A DNA stretch of 64,000 nucleotides from Physcia stellaris (lineage: Eukaryota > Ascomycota > Lecanoromycetes > Caliciales > Physciaceae): assembly GCA_018902385.1 (NCBI GenBank), contig JABSSW010000026.1:530865-594864 (forward strand), in the 5' to 3' direction. The position numbers and the translations under genes were made by a program. Positions within the stretch are counted from its first letter, which is position 1. Every line of letters begins with the position of its first letter. Below the pieces are notes generated by a model, which was not told the origin of the DNA, did not search any database, and saw only the letters and a program-made list of their open reading frames with translations. Of this stretch, positions 1 to 64,000 are shown piece after piece.

Positions 1-1730
1 AATTCGTTCATTGTAATCGTGAACAAATTCAATGATTCACTTTTTCATTTTTCGTTTTCAAAGAACATTATTTTGTGATGTTTAATGACATCGCGACGAT
101 CAAAAATTCATATTTTGTATTGAATGATGATGTTTTCGTCATAATTCATGAACACATCTGATTTTTTTGTATTGACGAATTTATTTTTTCTATTTTTTTC
201 AAACAATGATTTGATATCAACGAGCGAATAACATTTGCATTTTCAAACGCGTATGTGATTTATCGACGATTTAATATCTGTTCAAATTTCAATAAAATTT
301 GTTGAATTGTCGTCGATTATTGATTTCGTGTTCATACGATTGCGAACATATACATTTGTTTTTTCTGCTTCAAATCAAAATTCTATAAACAGTTTTGCAT
401 CTTGAGTCATTGCTCGAATTTGATTTTCGAACGTTTTTATGACACGCTCTATTACATCGTTCTGAATGAAATTATACGAAACGATGTACTGTGAAACAAT
501 GTCGATAAATTCGCATCAAAAATCGAGTATGAATTTAATTTTTTGACGTTGTCACAACGTATTGTCTGTAGTTTTCGTTGAGTTTCTAGTTTCATTTTCA
601 ATTTTCATTTGTTGAGAATTTCAAAAGCATCGACTCGTTTGCGAAAAATAAAATTCACGTTCGTCGAGAGTGATTATTCACGATTTCTAAAAAGTATTCG
701 TAATCGAGTCTTGAAGCAAATAAAAATTCGCAAATATCAATAAACATCAATTTCAATATATGAATTTTGCGTTCGACTAGACGACGATTATGTGCATTAA
801 TTATTTTCGTAATCGCACATATTTTACATGAATCGTTGCGATTCTCGACGATGAAAATCGATTTGCGTAAAGTTGTGATCTTGTGCAAATCTCGAAATTT
901 TGCAGATTTCATATGATCAAAACGTCGATGTCATAATTCGTATAAATCACGTCTTTTTTGATCAACATTTGAATCAATATTTGAATCAACATTTGAATCA
1001 ATATTTGAGTCAACATTCGATGATTGAAAATCGATTTCGATATCATTTCGAGAATCAGTATCTGCATCGAACAAAATTTCGTTCGAGTTCACGATTGTTG
1101 ACATTGCAATGAAACAAACAAAATTTTAAAAATTCAATTGCAAACATCGTGTTGCTCGCTAACAATGCGTATTTTTTAAATTTTGATGTGATTTTGTTTA
1201 TTATGTAAACATTTTTTTGAGCGAATGCTCGAAATATTTCAACGTTTTGTTTATTGCGCATGAACAAATTATCGTCATTGAAATTTTTTATCAAATTTTT
1301 TTTGATAAAGTGTTTGTCGAATAAAAAATTGACGTCGAAATCAAATACATAAAACATTTTCGTTAACGTGTTTTCATCATTTTTGACGCGTATCGTCATT
1401 GAATCACATTGATTTGAATACAATTTTTTTTTTTCGATTTTGATCGTGCGTCTTTTAATCGATTTGAAAAATTCATTAAAAAGTCGAAAATCGTCAATCA
1501 TGTGTGACGAAACGTCGATATTTGCAATTCATACGAATTTGAAAAGTTTATTGATCAATTCTTTTGACAGAACGACGATTTTTTTCATATCGTTTTCATT
1601 GTTTGAATCGATGTCGATGTCGAAGCTGAAATTGCTGTTAGACGAAAAAAGTCTGCGACGTTGTACGCTTTATGTTTTTTGTTTTTTTTTTTATTTTTGA
1701 TTGTGAGCAATTTCTTGATTTGTTGTTTCT
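1..1730 (-). pseudogene. Copia pol relic: protease region and start of integrase
   Basis: Minus-strand fragments show the copia order after gag: protease-linked sequence (1055-1501), an Asp/Ser/Asn minisatellite, then the gag-pre-integrase module with HRRFDHM and CKICAITK (Zn ligands H/H/C/C), then the integrase core start with FIDICEFLFASRLDYEYFLEIV (655-912). That last block corresponds to the SIDICGPLP..RLGYxYFLEIVDNHSR block of fungal copia integrases. The Trp expected before HRRF is TGA (931-933), as in the other copy. Not functional. Confidence 0.7.
960..1020 (-). repeat. 12-bp minisatellite inside copia pol, about 5 units
   Basis: On the minus strand the unit is attgattcaaat/gttgattcaaat, coding Asp-Ser-Asn-Ile/Val. 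There are about five units here and about seven in the copy at 59700-59780. Confidence 0.8.
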
Positions 1731-1734
1731 TTGT

Positions 1735-2638
1735 TCATTTTTTTAGTGTTTTCAAAAAATTGCATTCGACGATTCTGTGTGAATCGTCACAAAAAAAACA
1801 ATTTTTAATTTTTTTCGTCATGATTTTGAAACGACGACGAAAACTTTCATCAAAATTAAAAAATCGTCGTTGAAATATGCGATACGATTGACGACGATTG
1901 TTTTTGATCATCAACGTCGATTCGACGATCTTGTTCGCAATGAATTGTGTTTTTTTTTTTTGCAATTTTTGAATAAATTTATCGACATCGAAATTGTTTT
2001 GTGCGTCGATTGCATCACGAATGACATCGTATTCGACAAACAAAAATGCTAAAAATGTTTGAAAACGACGTTTTGATTTGAACAAATTCATCATGTTTGA
2101 TTGCATGTTTGCAACTTTGCGATTTTTTTTGATGATATCGATATAGACGATTTCAATGATCACGTCTGAAAATTTTTTGTAATTCATGAATTTTTGCAAC
2201 AACTGTCGTTCAATTGTAACAAATTTTTGTTTGTATTTGTTGACAAAAATTTTTCAAATTTTTCTGACAATTTTCAATTTCGTCATCAATTTTTGATCAT
2301 CGTCATCGATACATTCGATGAGTTGATATTGTGCTTTTGCGTCGAATTTTTTTTCAATATTTTTATCATCAAAATTCAAATCGACATTTCATTTTGATTT
2401 TCGAATGTCATTCGACAACAATTTCGACACATAATTTGAATCGACGATCATTCAAATTTTTTCGTCGATAAATCATTGTTTCATTAACTTGAATCATTTC
2501 TCGCAATTTTGACGAGTGAGAATATCGCAAACTCGACGCGCGTTGAATTTGTTGAATTCGAAATCGTTCATGATGCGTGATATGATATGTAAATGTGTAA
2601 ATTTTTTTTATTTGTTGTATTGCGTGAAGCATTTTCAC
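1735..2638 (-). pseudogene. Copia gag relic with zinc knuckle
   Basis: Two stretches of minus-strand frame (2408-2638 and 1735-2202) encode Gag-like sequence, including a segment with DAIDAQNNFDVDKFIQKLQ and then a zinc knuckle CFFCDDSHRIVEC (CX2CX3HX4C, one residue shorter than the canonical CX2CX4HX4C). The copy at 58089-58989 is closely similar, which supports real ancestral coding. In life this would be the nucleocapsid that packages element RNA. Frames are broken by stops and homopolymer runs. Confidence 0.65.
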
Positions 2639-2807
2639 AGTCGTTCGTTCATTCGTTGAATTGATGATCGAATTCGAATATGTAAAACATTTTTACAACT
2701 TTGACGCGATCGAATCGATTTAAACATTTTCACTGCTGTTTGATTCTCGTGATTTCGTGATCGAGCGATTGACGTTGACAATCACAAAAACTTATGTTAA
2801 TTCGAAT

Positions 2808-2816
2808 CTCATAATC
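2808..2816 (-). other. Putative primer-binding site of the copia element
   Basis: Directly inside the LTR the minus strand reads gattatgag. This resembles the complement of an initiator tRNA-Met anticodon arm (CTCATAAYC), the half-tRNA priming known for Drosophila copia. The plus-strand copy at 57911 has the same site mutated to gattataag. Short match, so an inference. Confidence 0.4.
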
Positions 2817-3012
2817 TATTGAACGAATGTGAATGACTGTCATTGCATTGCATGCAATATTATCGAAATTACGTACAAAAGTAAATACAATTTGATTGCG
2901 CAAATGTTTTTAATAATGATCGATTTTGACACGTTTCGTTTAATCGATCAATCAGAAGTTCTGATTCTATTCGTGCTCATATTTCAATCTTTTGTCATCG
3001 TACTTTTCAACA
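2817..3012 (-). repeat. Copia LTR (5' LTR of the minus-strand element)
   Basis: 196 bp. Read on the minus strand it starts TGTTGAA and ends TTCAATA, the same ends seen in copies at 56143, 57715 and 63399. The internal region follows at once with gattatgag (2808-2816, minus strand). Confidence 0.85.
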
Positions 3013-3856
3013 GTTTTGAAATTTGCAAATTTCATAAAAATAAAATTGACGTTGTTGATTCGTGAAATAAATATTTTTTGTTTTTTGTTTTTTTGTTCGT
3101 TTCAATGAAATATACATGCATTATCGATTGAACATTTGCAATCATATTCGATTTTTGTATTTTCAATTTGTTTGAAAATTTGACGATAAAAAAATGAATT
3201 TTTTTGATAATTTCAATGCAAAAAACAAACGTATTCGATATCACAACGACATTGCGAATTATTTTCGAAATTTTGAACGATGTTGAAAACGACATTAAAT
3301 ATTCGAATGTTGTTTTTTGATTGATCATTTCATCGAAATGAAAAATCACATGATTCGATATTTGCATTGATGTAATCGACGCATAAATCAACGAATTGAT
3401 ATAACGTTTTTTTGAAAATGTTGTAATGTTTTTTTTGAATTTCACACGTGAATTTTTTTTAAAATCGTCAACAAAATTTATTGAAAATTCTCATAATCAT
3501 TTGATTCGATAATTTCATTTTTCGTATTTGATTTCGATGCATCGTATTCATTCGAATTTAATTTCTCGTCGATATTCATATTCATAACACGTTGCATCGT
3601 TGATTTGAATTTCTTGATCGTGTTTTTGAAAATTTTCTTTTTGATCGTTTTGTAATGTTGCTTTTTTGCATGATTCGAAAAATTTTTCATGTGTTGTTCA
3701 ATTAATTTCGAAACATTGATCAACTTTGTTGTTTTGTTCGTAATTTTGTCATCAATGATGATTTTTTTTTTGTATATTTATCATGATTGAAATCGAATGC
3801 AATCATGAAAATTTTAACAACAATTGAATTTTATTATGATTCGAATTGACGAAAAT
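3013..3856. other. AT-rich stretch, no gene recognised
   Basis: Low-GC sequence outside the copia LTR. Minus-strand open stretches (3032-3445, 3478-3723) are rich in Asn/Ile/Lys and I do not recognise them. They lie downstream of, and may belong to, the decayed minus-strand element that continues to about 6290. Confidence 0.4.
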
Positions 3857-6290
3857 TCAAATTTTTCGAATGATTTTCTCGACGTGAACGTGAAAAATGA
3901 CGAAATAATGAAATTTGTGATAATTATCATTGATCACGATCATTCGAATATTTCGAGAATCGATTTTGATGACAAAATACATTTTTAAATCTAAATCATT
4001 CATCAATTTTTGATTGATTATGATCAAATTCGATTTTTGATTTGTTTTGATCATATCGAATGATATTTCAATGATTAAAAAGTTTTTTTTGTCAAATTTG
4101 TTGCAATTAATGAACACGTAAAAAACATTGAATGATTTATTGATTGTTCGCAAATATTTTTTAATAATTCATTTGTTGTTTTTATTTTCATCGATTTCGA
4201 CGAAATTCGTGTTGACGATTTGAATATTTGCGATTTAAATGATTTTTGCTTTTTTCGTGCGTGATTTTCGAAAAACGATAATAAAACGTTTTGATTCGTC
4301 ACGAAAATAAAATGAAAATTGATACAAATGCATGACAAATAAAATAATTATGTTGTTCATGAAAATGTTTTTTACATTGATTTTTGATTTTTTTTTCATT
4401 TTCGAAATCGATTTCATCATTTTTTTGATTTTTTTTTTTTTTTTTTTTTTTGAATCGATCGACGAAAAAATCGACAATACGTTTTTGTTGAATGTTTTCA
4501 TCAATATTTGAATTGTTGTTGTTTTTTTTTGACGTTTTCGTGTTTTCATAACGTTGAATAACACGATCGAATCATCGAATTTTTCGTGAAATAAAATGAC
4601 GAAATTAATCTTGTTAATTTCGCGAAATGTGATAATTTTTTTTTCAAAATCATCGAAATCAAACATTGCAAATAAACGTTTTGAATCAAACATTTCAAAA
4701 ACATATTTCAATGAATTGCAATTAGAATCGTGTTTCGTTTTACATTGTTTGAGTTGAAACATACGATCAATATGTTTTAATAAAACAATAAATGTTGATG
4801 CAAATGTTGCAATTTCAAAATGAAAATCACGATTATAAATCTCGTTGTAATACGTGATTTGATTTATTGCAAATTTCGAAAATTATTAAATCGCGTTTTC
4901 GTTGTTGATTGATAATCATGTTCGATGTTTTGTTGTTTTTGAAACAATCGAATTGTACGATGTTTGAAATTGTTGTTGTGAAATATGAAGTTTTCTAAAT
5001 TGCAAATATGACGAGTTACGAAATGTTGAAAAATTATAATTTGTTGTTTTTCAAATAAAACGTCGTTTTGCATAAATTATTTGTTGATGAATCGAGCAAT
5101 CGCATTGATTTTCATGATAATCAAATAAATCGCATTTGAAACATCAATGATCGTGTTTCGAATAATTGTATATTTGAATTTCATTGAACAATGAATTCGA
5201 ATGTTGATATTTACGTGTTTCGAAATTTCGATTTTTTTGCGCACGTTGCTCGTCGATTCATTTTTTCGATTGATATGTATTCGAAATTGAAACAAAATGT
5301 GTGAATTGATTATGTTTTTGTTCGAATCGAAAATTTTGTGAAAAATTTTTTTGTTGATGTCGAATCAACGAATTTGTTACAAAATCATTGATTATATTTT
5401 GAATGCGATCATTATTTCGAATACGTTTGAAATTCGTAAAACGATTATTCGAAAAAATAAATTCGATAACATATTTCAATATGATCATTTGCGATTGTAA
5501 AATTTGAATCGATGTATTCGAATTGTAATTTTCGATTTTGATGATCATGAATTTTTTATCGAAAAATGTTAATTTCTCGTTGCGTTTCTTTTCAATCTTT
5601 TTAATTTGATATTTTTTTTGACGTTTTTGAATTCGAAAATTTTTTTTGTCGACGTGCAAATTTTATAGAAATTACGAATTTCAATGTTTTCGTTATGTTT
5701 GACGTAAATTTTTGTTTGCAATTTCTCGTCACGTATGTTTTTGATGTAATACGCGATAATATTTTTGAAAAAAATTTCAGAATATTCAACGATTCGACGA
5801 TCGAAAGATTTTTGTCGTCGAATTTTTTGAACAATTCGATCGTGCGTTTATAATAATTTCTCAACGTTTCGTTTTTTTTTTGTCAATCGATTGAAATTTC
5901 AAATTATAATCGTGTTCGCGTTTTGTTTTCGTTGTGTTTTTTTTATTTTTGTCGAAATATTCGTAATCAATAAAACGAATAAATTCGATTTTATCGATCT
6001 CGATGAAATTTTTTTGACGACGATATTTTTGACATCGTTATTCGTATTTATTCATTTTTTGCATCGTTTTCGAACAATGTTCAAATTGTTTCGATTCATT
6101 TTTTGTTCGAGAAATTTTCAAAAACTCGTTTTTGAGTTTCGTAATTCAACGTTTTTCATTTTTTTCTCGTCAAAAATGATATATTTGAATTTGATCGACA
6201 TGATTGTTATATTGTTTTTGACGAATTTTGAAAACGTAAATTGCGAAAAAGTAAAAATAAAATTTGAATTATTGATAAATATGATATGAA
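3857..6290 (-). pseudogene. Decayed minus-strand gag-like coding sequence, possibly with a protease segment
   Basis: Successive minus-strand frames read as one eroded protein of roughly 800 residues. A charged N-terminal part (about 5600-6290) is rich in Glu/Lys/Arg/Tyr. Next comes a Gln/Asn/Arg-rich middle (4864-5660), then a poly-Lys tract (4430-4450 region). The last segment (3857-4153) has FDKKNFLIIEISFDMI and LIIINQKLMNDLDLKMY, which resembles the strand pattern of retrotransposon aspartic proteases, but no DTG/DSG is visible. I found no zinc knuckle, RT or LTR pair. Most likely gag/protease of another LTR element; this assignment is inference. Confidence 0.35.
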
Positions 6291-6387
6291 AATCGTTAAA
6301 TTTGATTGTGAATTGATTTGAATTTTGTTTTTCGTTTTCGTTTGAATGATAAAATATATCGTATGTCTTCGATCACAAATCACACTT

Positions 6388-6480
6388 GATACAATGAAAT
6401 CGTTGATTGATATCGACTTCGTACGATTTTCGATGATCGCAATCCGGACAATGAGCGTGTAAACACAGAGACAAATTGAC
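6388..6480 (-). pseudogene. Zinc-ribbon-like fragment (CPDC ... CIKC)
   Basis: Minus-strand translation gives HCPDCDHRKSYEV followed by a segment ending HCIKCDL and then TGA. The spacing is CX2C-X16-CX2C, a zinc-ribbon pattern. The stretch still contains CCGG and several CT/AG steps, so it is less mutated than its surroundings. Parent protein not recognised. Confidence 0.35.
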
Positions 6481-6539
6481 TGAAAATCAGATAATATCTG
6501 ATGCAAATATCGAAGTGCTAAATGATCTGAAAAATATGA

Positions 6540-7250
6540 AATGCTGAAATTCTGATTTCGAATGCCTGATAATGTTTAACATTTCAATCGAATGATTTTG
6601 CGTTTTTGTTGTTTTATAATTTTAATTTTATTTGATGTCTAATATGCGCTTGATTTTTGATTTCTATAATAATTGATTTACACTGTTTGATAGTGTAATA
6701 TTGAATTTTCTCGATAATTTTGATTTGAATTGAGTGTTGAATTTTAAACTCGTTATGTTCGTTTCGATATTTTTTTCGAATAACAGTTTGAATGTTTTAG
6801 TACGTTGTTTGAAACAACGCATTTTTATGATTTTGTATAATGTTGTAATTCGATATTTCTATTCGCTATGTGTTTTGAATGTTTGATATTGATTTTTGAT
6901 ACTCAATGAAAAATGATTGTTGTATTGTAATATGATCGATTTTGCTGTTTCGATTGAAAAACTAAAAAAACGTTCAACGAAAATTTCTTTTAACAGTTTT
7001 TTTTCTCAGAATGATCATCAGAAAATGAAATTTCTAGCAATACGTAAAAATTGTAAAATAAATCACTAATAAAAAATTTAATATGAATCTGATCAAATGA
7101 TTTTGAAAATGCTTGTTATGATTTATTTGCAAATGTGTTACGAGCGAATTTCTAGTAGATTTATTGTCAAGCAATTAAGATGCGTCACGTGACGTCTCGC
7201 TTATTGATCAATTATCAGTTTCTTGATTCGTTCTTCCTAACACTAAAGAT
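6540..7250. other. AT-rich border zone, nothing recognised
   Basis: No coding frame or repeat found. The mutational signature fades here (more CT/AG steps). Base composition changes to ordinary at about 7190-7260, which marks the left edge of the gene island. Confidence 0.5.
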
Positions 7251-8079
7251 ATTTTTAGACTAGAGAAGCTTGGCAGTATCTCGGCCCGATGTTCTGCCGT
7301 AAGAATAGTTCAGAGTCGCGACTCGCATTATTGCCGAATTTGTCCAAATGGCTAGAATCTCCAGCACTATCATTGTTGCTCGAGCAATATTTCTTGCTGA
7401 CGCGATGGTCCTTTTCTTCCATGTTGACTTGGACTTTTTTGAAGTCGTGTCCGTTGGATCCTCACATTGTTTGCAATGGTCTGGAAGTGCAGGTCCCACC
7501 TCCCTGTTTCAGGTTGCCGCCCTTCGCATTGACCAAACCCATAAGATCTGCGCATTAATCTCCATCAATGCGATTCACCGGCGTTTACTGTCTCAGACAC
7601 TTAGTAATCGCAGCTTCCAAAACTTGTACTCCCATCCGAGCTCGAATCGGGGCTCCCGGAGGACGGGCCCTTGGCGCGTAGGTCGCGCCCTTGGGCCGAC
7701 AGTGACCGTGGGACGATAATGCGAAGCTCTGGCAAGCTTCCGGCTGGTCGTCGAATCTGTCTCATCGTACTGTAGGCTTTGTGAGGTGGTACTCTTCATT
7801 TCCTTGAAGCGTCGTTGAGAGTGGAGCTTGGCGCGTAGGTGGGAGGAGAGAGGAGAGGGTCGAAGAGTATCTATATCTACAGCGCCCAGCACGGTGGTAT
7901 AGCTCTCTTCTGTCAACAGTCCAAACAAAACCTCATAAGGCAGCTTGTCGTTCTTTAAGGAGTAGATCTCCCAAGTCACTCATTCCACCATCCACTAGCT
8001 GATTCTGCATCCACTTCCTGAAAGTCAACTACTCTACAGCACCATCTACCTGACTCTTTCCCACTACCAAAGATCGAAG
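7251..8079. other. Intergenic region upstream of the lectin gene
   Basis: Ordinary GC content. Open frames exist on both strands (for example minus 7593-7979), but none has an ATG start with recognisable content. The 80 bp before 8080 are CT-rich, as in many fungal promoters. Confidence 0.5.
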
Positions 8080-8892
8080 ATGTACTTCTCCCAAATCACC
8101 GCTCTTATTCTCACCCTCTCTACCCTAACAACCTCCCTTCCCACCCCCGACCTCGTCTCCTCGTCAATCTCCCTCCCACACACCCTCCGCTCCTCAATTG
8201 CCCAGCCCAATCCCCTCTATCCTCGCAACGATACAGGCGTAATCGACGTCGCACGCGCAGGCGGCGTCCTTAACTCCGCCGCAGCAGCCGAAGCCAATAT
8301 CCGTGACGATACCGCCACCCGCGCCTTTTCCTCAGCTAGCATCAAATCCTCCGACGGCCAATGTCTTTTCGTTGACCCCACGGCGGGTGACTTCCGTGAG
8401 AACTTGATACCGGTTACATTGAAGGCTTGTGACGGTAGCACGGAGCAGCAGTTTGATCTCATTACGAAGGGAAAGCATAATCAGGAAGAGGGGAGTGTGT
8501 TGGTTGTCAGCGCCGCGGTATGTTCTGCTCTTTACCTCTTCAATATTGGAGATAATGACAGCTGATATGATTCATATGTAGACTCAAGGATGCTTGAATT
8601 TTGATCCTAGACGCGCGGCGGGTGACCAGGTTATCATTTTCTCATGCGGTGGGAGGGCTGACGGAGGTAAGCCACCTCTACCATCACAACGGTTCCCCAT
8701 TATTCAGCCGCTGATGATACAACAGAGGGTCAGCAGACCGACTCTCAACTTTTCGCTTTCAAGGCTGGAGAAACAACCCTCCCGCTATCTCTGACAAATG
8801 GTGGAGACTCGACCTGTCTAATTCCAGATGGTGGGAAGCTTGGCTCGGCAACATGCAATGGCGATGCTAGTCAACAGTTTACTATTGGTTGA
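8080..8892 (+). CDS. Secreted ricin-B-type (beta-trefoil) lectin-like protein
   Basis: Three exons (8080-8517, 8582-8666, 8726-8892) joined by GT-AG introns of 64 and 59 bp give 229 aa. The N-terminus is a signal peptide (MYFSQITALILTLSTLTTS). Three trefoil-type repeats follow, each with a Cys-Leu near its start and most with a Gln-x-Phe-type end: QCLFVDP ... EQQFDL, GCLNFDP ... SQLFAF, and TCLIPD ... SQQFTI. This is the alpha/beta/gamma layout of ricin-B folds, which usually bind sugars. No catalytic domain is attached. The extracellular role is inferred; the glycan target is unknown. The gene is the first in the island next to AT-rich DNA. Both introns keep the frame and exon 3 ends in a clean TGA. 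Confidence 0.8.
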
Positions 8893-9860
8893 GAGCCGGT
8901 TCTCCCATGGATTCACCAAGCAGAGATCTCTCCCAGATGTCGTGGCCTTCAGAGCCTTTGCCTTAAATTCTTGCTTGATGATACTTTACCTAGGGGTTTT
9001 GTTTCAGACGGCGCAGGGATATACATGATTCAATAGATGGCATATATTATGGTATCATAGTATGCTGAAAGGACATAGATATCTACACTTCAGCGGTACA
9101 CTTTACCCCTACCTCTGCTAGCCTTGCGGCCTGCGAAATAGTCTCGAAGTACCGCCAGCATAGAGCATACCTGAGCCAGTGCATCTACCATCTGTGTCCT
9201 CACTAGATTCATCTCCACCCATTTCCCCATTACCTCCTATTTCCCTTCGCCTCTTCTCTTTTCACCTTTCCCCAGCACCCTCGTCCATTGACGTCAACTC
9301 CAATGTCTTTTCAGTGAAAATGACATGCCTTGCCGCACATATCATTCTTGTTCGTGGCATGCTACTGTTACTATGCATCACCGGAAGCTTAATCACGTGA
9401 CTATCACATGCTCCTTGGCGAGTTACCTCCTACGTCATCAAGCACCACAAAAGGACTTCACGTGATATTCGTGTGCAGCACGGATCCTTTAGTTCTTTCA
9501 TCGCGAATCAAGAGCGTACGCCTTGATCAATAAAGTCTAGGGCCCCATAGAGGCATGCAGGCATCTGTACTGACGACACCTGGACTGGAAACCCTTTCTA
9601 TCGCTGGTGCCCCGCTGAATTGGGCAGAGCAACCATATCGCTGCTTCTAAAAGCCCATACCTGGGAAGATTAAGATACCCCTGGGCTGGCACTTCAGAAT
9701 TTGTGCCTTGGGGCTTTTGACACCGGAACGCTCTTGGGGTAGTTCCCGGCTCTGCTCCGGCTCGACGTCAACTGAGTACCACCTAGAATCGAAATGCCAC
9801 ACTGGTGTATGTAAATCTGTCTAGGGATTTTCCGAACTCCAAAGGGGAAATACACGAAAC
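8893..9860. other. Intergenic region
   Basis: No convincing gene. A Pro/Ser-rich frame at 9179-9400 has no support. Confidence 0.5.
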
Positions 9861-10634
9861 ATGATGTCATCGCAGACATATCCCAAGCTCACCAGAGCTA
9901 AGTCTTCACTCCTGGGACTACCACGAGAAATCCGTGATATGATTTACAAAAGACTGTTGTACGAGCCGCAATCCCCACCATCATCACCAGGAGATGCAGG
10001 ATCTCGATTTGCAGAATTGAACGACCGCAAAGGAATATTTACGGTGTATCTCGCCGCTGAACGTTTTCCTGGACATACACACCTTAATCTTTTACTGTGC
10101 TGCCGTCAAATCAATAGGGAATTCTCGCAGCTACTAGCCTTAAAAGCTCCCCTCCGCCAGTGCCTGGATTTCACTTTAGATTGCATGGTAATGGAAAGAG
10201 CCTTGTGGCCAACATGGAATGTGTATCCAGGCTTATATACCGCTAATATCCGCACTTTACGAGTTGATCTTCGAATTTGGCCAATGGTCGATCAAACACC
10301 TGACCGTCGTTTAAGATATTTGCATCAAGCTATAAGCTGTCTGTTAAACCGCTTTCTGCACTGTGGACCGCGGCTCACTGCTCCGCCTCCCAATTTGGAA
10401 GGTATTCACCATGGCACTCATATAGATACACTTTGTATCAACATTTCCGCTGAGAGAATCACGAGTGTATATATGTTCACTGAATCGTTTTTCGATATTA
10501 TTATAATTTTTAAGTACATTCTGTCGCGGCTAATAGACAAGCTGATATTGACGAACAACTTTGCTGGGAATGTAGCGAGGCTCAAGCTCTGTCATCAGGA
10601 CTTTGTGGTCGAACACCAATTTGAAGAAAAATAG
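9861..10634 (+). CDS. F-box/2EXR-like protein
   Basis: Single-exon frame of 257 aa starting with two adjacent ATGs (9861, 9864). Residues about 16-34 read LLGLPREIRDMIYKRLLYE, the LPxEIRxxIYxxLL signature that opens the F-box-like/2EXR domains very common in filamentous ascomycetes. A second conserved-looking block, LLLCCRQINREFSQLL (about residues 80-95), matches the usual 'LL.vCrqi..E' helix. F-box proteins recruit substrates to SCF ubiquitin ligases, but for this family the role is mostly unknown. The C-terminus, with an Ile-rich stretch and no known domain, may be less conserved. No intron is needed. Confidence 0.75.
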   Translation: MMSSQTYPKLTRAKSSLLGLPREIRDMIYKRLLYEPQSPPSSPGDAGSRFAELNDRKGIFTVYLAAERFPGHTHLNLLLCCRQINREFSQLLALKAPLRQCLDFTLDCMVMERALWPTWNVYPGLYTANIRTLRVDLRIWPMVDQTPDRRLRYLHQAISCLLNRFLHCGPRLTAPPPNLEGIHHGTHIDTLCINISAERITSVYMFTESFFDIIIIFKYILSRLIDKLILTNNFAGNVARLKLCHQDFVVEHQFEEK

Positions 10635-11861
10635 ATGGCCTAGCATACGATCTCTTTTTGTGAATACCAGGCTCTACACAGAATCTTTGGATTCTCTTCT
10701 AGATGGCAAAGAGAAAATCAGTACAATGATTGATTAGGTTGGACGTCCGAGAGTCTTTCTTGTTGACAGTAGTCTCGTCCGCTCGCACAGATTATCAAGG
10801 TGCCTACTTTCGTAGGCAAGATAGCCAGCTGTCAAGGTAGAAGTATCATATCAATAGCAGCTAGATAAGACGCAACTCCACAATCTTCCTACTAGACCTG
10901 GGATCACGCCATAGCTTTTGCAGACTCTAGATCGCCGTTTAGACTTTCATGTCCGTCAGAGACAGAATTTTAAAGGTATCATACGCGAAGAGAAGATCTT
11001 CAAGCTATTGCGTGCTCTACTTCCGACCTTCTACAAGGCGTACGCCTCTCAGCTCCTGTTTTTCCCTGACAAGGACAATCCGCATTCGCCGAATGATCAT
11101 GCTCCCAGTCGGTAGTAGCTTGCATTGTTATTCTTACTAGCATTCAAGCAACGTGATTGAGCGAATGACCAGCAATAACTTTGTCACGAGCTCCTTCCTT
11201 GCGGAGCCCACCACACGAGACTCATGATTCTGATTACCTAGCGTACGGATTATACTGCATATTGGACGCAGTATCCCCGCAGCACTCCCTGGTTACGTCC
11301 CTCGGTCTTGCTACTAAGGTTCGCACATTGAACATTGTCTTGCGTACCTGAAAAATATTGAAAGAGAATGGGCAGATCATTTGCTGGGAGGAAAATTAGG
11401 GATATGCGTCTTATTGCTAAGAATGCTTTTGAAATTACTAAAGAATTACCGAAGCTCTAGGTAGAGGTCTAAACCTGAATTTTGTTCATCTCTCATCCGT
11501 CGCACTTTTGTGCCGAATGTTTCGGCATGAGCAACGAGTGACCCCAGGCTCTAAGCTTTTCTGATGGCGGTGAACACGAGTATAATGTACAGATCAATAC
11601 TCTCTGGCTCACTTCCCTACCGGTAGCGAGACTGCAGTCATGTAAAGGCAAATTAGACCGGTCTTCCAGTCGGCTCTAAGCACGATGACCCCAGAGAAGA
11701 ATACTTACATACAAGCGCTCTATTACCAATACATGATCATTTGCATCCTTTTCAAAGAGAACCGAATTTGACCAAATGTAAAGCACATGTATTACTATAC
11801 TGCAAGCTACTAGATAACCTCAAACTCAGGCCTGTCTGCTCTGAAACCAAGTACCACAAAT
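10635..11861. other. Intergenic region, possibly with gene debris
   Basis: Two overlapping short frames at 10918-11140 and a stop-interrupted stretch near 11220-11500 could be remnants, but I recognise no domain. Confidence 0.4.
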
Positions 11862-12767
11862 TCACCACACTTCGCCTTCCCTGAACCTTCTCCTCGCAGC
11901 CGTAGCCCTCCTTCTCGTCCGACTCCTCCCTCTATGCTCCTCACGCCCCTCTCCATCCAAGTCTTCTCGCTGCCCCAGAATCTCCCTCCAACCAAAAGCC
12001 ACATCATCATCCGAGATATGTCTCTCTTCATACCAAAACCTATCCTCTTCCAGTCCCTCAGACACTGCATCCCCCCCACCACCAAAATCATTACCAACAT
12101 CCGCGAAACCCTCAGCAAGGCGATCGTCGTAAGAACCATAAACCGTTCTCAAAATCTCCGCATACGACTTCTCCCCCTTGTACGCCTCCCATTCTCTCTC
12201 CAGCACTACGTTCTCGCAGCGCTCCCACGCTTGCTGATTCGACAGCCATGCATCAACGTCTTCATCATCCCAATCAAAGTCGGGATCGAGACCGGAATAG
12301 GCTCTATAGATGGGGAGAGTACATCTATATCTCTCAACAGCGCTCAAATCCTCAGTGGCGCCCACCCCGTTGAGGACATGCAGGACTGAGGTCAGAAGGA
12401 ATGGGGAGACGGGATGGGATTCGAAGAGGAGGTTGGTGTCGCAGCTGTAGGAGGCGGAGTGGAAGATGAAGGACGTTGCGCGCTCTTGTGGGGAATGGGA
12501 TAGGGGGTGTAATGTCGCTGGGTCGGCGCTCAATGTGGATGCAGCTGTAGAGCTGGATGTATGGCAGAGTTTAGAGCTGGAGGCTGTTGTACTGGGCATA
12601 GTTGAAGAGCGTCTGGGACGCTGAAGGGGGAGGGGAGGAGACCAGCTCAGACTGTTGGGCTCTGCTGATGGGGGATGACATGTTTCGAGCGATTGGGGTC
12701 GCTCGATCTCAGATGGATGGGCGTCGTCGATGTGCTCCGTGAATTTGCTTTTTCGGTAGACGGGCAT
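11862..12767 (-). CDS. Uncharacterised protein, Ser-rich N-terminus and acidic C-terminal half
   Basis: Single-exon minus-strand frame of 301 aa, starting at the ATG complementary to 12765-12767 (MPVYRKSKFTEHIDD). No signal peptide or membrane segment. Residues up to about 100 are Ser/Pro/Thr-rich and look disordered. The middle has a compact-looking part (TSFIFHSASYSCDTNLLFES), then an acidic and aromatic stretch with DFDWDDEDVDAWL and LRTVYGSYDDRL. The end is Arg-rich. I do not recognise the family. It is divergent from the small gene at 13203, with about 435 bp between the starts. Length, composition and clean frame favour a real gene. Confidence 0.6.
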   Translation of the reverse strand: MPVYRKSKFTEHIDDAHPSEIERPQSLETCHPPSAEPNSLSWSPPLPLQRPRRSSTMPSTTASSSKLCHTSSSTAASTLSADPATLHPLSHSPQERATSFIFHSASYSCDTNLLFESHPVSPFLLTSVLHVLNGVGATEDLSAVERYRCTLPIYRAYSGLDPDFDWDDEDVDAWLSNQQAWERCENVVLEREWEAYKGEKSYAEILRTVYGSYDDRLAEGFADVGNDFGGGGDAVSEGLEEDRFWYEERHISDDDVAFGWREILGQREDLDGEGREEHRGRSRTRRRATAARRRFREGEVW

Positions 12768-13202
12768 TGTGAATTGTTTGTGTTTGGGCAAATGGGTTGG
12801 TGATGTATTGCTCTTTTTTATAGTAAAACGCCTCGTTCTCTGCTTTCTGCTGATATTCTGCTGTGGAAAGGTTCACGCTTGTGGGTTTATGAATACGCAT
12901 ACGGGACAAGAGGTGGAATGTGACAAAGCTATTGTCTGTGATTTCATTGCCTCGCGACAACAAAGACTCATCGTCTGGGGAATGACAACAAGGGCAGAAC
13001 AATGACTCTGTGTGTCCCTGTGCTCATCGCAGACAAAAACATTGTTAGATAAAGGACCCCCATCGCTCGAACGCATGAAAATGAAAATCGCAATACCAAC
13101 CTACCTTATCGATTGCCAATACAATTAAACACACACAAGCATACAAAAAAAAATTAAGATACCACCTTCCCGCAGATTCATTCAAAAACATAAAAGATCA
13201 GC

Positions 13203-13478
13203 ATGACCCTCACAAGCCTCACCCACCCTATAACCTTTATCTTTTCGACCTGGCCATTCATCGTCGGCGCAATCTGCTGCACATCATTCTTCCTCTTTCA
13301 AACCTTTCGAAAAGGCCAAACACCTCGTAGACACGAAGCAGCATGGCCAGCCGAGGAGGGCGATCTAGATGTCGAGGAACCATGGGCGAGTGACGCGGTG
13401 TCAGAGCAGATGATGGTGGAATGGATTAGGGGATGGCAGAGGAGGGATGATGAGGCGCTGGGGCTCAAAGAGGAGTGA
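13203..13478 (+). CDS. Small single-pass membrane protein
   Basis: 91 aa from an ATG in cagcATGacc. Residues about 9-34 are hydrophobic (PITFIFSTWPFIVGAICCTSF) and act as a signal anchor. The rest is hydrophilic and acidic with several Trp (AAWPAEEGDLDVEEPW, WIRGWQRR). Family not recognised. It is divergently arranged with the gene ending at 11862. The short size keeps confidence moderate. Confidence 0.5.
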   Translation: MTLTSLTHPITFIFSTWPFIVGAICCTSFFLFQTFRKGQTPRRHEAAWPAEEGDLDVEEPWASDAVSEQMMVEWIRGWQRRDDEALGLKEE

Positions 13479-14336
13479 AGTCTTGCTGATGAATCATAGA
13501 TGGATGTAGAATACCTTGTAGAATAATGTCAGACATGTTTCAAAGTCATAGCCCGATATCGCTGCAGTGCGAATTCCCTAATATCACCGGTGAGGACAAA
13601 GGTGCGGCCTATTGGTATAGAATCCACTTGATGATCGTGTGATGCGAAGCCGACTGATGATCCGGTGATTCGAAACCGAAGGATCGTGGAAGTCTGTAGA
13701 ATAATAATAATGTATTCACCGCCAGAAGGATGCTATTAATACAAGAGCGACGCCTCAGACGCCAGCCGCAATTTCGAAACAATCTGACGGTATAACCGCG
13801 CAAACCACGGCAACCACAACTGGCGACCCGGAACCCCCAAGAAATTTCTAGGCTTGCGTCTCGTCGAATTACACACTGAGTACGTCTCCATGCTCAGCCT
13901 TCTCCGCGAAATTGGTTCTTGTGGGCCCATGTCCCCATGATCATCCATTCAGATCACCCCACGGGACCCACGCGATCCACCCACATACGATCCCCACAAT
14001 CCGCCTCGTGTAGATCATGTGGGGATCCATTCCCATTACCTCACAGGGTCTCTGGAGTTCCACATGGCGTTCCCAGTTTCCATACCGTCCATCACGGGAT
14101 ACACGAATGATTGGCGTGCCGTCTCTGCAAATAATCCGTAGGAACTAGTATGTAGGAGTGGATGACGAGGCGCCCAGTGGTTTGTCTCGGCGTCGCTCAA
14201 ACTCCTTCGCTTCCAATGCATCGTCTCAGCCACGGTTTTTTTTTGACTTTCTGGCTATTTGACTTTTGATGTTTCTTCCCCGTGCGTCCTCTCGATATCT
14301 TAGGACAACCACAGTCATTATCAGTACACAACCGCC
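13479..14336. other. Intergenic region
   Basis: No gene supported. The sequence just before 14337 is CT/AC-rich with a good start context (accgccATG). Confidence 0.5.
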
Positions 14337-15798
14337 ATGCGCTATACCTGTCATCTACTGCTATGGCTTTATTGCAGCCGTCGAGTCGCCGTCGCTTCTC
14401 CAATACACAGCATCAGCGAGCGATATGTAGATGTCGACTGTCACAATGAGGCAACTATGTTCATGTCCGACTGCTGGACCCGTCTAGGCATTAGCGACTG
14501 GCTCAGAGAATGGAACCAAACAACGCCCGTGTGCTCTGACTCGAGTAGATGCTGTTCATCGGATGAGTCATGGTCGACATGTTTTCTTCGGCTGGCCAGG
14601 GGACTAGGAGGACAAGACTGCACTACCGTGAACGATCAGACCTGTACGTGGGACAACAGAGTCAGCGAGTATCTGGCCCCGAGTATATTCGACGAAGTCC
14701 GATATGTCGTCAAAAGCATCTACGGAGTCCACGATTTCTTTTCCAGCTACTTTAAAGGTAAGTTCTTATTGTAGACCTTTGATCCATGCTGTCGCAAGCA
14801 CACTGACCGCTTGTGAAGCTCTCCAATATGCGACTACGCAAACCGCTCTCATGATCACGCCGCTTACGAACGTCATCGATCCCAACTCGGACACCATGCT
14901 GGGACTCAATATCATGATGTTCGTACTCAGCTTTGGCTTGTCGTTTCTGCTCGTAAGTAAGACATGTCCCGTGAACACGCAACCTCTGATGCCAGTAATC
15001 TAGGCACCCACAGTGGCCGTAAAGTTTTTCTCGCTCTCAAACTCGTTGAGGTATTCCGCTCAAAGTTTTGCCCTGAGTATGCAGCAAGCTCCCGCCGTTG
15101 CGCGAACAATGTGGCCGACTGGAGGCGAGGAATCTCGTACATTTCAGATCTCATCCCTGAACACGCAACTCAACAACGCCAGCATGACGTTGTCGGACAC
15201 CCTAGATCGCGCCTTGAAGCTATTGATGAGCGACGTGCCATCTTTCGTCAGCTATGCCCAAAGTGGGGACTATTGCGGCAACGAGACGATCGACATCGCC
15301 ACCAAGACCGAGGGTCTCGATCTCGCCTTACGAACTTACGTGACCTCCGAGTCGATGAAGCAGAATGGCTGGTACGCCGTTCCGCTCAAGATCAGCACTG
15401 AAGAAGAGTATCAGGCTTTGGTGGATGCGGCGCCAACCGCGAAAGGCTGGCGGAACGGTTCGGACGTTGTGGACAAGATTTGGTGGAGCCCTACTACAGG
15501 GCGTCAATATAGCCTCGAGCATAGCGGATCCTTTACGGTCTCCTCGCGAGATCTCATGGAAAGCATCGATAATTTCGGGTGGGCAAACATACCAACGCTC
15601 TTCGATGGGAGCTATAATTGTACTGCGGCAGGGAGAGCGGGCAGCGCAGCCAAAATATTGCCCCTCTTCGACGGCTCGCTAGACGTAGCGTGTATCTCCT
15701 CACTACCGATCTACAGGCCGTGTGGGTCTAATTGTCCCGATAAGCTCGAAGATGGCTCCTGTCCCTTTGGGTTCAAGGAGAACTGCGATTCTCGCTAG
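14337..15798 (+). CDS. Secreted protein resembling the C-terminal tail of subgroup-C (killer-toxin-like) chitinases, without the catalytic part
   Basis: Exons 14337-14757, 14819-14952 and 15004-15798 (introns 61 and 51 bp) give 449 aa. A signal-peptide-like start (MRYTCHLLLWLYCS) leads to a Cys-rich block: DCHNEATMFMSDCW, WLREWNQTTPVC, CCSSDESWSTCFLRLARG, then VRYVVKSIYGVHDFF. As I recall, the WSTCFLRLARG and VRYVV.(N/S)IY motifs are typical of the long C-terminal tails of GH18 subgroup-C fungal chitinases. A hydrophobic stretch (MMFVLSFGLSFLL) and a region rich in Asn-X-Ser/Thr sites follow. No LysM or GH18 DxxDxDxE motif is present in or upstream of the gene. It could be a split-off tail with its own function or a relic that kept an open frame. 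Confidence 0.7.
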
Positions 15799-16884
15799 TC
15801 TCTTCCCGGAGTTCCTCCGGATAGACAACAGCCAGGTTTTGTTAATCCTCCACCTTGAGGGTTCAAGTAATGACAGTAGTATAAACCATGAAACTTCATA
15901 TGGTTGCTGCCGTGAGTTTAATCAAACTGATTGCTCGACGGTAAGAAGCTGTAACACCCTGTTCACGCTCAAGGACGGACTATCAAGCCAGGCAGCGATT
16001 TACACGGTGCGCGCGGCGCACTCCGAGGTTCTTTCGGCTTTCCCGAACGGCTAATTCAACACTGCTACGCTCATAGAAAAGTGCTTGCCAGACTCCCTAA
16101 TTGGACAAGGCTCATGACAAAGATTTCTGACGTCGTGCTTTGATATCCAACAGCCTGCTAGAATTCACATGAAACCATCAAGGATTCTGGAATGGATTGC
16201 AGACTCGTCAATGTTTAGGTTAGAACAGACCCATTATGGAAATAGAAGAAAGCTAGCAATGGCGCGATGCAAAGACGATGGAGTTGGGAAAGATGTAGAC
16301 AGAATCCGAGTTGGGCATAGCTTACAGATTCGTGGATGCGACTTGAGATCTTTTAGGAAGGTAAAAAGCAGGGTTTGACAGGAATAAAGAAGGCGGAGCT
16401 GCATAGGAAAGCTCCTGCGAAGCCGAGCAGAGGTTCGCTACCTAATGTTAAAATATATTCAATTAGCATGAAGAGGATGACAATATGCGGTATGGGCGGG
16501 ATGACGCTAGGAAAAGTAAATGTCAAGCACTAAATACATGCCAGTCACCTCCTGTCTCGGTGTTGAAAATACGGTTTCGATGAGTTCTGAGCTGTTATCT
16601 TGGATAAGTTGATCTTATGTCCCGTGCATATCAACGTGTGTTGCCAGCTTGCTAAACGGAGCACTGAACTTTTGTAATGAGGCAAATCTCAATCGATAAT
16701 TATTATGATTAGGTTGCCTTGGATATGGAATTATTAAATAGTGGAGTGGCCGGTCCAAGTATAGGATGTTGGGTGATATGAGGTGTGAGGCTCAACATTG
16801 GCGGAACGCGTGGACAAGCGGCAAAACTGAACCTTTCGGGAACTCAGTAGTGAACGCTGAAGGAGCCAAAGCCAGTGATCTTCT
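15799..16884. other. Intergenic region
   Basis: A frame at 15722-16054 overlaps the previous gene out of frame. Its last part (FNQTDCSTVRSCNTLF) has some Cys-rich character, but there is no gene model. Confidence 0.4.
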
Positions 16885-17557
16885 TTATGTGCGATATGAT
16901 ACGTTCCGAAAGCTCGTCTTCTTTTGACTGGGCTGGGCCATGGAATTCCTTCTCTCAAGTTCTTTCAACTCACCCTTCTTGGCCTCAGCAACATCTGTCA
17001 GCTCTTTACCATCCAAAAGGCTGGGTAGATAATGCTCGAGAATTCCCAAGGTGAGTATGACTGATGGGAAAGAAATCCAAGAGGAAATGCCCAGATGTAC
17101 GTATAAGATCAAAAAGAAGGAGACGCCGCTTATGAACCGCGTTAGAGGATGTCGGAAGTTGCCGAGCACCGCTGCTAGTGCTATAACAGTCGTCAAGATC
17201 TGCATAATTAGATGGGCCAATTTTTGAACTGTCTTGAATGCCAGGACCAGAAAGCGACCAGCGAACCAGATGTTCCATTGGACCAGTAGGATGACCCTGT
17301 AACTTATCAGCAAATTCGAGAATGAGTACATATACTCGAAGTATCCGGGCCTAATAATCACAGTTGGTGGAAACTTACAGTAAGGCTGTGATGATACGGT
17401 CGACGTCGTGAAGTCGCTGTCGTGACCGAAACCAAGTGCCAATTGACCCTTCATTGCCGGAGATATCGAAAAATTCCTCGAAAAACTCTGCGACAGTTGT
17501 CATCGAGTGTTCAAGGATCATCTCTCCAGCTCTAGGGTCAGTAACAGAGCGTTTCAT
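16885..17557 (-). CDS. Multi-pass membrane protein, family unknown
   Basis: Minus-strand exons 17379-17557 and 16885-17296, joined by an 82-bp GT-AG intron with a ctgat-type branch point close to the acceptor, give 196 aa from MKRSVTDPRAGEM. After an acidic N-terminal part (EFFEEFFDISG) there are about three hydrophobic segments: ILLVQWNIWFAGRFLVLAF, LAHLIMQILTTVIALAAVLG, and a longer one covering FISGVSFFLILYVHLG and SVILTLGILEHYL. The tail is charged (AKKGELKELERR). An alternative acceptor would leave a 28-bp intron, too short for fungi. The true 5' end might lie further upstream. Function not recognised. Confidence 0.5.
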
Positions 17558-19289
17558 GATGTTAGGGAGGGAATTTAGGTTCAAGTTGACAACAATAATA
17601 GAACAAGAAGGGTGTAATTGCAGTGCTCATTCAAGATCATGCACAAGTGTTTTACAGCAGAGTAGGAATTTATCTTAAAATGTACTCGGAGCGAGGGGAG
17701 TGGCAGGAACGGAAAGATGGTGGGTGAGCTTTCATCGCCGGATGCAGTAGGCTTTGACCTTTGTATTGTACCCCAAGCACAACAAAGGCGGTGGTTCATT
17801 TTCATGCTCAACCAGGTACGGGTCTGTTCAAGATTATTTGCTCAACGAGGTCAGATACAAAAAGCATTATTTTGTCCGGCATCTGGCTGGCAACTAGTAA
17901 AGAATCTAAAGGCAATCAGTAGGACCGGCCTACTACCTAGACTCAACCAGAAAGCAATCATTTCAGAGACGAGAGATGATCGAGACAGAATCAACAATGT
18001 GATGAGCAAATTAGACCCAGTTGCCATGCCGCTGCTACGAACCTCGTTGATTGTTAAAGTGAATGGTCGCGCGCCTCCAGCTGAGCAGATTGTGAGGGTT
18101 AGGGTTATTGCGTGTTAGCGTGTGTTGGGATACGTCACTTCGATGGCAACAACAACACTTTTCATTGCAACTGTTGTCGTACGACCGGTCCATTTGTACA
18201 CCTACAACCCTCGCTCCTCGATGTCACCTGATACAGGGGATCACGACCTTGTGTTGACTCGACACAAGAATCTCCTTATCGATTCTAGGCGAAATCCTGA
18301 AAGCGCCACGACTAATGAACGTCCAACATCACGTGGGAAACCTGCTCTGGGGGAGTCTGCTTGCACTGCCTCCTTAATTCAGAGATCCGCTATCGGACGA
18401 AGATGCTAGCTCGGAATCTCTTGGGAATTTGTATATGCTGTGGTCTGGGACGGTGGTCAGACGCTGGAACGGGGTGGTGATACAGAGAAGGATCTCCTGG
18501 AACACAACGGATACTGGTGGCATATTAGGGCTGCTGCTAGAGCCGTGGAGAAAGAAGTGTTGCGCCATGGCTCCCTGCCCTGGTAATGGAAGGCGTGAGC
18601 CCGCAAATCATCACGGAGATGTGTCTTTAGAAAAAAAAATTGGTTGGACTCTGGTAGTTGTACCGTGGGTCGGCAAGTCGGGGATTGCGAAACACGTCTT
18701 TTTTGTCAACTACTCTCTCTTTGTTCCCACTACCCCGCTCTATCGTGTATGCGCTCGATCTCCCCTGAGGAGGACTTGAAGCTCACAAAAGAAAACTCGA
18801 TGTCGCAGGTCGCCGTGAAATCCATGATGCATAAAATCCTCCTACTATCCGGCTACAATGACATTGCAACCCACCGACTTATAATAAATTGTCTTCCTTG
18901 AACTTTGTTAATGTTCCAAGGTTTACCGCGCTGCGTTCGACCCATACACTATTTGACTATCGATTTCGAATTAGCCTGTTCCAGCACAACGTTGGAGGAT
19001 AACGTGTCGAAATAAGTAGTAGAACAGGACGTACCCATTTCTTCAAGGCAGGTCCCTCTAAGCCTTTTGCTGCGAACTCTTCGATAACATCCGTCACCTT
19101 ACTAACCTTAATTACGCAAGGCTGTAGATTAATAACAGATGCCTGATAGTGTGGCGTGGTATTAGTTTCTTAAACTATTGTAGGCCACGGAGCATGATCT
19201 CGGAACCATGACGTACCTGTAGAAGCCAGTCGGATGTGTCAGGCGAATCTGCTGTGCGACCAATAAACTAGAAGAGATATGGTCAGATC
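17558..19289. other. Region without a convincing gene
   Basis: Overlapping frames at 17717-18118, 18143-18409 and 18429-18901 lack recognisable domains and no consistent splice chain was found. Two telomere-like TTAGGG units occur near 18091-18107. Confidence 0.4.
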
Positions 19290-20137
19290 TTAGGTTCGGT
19301 ATTTGATGAAGAGTTCTGGCATATTCACGCTCATTGTTGCATCTGGAACATTCTTAAAGAAGCTGGGGATCTTCACCCCGCTGTGGTGGTAAGACATCAC
19401 AGGTACGTGCAAGATATCTCCCACTTTCCAAATCTGCCTGGTCGTCAATCCATGGAAACCTTGCCTGGAAGCACCTCGGTGGGATGGTTGCCGTGGACTG
19501 TGAGGAATGGTATTCTGCTGTTGGATCCAATGAAATCCAGGTTGGTCATGCGTGGAAAACACCGGAACTTGGTTTGCTGCGACTGCTGTTAAGGAAATGA
19601 TTTGCTGCAGAGTCAAGTCCACATTGATTGCACAGACATACCTGGTTCAGACGTATCCATTGCGGAATGCACGGCAAGGCCCGAATCCTCGGAACCAGCA
19701 TCATTCCTACTGGAGACTCGAGCAAGTCCACTCCCGTTATCTGATCGACTTGGAGCATCTACCGCTGTAGACATCGAATTACCAATCTCTGGGTAATCCG
19801 ACGTGAGGTTGTAATATTTAGTAAGGAGGTGCTGCCCAACAAGCGGATATCCAGTAAAGGCAGCCGCAGCCTCAGACACAAAGACAGAAAATTCAGCTAG
19901 CGATTCCTCTACAGAATATACGGGCAGCTGGGTTTCAGGCTCAGCCAATCTTGTGCTGGCCACCCCTTTGAAAGTATGGGGCGGATAGGATCCAAGGTCA
20001 GGATTTTGGTTCAAATGTTGTTGGAGGAGATGCAGTCCCACCGTTTCACAGCCTGTGAAGCGCTGTGCTTCGGTAGACATGTATTCGGCGAAGGCGACTA
20101 AATTACTGTCGACGAGGGAGAAATCGTATGTAGCCAT
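19290..20137 (-). CDS. Uncharacterised protein with a duplicated ~40-residue module
   Basis: Minus-strand exons 19642-20137 and 19290-19585 with a 56-bp GT-AG intron (gtatgt...aacag) give 263 aa from MATYDFSLVDSN. There is no signal peptide. The N-terminal half contains the same motif twice: NLVAFAEYMSTEAQRFTG followed by GLHLLQQHLNQNPD, and SLAEFSVFVSEAAAAFTG followed by GQHLLTKYYNLTSD. The pattern is L..F..(Y/F)(M/V)S.EA..FTG....G.HLL...N...D, about 75 residues apart. The C-terminal half is Ser/Gln/His-rich and includes TRQIWKVGDILHVPVM. Family not recognised. Confidence 0.6.
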
Positions 20138-21890
20138 CTGGATGATCGAAGAAGCTAACGAGCTAAAGGGGTAGCTAGAGTCCGATGATACTGAGAGATT
20201 GACTACTCAGATACTAATAGTAGGTCAGCAAAAATTCCAGCCAACTGGATTTAAAGGAGTCATGGTTTCTAGAATACTTCAATTTGCCCCTATCCATCAA
20301 TTGGTGTTAAAAGCTGTAACAGCTGACACTCGGTTATCTTATCCTCGGTAATCTCTGCAGGCAATATACCCGATTTCTATGGTTCTAAAACAAAACACTT
20401 CTATATTCATTCCATAGCTAATCTCTCATCAGGACCAGTGGAACATTCAAATGAATCATGCTAAAAGTTATATGAACAGGTGATTATTGGGTGGGGAAGG
20501 GGAGTAGTAGGCCAATTACATGTTAAGATCATAATCCTCTCTGCCTTTTCAGATATTTGAAATGATCTTCTGACTTACCAAGGTTCACCATTAGAACAAG
20601 TAAGAAGTTGGAAATTAACTCTCTAAATTCATCTCTCATTAATATTGATAGTCTATTGGCGATCTAACCAGCATCCACGATCTGCAATCCCACCATTAAA
20701 CCAAAACCCACCATCTCCCTCTCCGTCCTCTCTACCGGCCTTCCCTCCTCCTCTACGAACCCAACCTGCGAACCCAACTCACAGGCGCAATCACAGATCC
20801 CCACGTCGTAACCCTTACCGGATCCTCCTTACCACCACTCTTCCCCTCCCGCTTAATCGCCGCTCTCGCCCTCCCATTCCCCTTTTCCCCTCCCCCACCA
20901 TCCTCCAAATCGACCTCCCTCATCTCACCACCGGGCACCTTCTCATCACCACTCTCCTCCCAACCCGGACTCGGACTTCTTACGCCCTCCCCACTCCCCT
21001 TCCTTTTCCCCGCTACACCCTGAATACTACCCCTCGCCTGTCGCTTGTTTGATAATGACGTGACGACTCACCGAGAAAGCTCTACTTCAATTTCTGTCAA
21101 TTCTCTCGGTCGATGTCGCTTATTGATTTCAGACATTCGCACATCATGGTTCGAATTTAATCTTCTCTTTCATTGGCGGGATTGAAGTCTTAATACCAGC
21201 GCACACCAGACTTTCTCATGTAGGTCTCTGTGTTCCACATTCTTATGGAGTACCTGCATTCGTTTTCACCTTTGAGTCACCCTAAAAGCGCTCCACTGCC
21301 GGGAAACCCCAGGCGCTGAATCAGATGTAACCATCCACCCAGTGCATTGGACCAGTCGTGGAATAGTCTAATAATCCCATAGGGTATACCTAGGTCGCCC
21401 TGCGGTATTTAAATGTTCCAATTCCTAATTTTCTCACCGTCACCGGATATCATCACCACTAGGATACGATCGAGGCTTTGAGGTCAAGTCTTAACACAAT
21501 CTCACTCTACTCTGCGGTTATAAAAGGATCAAAATGTACGCTGGATAGCATCATCAGACATCCAGTAAGTTGAAGGGATTAGATACGTCGTTAATCCATT
21601 GCCCAAAGGTTTCAAGGTCGCGAAAACCATGCCGAACCTGTCTACACTTTAGACTACATTACAAGAGAACACGCCCCGAAAGCTCCTACCCCGCCGACGT
21701 TAAGGCTCCAGAATGCCGCCGAATAGCTCGATACTGCTGCTCCAGAGCAGTTCCTATGGCCAATCTCCATAGTTCCACGCGAGTACTGGCTGTTTTCCCT
21801 TAGATCTCCAAATCAGACTGGCTCACAGCAGTAATACACAGATCCAGGACGCCATGTCTCCGGAATCTTTCGGTAGCTGGTGGAAGCGCC
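20138..21890. other. Region with a strongly pyrimidine-skewed plus strand, no supported gene
   Basis: From about 20690 to 21030 the plus strand is very C/T-rich, giving Pro/Ser/Leu-rich open frames in more than one register. I could not choose one as coding. The rest is ordinary intergenic sequence. Confidence 0.4.
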
Positions 21891-22394
21891 CTATGCCGAA
21901 TCAAGCGCGACTTGGGTCCACTGCTGCTCCCTGGATTGGTAAAAGGTATGCGCCGTATTCGCTGTCTCTTTTGCAGCCGTGCTTTTTTTCGCTCTGATTG
22001 CATTCCTAATTTCCGCGGCAGAAGGGCCTCCGTATGCGGTATACTGTTTCTCAAGATCGCTTGCCTGGGTGGCTCTCCTCGACCGAAAGCGGGTCAGACC
22101 GCTTAAACTTCGTAACATCGATGAAGCTCTAGACGGTTTTTTATTGATGGGCTCCTGCAGGGTACCGGCTCGGTGGTAGCCAGCGCGGTTGAAAGTTCGT
22201 AGAAGGGAGAAGCCACGTGCTGGAATCTCGATAGGGGTATTGTCGGTCTCGGCGTTTAGCGCTTTCTCTTCGTCGCGGTGCTCGCGCTTGTGGCGGAATT
22301 CTTTGATAAGTATGGCGGCGATGCTGGAGATGATGAGGACGGCGGCGATGATGCCGAGGACGAGGGTTATTTCATTGCCATTTACTGTAACCAT
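21891..22394 (-). CDS. Small single-pass membrane protein with basic cytosolic tail
   Basis: 167 aa, single exon, starting at the ATG complementary to 22392-22394 (MVTVNGNEITLVLGIIAA). Residues about 9-30 (ITLVLGIIAAVLIISSIAA) form one transmembrane helix. A charged juxtamembrane stretch follows (KEFRHKREHRDEEK), then a Ser/Arg-rich tail. The shape suggests a type III or signal-anchored plasma- or endomembrane protein. No domain recognised; the clean frame and clear topology support a real gene. Confidence 0.55.
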   Translation of the reverse strand: MVTVNGNEITLVLGIIAAVLIISSIAAILIKEFRHKREHRDEEKALNAETDNTPIEIPARGFSLLRTFNRAGYHRAGTLQEPINKKPSRASSMLRSLSGLTRFRSRRATQASDLEKQYTAYGGPSAAEIRNAIRAKKSTAAKETANTAHTFYQSREQQWTQVALDSA

Positions 22395-23649
22395 GTTGTG
22401 GTCTGGTGAGTTTGGTGATATTGTTCGAGAACCTGATTGTTGCTGTGACGAAAAGCACGTTGCTAGGTATTAATTTGAGGTTAAGAATCTCAAGTGGTCT
22501 AGATTTCCCCTTGAAGGTTTAAATTGGTGGTCTGTGTTTTGGGTGCGAAAAGTTTGATTTATCAGAGACGTGTAGACAATGCGTTTGTCTCACATCTCTT
22601 CTTCCACTAAGGTAAGACGGGAAAGCACAGAAGTTCCAACAAAGAACAAAACAACAACAAAGAGAGATGACACCCTACTGCCGAGCGTGTGCCCGGAGTT
22701 TCACCTCATAGTATAAAGCGACAGAGCTGCATAGCGATGAAGCTCAAAGAAATTGACTATAGAGATTTCCGGTGACATACCTTGAGACGAGCTATCCTCA
22801 CGGAGAACAATGCTTCACACACAGATCCACGGGACATATCCAACATTCAATTCCTGAAGAGCTCGTACTCTCAATATTGGCAGCTCTCTTGGCTGCAAAT
22901 GCCCAAGAAGTCCGAAGAAGCTCGGCATTGCAATTCAAGACATACCAGCCGTGTTCCGCCATCAATGAGCCACCCTAAGTAGTCTTGGTTGCAGTTTCTT
23001 ACCAAATGAAAAATCAATCTCCTCTACTGTCTCCGATACTGGCCACAATCATTCTCGATCCACAGTGAGAGGTTCGCTCTGTTATTAGAGACTATGGCTT
23101 GATGTACGGCTTCTCTCTTGTACGGAAGGACTAGTAGATAGGCTCTTTACCATGAGGGAACTTCCTCAGGCATCAGTGGCCGAGTGCATATCCTCCCTAT
23201 GCCAGTGATGAATGGTCCCAGACATTAAATCGAGATTGAGGTTTCACCAGGAACATTTTTCGCAGAGCGATGGTGAGAAAAATACTGGCGACAATGGCTA
23301 GTAGCGCTTAATGCTTGCAAAAGACTGTCCGATCGCCTGTACGGAGTCCTCCGTGCTCTTGTCTTGGCTTTAAATTTTCACGACTCCTACAGATATCTTT
23401 CTCCGCAAGAGCCCGAAACGTGAGGATTCCGAACAAGTCATTTTTAAGGAATGCTTGCGCAATTACTGACTTGATGTTAACGACAGCCGGCGCAAAGATC
23501 GGTGGAATCGAAGCGTTGTCGCAAAAATGGTCGCTAGTAAGGTGCATTTTCATTACGAATGCTATTATGTTTGGTTGCTGCATATCTCTCCATCTCTCGA
23601 ATCTTGATCTTCTGTGCTCTTCCCGGATCTTGCGATCTCAATAGCAACC
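22395..23649. other. Intergenic region
   Basis: Short frames (22772-22982, 23308-23583) overlap on both strands without recognisable content. Confidence 0.45.
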
Positions 23650-24633
23650 ATGCGAGGCTTCTCTCTTCTGTTCTTTTATTCAAACACCTTGACAGTAGCC
23701 CATGGCGCAACCATTAGACCTCCAACAGAGCCAGACCCATTCTTCTCTTCATCGTTTTCAAACGTTACTCTGGGCACGCATGTCGACCCCCGCTTCTCCC
23801 TCCAGCCGCACTACACGACAACCCGCCTCCCCGCCACCGCCCTCCTCATGAACACGGTGACCCTGCTTGCTGAGGCTGCGGATCTGGATTTTAATGGGTA
23901 CGTTAAGTGGAATCGTCCCGCCACCTTCAGTCGATACCCTGCTGTAGATATCGATCTCCAGCTCAAGCGGTCAAGAGACCCGGTACATAATTTCCTGCTT
24001 ATCTGGGCTCTGTATGAGGCGGCGTGGGATATGATTGATAAGAACAAGTTCTGTGTCAGTGACTTTGACATGGTATGGAGAGGAAAGGTGGTGGCGGTTT
24101 TGAGGTACAAACAAGCAACACAGCAAGAGTTGCAGGAAATAGAAGGTGGAGAGTCTAAAGATAATGAGACTGCGTCGTTGGCAAATCTAGCAACAGCTGG
24201 GGGCAGTGGATCGTCTATGCTTGGTGGTATAGCGCGTGGGACGAGCCCATTGAACACGACCGTGGAATTCCCACTGTCTTTTCGGACATCCAATGAAGAG
24301 GTGCTTACCCTGCACCTGCAGTATCTCTCGAACGCTAGGGATCTGCCTATCTTCGGCGTCTTCATGGCCGTTATAGCTGCACTAAAAGACAACGCCTACT
24401 ATGACCCCACTGATCGCGTCTATCCATTCTCCTCTAGCACCCCTGGCTTTGACACCCAGCTCTCGATATTGCGGAACGAACCGCCGATAACAACGCCACC
24501 TTTCTTCGAGAGGACCCATATAACACATACAATCCGACTCATTCCCGGTTTCATGCTGGAGGAGCGGAAAATCGCAGAGGTAGCTTTCACGTTCAGGCTT
24601 GGTAATAAGGGGCAAGTAGACCTATTTACTTGA
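23650..24633 (+). CDS. Secreted protein of an uncharacterised fungal family (member A)
   Basis: 327 aa from the ATG at 23650 (gcaaccATGc), with signal peptide MRGFSLLFFYSNTLTVAHG. No intron. Recognisable blocks: RFSLQPHYTTTRLPATALLM, DFNGYVKW, FSRYPAVDIDL, a helix LLIWALYEAAWDMI followed by FCVSDFDMVWRGKVVAVLRY, and a second repeat-like block LTLHLQYLSN...IFGVFMAVIAAL. The same order and spacing recurs in the 325-aa protein at 27807, so the two are diverged paralogues. I know no function for this family. Secretion is inferred from the signal peptide; it contains few cysteines. Confidence 0.7.
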   Translation: MRGFSLLFFYSNTLTVAHGATIRPPTEPDPFFSSSFSNVTLGTHVDPRFSLQPHYTTTRLPATALLMNTVTLLAEAADLDFNGYVKWNRPATFSRYPAVDIDLQLKRSRDPVHNFLLIWALYEAAWDMIDKNKFCVSDFDMVWRGKVVAVLRYKQATQQELQEIEGGESKDNETASLANLATAGGSGSSMLGGIARGTSPLNTTVEFPLSFRTSNEEVLTLHLQYLSNARDLPIFGVFMAVIAALKDNAYYDPTDRVYPFSSSTPGFDTQLSILRNEPPITTPPFFERTHITHTIRLIPGFMLEERKIAEVAFTFRLGNKGQVDLFT

Positions 24634-26143
24634 TCTGACTTTGTATCTTTGTATCTCTTGTACCCTGAAGGACTAATCGAGGATTTCTGATAAATCGTTG
24701 CCATCTGAACTCTCTGTTCTTGCTAACCCTCAGCTCATTAGGCTCGGACATGGACTTCTGATCAGGAAAGGTACTTCGGGCACTGAGAGTGGCTCAGAAA
24801 TATCGTGATGCCCAGTACTTTCATCAATCATTATATGCCATTGTGCATAGCGGCATTTGCCTCAGAAGATACAGCCATACCCGCTTCAGCTGTTACGATA
24901 GTGCATTCATCATCCCTAATGCGTTGGGGGTTGTAATTGGAATACCTCGTTTCTCTGTAGGTAGTGTTGTAGGTAAGTCAACAGTCTCTTATAGTGCGAT
25001 TGGGGCTATCATAATTTATTTTGTCACCTAAACCCAGCACAGTCAGCGTCGAGTATGTGCTTATGCTTGATCGACGAGAAAACTCTAGAAACACCACGCG
25101 GTTATATGAGTATGCTACACTTTAGACTGCTTATTAACTTATCTTGGGGAGAACTGTTGGTTGTATCCCTTGATCGTTGGCGACAAGCCGGTTCGATGAT
25201 CCGACAAGAATGTCCAATTTAGGAGTTACTAAGCTGAGGTATGGAGACGATAGGCTCTTGCAACCTTTGTTTCCTTATGTGACGTATACGTTGGCATCCA
25301 CATAGGATTGCGCGCTTTCCGCTACTGACATAAGTTCATCTGAGTTAGGGGAGATGCAGAGTGCTGTAGAAGTCAATTCGTGGTAGAGTGTACTTCAAGC
25401 GAAGAGATGTCGACATATGCTGGGGTTGAGACTTCATTCTTAATATATCACGACTAGTTCAAAGGTACAGACACGAAAAGATGTTTTGAGTTTCACAGCT
25501 TCTGCTGCACGCAACAGCGGGCTTAGATGATGAAAAGCCTAATAAAAGACGATGCCTAGTCAAGCAAGGCACACCGCAACCTCTCTAAATCTTGGGCCAT
25601 TGGAAAATGTCTCTTTTCGACTTGAAGCTTGTCTTGACACCGAAGTTAGCGCATTCCCAGGGTTTTACACAGGCTGTCCAGGTAGTGCACCCACCCTCCC
25701 AATTCCATCCAGCAGAGGTAGACCACTCTCCTTAATTAAACATGAGGTGCCCACGAATGTCTCAAGATAGGATCATCAACGAAACTCAAAGTTCAAGAAA
25801 GGTCTACCTTAAATATAACCCGGAAGATCGGCTCCCGCACTGCTGTTGTCCATGACGAATCGATATCCTTGATCCATGGACACATCGGAGAGATTCCTCA
25901 CTCTCTCATTTAAGACCTGATCCGCGAACCGAACCCCTCATTTCCAGCAGGATCCGGTCCCAGATCCCCCAGCGCGACAGCGCTAATCCCATATCCTAGA
26001 TAAGTCCCAGTCCTGACACGTGAATCCGGCTGGCGAGGCCTTTCCACGACGTCACCTCGACATGCCTCATCCGGACATTCCTGGAAACTGAAGTCATGTG
26101 ACGGGTCTATAGCTCTCCAAGATGAAAACCTGGTGAAGACGGC
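24634..26143. other. Intergenic region
   Basis: A 72-aa frame at 25552-25770 has no support. No repeats noticed. Confidence 0.45.
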
Positions 26144-26308
26144 ATGAGCGACGAAGAAGGGCCGTCGGAAGCGATATACACCATAGGTATCATCGAAGAG
26201 ATCGAAGGGGACGCAGCACTTGTTCTCTTAAGTTGTGGATCCGAGGTTGATGTTAGTGAATGGAATTACACAGAGAAGTGCTTGGTGAAGCAACCCTGTG
26301 GATTCTAG
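26144..26308 (+). CDS. Possible 54-aa acidic small ORF
   Basis: ATG at 26144 opens a frame of 54 residues (MSDEEGPSEAIYTIGIIEEI ...) rich in Glu/Asp with two later Cys, ending TAG. It may be a first exon or chance. Nothing recognised. Confidence 0.2.
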   Translation: MSDEEGPSEAIYTIGIIEEIEGDAALVLLSCGSEVDVSEWNYTEKCLVKQPCGF

Positions 26309-26849
26309 TACAAAATCCTCGACATTTCTTATTCCTTGCCTTGCTTTGTAATATGTGGTGAGGTACTGCGATGCAATTTCCTGTTTCCCATCAATGTCGC
26401 TTACACGGTGTTCCTGCAGGAAATCCTTCCCTTCGAGTATCGCGTAGACGGAGTAGAGCGCATATCACTATGCTCAGCGCTTATACAACTCTCGGATTTT
26501 ATGCGATCGATCCGTATAACATGGGCTAGCATCAATTGTGAGGAGCTGGTGGAGTTACGCCTAGCTAGTATGGTAAGATCCCAAATGGCCTGCGTGGAAA
26601 ATGGCTAACTCATATCTAGTGATTTGAACTTCGACCTGATCTTTGTTGGGGTCATCAAGAAGGGTACACTCTTTGCGAGCTCACCGCTCATGATAGAGAG
26701 TTTCCTTGTGCGCAGAAGCTTTTTGCTTATTACAACTAACTCTTTGCAATTGACTACTCACCTCCTCTAACATGCAACCTTTATACACGTATCCTATTAT
26801 CGACCTCAGATATTTTAATCAAGTCCAGACACTCGTCACTTAGAGTCTG

Positions 26850-27467
26850 TCACACCCTGTCAATTCTTCCTTCCCCAATCTTCTTGCCCGCTATCTCATA
26901 AGTAAAGATACACGTAAACTTGCAGCATTTTGAATGCATGAAGAACATCAAATTCCACATATCTCCCCACGTCATGATCTGGCCCTCAAAATTGGTAATC
27001 ACAATCTCGAAGCCATTGTGAATGCGATTGTAGAACCTTTGATGGCCTTGTCGATCTGCTATGAGAGGTGCGTTCACGTCTTGTAGGTCAATGTGATGCT
27101 TCACGACATCTGTGGACGCCAAGATTAGGGAAATGAGCTGAGACTCTGCGGAACTGTAGAGATTGATCCAGCGATAGTCGACCACCATCTGGCTGTCTGG
27201 GATTATGAACCGTTCGCGGTAATTATTGCCTGAAGAGAAGCTGGGCAAGTAGAGGAGAGATCAGGTTTGCCGAAAAAGAATGGCAAGGTTTAAGGAATGG
27301 GTACCTTGCGCTCTGACTGACAGTGTTTGTTGGCCGCGTAACATTATTGACAGGGATGTTCAACGCGTGCAAGGCGAAAAGGGGTTGTGATTTGAGGCTG
27401 GAAGGGAGATGACAAACAGCCAAAGAGTGGAAATCACGGTCGCTCGAAAGATCAAAGAAGCAGGCAT
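26850..27467 (-). pseudogene. Probable damaged member of the secreted family (member C)
   Basis: A minus-strand start at 27465-27467 opens a good signal peptide (MPASLIF ... LWLFVISLPAS) that runs into a stop after about 35 residues. The following sequence continues in another frame (LKSQPLFALHALNIPVNN ...) to a clean 64-bp GT-AG intron (27241-27304), then an exon 26850-27240. That exon carries NNYRERFIIPDSQMVVDY, RIHNGFEIVI, MWNLMFFM and FTCIFTYEIAGKKIGEGR. The W-x-L helix followed by F...F...GK..G resembles members A and B. No intron rescues the frame, so a one-base change between signal peptide and mature part is likely, or an unusual splice was missed. Confidence 0.45.
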
Positions 27468-27806
27468 TCTGGAGACGTACTCTGAATAATTTTTATAAGT
27501 GGCAACTAGAAGAGAAGAGATCTCTCTGAAATTCCTGGCCTGCAATGCATGGAATTCCTGGCCTCCGCTCGTCTTGTTACGCGCTTTGTGCGTTAACCGC
27601 GAATGCGGGATGCCTTGTCAATATCCGGTCTACGGAGTGCTGCTCGCATAATCGCTTTTCTTTTCTCTACATGCGATCAGCGGAAAATAAAGCCATAATC
27701 GGTTAAAATTTCTCTATTCTGCGGTCAGTTTATCGAAATTGCGGCGACCCCAACTATCTTATTGCAATTCTGTACAGCTGACCCAGTGAGCTCTCAATTT
27801 TCTGTC

Positions 27807-28784
27807 ATGTATACGATGAACTGCTCATTGCTTCTCTTTGTGCTTGCTTGGGCATTCAAGGTATCCTCAAGCCCGGCGCCAATCAATCTTTCGGTAGCAG
27901 CCAACCTCACCGCTGTCGCAAACCTCACCTTTGGCCCCATACCCAACAACTTTAAAATACGGCCAAACATCGTCTTTCCAATGAAGTTCACCCAAGAAGC
28001 TGTCGTTATAAACATTGTCCAAGCTTTAAAGACTATCGGAAAGGGCGACTTCAAAGGCGAAATGCCAACGCTGAAATACAGTACTGCAAGATATCCGCAG
28101 CCCGTGATCTCCGTTCGTCAACCAGACGAGCAAAATATAAAGCGGGAGTACGTGGTTTGGGGATTGCTGCTGTCGTTGCTTGTAATGTACAAAGAAGAAC
28201 AGGGATTCCATTGGACACATTTTACCTTGCTGCTAGATGATGAAGAGGTCGGAGGTCTGGGGTTTGGATCTCCGAGAGGGATAGAGGAAGGCCTCAAACA
28301 CCACAACCCCAAGACATCGACGACATTTGGAATTGTCGACGGAGCCCTTTCCATTAGTCAAGTTCCTTCCAGCAGCTCTACAACAAGCGGCGCAGCACTC
28401 CCAATGGTCCTAACGGAAGCACCCAACCTCGCGATCCCATCCAACAACAACCCTCTCAAAGTCGATTTCCAATACAGAGGCCGCGCCTATGGAAAAGGCG
28501 ATATGTTCGTTGCCATTGTCTGGGCTATGGCTGTGGCTGCAATACCTCCTTCCAATGCCATACTCCCGGATCGTTGGAATCCTGGTGTTACTGATAGCGC
28601 TTGCAAGTTCTTTATGGAGGTCACACCACGGAGGACACCACCATATTTTCAATTTTTCTGGCTCATTGAAACCTTGGCAGAAACAGCAGATTACCTAGTG
28701 GAGCATAAGGTCTACCGTGGACTTTCTTTGCTCATCAAGATCTACGAGAATCCGATTGGGACAGGAACACTGGCGGCAGCGTAG
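27807..28784 (+). CDS. Secreted protein of an uncharacterised fungal family (member B)
   Basis: 325 aa from the ATG at 27807; an in-frame ATG at 27816 is also possible. Signal peptide MYTMNCSLLLFVLAWAFKVS. No intron. Blocks parallel member A at 23650: NFKIRPN..FPMKFTQEAVVI, DFKGEM, ARYPQPVISV, VVWGLLLSLLVMYKE followed by FHWTHFTLLLDDEEVGGLGF, then LKVDFQYRGRAYGKGDMFVA and AMAVAAIPPSN. Near-equal length, shared order and tandem-like placement indicate an old local duplication. Several N-glycosylation sites (NLS, NLT) lie early in the mature part. It sits about 0.7 kb from the AT-rich block. Function unknown. Confidence 0.7.
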   Translation: MYTMNCSLLLFVLAWAFKVSSSPAPINLSVAANLTAVANLTFGPIPNNFKIRPNIVFPMKFTQEAVVINIVQALKTIGKGDFKGEMPTLKYSTARYPQPVISVRQPDEQNIKREYVVWGLLLSLLVMYKEEQGFHWTHFTLLLDDEEVGGLGFGSPRGIEEGLKHHNPKTSTTFGIVDGALSISQVPSSSSTTSGAALPMVLTEAPNLAIPSNNNPLKVDFQYRGRAYGKGDMFVAIVWAMAVAAIPPSNAILPDRWNPGVTDSACKFFMEVTPRRTPPYFQFFWLIETLAETADYLVEHKVYRGLSLLIKIYENPIGTGTLAAA

Positions 28785-29450
28785 AGCCCAATGAGGAAAA
28801 CGTGGTATAGAACCGCCTGGAGTAATCGCGTAGGCATTCTGCAGTAGCAGCGTGTTTAATGGGGGTAACAAGGAAAATGCCTGAACATGTTTCCATCAGC
28901 TCGAAGAAGGATTGAGTAGTTGATTGTACAGATTCAGATGTGTTCTGTCCATTTGAACGTATGTGATGTATCACAGGCTAAATGTTTAGGTGTCGTTGGA
29001 GCGATATTTTATTGTATTGTAGAGAAAGAAAGATGATATCGGACTTGTCACCTGAATCTGGATCTAGTCCGGCTTTCGATCTCGTAAACTCTTCATGCAT
29101 GGATCTTTCATTTACCCCGGGATTTGCCGTCCGATTTTGCCACAACAATTCAGTCTCGAAGTCCTGAAATTCTCTGTTCGATTTTTCCACTCCGGGATAT
29201 TTGAATTGCAAGTGCAATCAGCAGCGGCGCTCCTTCGAAAAAAGCGATTCTTCGCCCAGAAGGTATGGAAGAAAAGGAAATGAACGACAGAGATCTGTTA
29301 GAACGTCGCATCGGGATCTCTTCCCTACTGGGCCAATCTCGAAGACACTAATGTACGTTGTTGCCAGCGACACATCTGCCTATTTTTGGCTTTTCCCGAA
29401 TTTAACTCAGTACAAGAATGATTTCTTAGCGTGAAAAGCACGGCTTGCGA
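28785..29450. other. Intergenic region at the right edge of the gene island
   Basis: No gene supported. Base composition drops sharply at about 29440-29470. Confidence 0.5.
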
Positions 29451-30220
29451 ATAAAGTTTATTTCGAGCAACGCGAAAGATCGCAGAATTAGAATTACAAT
29501 GTATCGAATTGTTGAATGAATGAAAATAATCACGATGTTTTCGAGCAAAAAAGTTGACTGCTCAAATTGACGAATACAAAATAATTACAAAAAAAAATTT
29601 TTGAATGTAAAAAATGTCAAAATTGCAAATTAATAAAACGAAAAAATGAAAAACTGATTGAAAAACGATTTTGATTGAAAAAATGTAAATATGTTTGAAT
29701 ATCGCATAATGTATATATATGCAAATAAAAAATCAATATTTTAATGAAGCGAATTTGATTGAATGATTTAACGATTAAAATTGTAAATAAACATTTTTCA
29801 TTCAAAAAATCGCGAATTCGAATCGTATGATGAACAAAATGTTGAACAATCGAATGAATTATTTCATGATTATAAATTCAAAACGCAAATTTTGACGCGA
29901 ATGAAAATTCTCAAAATAATCGAATTGATAATTTCGAATCACTGTTAACATGTGAAATATAACAAACAATAAACATTATTTTTTTGCTGTTGTGACAACG
30001 TTAAAAACTGATGCTAAACGCAAAACAAAAAAAAAATGATTGAAACGTTGACGAAACAACGACGATTGCACAAAAAAATGTCAAAACAAAATCGTGACGA
30101 AATGATGTACGAGTCGAAAAAAAAAAATATTGAAAACGTCGATCGAAAAAATAAAAACGATGTAATGATATTGACGAAACGAATGATAAAAAAAAAAACG
30201 AAAAAAAAAAAAAAAAAGAC

Positions 30221-30445
30221 GAAAAAAAAAACGAATCGAACAAATGTTTCGACAGATTTTTTGATTTGAATTGTAAAAAAAAAAACGCAACAAATTGTAA
30301 AATTGTTAATGATTAAAAAGAAAAAATCGCAAAAAACGAAAAAAAAACGAATCGAACAAATGTTTCGACAAATTTTTTGATTTGAATTGTAAAAAAAAAA
30401 AAACGCAACAAATCGTAAATTTTTTAATGATTAAAAAAAATTAAT
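30221..30445. repeat. Tandem duplication, period about 116 bp
   Basis: Two near-identical units both contain acgaatcgaacaaatgtttc, then a poly-A run and acgcaacaaat (anchors at 30231 and 30347). They differ mainly in poly-A length and a few A/G changes. Confidence 0.8.
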
Positions 30446-32280
30446 TTCATGTATTGATGTTCAAAATTATTTATTTCGTCGTTATCGAAAACACGATCGC
30501 GCGATCACAATTGAACGTGTATAAAATTTACGACGTGATGAAAATTCAAAAACGCGTTGAATCGTGTCAAAAATACGTTTTTCAAATTCAAAATTTCGTA
30601 TTACAACTCATCGTCACGATGTGAAAAATGAACGATCGTGTAATGTGTTGAATGAAAAACAAAAATTGAAATAAATGAAAAAAAAAATTGCGAAAACGAC
30701 GATTATTGAAATAAACGAACGTGCGAGAAAAAATTTTTTCGATTTCGAAACATCAATTCACGACATGATGATCATGAAACAACAATTGAAATGAAATGAT
30801 CGTTTTCAAATTGATTTTTTGAATTTTTTTTTTCATTCAAAATTGACGTTGTATCGATGCAAAAAAAAAAAATATGATTTTACGAATACATGCATTATGA
30901 CGTTTGATTTGAAACGATTATTTTTAACAATTGACGTAATTATGTGAATCGTGCAATTATTATTGTTGAGACGTTGTTTTTCGCGCAAAAACAAAACGTT
31001 TTCATCGTATCATTTTTAGTTTTCGAATTATCATCGTAAAAATTTATCGAAATGCGATCGTTGTCATAATCATTTATTTCATTCAAATATTTGTTCGTTT
31101 TTTTTTACTCATTTTGCGTCGAAAATATTCAAATTTTTGTTTTTCAAATTCAAATTTGTTTCAATTATGTTCATTTTCGATCGAATTTTTTTGAATGATA
31201 TGTTTCGCAAATTATTTTTTTGAAATTATAATGTCATTGTTTAACGTTTTAACAACATCGTCAATTTCATTTATTTCATTTAAAAATTTTTGTTTTTCAT
31301 TTTGAAAAATTGTTTTAAATTTCTTTTTCATCGATTTGAATTTTATTTTTCAAAATTCAATTCGTCGTTTTCATTTTCAGAATTTGAATTCAAACGTGTC
31401 GTCGAAAACATATTCAAACAAATAGATTGAAACGAATTCGCGAATTATGTAATCAATAACAGAAAAAACAAAATGTATAAACGTATGATAAAAACATTGT
31501 TGCAAAAGAAAATCGACGAATTTTATAACAAAAACAAGAAAAAAAACGAAAATCAAATGAAATTTGAACAAACGTTTCAAAAAAAAAAAAAAAATGATTC
31601 GAATTAAAAACAACGATAATTGACGAAACAACGATGATTAACAACAAAAATGAAATCATTTCTATATCATTGATTGCACATTTCGCTTTTTCAAAAATTT
31701 CAATTTCATATTTTTTTTGCGTAAAACATTGTACGAAATCAAAATCATTTGTGTAAAAACATCAAAATCAATTTCAAAATGAAAAGTTTATTATTCGCGT
31801 CACAAAATTGTTTGTTTCATGATATTTTCGAATTGAAAACAGAAAAACAAAAAAGATTTTCAACAAAAACAAATTGATTTTTGCGTCAATGATCGCAAAG
31901 ACGACTATTTTTCAACGTTTTTAATTTTTTATTTCAACAACACAAAATATTGTACGAATTCAATAACAAATATGTATAAACGTCAAGTTTTCTTTTCATA
32001 TGAAAAACTTTTTTGAAATACGTTGAAATTAATTTTTTCGTGTAAAAAAATTTTAGAATTGTGATTAACAATATTCATTGTCATTATCAACAACAACATC
32101 GTTTTTCAACAAACAACATGATTTTCAACAATTCACATTGTTAAAATATGTCATTAAACGTTGATGATTTTGCGATTCAAAATTTTCATAATCACGTTCA
32201 AATCGCAAAAATCGATCGATTTGTTCAAACAAATCTCAATTGATTTTTGAAAAAATCAATATTTTTTAAATCATATCATA

Positions 32281-32326
32281 TCATGACATGACATAACATG
32301 TCATGATATGTTATGTCATGATATGA
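32281..32326. repeat. Imperfect palindrome (hairpin-forming)
   Basis: 46 bp centred at 32303/32304 (centre tcatga), with 20 of 23 positions pairing by hand. Built from catga/taaca units. Confidence 0.7.
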
Positions 32327-32589
32327 CATACAATACAATATGCATATATTATAAATTTTTTACAAAAATTTTTTTTAGCGTTTTTTTTTAACGTTTTTTT
32401 TAGCAATTTTTGTCGCGTGATCGTCAAAATGCAAATAATCAATTTGATTGAAATTTACAAATTTCATGTCGTCGCATGTCGCATATCGCATAAAATATAC
32501 ATTTTTTATTTTTTGCGTTGAAATTTTTCAACGTGTGATTGTTTCGTTTTCAATCAATTTCGAAAAAATTCAACGAAAATTAACATGAT

Positions 32590-33330
32590 TCAGAATTTTA
32601 GAATTCGATTATCGTTTGATGTTCACATTTCGAATGATTGAATTATACAAAATTTCAATTTTCAATCGATTCGAAAACGTTCGTGTTCGTAACATTCAAA
32701 TTTTAACGATTTAATCATCGCATGTTGTCAATGATACGATTGACGAAAAAACGCAAAAAAATTGAAATTTGCATGCATATCATGCAAATTTTTCAATCGA
32801 ATCGTTGTCATAATTCATGAATATTGAAAATTCGAATGATCGAATTTTCAAAATCTCATTTGCGATTTCAAATTTCGAAAATTTCAATTCATTCAAAATT
32901 ATCGATTCAAAATGTTCAATCGAATCGAAAACGATCGTATTCGCATATTTAAAATTCGAAAATTTGATTATCGCATGATGTTAAACGCAAAAAAATTGCA
33001 ATTTGCATAAATATTAATCGAATTTCACAATCGAATCGTTGTTATAATTTATACATATTTAAATTCGAATGATCGAATTTTCAAAATCTTATTTGAAAAT
33101 TCAAATTTCAACGTTTTTGTTTATCAAAAATCGATTCAAAATGTTCAATTCGTCTCAAAACGATCGTATTTGCATATTTAGAATTCGAAAATTTGATTAT
33201 CGCATGATGTTAAAAATGCAATTAACGTCGATACGTAAAACGATTGAAAATTACAAAATTATCAATCGAATTTTTCAATAAAATCGTTGTGAAATTTGAT
33301 GCATGTTCACGATCGTGATGAACAAACATT
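32590..33330. repeat. Degenerate tandem repeat, about 230-250 bp, three units
   Basis: The anchor atcgcatgatgtt (first copy atcgcatgttgtc) recurs near 32712, 32969 and 33199. It is surrounded each time by ttcaatcgaatcgttgt and gaatgatcgaattttc blocks. Confidence 0.65.
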
Positions 33331-35631
33331 TAAATTTCAACATAAATTATCAAAATTCGAATGTTCACGTCATTCAATATCACGAAATTCAATCGTCAAT
33401 ATCGAATATATAAATTTTTGTTTTTTTTTTTTTTTTCAATTTTTGTCATTCAAATAAAGTTATTAATTATTTTTCGTAATTTACATTTTTTTTTTTATTT
33501 CGTTGCATAAATTTGCTTTTTGATAATTTTAATTTTTTCAAATTTCACATCATGCGTTTTTTCATCGTCGAAAAAATTGACGATCAAATTCAAATGAAAA
33601 AAACTTTCGCAAAACGAAAATCATTTACACACAAAAATGAAAAAAACAAAAAATCGTGAATTCATTTCATTGACAAAATGATGAATTCGTCATCGAATTC
33701 GAAAACATTTATTTATTGAACGACGAAATGTTGTTGAAAATCAATTTTTTTTATCAAATTTGATTTTTATCGTGTATTTTTGTCGTCATGTTTGTTTATT
33801 TTTTCAGTTTTTTTTTTATTCGACGATCATCATTCACGATTTTACAACAATTGTTCAAATTGAATTTATGATGAACGAATATGTGCGAATAATGTATTTT
33901 GTTGTTTTTAAAAATGACAAAACATCGATTTTCACAAATCAATGAAAAATTTATGATTTCGATCGTGACGATTAAAAAAAAAAAAATGTCACGCAAATTA
34001 ATGTTTTTATTCAATTTTTTTGAAAATTTTATTAATCGATTGTTCAACAAACGTTGTTTTTTATGTATTATCATAATTCAAAAAAATATACGTACAAAAA
34101 CGTGTATTTCGACGACAACAAAAATTTTTTTGTTGACAAAATCGTAAACATAACAATCATTTATATTGTTCAACAAAATACAAATAATTAATGTTCATTT
34201 TTTTTTTATGTCGAATTTTAATCAATTGTTTCGTGATTTAATTTTCGTTAAAATAATCAATTTGAATTTTATCGATTTGTCGATTCGTTCGTCGACGACA
34301 ATTTCAAAAAATTTTGTTAAAAATCGTTTGATCACGACAATATTCATTTTCGAACGTTCGATTTTTTCAAATTTTTTTCATTATAAATTTTTTCGTTCGA
34401 TTCGTTTTTCAAAATTTCGTTCATATCGATGAATTTTTTCATGAAATTTGTCGCAATGCGAATTCAACAATTTTTTTTAATATTTTATATGTTTCAAACA
34501 TCGATCGAAAATAATAACAATTCGTAAACAATAATTTTTTACGATTCAATTTTTGTGAAATTGAATATCGAAATTGCGATTGCGAAAACGATTGTCGAAA
34601 ATGAACAAAACGAAATTTTTTCGAAAAAAAAAAATCAAACGTAATAAAAAAAAAACGATTTGAACAATTAAAATGAACGATATATTGTTCAAAAAACAAT
34701 CAACAACAATTTGCAAATTGTGAATGATTTTTTTTGCAAAATAAAATAAAAACGATTATAATATCGATTTGATTCAACATTTAATTTTTTGTTAATGAAC
34801 AAATTAGACGTGATTTTTATATTGATTTTTGCAATTTCAAATTATTTAATTTTTCAAATAAAACATAATAAATTTTTTAACAATTTTTTCAATTAAAATT
34901 CGTCAAATTTGAAAAAAAAAATCTTTTTCGTCATTAATAATTTTCGCATAACATTTTTTTTAAATTGTCGTCATTTTTAAATTCGATTATTGATGTTCGT
35001 ATAAAATTTCACATTTCAAAAATAATTTTGATATTTATTATATTTGTTATAACGATCATTGAAATCAAATTTTCATCACGTGACGTTTCAAATTAATGAA
35101 AACATTTCATTTTTTCATTTTTCAAATAATTTTTTTTTTTTTCATGTTTCATCACAATTGCAACAAAACAACGTTAAATATTCATCGTGAGATATTTTTC
35201 ATTCGTATTACAAATGAATTCGAAAATTTTTTAAAAAAAACTTTTCGAGAATTTTTAAATTAGAATCAGATTTGATAAAATTGCAAAATTCGAAATGAAC
35301 ACAAATTTGACAACGATGTAATTTTCGAAATGTCAAAACTATTGCGATAATGAATCGATTTTTGTTATTTTTGCGACGTTGAAATGCGCTCATTCTGCTT
35401 TACAATTTTGATTAAATAAGTGAAAATCATATGTGATTGTTGATTGAAATGCAAAATGCGAAACAACTGTAATAAATTCGATGATTGAACGTCAAAAAAA
35501 TTTTGAATTAATCAAATCAAAAAAGAATGTCGCAAATCAATTTGAGAATTTGAAAATTTCAATGTCAAACATGAAATCTGAATTGCAAAAATTGCAGTCA
35601 TTTGATCACATCTTCGAAACATATCATGATT

Positions 35632-35636
35632 CTCGA
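35632..35636. repeat. Target-site duplication ctcga (left copy)
   Basis: Matches 38658-38662 exactly. Confidence 0.9.
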
Positions 35637-35810
35637 TGTTACGAGCGTGCCCCGGAGGCATTGCCGCAGGGCTGGGAGGAACACGTGACTAGGGCTTGGC
35701 TCCCGCAGGCCCTACACATCTACTTCGGCCTCCACCTGTACATAGATCTTTCCTCCCTAGTTTTAGAATCCTCGTTTAATGAATACCGACTACCATGCAC
35801 GGCTGTAACA
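35637..35810 (+). repeat. 5' LTR of the BIR element
   Basis: 174 bp, identical to 38484-38657 by eye over its full length. Confidence 0.95.
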
Positions 35811-36039
35811 TTATTCTAAAACTCCACTCCTATTCAACAGGAGGCGTGTACTTGTATACGTCTCTTTAACCACCAGTGGCCGAAGGAAGGCAACACGACT
35901 GAGTGGGACCACCAACCAACGGTCCTACCGAATCAGTCAACCAAGGCCCAGATATCTGGCCTACCAATTGCAGAATCAACTGCCCACCAGTACGACCTTA
36001 TTCAGCAGGCCGTACAACCCCATTGGCCGCCTTCCTACC

Positions 36040-36360
36040 CACCTGCTCGGCATACCCCTTCGGTAATCGCACGAGCCAAAACACCTACCTATCTGCTCGG
36101 CAACTCCTCCAACGATTGCACGAGTATCCTACCCATTACAGCCCGAGAAAGATCCTGAAATACACGCGTTTGCAAGCCAAATAGACGTGTCCTCTCCAAC
36201 TCCGTCCGGAACGGCTCTTCGATTCGTTCGCCAGCACTACATCTACCCTACCTGCTCGGCAACCTCCTTCAGAATTTGCACGAGCATCTCCATTACAGCT
36301 CGAGATACCTGACGAAAACATACGCGTTCGCACGCCAAATCGACGCGTTCTCTCCGCTTC
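36040..36360 (+). repeat. Imperfect direct repeats in the element's leader
   Basis: A block starting ctgctcggca and ending gcacgag occurs at about 36041, 36093 and 36251. The last two copies extend about 100 bp further (36098-36199 versus 36258-36357), as far as gacg.gt.ctctcc. Confidence 0.75.
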
Positions 36361-36411
36361 GGTTCAGGAGACTCCTCAATTCAATTTCGATTCCGATTTC
36401 GCTCCGCCACC

Positions 36412-37104
36412 ATGGAAGCCTTTATTTTCGCGACCCCTACAGGTGGTACGACTTCGATCCCTCCTCCGTTGAAGCCGTTATCCACATACGAAAAACGATT
36501 AACGAGTCTGTCAATCACTCGGCCTTATCCCAGCGCAACACGTCGTCCCCACTCCAAGGCAGTCATGGCCGCCGCTGGCTTTTCAGGAAAGGGCAATTCA
36601 GTAAACCCGAATGACATCGAATGTCTGACCTGCTCCTTGAGACTATATACGGGATACTACACTTCTGAGCCGTTGAAGAAACATCTTCGTGACGCACCGC
36701 ATTGTTCGCTCGCCCAACAACTCCAGCAGGAAGCCGAATCGAAGAAGATCGCTGAATCGAAAAACATTGTTGAAACGCCGAAAATCGAACCTTCATCTCC
36801 TTCGCCCGCCAAGCTCCTGGGCACATACGCGGACAGACTGGCGAGTCTAGACAATTGGCGTAATGTTGGTTCAAAAGAAATCCTGGCCGCCGCTGGATTC
36901 AGAGGCACTGATATCTGCTACAAGGCACAATGTGCTCATTGTTCGATAGAAATATTCGGCGTTGACCGCGAAGAAGAACCGCTAAAATATCATCTTCGAA
37001 GTTCACCTCAATGCCTCCTCGCCCTACAACTCGAAAAGGAAACTCAACTCATGTTTTCCAGAAGCCATAGCCGAGACCGCGAAACCCACCCCTGTTGCTG
37101 CTGA
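36412..37104 (+). CDS. Protein with two BIR (inhibitor-of-apoptosis-type) zinc modules, encoded by an LTR element
   Basis: 230 aa from an ATG in a near-ideal context (gccaccATGg). Two copies of a BIR-like domain are visible. Copy 1 (about residues 25-105) has TYEKRLTSL, AVMAAAGFSGKG and CLTC-X16-H-X6-C. Copy 2 (about 135-215) has YADRLASLDNW, EILAAAGFRGTD and CAHC-X16-H-X6-C. The CX2CX16HX6C spacing plus the preceding 'LA.AGF' helix are the hallmarks of BIR domains, which bind zinc and mediate protein contacts in IAPs and survivin/Bir1. A Glu/Lys/Pro-rich linker separates them. The frame ends soon after copy 2 and the next frame (+1) takes over at about 37051-37061. The role in the element is unknown; it may replace or extend Gag. 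Confidence 0.75.
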   Translation: MEAFIFATPTGGTTSIPPPLKPLSTYEKRLTSLSITRPYPSATRRPHSKAVMAAAGFSGKGNSVNPNDIECLTCSLRLYTGYYTSEPLKKHLRDAPHCSLAQQLQQEAESKKIAESKNIVETPKIEPSSPSPAKLLGTYADRLASLDNWRNVGSKEILAAAGFRGTDICYKAQCAHCSIEIFGVDREEEPLKYHLRSSPQCLLALQLEKETQLMFSRSHSRDRETHPCCC

Positions 37105-38446
37105 TATCGGTTTTTTCGATGCAACACTCGCGTGCGATATTCAGGAGTTCGGTCTGTTTTGCAAGGCCGCGGGCTTTGTACAACGATTTCGGCAACGTCA
37201 ACACCAATATCGTGAGTCAGATCTGCTGGCTCTGTTACCTGAATGCCTTCGTGGCCCTGCATTGGCCTGGTACAAAGAACAAAGCGAAACAACCGCCAAG
37301 AGCCTAAGCGAATGGCTAGAAGCCCTGGCCACCGCATTTCCTGCGAAAACTCCTGCGAAATCGTCGATTCAGACTCCTTCTTCTGCTCCGCCTGCTTCTC
37401 GTCCCCCGCCTCAATATCACTCCTGCCTCAATTGCTCCGCATCTTTCTCGTCATTGGCCCGATTATTGCAACATACTCAAGAGGCCGTCTGCAAAAAGGC
37501 CGTTTGCAAGCACTGCGAGGGGGCCTTTGATTCGAAGAATAAACTCCACGAGCACCTCCGCCAACACCACACCAAACCAGTGGAGGATGAGGTAGTTAAC
37601 GCTTCGGGACGAAGCTCCAATAGAGAGGGAGATAAAACCTCACCAACAACCTCATCAACAACAACTCCACCAACCTCACCCAAAACAACAACAAAAATTT
37701 CGATATCTAGGCCTGTCACACCCCCAGAGCAGACGAGAAATCCACCTACTCCGCCCGCAACTCCTGCAACGCCAGAGCGTTCGCGTCTCCCATTAAATAC
37801 ACCTAAAACCACACCAAAGTCTGTGGAGACTGCATCAGTCAATGGCCTCCTTACTCCGCCCGCAACACCTCCACCAAAGCTTCGAAAACCCCAGAAGCCC
37901 CACCTCACTATCGATGACCTGGTCCGCATGTTTGCTGGGAAGCCGAGACCATTTGGCCTACGTCAGCACCAAAATCGCCCTTCTTCTCCACAGAGCCTTG
38001 GGGGCCGCCAATCTGACCGACCAAGCCCCCCCTACCAATCTCGAATCACCGCCTACTTCCTGCCTGCAACCAATCAGAAGGTACCGATTAGTCAGGGTCT
38101 AAAAAGCCCAAATCCGAAGAGTTTTCAGCAGCCTATGCCTGCGGAAAAGATCCGCTCTGGCCTGCCCGAGAAATCGGCCTTTTCACCATACAAAAAGCCA
38201 GGCATCTCCTACACCTCGCTGCAGCCAAGGTCCTCATTGCTGCAGTCAAGGTCCTCATCAAGGTCCTCATTCGCATGGCCTTCTCCGCCTACGTCTCCGC
38301 CGTCCTTTCGATCTCCGCCCCCAGATCACGTTTGTTGCACCTGCTTCGGTCATTCCAGCTTCCGCAGTGGCCCGTTCGACTACCTACGCCCCAGCCAACG
38401 ATACCCTTGGAACCGCCGGCCGATGAGAGGGATATGGGAGAGGTAG
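37061..38446 (+). CDS. Gag-like / C2H2 zinc-finger frame of the BIR element
   Basis: Open frame overlapping the end of the BIR frame in the +1 register, with no good ATG of its own before the Gag-like part. Residues coded at about 37110-37345 (FCKAAGFVQRFRQ, LLALLPECLRGPALAWYKEQ, LSEWLEALATAF) resemble the capsid part of Ty3-type Gag ('LRG.AL.WY'). Two C2H2-type fingers follow at about 37420-37575 (CLNCSASF and CKHCEGAFDSKNKLHEHL). A long Pro/Thr/Ser-rich tail ends in TAG at 38444-38446. It is likely made as a fusion with the BIR part, by frameshifting, or the frame was broken by a single extra T. No enzymatic domain. Confidence 0.6.
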   Translation, partial: EAIAETAKPTPVAADIGFFDATLACDIQEFGLFCKAAGFVQRFRQRQHQYRESDLLALLPECLRGPALAWYKEQSETTAKSLSEWLEALATAFPAKTPAKSSIQTPSSAPPASRPPPQYHSCLNCSASFSSLARLLQHTQEAVCKKAVCKHCEGAFDSKNKLHEHLRQHHTKPVEDEVVNASGRSSNREGDKTSPTTSSTTTPPTSPKTTTKISISRPVTPPEQTRNPPTPPATPATPERSRLPLNTPKTTPKSVETASVNGLLTPPATPPPKLRKPQKPHLTIDDLVRMFAGKPRPFGLRQHQNRPSSPQSLGGRQSDRPSPPYQSRITAYFLPATNQKVPISQGLKSPNPKSFQQPMPAEKIRSGLPEKSAFSPYKKPGISYTSLQPRSSLLQSRSSSRSSFAWPSPPTSPPSFRSPPPDHVCCTCFGHSSFRSGPFDYLRPSQRYPWNRRPMRGIWER

Positions 38447-38483
38447 TCGCTTCGGGACGAAGCTTGCAGAGAGGAGGGGATAG

Positions 38484-38657
38484 TGTTACGAGCGTGCCCC
38501 GGAGGCATTGCCGCAGGGCTGGGAGGAACACGTGACTAGGGCTTGGCTCCCGCAGGCCCTACACATCTACTTCGGCCTCCACCTGTACATAGATCTTTCC
38601 TCCCTAGTTTTAGAATCCTCGTTTAATGAATACCGACTACCATGCACGGCTGTAACA
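38484..38657 (+). repeat. 3' LTR of the BIR element
   Basis: Identical to 35637-35810. Followed by the right target duplication ctcga (38658-38662). Confidence 0.95.
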
Positions 38658-38662
38658 CTCGA

Positions 38663-40670
38663 TTGAATATAACGCAATAGAATATCAGAATGTATTTGTT
38701 TTAATATCGATCATTCTGAATTCTATGTACATATGTTGACTTTTGAAAACTGCAAAATGATTTTTTTCTCGCAAATCTCGAATAACGTTTGCAAACAGAA
38801 ATTATTTGAATATTTTTGCGCAAAACGACGATATTAATCAAATTCGAGCGTATTTTCTGCAGAAATGTCGAAATGATTGAAGACGTTTTCGATTTTTTCA
38901 ACAATTTCATCTCATGATCGAATGATTTTTTGAAAAAGTCGATCATGATTCAATTTTTTCGTTTCTTGAAACGTTTTAAAAACATTCAATCGATATTATT
39001 TTTCTTTTTTGTTTCGAATTCAAATATTGATCGAAAGTTTTCGATGTAAAAGCGAATGTCTGCTTCAACGTTTTCGTCGTTGTCGTCGTGAAATGTTTGA
39101 AAATATGAAAAATCAAAACGTCGAATCGAGTCTTTTTGCAAAATCGAAAACAAATGATTTCGAATGTTTTGATATCGTGATTTTTTGATGCGATCGAAAA
39201 TCTCGAAATGTTCGTCAATCGTGTTTTCTAATCATTTTTTATCTTGTTCAATAATTTCATGTTGTAAAGTTTTGCAGAACGTTAATTGTTGATTTCGCAA
39301 TGAATTTTTCAATGAAAAAATGTCTTTTGTAAAACGTCGAGTTGAAAATGATACATCGTAATTTTTGTCGACATTGTTCATATCGTGAATATATTGAATG
39401 AAATTATGTTTTTTAGCAAATTGTTTGTCGACAATAAAAATAAATTTTCGTGAAAATGATTTGAATCGTCGAAAGCAAAAAAAGAAAAAAAAGAAAAAAA
39501 AAAGAAAATAATTCGATTTCGATGCTTCTCGCGCATTTTTCGTTTTTTGACGTGTTTGATGATTTGTTTTCGCGAGCGAGCATTGTTGTTTAAATCGAAA
39601 TCGAGAAAATTTTTCATAACGAACGTGCAAATGTTTGAAAAATTTGATTTGATACAATTTCGTGCAAATAAATCGATAAGTAAATCGATAAATAGATGAG
39701 TAAATAAATAAACAAATGAAATTTTGCAAAAGTTGATCATTTCGCGAATTTTTCAATCGAGCAAATAATTTACATTGATCATAACTTTTGCGATAATGAA
39801 TCGATTTTCGTTATTTTTGATGCATTGAAATGCGCTTAATTTGCTTTATAATTTGATTACAACAAATCAAATCTGAATGTGATTGATGCTTGATGTGCAA
39901 AATGCAAAACAACTGTAAAAGTTCGAGTTGTTTTGATGTTCGTGTTAATCTCAAAATGCAATGATATATTTTTTGATTGAGAATTTGAATTAAATATTGA
40001 TGAAAACATCGAATTTAACAAAAAGATTCTGATTTGCGAAACAGACTCGACGAGTTCGAAATTCTTTTTACTTTCAAATTTCATAACAATTTCAATATTG
40101 CTCGAATTAATGCGATTGTTGATGCGTTGAAATGCGCTCAATTAATTTTACAATTTGATAGTTTCATGAGTCTGTGTGCACGCGAAATGATTGTGAATGA
40201 AAATGCGATGAAATTTGATGTTTTTGTCTCGAGAAAATTGATTTTCTGATTCGACAAAAAAGTCAAATAAGAATAATCAAGTACTTTTTTTTATAGATTG
40301 TGTACTATTGTTTTCTTTTTTTCGAAAAACAAATCAAATAAATATGTCAAATCTGTATAAAATTTCAAATTTTTTGTTTTGAAATTGAACGTATTTTTCG
40401 TTTTTTCGATTTGTTCGAATCAATATTTATTTTTCGAATTGTTTACGTTCATTCAATTGATCATCATCGTCGAATTTTTGTTTTCAATATTTTTTTGTAA
40501 CATCAAATTTTTTCGTACAATCAATATCAAACAATTTGTCAATTCAAATAAATCAACGATAATAAATTACAATTTGATTATTTTTCGTTGTCAATTGTGA
40601 GAAAATTTTTGTTTATTTTCGTTTTATCGTTTCAATAAATTCATTTTTTTAACATTCAATTTATTTAAAT
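38663..40670. other. Hypermutated block with unassigned relics
   Basis: Minus-strand frames at 38701-38946, 38976-39218 and 39232-39756 read as one eroded, Lys/Phe-rich protein that I cannot name. At 39776-39935 and 40100-40200 the plus strand repeats the segment also seen at 35332-35480 (shared gttgaaatgcgct), a dispersed repeat in three copies. Confidence 0.4.
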
Positions 40671-40783
40671 TATCATGATTATTATCGAAAAATCGAATTT
40701 CATTATCGCGATTTATGATATCAAAATTGCGATCAGAAATTTCAACATTGAAAACGTGATTCAAATTCAACGAAAAAAACGTT

Positions 40784-40946
40784 ACGTTTATAATATATGT
40801 GAAACAAATTTCAATACAAACAACAATAAAACAAAACATTTTTCGATTCATACGAACGAACGTTTTTGAAAATATCAATATTGCAATCGTTTTTTTCGAC
40901 GACAAAATCATTTGAATCAACATTTAACAATTCATCGCAAAATAAA
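40784..40946 (+). pseudogene. Relic of two C2H2 zinc fingers
   Basis: The plus-strand frame reads YVYNICETNF ... KTKHFSIHTNERF, then TGA, then KYQYCNRFFRRQNHLNQH and LTIHRK. Spacing matches two C2H2 fingers joined by a TxERP-type linker. One Cys per finger now reads Tyr and the Trp after the linker is TGA. It is probably a fragment of a transcription-factor-like or transposon-borne gene. Confidence 0.5.
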
Positions 40947-42179
40947 CATGATGTCGAAAATTATCGTTTTCAACAAAATTGTTTATGTTTTAAATATTGA
41001 CGTTTTTGTTTTACAATTTTATTTGCAACATATTGCATTTCAAAAATTGTTGCATGAATTTCGAACAATTCACAATCGTCGTTTTTTCAGAATTTTTTGT
41101 TCGTTTTGCGACATTTTCATGTTTTTTGACGAAACGAAATGATTTGTTTTCGATCAAAACGTGAAATACGATTTTTATTTGATTTTTCGTCAATTTTTGC
41201 ATTATAAATTTGATGAAAACGATAATCGATTCGTAATCGTATGCGTTTCGTGTCAAAAAAATTCACGAATTATGTTTCAAATAAAATTTTGATTTGATGA
41301 AATAATATTTTTATTTTATCGATCGAAATTTTTTTTGTCGTTTTTGAAATTAATGACAAATTTGAAAAAAATATAAAACGTTGACGATATTCGAAATAAT
41401 TAAATTATTTACAAAATCGTTTCAAATATGTCGTCATGACAAAATTTAAAAATGTTAATTCACGTTTTTATTAAAATTTCATGTACGTGTTCAAAAATTC
41501 ACGAACGTTGATTTTTTATTCGAAAATTATCGAAAATTTTTTTCAATCGTTTTTTCAAATTTTTGATAAAAATCAAAATGTCGAAAATTTAACGATTGCG
41601 ACAAATTGATTGAAAATTCATAATCGATTTTTGAAAATTTATATCATTTTCGTCATCGACATTTTCATTGTGAAATTTTTCATTTTCGAAATTTTCGATT
41701 CAAACGAAAAAAAAATCGTATCACAGATTCGATTTCATCGTAAACGTCGATTAATATGATTCGAAAATACACGACGAAAATTTTCGTTTCAATTGATTTT
41801 TTGAAAAACAAAACATGATCAACGACGATCGTTGATATTTCAAAAATGATAAAAATTTAGAAATTCGAATATTTTCTTGATTTTATCTTTATGAAATCGA
41901 ACATTTTCGTAAAGAAAAAGTTTTTATTTTAAAACGTTTTTCAAAAACGCACAATACAAATTGAATTGAAACGTTTCGCATTTTCGTGACGATCATTATT
42001 GAACAACATGAATATACGAAAATGAAAATCGAATCATTTCGCATTTTTCAAAATACAAACAAATTGATGATCGAACGAAAAAACGTCAAATGATCGAATG
42101 TTTTGTTACAACGAAATTGATTAAACAAAGCGTTTATGAATTTCACACGATTATTAACGAAAATTTAACGATCATCATT
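40947..42179. other. Hypermutated AT-rich stretch, nothing recognised
   Basis: No frame or repeat I can assign, up to the target duplication of the chromovirus. Confidence 0.5.
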
Positions 42180-42184
42180 TTCGT

Positions 42185-42504
42185 TGTAAGAAATAAAAAT
42201 TCAGAATTTTCGAAAGTGCGATTCGCATCTCGTCAAGCAATTCGATTATCGAAGTTCGAATGATTTCGAAAAGAATCAATTTCAATCATTTTACAACTCG
42301 ATCAACGATAAACTCAACAAATTCATATTGTCAGTCGAAGTCGATCGAATTCGTACGATTGAATAAATAAAATGTGAATAAAAAGCAATTGCAAAACGTA
42401 GTCTGTTCTGTAACGATTAATAAATCAATATATTACATTTCAAGCTATACATTTCTGATGTCAATAATTCATTAAATTATACTATTTCTAGTACGAGTTT
42501 TACA
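42185..42504 (+). repeat. 5' LTR of the chromovirus
   Basis: 320 bp, about 95% identical to the 3' LTR by eye. Differences are mainly A/G after A, or C/T before C/T. Confidence 0.92.
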
Positions 42505-42583
42505 TTCTAATCGCTATCATATTTCAGAATGATGTCATTCGTGTATATTTAACAGAACACAGTTTTGTTGTCTCGCATACATC

Positions 42584-43640
42584 ATGTCGAACTTTGATAA
42601 TGATTTGCTCTCTGAGTCTGCCGAAAATGCTGATTTATCTCTTTGATTGATTTATTACAAACAACAAATCGAAAAAAATCACAAAAGAAAAATCAAATTC
42701 AAAATTCGAATTGTCGAGCGTTCGAAATTTGCAATTTTTATTTCATCTATTTTTGTTCTTGTTTCTGTTTTTGATTTTGTTTGAAAATTTTTCGTCATGA
42801 AGATTATCGAGACAACATCGAATCAATATGAAAAAAAGAAAATTACAAAAAATGAAAAAAATATTGCAAACAAATGAAAAATCAATTCACGCAAAACAAC
42901 GTGAATCACATAATTCAATTTTCGAATCTGATCAAGATCGCATATGCTGATATTTATTTTAAGTCAAACAACAATGCGAACAAGTTTTGAAACGCAAAAA
43001 TCGATTTTCATTCAAACAAACAATACATTTGAATCGAATTCAAAATTTTTTTAAAAGCGACATCGAGCGAGCAATCACGTTGCAACAGAATTTTTGAGAA
43101 AATATCGCAAACACAAACAAAGTCACAATCAATCGATTAAAAATTACAATGTCGAACGAATAAATATGTTTGTTGAACTGAAATTCGAATTCAAATTCAC
43201 GAAAGCAATGAAATTCAACGATTTTCGTAACGAGTTACGTTGAAACTTCGCTGCATGCTTTTTAAAAAAAAAAAAAAAAATTTTCACAAAGACGAAATTG
43301 TTTGAACGACTCAAACGTATGAAAAACGCTCAAATTTTGAAAAAAGAACTCAAAAACTTCAAAAAGCGTAAAATTTCGTTCGATACTGACAATTTTGAAA
43401 ACGAGAACGAGAAGTTCAAAACTGCGAAATCTAAAAATAAAAAAATCAAAGATATTAACAAAATCAATTCGAATCACGAGTCAATCAAATCGAAAAATAC
43501 TCGAATGTATCGTTGATTCGCTAGCGAATTCAAAAAGATTCAAAACAAAAATAATTGTATAGATTGTGACAAATCAAATCATCAAATCGAAATTTGCACA
43601 AACAAAAAGAACAAAATCATTTTCGCTGATCAAATTTTTG
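42584..43640 (+). pseudogene. Chromovirus gag relic with zinc knuckle
   Basis: Starts at an ATG at 42584 (MSNFDNDLLSESAENADLSL), where the next codon is TGA (42644), probably a former Trp. A Lys/Glu-rich part (43298-43516) leads to a canonical CCHC knuckle CIDCDKSNHQIEIC (CX2CX4HX4C, about 43556-43597). The ancestral product would be the capsid/nucleocapsid polyprotein. The first about 100 bp after the LTR and the gag start keep more CT/AG steps than the rest. Confidence 0.7.
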
Positions 43641-43839
43641 AGCAATCAAAAAACTAATCGATTTGATGATTTTCGCTCAAGTCGCTAAAAAAAAAGAATT
43701 TTCGAATTTCGATTTCGATACGTCGTTTTTCTCAAACATGAACAAAAATCATGTCAACAAAAAAAGAAAACGACGCAAAAAATTTAGAAAACTTATAATT
43801 CGTAAATGCGTCAAGATCAAGATTAACATACAAAGCAAA

Positions 43840-44490
43840 AATCAAATCTGAAACGAATCGAAAACAATACTCGATACAAAAACGAAAATTAATTTGATAA
43901 ATCATGTCTATGCGAAAAAACTCGATTTTCGTCGTTTCGAAACTCTAAATTGTGATGCAATAACAGTTGACAATCATCGCTTGAAAACATATGACGTCTA
44001 TTTCGTACAATTCGAAATGTCAAACGTCAAAAAGATCAATCGCTTTTTCGAAAAATCGTTTTTAATCGTGAATCTGAACTGGAATTTAACGCTAAACATG
44101 TTTTGAATACAATTTTCGAGAATCAAGATGAATTGAAACGACGACAGTATCAAAACTTGACGTTGCAAAAAAAAAAACATCTCATTTTCATCACGAATCG
44201 TATCGAGAACATCGAATTAAAACAATTGACAAAGAACGTTATCGATAACGAAATCGAGACGTATTTCATGTTCGTACGAGTGTATATTGACAAGCAGTTC
44301 GACATGCATGAAATGCACGTTTCAAAACGAATTCAAATAAAATTTGCTTTGACGAAAATGAAAAAAAAAGCTCGATATCAAAATCACGCTTTTCGAAATC
44401 TTGAAGATGTATGAAAAACTCGATAGCGAAAATAAAATCTACGAATTATCGAATTATGATTCAAACGATCATGTTATTGATCTAAAAAAA
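43840..44490 (+). pseudogene. Chromovirus protease region relic
   Basis: The frame reads LDTKTKINLINHVYAKKLDF, where LDTG(A) is expected at the aspartic-protease active site (DTK at 43873-43881; Gly lost). It continues with CDAITVDNHRLKTYDVYF and FLIVNLNWNLTLNMF, then TGA at 44104 in place of the Trp of the 'LGMPWL' motif. The Pol linker KLDSENKIYELSNYDSNDH follows near 44410-44470. Confidence 0.65.
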
Positions 44491-45180
44491 AAAAAAATCA
44501 TCGCATGAGTCAATTTACTTTCTATTTGAAAATGAGTTTCGAGTATTGCGTGTTTACATCGAGAAACATCTAACTAACGATTTCATTCGATTTTCACAAT
44601 TTTTTGCAAAAACGTTCATTTTGTTCGTCAAAAAAAAAAACGATAATCTACGTCTATGTGTGAACTACAAAAATCTTAATGTTTTCACGATAAAGAATAG
44701 ATATTTTCTATCGTTAATCGATGAAAATCTAAATAAACTCAGCAAAATCGTCAAATATATTAACATTGATTTGATTGTTGCTTATCATCGATTGCGTATC
44801 AAACATGAAAACGAATGAAAAACAATTTTTCGTATTCGATATGATCATTTCGAATATAACGTATTTTTTTTCGATTTCATTAACGTTTCGACGACGTTTC
44901 AAGATTTCATCAATAGAATTCTAGCGATTCGTTTCGATATTAACGTCATTGTATATTTGAATGATATAGTAATTTATTCGATAAACGTCGAAATTCACGT
45001 CGACGATGTCAAATGAATTTTTGATCGTTTTAAGAAGAATAAACTATACATTGTTTTTGAGAAATGCAAATGATTCGTTGACGAAATAAATTTTTTTGAA
45101 TTCGTCGTTTCGTTTCAAGAAATGAAAATGCAAAACAAAAAGATCGAAATTATTCAACAATGATCAATATTTCGCAACGT
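44490..45180 (+). pseudogene. Chromovirus reverse transcriptase relic
   Basis: From FRVLRVYIEKHLTNDFIR onward it matches the Ty3 RT order: ILFVKKKNDNLRLCVNYKNL, IKNRYFLSLIDENL, INIDLIVAYHRLRIK, TGA (44816, Trp of 'EWKTAF'), FRIRYDHFEYNV, TTFQDFINRIL, VIVYLNDIVIYS. The catalytic YLDD is YLND (44954-44965). Further TGA codons replace Trp at 45014, 45071 and 45161. The frame is otherwise continuous from 44546 into the RNase H part. Confidence 0.85.
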
Positions 45181-45850
45181 TTTCGACATCATGCAGTTTT
45201 TCGATATCGCTAATTTTTATCGACGATTCATTAAACATTTCAGTAAAATTGCTGAATTTTTGATCGTTATGCTAAAAAAATCACAAAAGTTTCGAAAAAA
45301 TATCCGTAAACGCAAACGAAGTCAAAGTCGAAATCGCAACAAATCATCGAATATTCACATTTTTTTAATCAATGAAACGTTGAAAATTTTCAAACGACTT
45401 CGCAAAACATTTATCGAAACATCAATTTTACGTCATTTCGATTTCGAACGCGTTATTCGAATCGAAATCGACGTATTCGACAAAATCATCGAAATCATTT
45501 TATGTCAACAAAACGACGAAAATCATTGACATTTTGTTGCGTACTTTCGCGTAAATTGATTTCGATCGAATGTCATTACGAGATTCATGACAAAAAATTG
45601 CTGATTATTGCGATTTCGTTCAAACAATGAAAACACTATCTCGAAAGCAAAAAAAAAACAGATTTTTGTTTTTATTGATCATCGCAATTTGAGACAATTT
45701 ATGATCACAATTAAATTGTTTTCACGTCAAATTCGATGAATTCAAAAACTGAATCGATATAATTTTTAATCGATTATCGTTTCGATAACAAAAATTCTGT
45801 TGACGAATTTTCAAAGCGATTTGATCACATGATGATTATTGAAAAAACGT
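45181..45850 (+). pseudogene. Chromovirus RT thumb and RNase H relic
   Basis: MQFFDIANFYRRFIKHFSKI is the 'FLG.ANFYRRFI.gFS' connection motif. RNase H follows: LRHFDFERVIRIEIDVFDK, TGA at 45527, then in a shifted frame LSRKLISIECHYEIHDKKLL and SFKQ followed by TGA (45628, Trp), KHYLE, and IDHRNLRQFMI. Confidence 0.8.
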
Positions 45851-45859
45851 CGAAAACAA

Positions 45860-46190
45860 TCGTCAAATCTTGAAACAATTGCAGAAATCATTGATCGCAA
45901 ATTCGAAACGTTTCGAGAAAATGCGAATAAATGCGATCAAAGTCATGAATGCGATGCATGTCATGAGACGATTCATGAATGCGATGCATAGCATGAAACG
46001 TCGATCGCATTTAGATGATTCAACAATCAAATCAATCAACGCTGTTTCGAAGACATCTGATTCAAAGAACTTAAGACGAAATCGAATTTCAATCAACGCT
46101 GTTTCGAGAACATTCGATTCAGACAATTCAAGAAATTCGAAACACTCGACTGAGCAAAAGTCAGACGTGACACTCATAAAATGAAAAATT
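45860..46190 (+). repeat. Short internal repeats in the RNase H-integrase linker
   Basis: Two local duplications: atgaatgcgatgcat (about 45946-45990) and atcaacgctgtttcg (about 46034 and 46092). They encode repeated NAMH and INAVS motifs. Confidence 0.6.
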
Positions 46191-46429
46191 CTTGTGTTAA
46201 AATCAGCGATTGTATTTGAGTGCGCAATGCATAGAGTTCGAATACAAACTGCTTTACGAAAGAAAACGACATATAACGACGAATCAACACAGTCATTGTT
46301 GAATCTCGTTCGTGACTTGATCGTTAAAAATCAATTCGTTTTTGAAGTATGTCGAGAATTAGCTATTTCGAGAACAAAAACAAATCATTGACAACACAAA
46401 AATGAGTTTTTGTATTACGACGACGTCGT

Positions 46430-47260
46430 TTACATTTCAAAAAACTTGCGTGAGAACGTTATTCGTGTTAATCACGATAATTCGTTCGTTGATCATTTCG
46501 ACATCGAACGAACGTTGAAATTGATACGTCGAAAATACTATTGATCGAATCAAAATTTTATCGAAATTTTTGAAATGCGACAGCAAATCAAAAACATTGT
46601 GAAACATGCGTCGTTTGCAAACGAAACAAAATTGCACGACACAAATCATACGACGAGTTTTTTTTTTCTTTCGATTTTTGAATTTAAGTGAATTGATTTT
46701 TTCATGAATTTCGTGACAGAATTTTTTTCAAATAAAGCATGAAATGAAACGATTTACGATTCGATTTTAGTGATTGTGAATCGTTTAACGAAAATGATTC
46801 ATTACATATCAATGACTAAAACGATTTTCGCAAAGAATTTGATCGAAATTTTATTTCGCGAAATCATTCGATTTCACGATTTTTTTTCGTCAATCGTTAT
46901 CGACAAAAATTTCATTTTCACATTCAAATACAACGATGCGCTGTGTTACGTCTTGAAAATCAAACGTAAATTGTCAATCGTTTTTCATTTTCAGATCGAT
47001 GAACAAATCGAGCGAATGAACAACGTCATGAAACAATTTTTTCGCGTTTTCGTCAATTTCGAGCAAAATGATTGAATAAAATTGTTGTTCATGATCGAGT
47101 TCGTTTACAACAACAACAAGCATGCATTCACAAACATTTTTTCGTTCGAAATTATGTTTGAATATTCATTTCGCATGTTCTTCGAGAAAACATGAAACAA
47201 AAAAATTAAATTCAAATTCGCAAAGAAACACGCTGAACATTTAGTTGAGCTATTTCGAAT
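46430..47260 (+). pseudogene. Chromovirus integrase relic
   Basis: HHCC region: RENVIRVNHDNSFVDHFDIE, LKLIRRKYY, TGA (46542, Trp), then CVVCKRNK in a shifted frame. Core: ILVIVNRLTKMIHYI, FHDFFSSIVIDKNFIF, YVLKIKRKLSIVFHFQIDEQ with IERMNN (catalytic E region), VFVNFEQND, TGA (47073, Trp), FVYNNNKHAFTN. The order and motifs are those of Ty3-type integrases. Confidence 0.8.
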
Positions 47261-47639
47261 ATTGAAAAACAATTTACTCGTGACACAACAACAGCAAACG
47301 ATGTATAAAAACGAACGCACGAAATCAATGTCATACAACGTCGAAAATTACGTGAATTTGAACGATAAAAACATCAAAACTAAACGAAACAAAAAATTGA
47401 AATGAAAATTCTTTGAATCATTTCAGATTTTCGAAATTATAAAAAATCAAATTTATCGTTTAAATCTATTCAAACGTTGACGCATTCACGACGTCTTTCA
47501 CGTTTTTTTTCTGAAAAAATTCAATTTTAAAAAAAAAAAAAGCGCGCATACGTCACATTTTTCTGAATCTTTTTATCAAGTTGAAAATATTGAATTCGAC
47601 GAAAACATGAAAATGAAAATCACGAAAAAATTTTATGAA

Positions 47640-47830
47640 ATCGAAATCATCAAAAACAACAAAATCTTCAAAATAGATGAAATTTCAAACAAACTTTACA
47701 ACGAACTCGATTTCTATTATTTCGTGAAATGAAAAAACTATGAAAACGCGACTTGAAAATTTGCATCGTTTGTCAAGCATTTTCGAAAAATTTTGCGACA
47801 ATTTCATAACGAGAATTCAAAAAAATCTGA
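47640..47830 (+). pseudogene. Chromodomain relic at the integrase C-terminus
   Basis: The frame reads YEIEIIKNNK, then FYYFVK, TGA (47730), KNYENAT, TGA (47754), KFASFVKHFRKILRQFH. With Trp restored in concept at both stops this is the chromodomain core 'Y.VKW.GY...TWEP..(S/N)'. In chromoviruses it steers integration to chromatin marks such as H3K9 methylation, which fits insertion in heterochromatin-like DNA. Confidence 0.75.
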
Positions 47831-48508
47831 TGTCAATAAGAAAACAAATCATCGAAAATCAAAAAAAAAATGAATTAAAATATTTACTGCATGTTAACAC
47901 ATTTTCGTTCTCAAGACTTTGTGTGTTGCTTACTGTCTAGAATTTACGACGCATGAAGAGATGAATCGTGTCAAAAACATTTTCAGAAATTGCTGTTCGA
48001 TTTGATCGAGCGATGAGTCGTTGAATAAAGATGTGAAATGAAATAAAAAAAAAATTTCGAAATTTGAATATCAATGCGATCGCGACTAATGAGCGTTTAT
48101 CGCGTTTACATTTTTTTCTCATGATATCGATGCTGATATTCGAAATAAAAAAATGAAAAAATAAAAAAATGTTCGAATTCAAAACTTTTTGTCAACAAAT
48201 CAATTGTCAATCATCATATCGAAAATTGTGAATTGTACGAAATCAAACATTCGATCATGAAAACAACAAACAATTGATTCATCAAATTATGTTTTTGAGT
48301 CACTCAAAAGATGTTTTTCAAATTTTTAACGCAAGCTGACTATTGAATTCGAGCGAAAATATTTCGAAATGCGAAAATCACGATCATAATAATTTTTCAA
48401 ATCAATGCAAAATCAAAACAAACAAAAAACACGTCAAGACAAACAAAATACGTCAAAATTTCTGTTAACATGTTGATCTCAAAAACTTCGATGCTTAAAA
48501 AAGACGTA

Positions 48509-48827
48509 TGTAAAAATAAAAATTCAAGATTTTCGAGAATACGATTCGCATCTCGTCAAGCAATTCGATTATCGAAATTCGAATGATTTCGAAAAAAATT
48601 AATTTCAATCATTTTACAACTCGATCAACGATAAACTCAACAAATTCATATTGTCAATCGAAGTCGTTCGAATTCGTACGATTGAATAAATAGAATGTGA
48701 ATAAAAAGCAATTGCAAAACGTAGTCTGTTCTGTAACGATTAGTAAATCAATATATTACATTTCAAGTTATACATTTCTGATGTCAATAATCCATTAAAC
48801 TATACTATTTCTAGTACGAATTTTACA
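48509..48827 (+). repeat. 3' LTR of the chromovirus
   Basis: 319 bp. Followed by the right target duplication ttcgt (48828-48832). Confidence 0.92.
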
Positions 48828-48832
48828 TTCGT

Positions 48833-49186
48833 TTAATTACGAATCGATTTTATTTATTGAATACAAATCGAACAAAAAATCAACATCATCATGAAAACAA
48901 CATGCAAATCTCATTTGTTTTTGACAACGATTTTTTCGAAAAATGATTTGAATACGTCGAAATTCTCGCTAATACAAACAATCGAAATATCATTTCAAGT
49001 AATCGATTTTGAAAAACTGTAATATATTATCACTTTCGATGAAAAACATTTAAAATTTATCTTTTACGCAATTCAAAAGTATTCGATTTCGAAAAGTTCG
49101 AAAAAATGATAAAACGAATAAAATTTCAATTGAAAAACGTCATTCATATTCATGTTCTATTTTAAATTCAAAAATCGATATTTCAA
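48833..49186. other. AT-rich stretch, nothing recognised
   Basis: Short spacer between the chromovirus and the helicase relic. Confidence 0.5.
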
Positions 49187-51720
49187 ATGATCGTCGAAAA
49201 CTTCATACGAACAAATGTTTCGAATAAAGAAAAAAAGTTTGAATTACACGTTTTAATCGTGAAATATCAAATTCACACGTGTCGTTTCGATATGTGTCGC
49301 AAAAATTTGATCATCGAATTTCGATATAAAATTAAATTTTTTCAATCATTATCGTTCGTGATTGAAATCGTGAACGACGACAATCGTTACATTTACAAAC
49401 GATTGAAAAAAAAATCGTTGAATATTTTCATATAACGTTCAAATGTTTTTGATTTGAAACGTACATATAAATATTCAATACATTATCGAAATTTATTTTG
49501 TCGCGTATGTCAACAAATATGTTATTAAAATTAAATCGAACGACATGTACAATTTGTTCATTCGTAACGTCATCAAAAAACATTTAATGATTCGTAAAAT
49601 GAAATCGATAAAAATCATAATGTTAATGTTAAATTACGACATGTTTCGTTGCAACAAAATTGTGATGTATATCGATATCATTTTGTTAAAAAAACGATCG
49701 ATTTTCGTGAAGTTTTTTGACAATTAAAGCGAAATTTACTCGAACAAAAAATCGATGAAAACGAAAAATTTGATTTTTTTTACAAAAATCAAATCGAAAA
49801 TATTTTGTTCGTTTTTCAAAATCGTTTTACGATCAATTGACGTATTTCGACTATCACGCGCAATACAATTTGATTAAATCAATCGCAAAATTTGAAAATG
49901 AAATTATGAATAATATGAAAAACGTTGTCAAAAAAAAAACAAATATGATTTTTTGATCGAACGTTTTTTTTCACATAAATTGATCAATTCAAAACATTTT
50001 AATTCGAAATATCGAACGACGTTTGATCGACGAAAAAACATTCTTTTACGAAAAATTGCTCATGATTGAATCGTGACGTACAAAAAAAAAATTCGAAAAT
50101 CGATGTCAAATTTTACAATTTTTTGTTATCGTGATCATTTCATGATGTTTTATTCAAACGAATATCGAAATTTAAATTTTTGAATTACATTTCAAATGAT
50201 CAAACGCGACGTAAAAATCAACATTTTCTATTTGAAAACGATTCATCGTTTGTTTTCTGAAATATTCGAAATCGAAAATGAATGCATACGACAAAGATTT
50301 CTCGAAATGCAAATCAAAATTCGATCGATTTCGATGTTCGACGACAATTTAAATTTGAATAAAAATCAATATGTGACGTATCAACGCATCATAAATAATT
50401 TCTTTTTTGTCACATTTCGAAAATCGCGAAAAACAAAATTTTTCGTTACAAATTCAAAAAAAACGAACAAATTCTTTTTATTGCACATTTTCGTGACGTG
50501 ATGCAATAATCGTAAATTGTGAATTTTCAAAATAATTTTCATCGAAATTGTTGCAAAAAACGTCGCAAATAAAATCATTCACAACAATTTGCATATCAAT
50601 AACGTGAATAATTCAAATCATGAATCGTTGCAATTCAGTATATTTCGCATCGAAAATTCAATGAACGATTTCAAAAAAATCAAAGTTTTTATTATTGATG
50701 AAATTTTCATGATCAACAATGAAATGTTCAATTTTGTTTCGAAATTGTTTGTCAAAATTCACAAGAATTTTTTTTTTTTTGAAAATTTTCATGTTATTGT
50801 GTTTGACGATTTATTGCAATTATTTTCAATCAACGAACGTCAAATTTTTCATGTTTTTGTTTGAAAGATTTTTGTTTCGTTGTTTTTGAAACGTTTCAGA
50901 AAACACGACAGCGATTCAAAATTCGAACGACTTTTTGAAATTGTTCGTTTTGACAATATCACAAACGAAATCATGAATATATTTCATCGACGAGAACAAA
51001 AATTCCGAATCGATGATTTAATTCATAAATGTATTTTTTTTCATTTTCGCAAAGACGAAATGTTGCGTCTCAACGCGTTATTGCTGAAAAAAGTTTGCAA
51101 TTCATCTGTTATCGTTCACAAAATTTCAAATAAAAAACGCGATCGAAATTTGTTCGAATCAATTCACAAACATTTCGTCAAAAAAAACAATTTGTTCAAT
51201 GAAATAATAATCGTTTCTGAAGTTCGAATGATGTTTTTAAAAAATAATTTCATAAATCGAAACATAGTCAACGACAGTTGTGACTTAATAAATCAAAATG
51301 AATGACAAAAATTATTTTATCGTAATTTTTCAATGATCGAACGAATAAAAATTAGATTTTTCTAATATTCGTTACAACGTGATTGATATCAATCATTTAG
51401 AAATTGTATGTGATTTTTACATCGATTACAAAACGTTATATGATGTGTTTTACAATCGAATTCAATTTTCAATTTTGAACGTTTTTGTTTTGATCGTTCA
51501 TAAAATTCAATTGTTAACAATGACGAACATATCGATAAGTTTTGACAATAATATGTTCGTCGCAAAACATGTTTATATCGCATTGAATAAAACGCAACGA
51601 TGAAATCAAATATTTATTTTTGTTTTGTGCAAAAAGATTTTTCGAATGAATCAACAAACAATAATCGAAGTATAAACGTTTAAAAAATATTGTCAATGAA
51701 ATATATGAAATTGAAATTAA
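49187..51720 (+). pseudogene. Helitron-like Rep/PIF1 helicase relic
   Basis: The 5' part (49187-49730) carries LHVLIVKYQIHTC, DNRYIYKRLKKKS, a YVNKYVIK motif and RKMKSIKIIMLMLNYDMF, recalling the Helitron Rep-side region ('YI.KY', 'R.ig..EA...l'). The 3' part is clearly PIF1-like helicase: NLNKNQYVTYQRII, FFVTNSKKTNKFFLLHIF (Walker A 'TGsAGTGKS.LL', Gly lost), KVFIIDEIFMINNEMF (Walker B DE intact), FHVIVFDDLLQLF ('GD..QLPPV'), FHRREQKFRIDDL, MFLKNN, and a final FVLIVHKIQLLTMTNISI with HVYIALNKTQR ('A.TIHKaQG.T', 'YVALSR'). Stops and shifts interrupt it throughout. A host PIF1 is unlikely because the Rep-side motifs precede it. Helitron termini not located. Confidence 0.6.
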
Positions 51721-52585
51721 CGTGATCGCATAACAATAATATCAAATAATTTTCGTCTTTTTTCGACACGAAACGTTATAATTTTTTTGTCGCATCGCGT
51801 GTTTATTATTTTTCATGAATTTTCATTTCGAATCGAATCATGTCAATGATACGAAAAATGTTTAAATTTTGCGAAATTTTCAAAATTAACTTTATGATCG
51901 TGACGAAAAATTGAATATAACGAAACAAATTCGTCGTAAAACAATTTCAATTTGAATATTCAAAATTTTTTAAAATGTGTATATTGATAATATTTATTCA
52001 AAATTTATACAATGTTTCGATTCATTATTATTATTGATATATTCAACAAACATATTTCAATTTTCATGAATTTTTATACGAAAAAATTATAAACAATGTG
52101 TAAATTTTAATTTTTAAATAAAAATACAAAATGTTCAAATATTTCGTTCAAATTGTTGTAAATTGAAATGATTGTATTTGTCAAACAAAACATATTTTTT
52201 TTTATTTTTATGCGATATTCACGTTTTAAAATTTTGCATGTAAAAAATTCAAATTTCATTATGATTATCGTAAATTTTTTTATTATCATTATTTTTTTTG
52301 AAATCGAATTTGTACGATTGCAATGATTTATAAAAACGAATTACATATTTAACGTATGTAATGTTGATTTCATCGAATTTTAAATAAAACGATTTTTTTT
52401 CATCGTATTGTGATTTAAAATAAATTTTCGATTGTTTGTGTTGTTCGTATTCATTCGATCAATAATTTATTAACGTGTTTTCACGATCACATTTGATTGC
52501 AATTTTTTTTTTTTTTTTTCATGCATCACGATGTTTAATCAAACGAAATTTTGAATCATTTGTAAATTGTATTTTTGTTTAATTT
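51721..52585. other. AT-rich stretch, nothing recognised
   Basis: No frame or repeat assigned. Confidence 0.5.
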
Positions 52586-53545
52586 ATGAAATGTGTGTTA
52601 ATTGAATCAATAAATCACAATGAAACAACAATTTTCGTCAATATTGCGCAAATAAATAAATTTGAAAATCAAAAAAAACAATTTGACAATGAAATAATTC
52701 AAATTTCGTTTTTTTTTTTCGATCGTTTTCAATTAATCAATTTTTATGACACGCGTTCGATGATTTTGCATTTTGCGAATCGAATATTCGCGAATTTGAC
52801 GCATTTTCAACAATTGCAAACGTTGATCATTCAAATACGCGAATTTGTTTGAATTTTGAAAAATGATTGTTTTGACGTCAAAAAAATCGTTGAAAATTCA
52901 ACATTGTCGTTTTGCGATCGATACGCGATCACGAAAAAAAACAAAATCAATTTCGTTTTTTTTCGATGCGTTCAAACACGAAATCGTTTCGAAATTTGCG
53001 AAAATTGCATATTCAAACACAAAACATCGAATTGTTCATTCAATAAATGCATTCAATTTTCAATATTTCAAATAATAAATTTTTTTCAAATTCGATGCGT
53101 GTTCAATTCGAAATTATAAAAATAATATTTCAAATTATCGTCACAAACGTAAAATTCGTTGACGAAAAAAAAAAATTAAAATTTCGATCAAAAATGATGA
53201 AAATCATTTTGTCGCAAATTTGTTTTTTCGCGACGATCATCGAACAAACGTCGTCGATTGTTGTTTTCAACAACGATCACGACAAATGATCGTGCGCGAT
53301 TCAATGAAAACGACATCGACGACGAATCATTAAATAATCGTTCGAACGTCGTCGACGATTCATCATTGTTTTTGTTTCAAAACGAAAAAAAAAACGAAAA
53401 CGAAAATTTTCAATTTGAACAACATCATGACGATTACGACGACGAATTCGATTTCGATTTCGAATTTGTTTCGAATGATGTTGTTTTTATCATCGAAAAA
53501 ACAAAATCGACAAAAACATTTTTTTCAAAACGAAATAAATTTTGA
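52586..53545 (+). pseudogene. Unassigned relic with a cysteine cluster and an acidic tail
   Basis: The frame at 52856-53119 ends with CENCIFKHKTSNCSFNKC (CX2CX8CX4C, about 52997-53050), preceded by a basic stretch. A separate frame at 53258-53545 is strongly Asp/Glu/Asn-rich. This may be one eroded gene downstream of, or part of, the Helitron-like element. Family not recognised. Confidence 0.3.
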
Positions 53546-56142
53546 ATTTCAATTTCACGACGATCAATCGTCGTAAAAAAAAATTTATTTTCGTTTTTTG
53601 CGTGTTTTTGATTCGAATAATATCGTAAAATTTACGCGACGTCGAATCGAATTGTGACGAAAAACAAAACGAAAAAAAAAAAAAAAAAAAACGAAATGAA
53701 AAAATAAATATGCGCGATAAAAAAATAAAATCATATTATAAAAATTTTTGTATTGAAAAACGATTTTATTGCAAAAATCGTTATATACGATATTGCAAAA
53801 AAATTTCAACAATTTTTGAAAAATTTATTTTGATTTTTTTTGTCATAATCAATTTTATTTTTTTTTTTTTTTTGATTTTTGCAAAATTCATCGAATTGAT
53901 ACGAATAAACATTTTGATTCATTGATTCAACGAAAACAAAATTTCATTGTTTGAAATTCAATTGATTTTATCAAACAGATTTTTTTTCAATATCATGTTT
54001 TGACACAAAAACTCGATGAGATGATTTTTATCGTACATATTTTTCGTTTTTATTTTTCGAATTAATTACGTTTCAACGAATTCTTAATCAACACGAATGA
54101 ATTGTACGAATATTTTTTTTTTCATTGTAACAATCATTGATTCAAACGTTATAATTGATACACGTCAATTGCAATCAAATTGTTTTTTTCATTCATTTTG
54201 TTTCAAATCATGATGTTGATAAAATGAAATTGATGCAAATATCGACATGAATTAATTTTGTTTCGAAATCAACTTTATGAATTTTAATTCTTTTTTTTTT
54301 TTTAAAACGTTGTTGCATATTCAACGACAATGTCTTGTTCATTTTCGATCAATTTCTTGACAAAAAACGTCGTGAATATCATTCAAAAAATCAAAAACAA
54401 CATTAATATGACTGATTTGCTTTAAAGAAAAAAATAAAATGAATGATCGAAAAATGAAAAATGAACTTATTTTAAATCGCAAAATATCGATGTTTGTATT
54501 TCAAAAATTCGACATCACGAATTCGAAAAATTTTCGAAAAAAACTATTTTCGAAACAAACTCGTGTCATTTTCAAAATCGAATTTTCGATTTGAAATTAA
54601 CGACGTTTTCTAATTGAATGATTTCGACTAATATTGTCGAAATCGATTTTGATTAAACGAATTCTATTTACGCAATTTCATTTTCGACATCATTACAGTG
54701 AACTTTTTTTATAAAAATCGAATTTTCTTGACATTTTTAATTTTTAAAAAACGAAAATTTTTACATCATATATACGTTAATAGATTTCAAAATTCTGTAA
54801 ACGTGTATAATTTTATGAAACAATTTCACAATTTTAAAAATATAAAATTAAAAATTGAATTCGAAAATCTAATAAATCAAATAAAATCTGAATGTAAAAA
54901 CTATTCGCGAAAATTTTTGAAATTTTAAAAATCATCGTAATAAAGCGAAAATTTTTAATTTCACATCAAAAAAACTCGATAATGAAATTTTCGATTTTTA
55001 CGATTCGAAAATTTTTACAAATTAAATTTTAATAAAAAAAATTCATTGTATTACGTATTCAACATGTTAATTTTTAATACGTCAAAATTGAAAATGAATT
55101 TTTTTAGATTTACATTTTCTTTTAACAATTTTCATGAATTTTTTATATTAATTTGTATCGCAAAATATTTTTATATTTGTTCAACATCGAAATGCAATAT
55201 AAAAATATCATTTTTGTTAAATTCAAATTTTGATACTTTTTCGAAATTTATTACATCGTCGTCGTTTTAACGTCATTATGTCGTTTTATTGATTCGAAAT
55301 CAACGTTTGCAAATACAAACTTTACGAACGTTCAAATGAAATTACGAAAAAATTGTTGCATATTTTCGAATTTGTTTAAACGTCGATTGTATTGCATATC
55401 AAATATAATACGCAACAAATTATAAAGTCGTTTTACAAAAACGTCGTTGCGATTTTCAAATTTTGTTAAATATTTTTACAAAACGACGAATGATCGATTT
55501 TATTACAAATTCTAAACATACACGAAAAATGTCATTCATTTAAATCAATCAAAAATTACATTTTTTCGTTTTTGAATCAATTATGCGAAAAATCATGCAA
55601 AAAGAAAAAATATTTCGAAAATTGACTAAAAAAAATCATTCATTTTCGAAAAAAATAAATTTTTGAAATTTGTTTTTGTTTACGAACATTTCAATTGAAT
55701 TCGATTATAATGAAACGTCATATTGTGAACGAATAAAATTTAAATAATTAATAACAAACATATATGATAAATTTTGAAAACGTTTTCAAATTTTTCAATT
55801 GATTTAATTATTTTAAAATTTGAATATCTCGTCACGTTGAAAAAAAATATGAAATCGATTGCATAATGAAAAAGAAAAATATCAATTTAATTGAATATTT
55901 TGAGCAAATTACAATATTAAATTACATACAATTAAATCATTTCTGATCATGAACAAAATTGCATTTTTGATGATTTGAACAAAAATTTCTGTTTGTTTTA
56001 AAAAAAAAAAAATCATTACATTTGATATTTATTCTGTATGAATTTTTTCGTTTATCGATAATATGATTGTTTCAATTGTTTCAAATTCAAAAAATAATTC
56101 GAATTTTAAACTGAATACGCATGCATTCAAAATTTTGTTTCA
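53546..56142. other. Hypermutated AT-rich stretch with long homopolymers, no gene recognised
   Basis: Open stretches at 54698-54928 and 55046-55270 are Asn/Phe/Lys-rich and unassigned. Confidence 0.45.
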
Positions 56143-56341
56143 TGTTGAAAAATACAATGACAGAAAATTGAAATATGAACACGAATAAAATCAAAATTTT
56201 TGATTGATCGATTAAACGAAACGTGTCAAAATCGATCATTATTAAAAACATTTGCGCAATCAAATTGTATTTATTTTTGTATGTAATTTCGATAATATTG
56301 CACAGAATTTTGTTTTGATAATCATTCACATTCGTTCAATA
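56143..56341 (+). repeat. Solo LTR of the copia family
   Basis: 199 bp, TGTTGAA...TTCAATA, clearly related to the LTRs at 2817, 57715 and 63399. No adjoining internal sequence is present on either side. A perfect 5-bp target duplication tttca lies at 56138-56142 and 56342-56346. Such solos arise by recombination between the two LTRs of a full element. Confidence 0.88.
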
Positions 56342-56837
56342 TTTCATGCAAAATGAAATCAGAAAACACATTGCTCGAATTACAATGAAAAAATTTGTCG
56401 AACGAAACATACAATTCATACAATGATTTTCATATTCTTCAAATTTGAATTCAATTGAAATTGTCTGAAATTGAATGAAAAATTATGTGCAAAACAATTA
56501 CGACGACAAAATGAGCTATGATCGTTTACGGAAAACTGTTCAAGCGACGTGAAATTCGATTGAACAGTATCAATTGAACGACTTGATTGACTCATTATTT
56601 TGAAAAAATGAACAATGATTGCATTTGAATTGCGTGTAATTTCTAAATACAAACAAATCGAAAATTTTGATGTGTGCGATGTTAAAACACTAAATTCAAT
56701 AAAAACGCATTAGATTTTTTTTCGTCAAGTTATATCAATTGATTTTTGCGCATTTATCATTGCGAAAATTGTATTTTTCAACATTTTTTCACAACATTCG
56801 TTTGTGTTTTTTGTTTAAAACAATTATTTTGATCAGT

Positions 56838-57078
56838 TTGAAATTTTCGTGCGAACTTTTTCAACGATGCAAATTTTGATGTCTGAAATTCTTTCAAAAC
56901 GATAAATTTTGAAATTTTTTCAACGATGCGTTGTTTGAAATTTTCGAACAAACTTTTTCATTGCGATAAATTCATGATTTATTGAAACGAATGATTTTTA
57001 TTGTTGCAAATCAGTTGAAATTTTTTCAACGATACATTGTTTGAAATTTTCGAGCAAATTTTTTCAATTCAATAAATG
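56838..57078. repeat. Local repeat, period about 106 bp
   Basis: gaaattttttcaacgat is followed by ttgtttgaaattttcga and then caaa.tttttca at 56911 and again at 57017. A shorter related piece lies at about 56838. Confidence 0.65.
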
Positions 57079-57714
57079 TTAAAGTCGAATCACACATCGA
57101 TGCGAAATATGCAGAAACGAATCAAACGAAATTCGATGATTTATTGATTTCAAATATAACGTAAAATCGAATTGTAAAACGTGCGATCGAATGACTAAAA
57201 ACGTTTTGCGTTTTTTCATGAAATGATGCATCGATATGACAGCTAATATCTAGAATTGATTAGAAAACACATCGTGAAATAAATATTTTTCGTTTAAATA
57301 TTGTCGTTGAAACGAAAATGAAAACGCAACACATTGACGATTCGTTTTATAATTCATTGATTTCACAAATATTTTAAATTTTTCATTTCACATTGCGTTT
57401 TCGTTGATCGAATCTCTATGTGATTTGACTGTAAAAAATTCAGAAAATGTGTCAACGAAATGAAAAAGATGAAACATGACTGAAAAATCGATAAAAAAAT
57501 AATGCATTTAATGCGCGACAGATTTTTGCGAACATACATCGATGCAAAAAATGCGAATTCGAATTTTTCGATTCTGATTAAAATTTGTCAGAAAATCAAA
57601 TCGATTAATATGCGAAAAGATTCGATATTTTCAGCATTATTCGTTTTTTTTGATAGAATTTTTGCTTTGCGAAATCGAGATGTAATTTGATTGCATAATA
57701 CGTTTTTTCGAAAC
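57079..57714. other. AT-rich stretch, nothing recognised
   Basis: Ends in cgaaac, whose last five bases gaaac form the left target duplication of the copia element. Confidence 0.5.
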
Positions 57715-57910
57715 TGTTAAAAAATACGATGACAAGAAATTGAAAAATAGACACGAATGTGATCAAAAATTTCTGATTGATCGATTAAACGAAACGTGTC
57801 AAAATCGATCATTATTAAAACATTTGCGCAATCAAATTGTATTTACTTTTGTATATAATTTCGATAATATTGCATGTAATGCAATGACAATCATTCACAT
57901 TCGTTCAATA
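57715..57910 (+). repeat. 5' LTR of the copia element
   Basis: Starts TGTTAA, ends TTCAATA. The next bases gattataag correspond to the putative initiator-tRNA primer site. Confidence 0.88.
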
Positions 57911-58088
57911 GATTATAAGATTCGAATTAACATAAATTTTTGTAATTGTTAACGTCAATCGCTCGATCACGAAATCACGAAAATTAAACAACAATGAAGA
58001 TGTTTTCATCGATTCGATCGCGTCAAAACTGTAAAAATGTTTTACATATTCGAATTCGATCATTAATTCAACGAATGAACAAACGATT

Positions 58089-58989
58089 GTGAAAATGTTT
58101 CACGAAATACAACAAATAAAAAAAATTTACATATTTACATATCATATCACGCAACATGAACGATTTCGAATTCAACAAATTCAACGCGCGTCGAGTTTGC
58201 GATATTTTTATTCGTCAAAATTGCGAAAAATGATTCAAATTAATGAAACAATGATTTATCGACGAAAAAATTTGAAAAATCGTCGATTCAAATTATGTAT
58301 CAAAATTATTATCGAATGATTTTCGAAAATCAAAATGAAATGTCGATTTGAATTTTGATAATAAAAATATTGAAAAAAAATTCGACGCAAAAACACAATA
58401 TCAATTCATCGAATGTATCGATGACGATAATCAAAAATTGATGACGAAATTGAAAATCGTCAAAAAAATTTGAAAAATTTTTGTCAACAAATACAAACAA
58501 AAATTTGTTACAATTGAACGACAATATTTGCAAAAATTCATAAATTATAAAAAATTTTTAAATATAATTATCGAAATCGTTTACATTGATATCATTAAAA
58601 AAAATCGTAAAATCGCAAATTTGTAATCAAATATAACGAATTTGTTCAAATCAAAACGTCGTTTTCAAACATTTTTACAATTTTTGTTTGTCGAATACGA
58701 TGTCATTCGTGATGCAATCGACGCACAAAACAATTTCGATGTCGATAAATTTATTCAAAAATTGCAAGAAAAAAAAACACAATTAATTGACAAAATCGTC
58801 GAATCGACGTTGATGATCAAAAACAATCGTCGTCAATCGTATCGTATATTTCAACGACGATTTTTCAATTTTGATGAAAATTCTCGTCGTCGTTTCAAAG
58901 TCATGACGAAAAAAATTAAAAATTGTTTTTTTTGTGACGATTCACACAGAATCGTCGAATGCAATTTTTTGAAAACATTAAAAAAATGA
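58089..58989 (+). pseudogene. Copia gag relic with zinc knuckle
   Basis: An N-terminal piece (58089-58319) and a longer piece (58642-58989) share the DAIDAQNNFDVDKFIQKLQ block with the left copy and end in CFFCDDSHRIVEC (58924-58962), followed by NFLKTLKK and a stop. The ancestral role is nucleocapsid. Confidence 0.7.
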
Positions 58990-58999
58990 ACAAAAAAAC

Positions 59000-60780
59000 A
59001 ACAAATCAAAAAATTGTTCACAATCAAAAATAAAAAAAAAAAAAAACATAAAACGTACAACGTCGCAAATTTTTTTCGTTTAACAACAATTTCAATTTCG
59101 ACATCGACATCGATTCAAACAATGAAAACGATATGAAAAAATCGTCGTTTTGTCAAAAAAGTTGATCAATAAATTTTTCAAATTCGTATGAATTGCAAAT
59201 ATCGACGTCTCGTTACACATAATTAACGATTTTTGACTTTTTAATGAATTTTTCAAATCGATTAAAAGACGCACGATCAAAATCGAAAAAAAAATTGTAT
59301 TCAAATTAATGTGATTTAATGACGATACGTGTCAAAAATGATAAAAACACGTTAACGAAAATGTTTTATATATTTAATTTCGACATCAATTTTCTATTCG
59401 ACAAACATTTTATCAAAAAGAATTTGATAAAAAATTTCAATGACGATAGTTTGTTCATGCGCAATAAACAAAACGTTGAAATATTTCGAACATTCGTTTA
59501 AAAAAATGTTTACATAATAAACAAAATTATATCAAAATTTAAAAAATACGCATTGTTGGCGAGCAACACGATGTTTGCAATTGAATTTTTAAAATTTTGT
59601 TTGTTTCATTTGCAATGTCAACAATCGTGAACTCGAACGAAATTTTGCTCGATGCAAATATTGATTTTCGAATGATATCGAGATCGATTTTCAATCATCG
59701 AATGTTGATTCAAATATTGATTCAAATATTGATTCAAATATTGATTCAAATGTTGATTCAAATATTGATTCAAATGTTAATCAAAAGAGACGTGATTTAT
59801 ACGAGTTATGACATCGACGTTTTGATTATATGCAATTTGCAAAACTTCGAAATTTGCACAAAATCACAATTTTACGCAAATTAATATTCATTGTTGAAAA
59901 TCGCAACGATTTATGCAAAAATATTGCGATTACGAAAATGATTAATGATATAATCGTCGTTTAATCGAACGCAAAACTCACATATTGAAATTGATATTTA
60001 TCGATATTTGTGAATTTTTATTCGTTTCAAAACTCGATTACGAATACTTTTTAGAAATCGTGAATAATCATTTTCGACGAACGTGAATTCTATTTTTTCG
60101 CAAACGAGTCGATGATCAAAAATTCTCAACAAATGAAAATTGAAAATGAAACTAAAAACTCAACGAAAATTACAAACAATACGTTGTGACAACGTCAAAA
60201 ATTGAAATTTATACTCGATTTTTGATGCGAATTTATCGACATTGCCACAATACATCGTTTCGTATAATTTCATTCAAAACGATGTAATAAAACGGTCATA
60301 AAAACGATTGAAAATCAAATTCGAGCAATGATTCAAAATGCAAAATTGTTTATAGAATTTTGATTTGAAACAAAAAAAAACAAATGTATACGTTCGCAAT
60401 CGTATGAACACGAAATCAATAATCGACAACAATTCAACAAATTTTATTGAAATTTGAACAAATATTAAATCGTCGATAAATTACATACGCGTTTGAAAAT
60501 GCAAATGTTATTCGTTCGTTGATATCAAATCATTGTTTGAAAAAAACAAAAAAAACAAATTCGTCAATACAAAAAAATCGAAAATGTTCATGAATTATGA
60601 CGAAAACATCACGATTCAATACAAAATATGAATTTTCGATCGTCGTGATGTCATCAAACATCACAAAATAGTGTTTTTGAACGTGAAAAATGAAAAAATG
60701 AATCGTTAAATTTGTTCACGATTACGATGAACGAATTATTTGAAAAACGATTTGTCGAAAAATCACACAAAATAATTATT
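59000..60780 (+). pseudogene. Copia protease and integrase relic
   Basis: Fragments in all frames: IRVKNDKNTLTKMFYIFNF (59319-59501), then the Asp-Ser-Asn minisatellite. The pre-integrase HRRF follows, preceded by TGA at 59819 where copia has Trp, then LHKITILRKLIFIVENRND and AITKM. Integrase pieces continue to KTIENQIRAMIQNAKLFIEF near 60310-60365. The same Trp-to-TGA change is present in the left copy. Confidence 0.7.
59700..59785 (+). repeat. 12-bp minisatellite in copia pol, about 7 units
   Basis: attgattcaaat/gttgattcaaat units code Ile/Val-Asp-Ser-Asn. Two more units than in the left copy. Confidence 0.85.
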
Positions 60781-61399
60781 GCATTTGCAATCGTTTCGAT
60801 AACATCGACGTTCGCATCAATTTTTGTCGCATCAATTTTTGCGAAAGTTTCGATTTCTGTTGCGCTCATGATTTCGAAAAACGAGAAAAAAATTCAGTCA
60901 ATGCACACAGAAAAAAACGATGATGAATTTATCGATACATCGAATGAAAAAAATGAAATCAACGAATTTACGACAAAATCGACAATTCAAACGCGCGTTA
61001 AATTAACATTTTTTATCAAATCTTCACGCATGATACAGCAATTTTTTCACGTGACAATTTTTAAACGCAAACGAAATATCATTGATGAAAAAAAACGAAA
61101 TGAACATCGTAACAAAATTGCACGCGTTATAATGATTTTTGATCGAAAATTTCGATACGTATGAACATGACGAATGAATTCTGTTTGCGACAACAAAAAA
61201 ACAAATCGACAATTCGTTGAAAAATTAATCATATTTGTATTCGAAAATTATCAAAAAATCGTCAATGATTTTATTTGAAACAAATTTTGATTTGAAATCA
61301 TTCAAATCGAATTGACGACGTTAATAATCAATGAAATTTGAAACGTCGTCATTTCATCGAAAAACGTCAATATCGTCATCAATAAATGAATATTCAAAA

Positions 61400-62800
61400 T
61401 CAAAATGCATGTGAATGATACATTGAACAAATTAAAAATCAAACTCGTTGCAAAAAATTTCTCGCAAATATATAAAATTGATTATACAAATATTTTTGTT
61501 TCAATTGTCAAATTCGACACATTTCGTTTGTTTTTTGTCATCGTCGCGTTGAAAAATTTCGAATATCATCAAATAAATGTTAACAATGTTTTCACGAAAT
61601 CATTTTTAAAAAAATAATTTACATAAAATCGTCATTCGACGTGAATTTATCTTTCGAACAAAGCATTTTCTGATTCGTCGAAATCTTTATGAATTGAAAC
61701 AAACAATTAGAAATTGACACGAGCGTTGCGTGAAAGAATTGCACAAATTGAATTTCGAACAAATTTCGATTGATTTTTGCATGTTTCGTTATAAAAAAAC
61801 GAGAAATTATATTGTTTTTTTACGTGAACGACATTTTTGTTGTCGTCAAATTCAACGAGCAAATCAATTGATTCAAAAATGAATTCAAAAAGATATTCAA
61901 AGTCAAAAATTTGAAAAAATGAAAAAAAATTTTGACATTAAAATCACTCGCGATCGTAAAAGACGAATTATTCGATTGAATCAAACTCATTATTTGAACG
62001 AGATATTGAATGAATTGCGTATGAATATCGATAAACACGAACGTACGAAATTATTCATGAACGATTACGATTCACTCAAATCAATGAATCGAACGACGAG
62101 CGAATTGATTCAAAAACTATCAACACAAAATTGAAAAATTTATGTATGCCGTTATACACACTCGTTCAAATATCGTTTTTGCATTGAAACGATTAAATCA
62201 ATATTTCAATGATTTTTGCGAAACATCACGATGAAATAATGAAAATTTGTTTCGTTACATTCGATCGATCATCGATCTAAATCTTGTATACGATTTGAAA
62301 ACAACAATGAAAATTTCAAAATCAAAATTTATTCGAATTTTGATTACGCAGTCGATAAATTGAACAAAAAATCGATTCTCGAATACGTTTACATGTTCGT
62401 TGAGAAATCAATATCATGAATGAATCGTAAACAAAAATCGATCGTTATTTCAATCATTGAAATCGAATATATGACTTTATCGACATGCGTTAAAAAAAAT
62501 TATGAATAACACAATTTTTTCGAAATTTGAATTTCATCAAATATTTCGAAATCGAATTAAATCAAATAACAATCACTCAAAACGATAAGCATGAAATTTG
62601 TTCATCAATGCAACTTTTGAAAAATAATCAAATCGTTAATTTGTTGATCAAAAACGCACATATTCATGAACGATCAAAACACATTGATGTGATTTATCAC
62701 AACATCAAAGATTTGCATCAGAAAATTTGATTCAATTGAATTACGTTTCAAATGTAAAACATGATAATCGATGATTTAACTAAATCGCTATCAAAAATAA
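61400..62800 (+). pseudogene. Copia reverse transcriptase and RNase H relic
   Basis: RT: LKIKLVAKNFSQIYKIDYTN, FVSIVKFDTFRLFFVIVALK, YHQINVNNVFTKSFLKK (61405-61617). It continues through LYELKQTIRN, TGA, HERCVKEL and FFYVNDIFVVV (YVDD is now YVND, 61821-61832). Then FDIKITRDRKRRIIRLNQTH, YLNEILNELRM and the 'FMYAVIHTR' equivalent. RNase H: NRKQKSIVISIIEIEYMTLS and HIHERSKHIDVIYHNIKDL (62527-62730). All are hallmarks of copia Pol. Many stops. Confidence 0.82.
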
Positions 62801-62935
62801 ATTCAAAAAATTCGTGTAAAACAATTGAAATTGAAAAATCAAAAATCAATTAAATTTTTTCAATCGTCAAAATTGTTTTTCATATTCAAATGTTGATGAT
62901 TGAATCGTACACATTTGACGAATCGTGATCGAAAA

Positions 62936-63295
62936 CAAAAATTCGTTGATCGTGTTCAAATTCGAATGCATGATAATTTAAAATGATTTTTTTTTTGAAA
63001 TCGTTCGAGTTTAATTTTTTGATTAAAAAAAATCAATGTTTTTTTTCATCAATGATCAAAGAAATTCGAATTTAATGAAAATTACGTCATTTTTTTCATT
63101 TTGAAACGATGATAACTGATTGTATGAATTTGACAAATTATAATTGAAAACAAAAATTCGTTGATCGTGTTCAAATTAAAATTCAATAATAATTCAAATG
63201 ATTTTTTCGAAATCATTCAAACTCGATTTTCTGATTTGAAAATTCAATATTTTCTCGTCAATAATTAAAAATTGAATTTAATGAAAATTACGTCG
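62936..63295 (+). repeat. Two-unit tandem repeat, period about 215 bp, before the copia 3' LTR
   Basis: caaaaattcgttgatcgtg followed by ttcaaat occurs at 62936 and 63151. Each is followed by a diverged but parallel stretch ending aatttaatgaaaattacgtc. Confidence 0.75.
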
Positions 63296-63398
63296 ATGCA
63301 AAAATCATCAATCAATAAAATCACATCAATGTAAAAATCAAAATTCAATGAAAATCGCATTTAAATGTGCAATGAACATGATTGTTATCGAATGAAAA

Positions 63399-63595
63399 TG
63401 TTGAAAAATACGATGACAAAAAATTGAAAAATAAACACGAATGTGATCAAAAATTTCTGATTGATCGATTAAACGAAACGTGTCAAAATCGATTATTATT
63501 AAAAACATTTGCGCAATCAAATTGTATTTATTTCTGTACGTAATTTCGATAATATTGTATGTAATGCAATGACAATCATTCACATTCGTTCAATA
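63399..63595 (+). repeat. 3' LTR of the copia element
   Basis: 197 bp, TGTTGAA...TTCAATA. Confidence 0.88.
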
Positions 63596-63709
63596 AAAAC
63601 GATATTATTTGACATTTTTGTTGTAACAAATTGATACGTTTTTTCGAAACGATATTAATTTGATTTTATTCGTATCATTAATTGTATATTTCACGAAATT
63701 GTATATTAT

Positions 63710-63809
63710 TGTAACAAATTCTTTAAAAATACATCGTTGTAACAAATTCATTAAAATACGTCGTTGTAACAAATTCATTAAAAATACGTTGTTGTAACAA
63801 ATTAGTTGT
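63710..63809 (+). repeat. Minisatellite, 27-28-bp unit, about 3.6 copies
   Basis: tgtaacaaattcattaaa followed by atacgtcgt repeats at 63710, 63738, 63765 and partly at 63793. Units differ by single bases and poly-A length. Confidence 0.85.
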
Positions 63810-64000
63810 TGTAATTGTACAATACGTTTTCGAAATTTATTGTCACGTTTGATCGTATTTTTTTTTTTTTCTCGTATTTATTGTTCGATAACGTATCGCA
63901 AAATGTAAAAAATAAAAAAATTATCGTGTTAAATCAAAACGAAACAACAACAAAAAAAACAATTAAATTTTTACAAATCGATAAAACAACAAACTTTTAA
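63810..64000. other. AT-rich window end, nothing recognised
   Basis: No feature assigned. Confidence 0.5.

Follow-up and report, generated by a model that had tools for sequence, protein, structure and literature searches.

RIP in Neurospora crassa uses its sites in the order CpA>CpT>CpG>CpC, as given in PMC5496416, and species with CpA or CpT signatures are described as carrying RID/Masc1 genes (PMC4352252). Strong use of CpT also appears in RIPCAL-type analyses (PMC2621366, PMC7882544), and in Monilinia CpA-directed RIP is reported together with CpC>TpT double mutations (PMC8959702). CpT-rich signatures beside CpA are thus known. Within the literature searched, no report of a CpC-led, CpA-sparing RIP was found, and to that extent the initial annotation of the DNA described here, which knew of no fungal RIP with such a preference, still stands. 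In the lichen fungus Physcia stellaris, the target preference is almost opposite to that of textbook RIP. It is to be noted that the usual RIP indices score loss of CpA and gain of TpA, and by this measure the Physcia stellaris sequence reads as un-RIPped although its transposon copies can be almost fully mutated.

The stretch of DNA analysed, the window, has 64,000 nucleotides and contains three hypermutated AT-rich blocks. The left block (1..6440) has no CC/GG on either strand, a GC content of 0.274, and 868, 0, 758 and 140 cases of C followed by A, C, G and T, respectively. The middle block (29443..35636), counted over 29470-35636, likewise has no CC/GG, with a GC content of 0.239 and corresponding counts of 784, 0, 620 and 72, and the right block (38663..64000), counted over 38662-64000, has ten CC/GG, a GC content of 0.264 and counts of 3154, 10, 2890 and 648. 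Altogether these stretches (37,946 bases) keep 10 CC/GG and 860 CT/AG, so that CpC is destroyed, as had been claimed, while CpT is reduced. The edges of the blocks are sharp. The left one, previously placed at 1..7200, ends at about 7235 and has from about 6440 a milder edge zone (6441..7235), in which CpC is almost lost (three CC/GG, at 6444, 6446 and 6565) and the loss of CpT is less complete. From 7236 to 29442 extends a GC-normal interruption, whose edges were set by CC/GG positions and whose ten 2-kb bins across 8-28 kb show ordinary dinucleotide odds. On the other hand, those 17 bins that are AT-rich throughout (1-6000, 30001-34000 and 40001-64000) have odds of 0.00-0.03 for CpC, 0.01-0.52 for CpT, 1.12-1.47 for CpA and 2.65-4.17 for CpG. 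Can low GC by itself produce such a pattern? Mononucleotide shuffles of 1-6300 give, on both strands, about 236 CpC and 620 CpT, against 0 and 137 observed. These shuffles and the CpG excess rule out an origin from composition only, and the depletion of CpC and CpT in the window is beyond what base composition yields. A hand count of bases 1-180 in the initial annotation was exact (CpA/TpG 30, CpG 16, CpT/ApG 3, CpC/GpG 0), as were the indices taken from it (TpA/ApT 7/27; (CpA+TpG)/(ApC+GpT) 30/18).

What does the change look like when repeat copies are compared? Between the unmutated Gypsy-like copy L036 and its relative L053, 916 of the 918 substitutions over 3472 aligned bases are C:G>T:A (389 C>T and 527 G>A), the two remaining ones being a T>C and a transversion; 13 positions are gapped. 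The changed sites number 441 of 443 at CpC, 449 of 460 at CpT, 26 of 442 at CpA and 0 of 410 at CpG. The postulated cytosine-mutating process with CpY context is supported by such spectra, in which CpC goes before CpT, the 5′ neighbour is irrelevant and both strands are hit; the supposed sparing of CpG is complete in this pair and that of CpA nearly so, CpApY being a weak third target. A pool of 11 Gypsy-like copies, each separate copy represented by its longest-scoring aligned piece only, agrees with this clean pair. Other compared pairs, from diverged families, were kept out of the pool, and the GC-poor ones among them have changed fractions of 0.45-0.74 at CpC and up to 0.29 at CpA and CpG. 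Five mutated copies are 91.8-95.2% identical to one another and 70.0-73.6% identical to the unmutated copy. It weighs against RIP that L036 is unmutated despite its 11 mutated relatives, the sequenced culture being derived from ascospores, and that the pair L037/L038, which shares 95% identity over 3475 bases, is unmutated as well. When L036, L037, L038, L039 and L064 were compared with four parts of the window, a single alignment longer than 300 bases was obtained (L036, 331 bases), which is diverged and noisy but keeps the order (CpC 0.64, CpT 0.45, CpA 0.34, CpG 0.27). L066, a locus with GC 0.51 that surrounds the best RVT_2 match, could not be aligned to either of the two window parts tried.

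A second family is represented in the window itself. The depletion had been said to hold through 29.45-64 kb except for 35637-38657, and this exception is an unmutated LTR element (35637..38657, + strand) inserted in the hypermutated block. It looks non-autonomous, shows normal dinucleotide use, and has identical LTRs of 174 bp (35637-35810 and 38484-38657) and a target-site duplication, CTCGA, at 35632-35636 and 38658-38662. With this element as the reference copy of family 1, 29 loci (L006-L034) were examined, L031 being too short. The 11 GC-poor loci with C>T more than three times T>C were pooled, and their changed fractions are 0.56-0.91 at CpC, 0.24-0.74 at CpT, 0.08-0.21 at CpA and 0.06-0.14 at CpG, against a flat background in 15 GC-normal loci (CpA 0.097, CpC 0.122, CpG 0.123, CpT 0.101). 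Because some loci overlap or coincide (L009/L028, L022/L024, L029/L030, L018/L034), the pooled loci correspond to about 8 copies and the controls to about 14; L021 (CpC 0.45, CpT 0.23) and L025 (0.24, 0.16) belong to neither group. Thus, family 1 is mutated in graded stages, with CpC ahead of CpT and CpA near background, and the CpC rates are alike on the two strands. L006 and L007, 79-80% identical to the island element, are unmutated. Transposon copies are mutated while 8-28 kb of the window is ordinary, yet with L037/L038, L006 and L007 untouched, not all duplicated stretches are affected. In L008 mutation breaks off within the element, around island position 2000-2100, which is no more than suggestive as to a homology trigger.

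The process also leaves a particular kind of damage in coding sequences. In simulation, change at CpC/CpT creates only TGA stops and change at CpA only TAA or TAG. Within 137 RVT_2 matches, the in-frame stops are 401 TGA, 101 TAA and 3 TAG; such a predominance of TGA (from TGG) is predicted by the CpC process. In the window, a fragment of RVT_2 (Copia-type) reverse transcriptase at 61330..61608 (+; match G000:C26:592194-592472) contains two in-frame TGA. An ORF at 1738..2253 (-), which we take to be a gag-like remnant from its CxxC-HxxxxC knuckle, has a second copy, recognised by eye, at 58627..58989 (+). Its 11 gag-like relatives, drawn from three sources (ENA, JGI and one other), have in 1578 residues no Gly, no Trp and one Pro, and 105 Gln. 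The damage is of an altered type: stops arise by TGG>TGA, and Gly and Pro codons disappear, in place of CAA/CAG>TAA/TAG.

Which enzyme can be responsible? The search for methyltransferases proposed earlier found two RID-family genes and one DIM-2-like gene in the genome. The RID-family genes, L001 (C6:790906-792561) and L003 (C5), both have an intact PCQ. L001 is a DmtA-type paralogue, in whose clade the loop that the family has after the catalytic PCQ is replaced, while L003 retains the family-typical loop; four rows in which no domain start was recognised were dropped from the tree. Dependence on the 3′ base fits a DNA methyltransferase, and, judged from an alignment of only 18 rows, L001 is the leading candidate for the new specificity. 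The best explanation, to which we give a probability of about 0.7, is a RIP-like hypermutation of transposons at CpC and CpT that is probably RIP proper, namely sexual-cycle and homology-triggered, and probably the work of a RID/Masc1/DmtA-family cytosine methyltransferase with altered 3′-base specificity, perhaps L001. Its spectrum, direction, two-strandedness, order and near-saturation are shown, as is its presence in at least two transposon families. On both strands the process reads the base 3′ of the cytosine and turns C into T, at CpC first, at CpT second and weakly at CpApY; it spares CpG and CpApR, and can go almost to completion. It might further be, although here we would stop a little short of even odds, that a lineage of lichen fungi re-specified RIP through a DmtA/RID paralogue with a rebuilt loop. 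Near-deterministic conversion, with CpC almost complete and ahead of CpT, would then make mutated copies converge and stay mutually recognisable, while an unmutated copy would cease to match them and so escape. CpC/CpT replaces CpA here naturally, and the two RID-family paralogues differ in the loop beside the catalytic site; how RID picks its cytosine thus becomes directly testable.

The agent might be not a RID-family enzyme but a DIM-2-like one that works via heterochromatin, in the manner of the DIM-2/DIM-5 branch known from Neurospora RIP, which we consider unlikely. The genome carries L002, a DIM-2-like gene, together with a single Pre-SET gene, and long unbroken blocks such as 38.7-64 kb resemble heterochromatin, but the sharp edges in the window and the stop inside L008 fit a homology-defined target better than spreading, and the leader is CpC, not CpT. 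L002 could be the mutator, given the CpT preference reported for methylation by N. crassa DIM-2 (PMC13297926). Slow decay, in which methylated CpY in silenced repeats deaminates spontaneously over long times, would likewise leave C>T changes in both strands and a preference as to the 3′ base; it is rejected on rate and seems very improbable, as the 916 changes of L036/L053 stand against two other substitutions, a hazard at CpY about 7400 times (lower limit about 2000) that of other substitutions. It is hard to believe in an artefact by which methylated CpY was called T: the published assembly is nanopore-led (about 31x, with 30x Illumina), and polishing of a diverged copy could fail where the short reads came from an unmutated one, but a one-strand miscall of a modified C should lose to opposite-strand reads, graded stages and in-element edges are observed, and the gag-like relatives from other sources lack Gly and Trp yet retain 105 Gln. 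Hardly better is the idea that an APOBEC-like deaminase edited transposon cDNA. Deaminases are well known to act in a CpC context, and PF00383 has eight matches in the genome, as expected for ordinary cytidine deaminases; APOBEC_N has none, and as control genomes are equally silent this search is uninformative. APOBEC-like enzymes, however, read the 5′ base, which in the pooled Gypsy-like copies holds 0.004 bits of information on mutation against 0.654 for the 3′ base, and the per-site CpC mutation is about equal on the two strands, so that such editing is rejected. RIP of the canonical CpA type, or simple drift toward AT, has practically no chance, even though AT-rich transposon blocks adjoin GC-normal genes and RID-family genes are present, because the copy spectra, which had been expected to be dominated by CpA>TpA in that case, and the stop types exclude it, as do TpA/ApT of 0.32-0.54 in the AT-rich bins and the CpG excess.

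How, then, does Physcia stellaris stand among the known systems? Cladonia rangiformis, also a Lecanoromycete, has AT-rich transposon blocks with sharp edges attributed to RIP, with a GC peak of about 16% in ripped sequence (PMC12542154) against 22-31% in the AT-rich 2-kb bins here; the main text of that paper gives no CpA, CpC, CpT or dinucleotide context. Microbotryum, rusts and Rhizoctonia solani share a non-CpA dinucleotide signature (PMC4352252, PMC4014442), but they target CpG, which is untouched in Physcia stellaris, and a CpG-type (Masc2/DNMT1-RFD) process does not describe it. Botrytis cinerea, Sclerotinia sclerotiorum and Magnaporthe oryzae resemble it in a strong CpT target and in RID/Masc1 genes (PMC4352252), yet they retain the CpA signature, whereas Physcia stellaris hits CpC first and CpA hardly at all. 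In the wide sense of RIP, Physcia stellaris has both the two-strand attack and a RID/Masc1-family methyltransferase gene, and as in canonical RIP, C:G>T:A changes dominate between copies, though CpA is not the main target. With RID-dependent RIP of N. crassa, it has in common that transposon copies are densely mutated C:G>T:A on both strands, that the 3′ base matters and that a RID-family gene is present; but CpC, the least-used site in N. crassa (PMC5496416), is the first used in Physcia stellaris.

In the AT-rich blocks of the window (1..7235, 29443..35636 and 38663..64000), whose borders are sharp, a C is hardly ever followed by another C. There is no CC or GG in 1-6440 or in 29470-35636, and there are 10 in 38662-64000, while composition predicts C after 12-14% of cytosines; T follows 5-10% of them instead of the expected 36-38%. 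The loss of CpC and CpT thus exceeds what base composition gives, as the initial annotation had supposed, and its hand count of C and G contexts in bases 1-180 was exact on recount. CC is missing after every 5′ base in trinucleotide tables, and in those 2-kb bins that are AT-rich throughout (17 bins) CpG stands at 2.65-4.17 and CpA at 1.12-1.47 times expectation. Dinucleotide use is ordinary in 8-28 kb and in the island, an LTR element at 35637-38657 (identical LTRs of 174 bp; CTCGA duplication), which had rightly been named as the exception. In an edge zone (6441-7235), CpC is almost lost and CpT partly retained; this may be a younger element, or the action may be weaker beside genes.

The direction of change is given by a second repeat family. 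Its unmutated copy, L036, has a GC content of 0.51 and contains RVT_1, with broken open frames; judging from its residues, it would be Gypsy-like. Over 3472 aligned bases, the mutated copy L053 differs from it by 916 C>T/G>A changes, one T>C, one transversion and 13 gapped positions. Changed sites are 441/443 for CpC, 449/460 for CpT, 26/442 for CpA and 0/410 for CpG, so that CC plus GG falls from 446 to 0 and CT plus AG from 469 to 13, and CG stays at 206 in each. In this pair, CpY sites (CpC and CpT) change with a hazard about 7400 times as high as that of other substitutions, with about 2000 as the lower limit; the hazard of CpC is at least about 740-fold that of CpG and about 90-fold that of CpA. 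L036 and L053 are 73.2% identical as they stand, and 98.4% once every CpC and CpT of L036 is changed in silico; five mutated copies are 91.8-95.2% identical among themselves and 70.0-73.6% to L036. When 11 copies are pooled, the +1 base carries 0.654 bits of information on mutation and the -1 base 0.004 bits, with rates of 0.91-0.99 for C|CN, 0.86-0.87 for C|TN and 0.03-0.045 for C|GN. Where +1 is A, the +2 base matters too, since CpApC (0.15) and CpApT (0.09) exceed CpApA (0.05) and CpApG (0.03); CpApY is thus a weak third target in this family.

The island itself finds at least 64 matches in the genome. Against it, 15 GC-normal loci show flat rates (CpA 237/2432, CpC 355/2900, CpG 303/2466, CpT 256/2527), and 11 GC-poor loci, or about eight copies, show 0.56-0.91 for CpC, 0.24-0.74 for CpT, 0.08-0.21 for CpA and 0.06-0.14 for CpG. 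CpC is mutated before CpT, as seen in two early-stage copies, L026 (0.62 and 0.24) and L021 (0.45 and 0.23). In one copy, L008 (around G000:C42:41577-44593), the first two thirds are mutated and the rest is at background: CpC is 0.77-0.96 per 500-bp bin over island positions 1-2000 and 0.06-0.21 past 2000, on both strands, with the switch at about 2000-2100. This edge is either a homology-defined border or a conversion tract. CpT also shows strand asymmetry in L010, L022, L023 and L024 (L022 and L024 overlap), for example 0.57 and 0.35 in L022; the asymmetry of CpC is far smaller.

The genome analysed (43.97 Mb, 147 contigs) is probably a filtered deposit of the published assembly (46.57 Mb, 184 scaffolds), which came from axenic cultures from ascospores and from nanopore and Illumina reads; a term search of the assembly paper met neither repeat-induced point mutation (RIP) nor transposable elements. 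Among RVT_1 and RVT_2 loci, which are samples picked by search from this 44-Mb genome, 24 of the 30 RVT_1 loci examined have GC below 0.40 and CpC at 0.00-0.09 of C, and six have GC 0.44-0.51 and CpC at 0.20-0.26. With dropping GC, CpC is lost earlier than CpT: in 500-bp windows of the loci examined with GC 0.50-0.55, 0.35-0.40 and 0.25-0.30, the CpC share of C is 0.244, 0.073 and 0.003, and that of CpT 0.257, 0.246 and 0.102. Simulated CpC/CpT change of four unmutated stretches creates only TGA stops, and simulated CpA change only TAA/TAG. Among the 137 RVT_2 matches listed, in-frame stops are TGA 401, TAA 101 and TAG 3, with four matches stop-free; counted by eye, the 30 of the 150 listed RVT_1 matches that correspond to loci give 49, 3 and 1, with six stop-free. 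For the remnant ORF at 1738-2253, a search gave 11 relatives with E values of at most 0.001 (nine ENA, one JGI, one from source lgn). The 1578 residues of these relatives, all of them of the mutated type, include no Gly, one Pro, no Trp, 105 Gln and 12 His, as predicted by loss of CC and GG with CA kept.

If this were RIP proper, unmutated duplicates would have to be recent, too diverged or missed. Against it, some duplicated copies are unmutated, namely L037/L038, the island-related L006 and L007, and L036 itself. L037 (C5:1166521) and L038 (C12:60312) are RVT_1 stretches with 95% identity over 3475 bases, neither of them mutated; they may have escaped, may have arrived recently or may show where the process has its limit.

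Which enzyme might be responsible? Four matches to C5 methyltransferases were found in the genome, representing three genes. L002, with DNA_methylase and DUF7893 domains, is presumably DIM-2-like. The RID-family L003 (932 aa as P0001, motif EQT) groups with proteins of Usnea, Pseudocyphellaria, Heterodermia and Teloschistaceae in a quick tree of 89 rows with SH-aLRT support only. The other RID-family gene, L001 (513 aa by predicted splicing, motif EET), falls in a clade of 33 rows whose named members are only Physcia and Heterodermia, and the next named proteins outside are Eurotiomycete, some named DmtA. In an 18-row alignment, AQxxKPxDFEDKQ replaces the usual HTxxGxxDDxN after PCQ in L001, Heterodermia and P0123, and 14 other rows retain the usual form. 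P0147, a relative of L001, has an intermediate loop and PCP in place of the catalytic PCQ, and may mark a step in the loop change. The putative target-recognition segment is also short in the altered-loop rows; since Geoglossum partly shares this, the loop alone is distinctive of them. Because of the replaced loop, L001 would be the better candidate for altered specificity. The genome also has one Pre-SET match and eight PF00383 matches; APOBEC_N gave none, and control genomes were equally silent.

How does this compare with known systems? The order in N. crassa is CpA>CpT>CpG>CpC and that in T. reesei differs (PMC5496416), CpT beside CpA is linked to RID/Masc1 (PMC4352252), CpT signals occur in RIPCAL-type analyses (PMC2621366, PMC7882544), DIM-2 prefers CpT (PMC13297926), and Monilinia has double CpC>TpT mutations (PMC8959702). 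A survey of 1,239 genomes concluded that they share a CpA preference (PMC12543289), and the main text on Cladonia RIP is without dinucleotide terms (PMC12542154). No description of a CpC-led, CpA-sparing RIP was found in the accessible, largely open-access parts of the literature searched. The pattern in P. stellaris is real, directional and extreme. We file the process as an apparently new RIP variant, putative as to enzyme and timing: it is RIP-like in its action, but it lacks the CpA preference by which canonical RIP is recognized.
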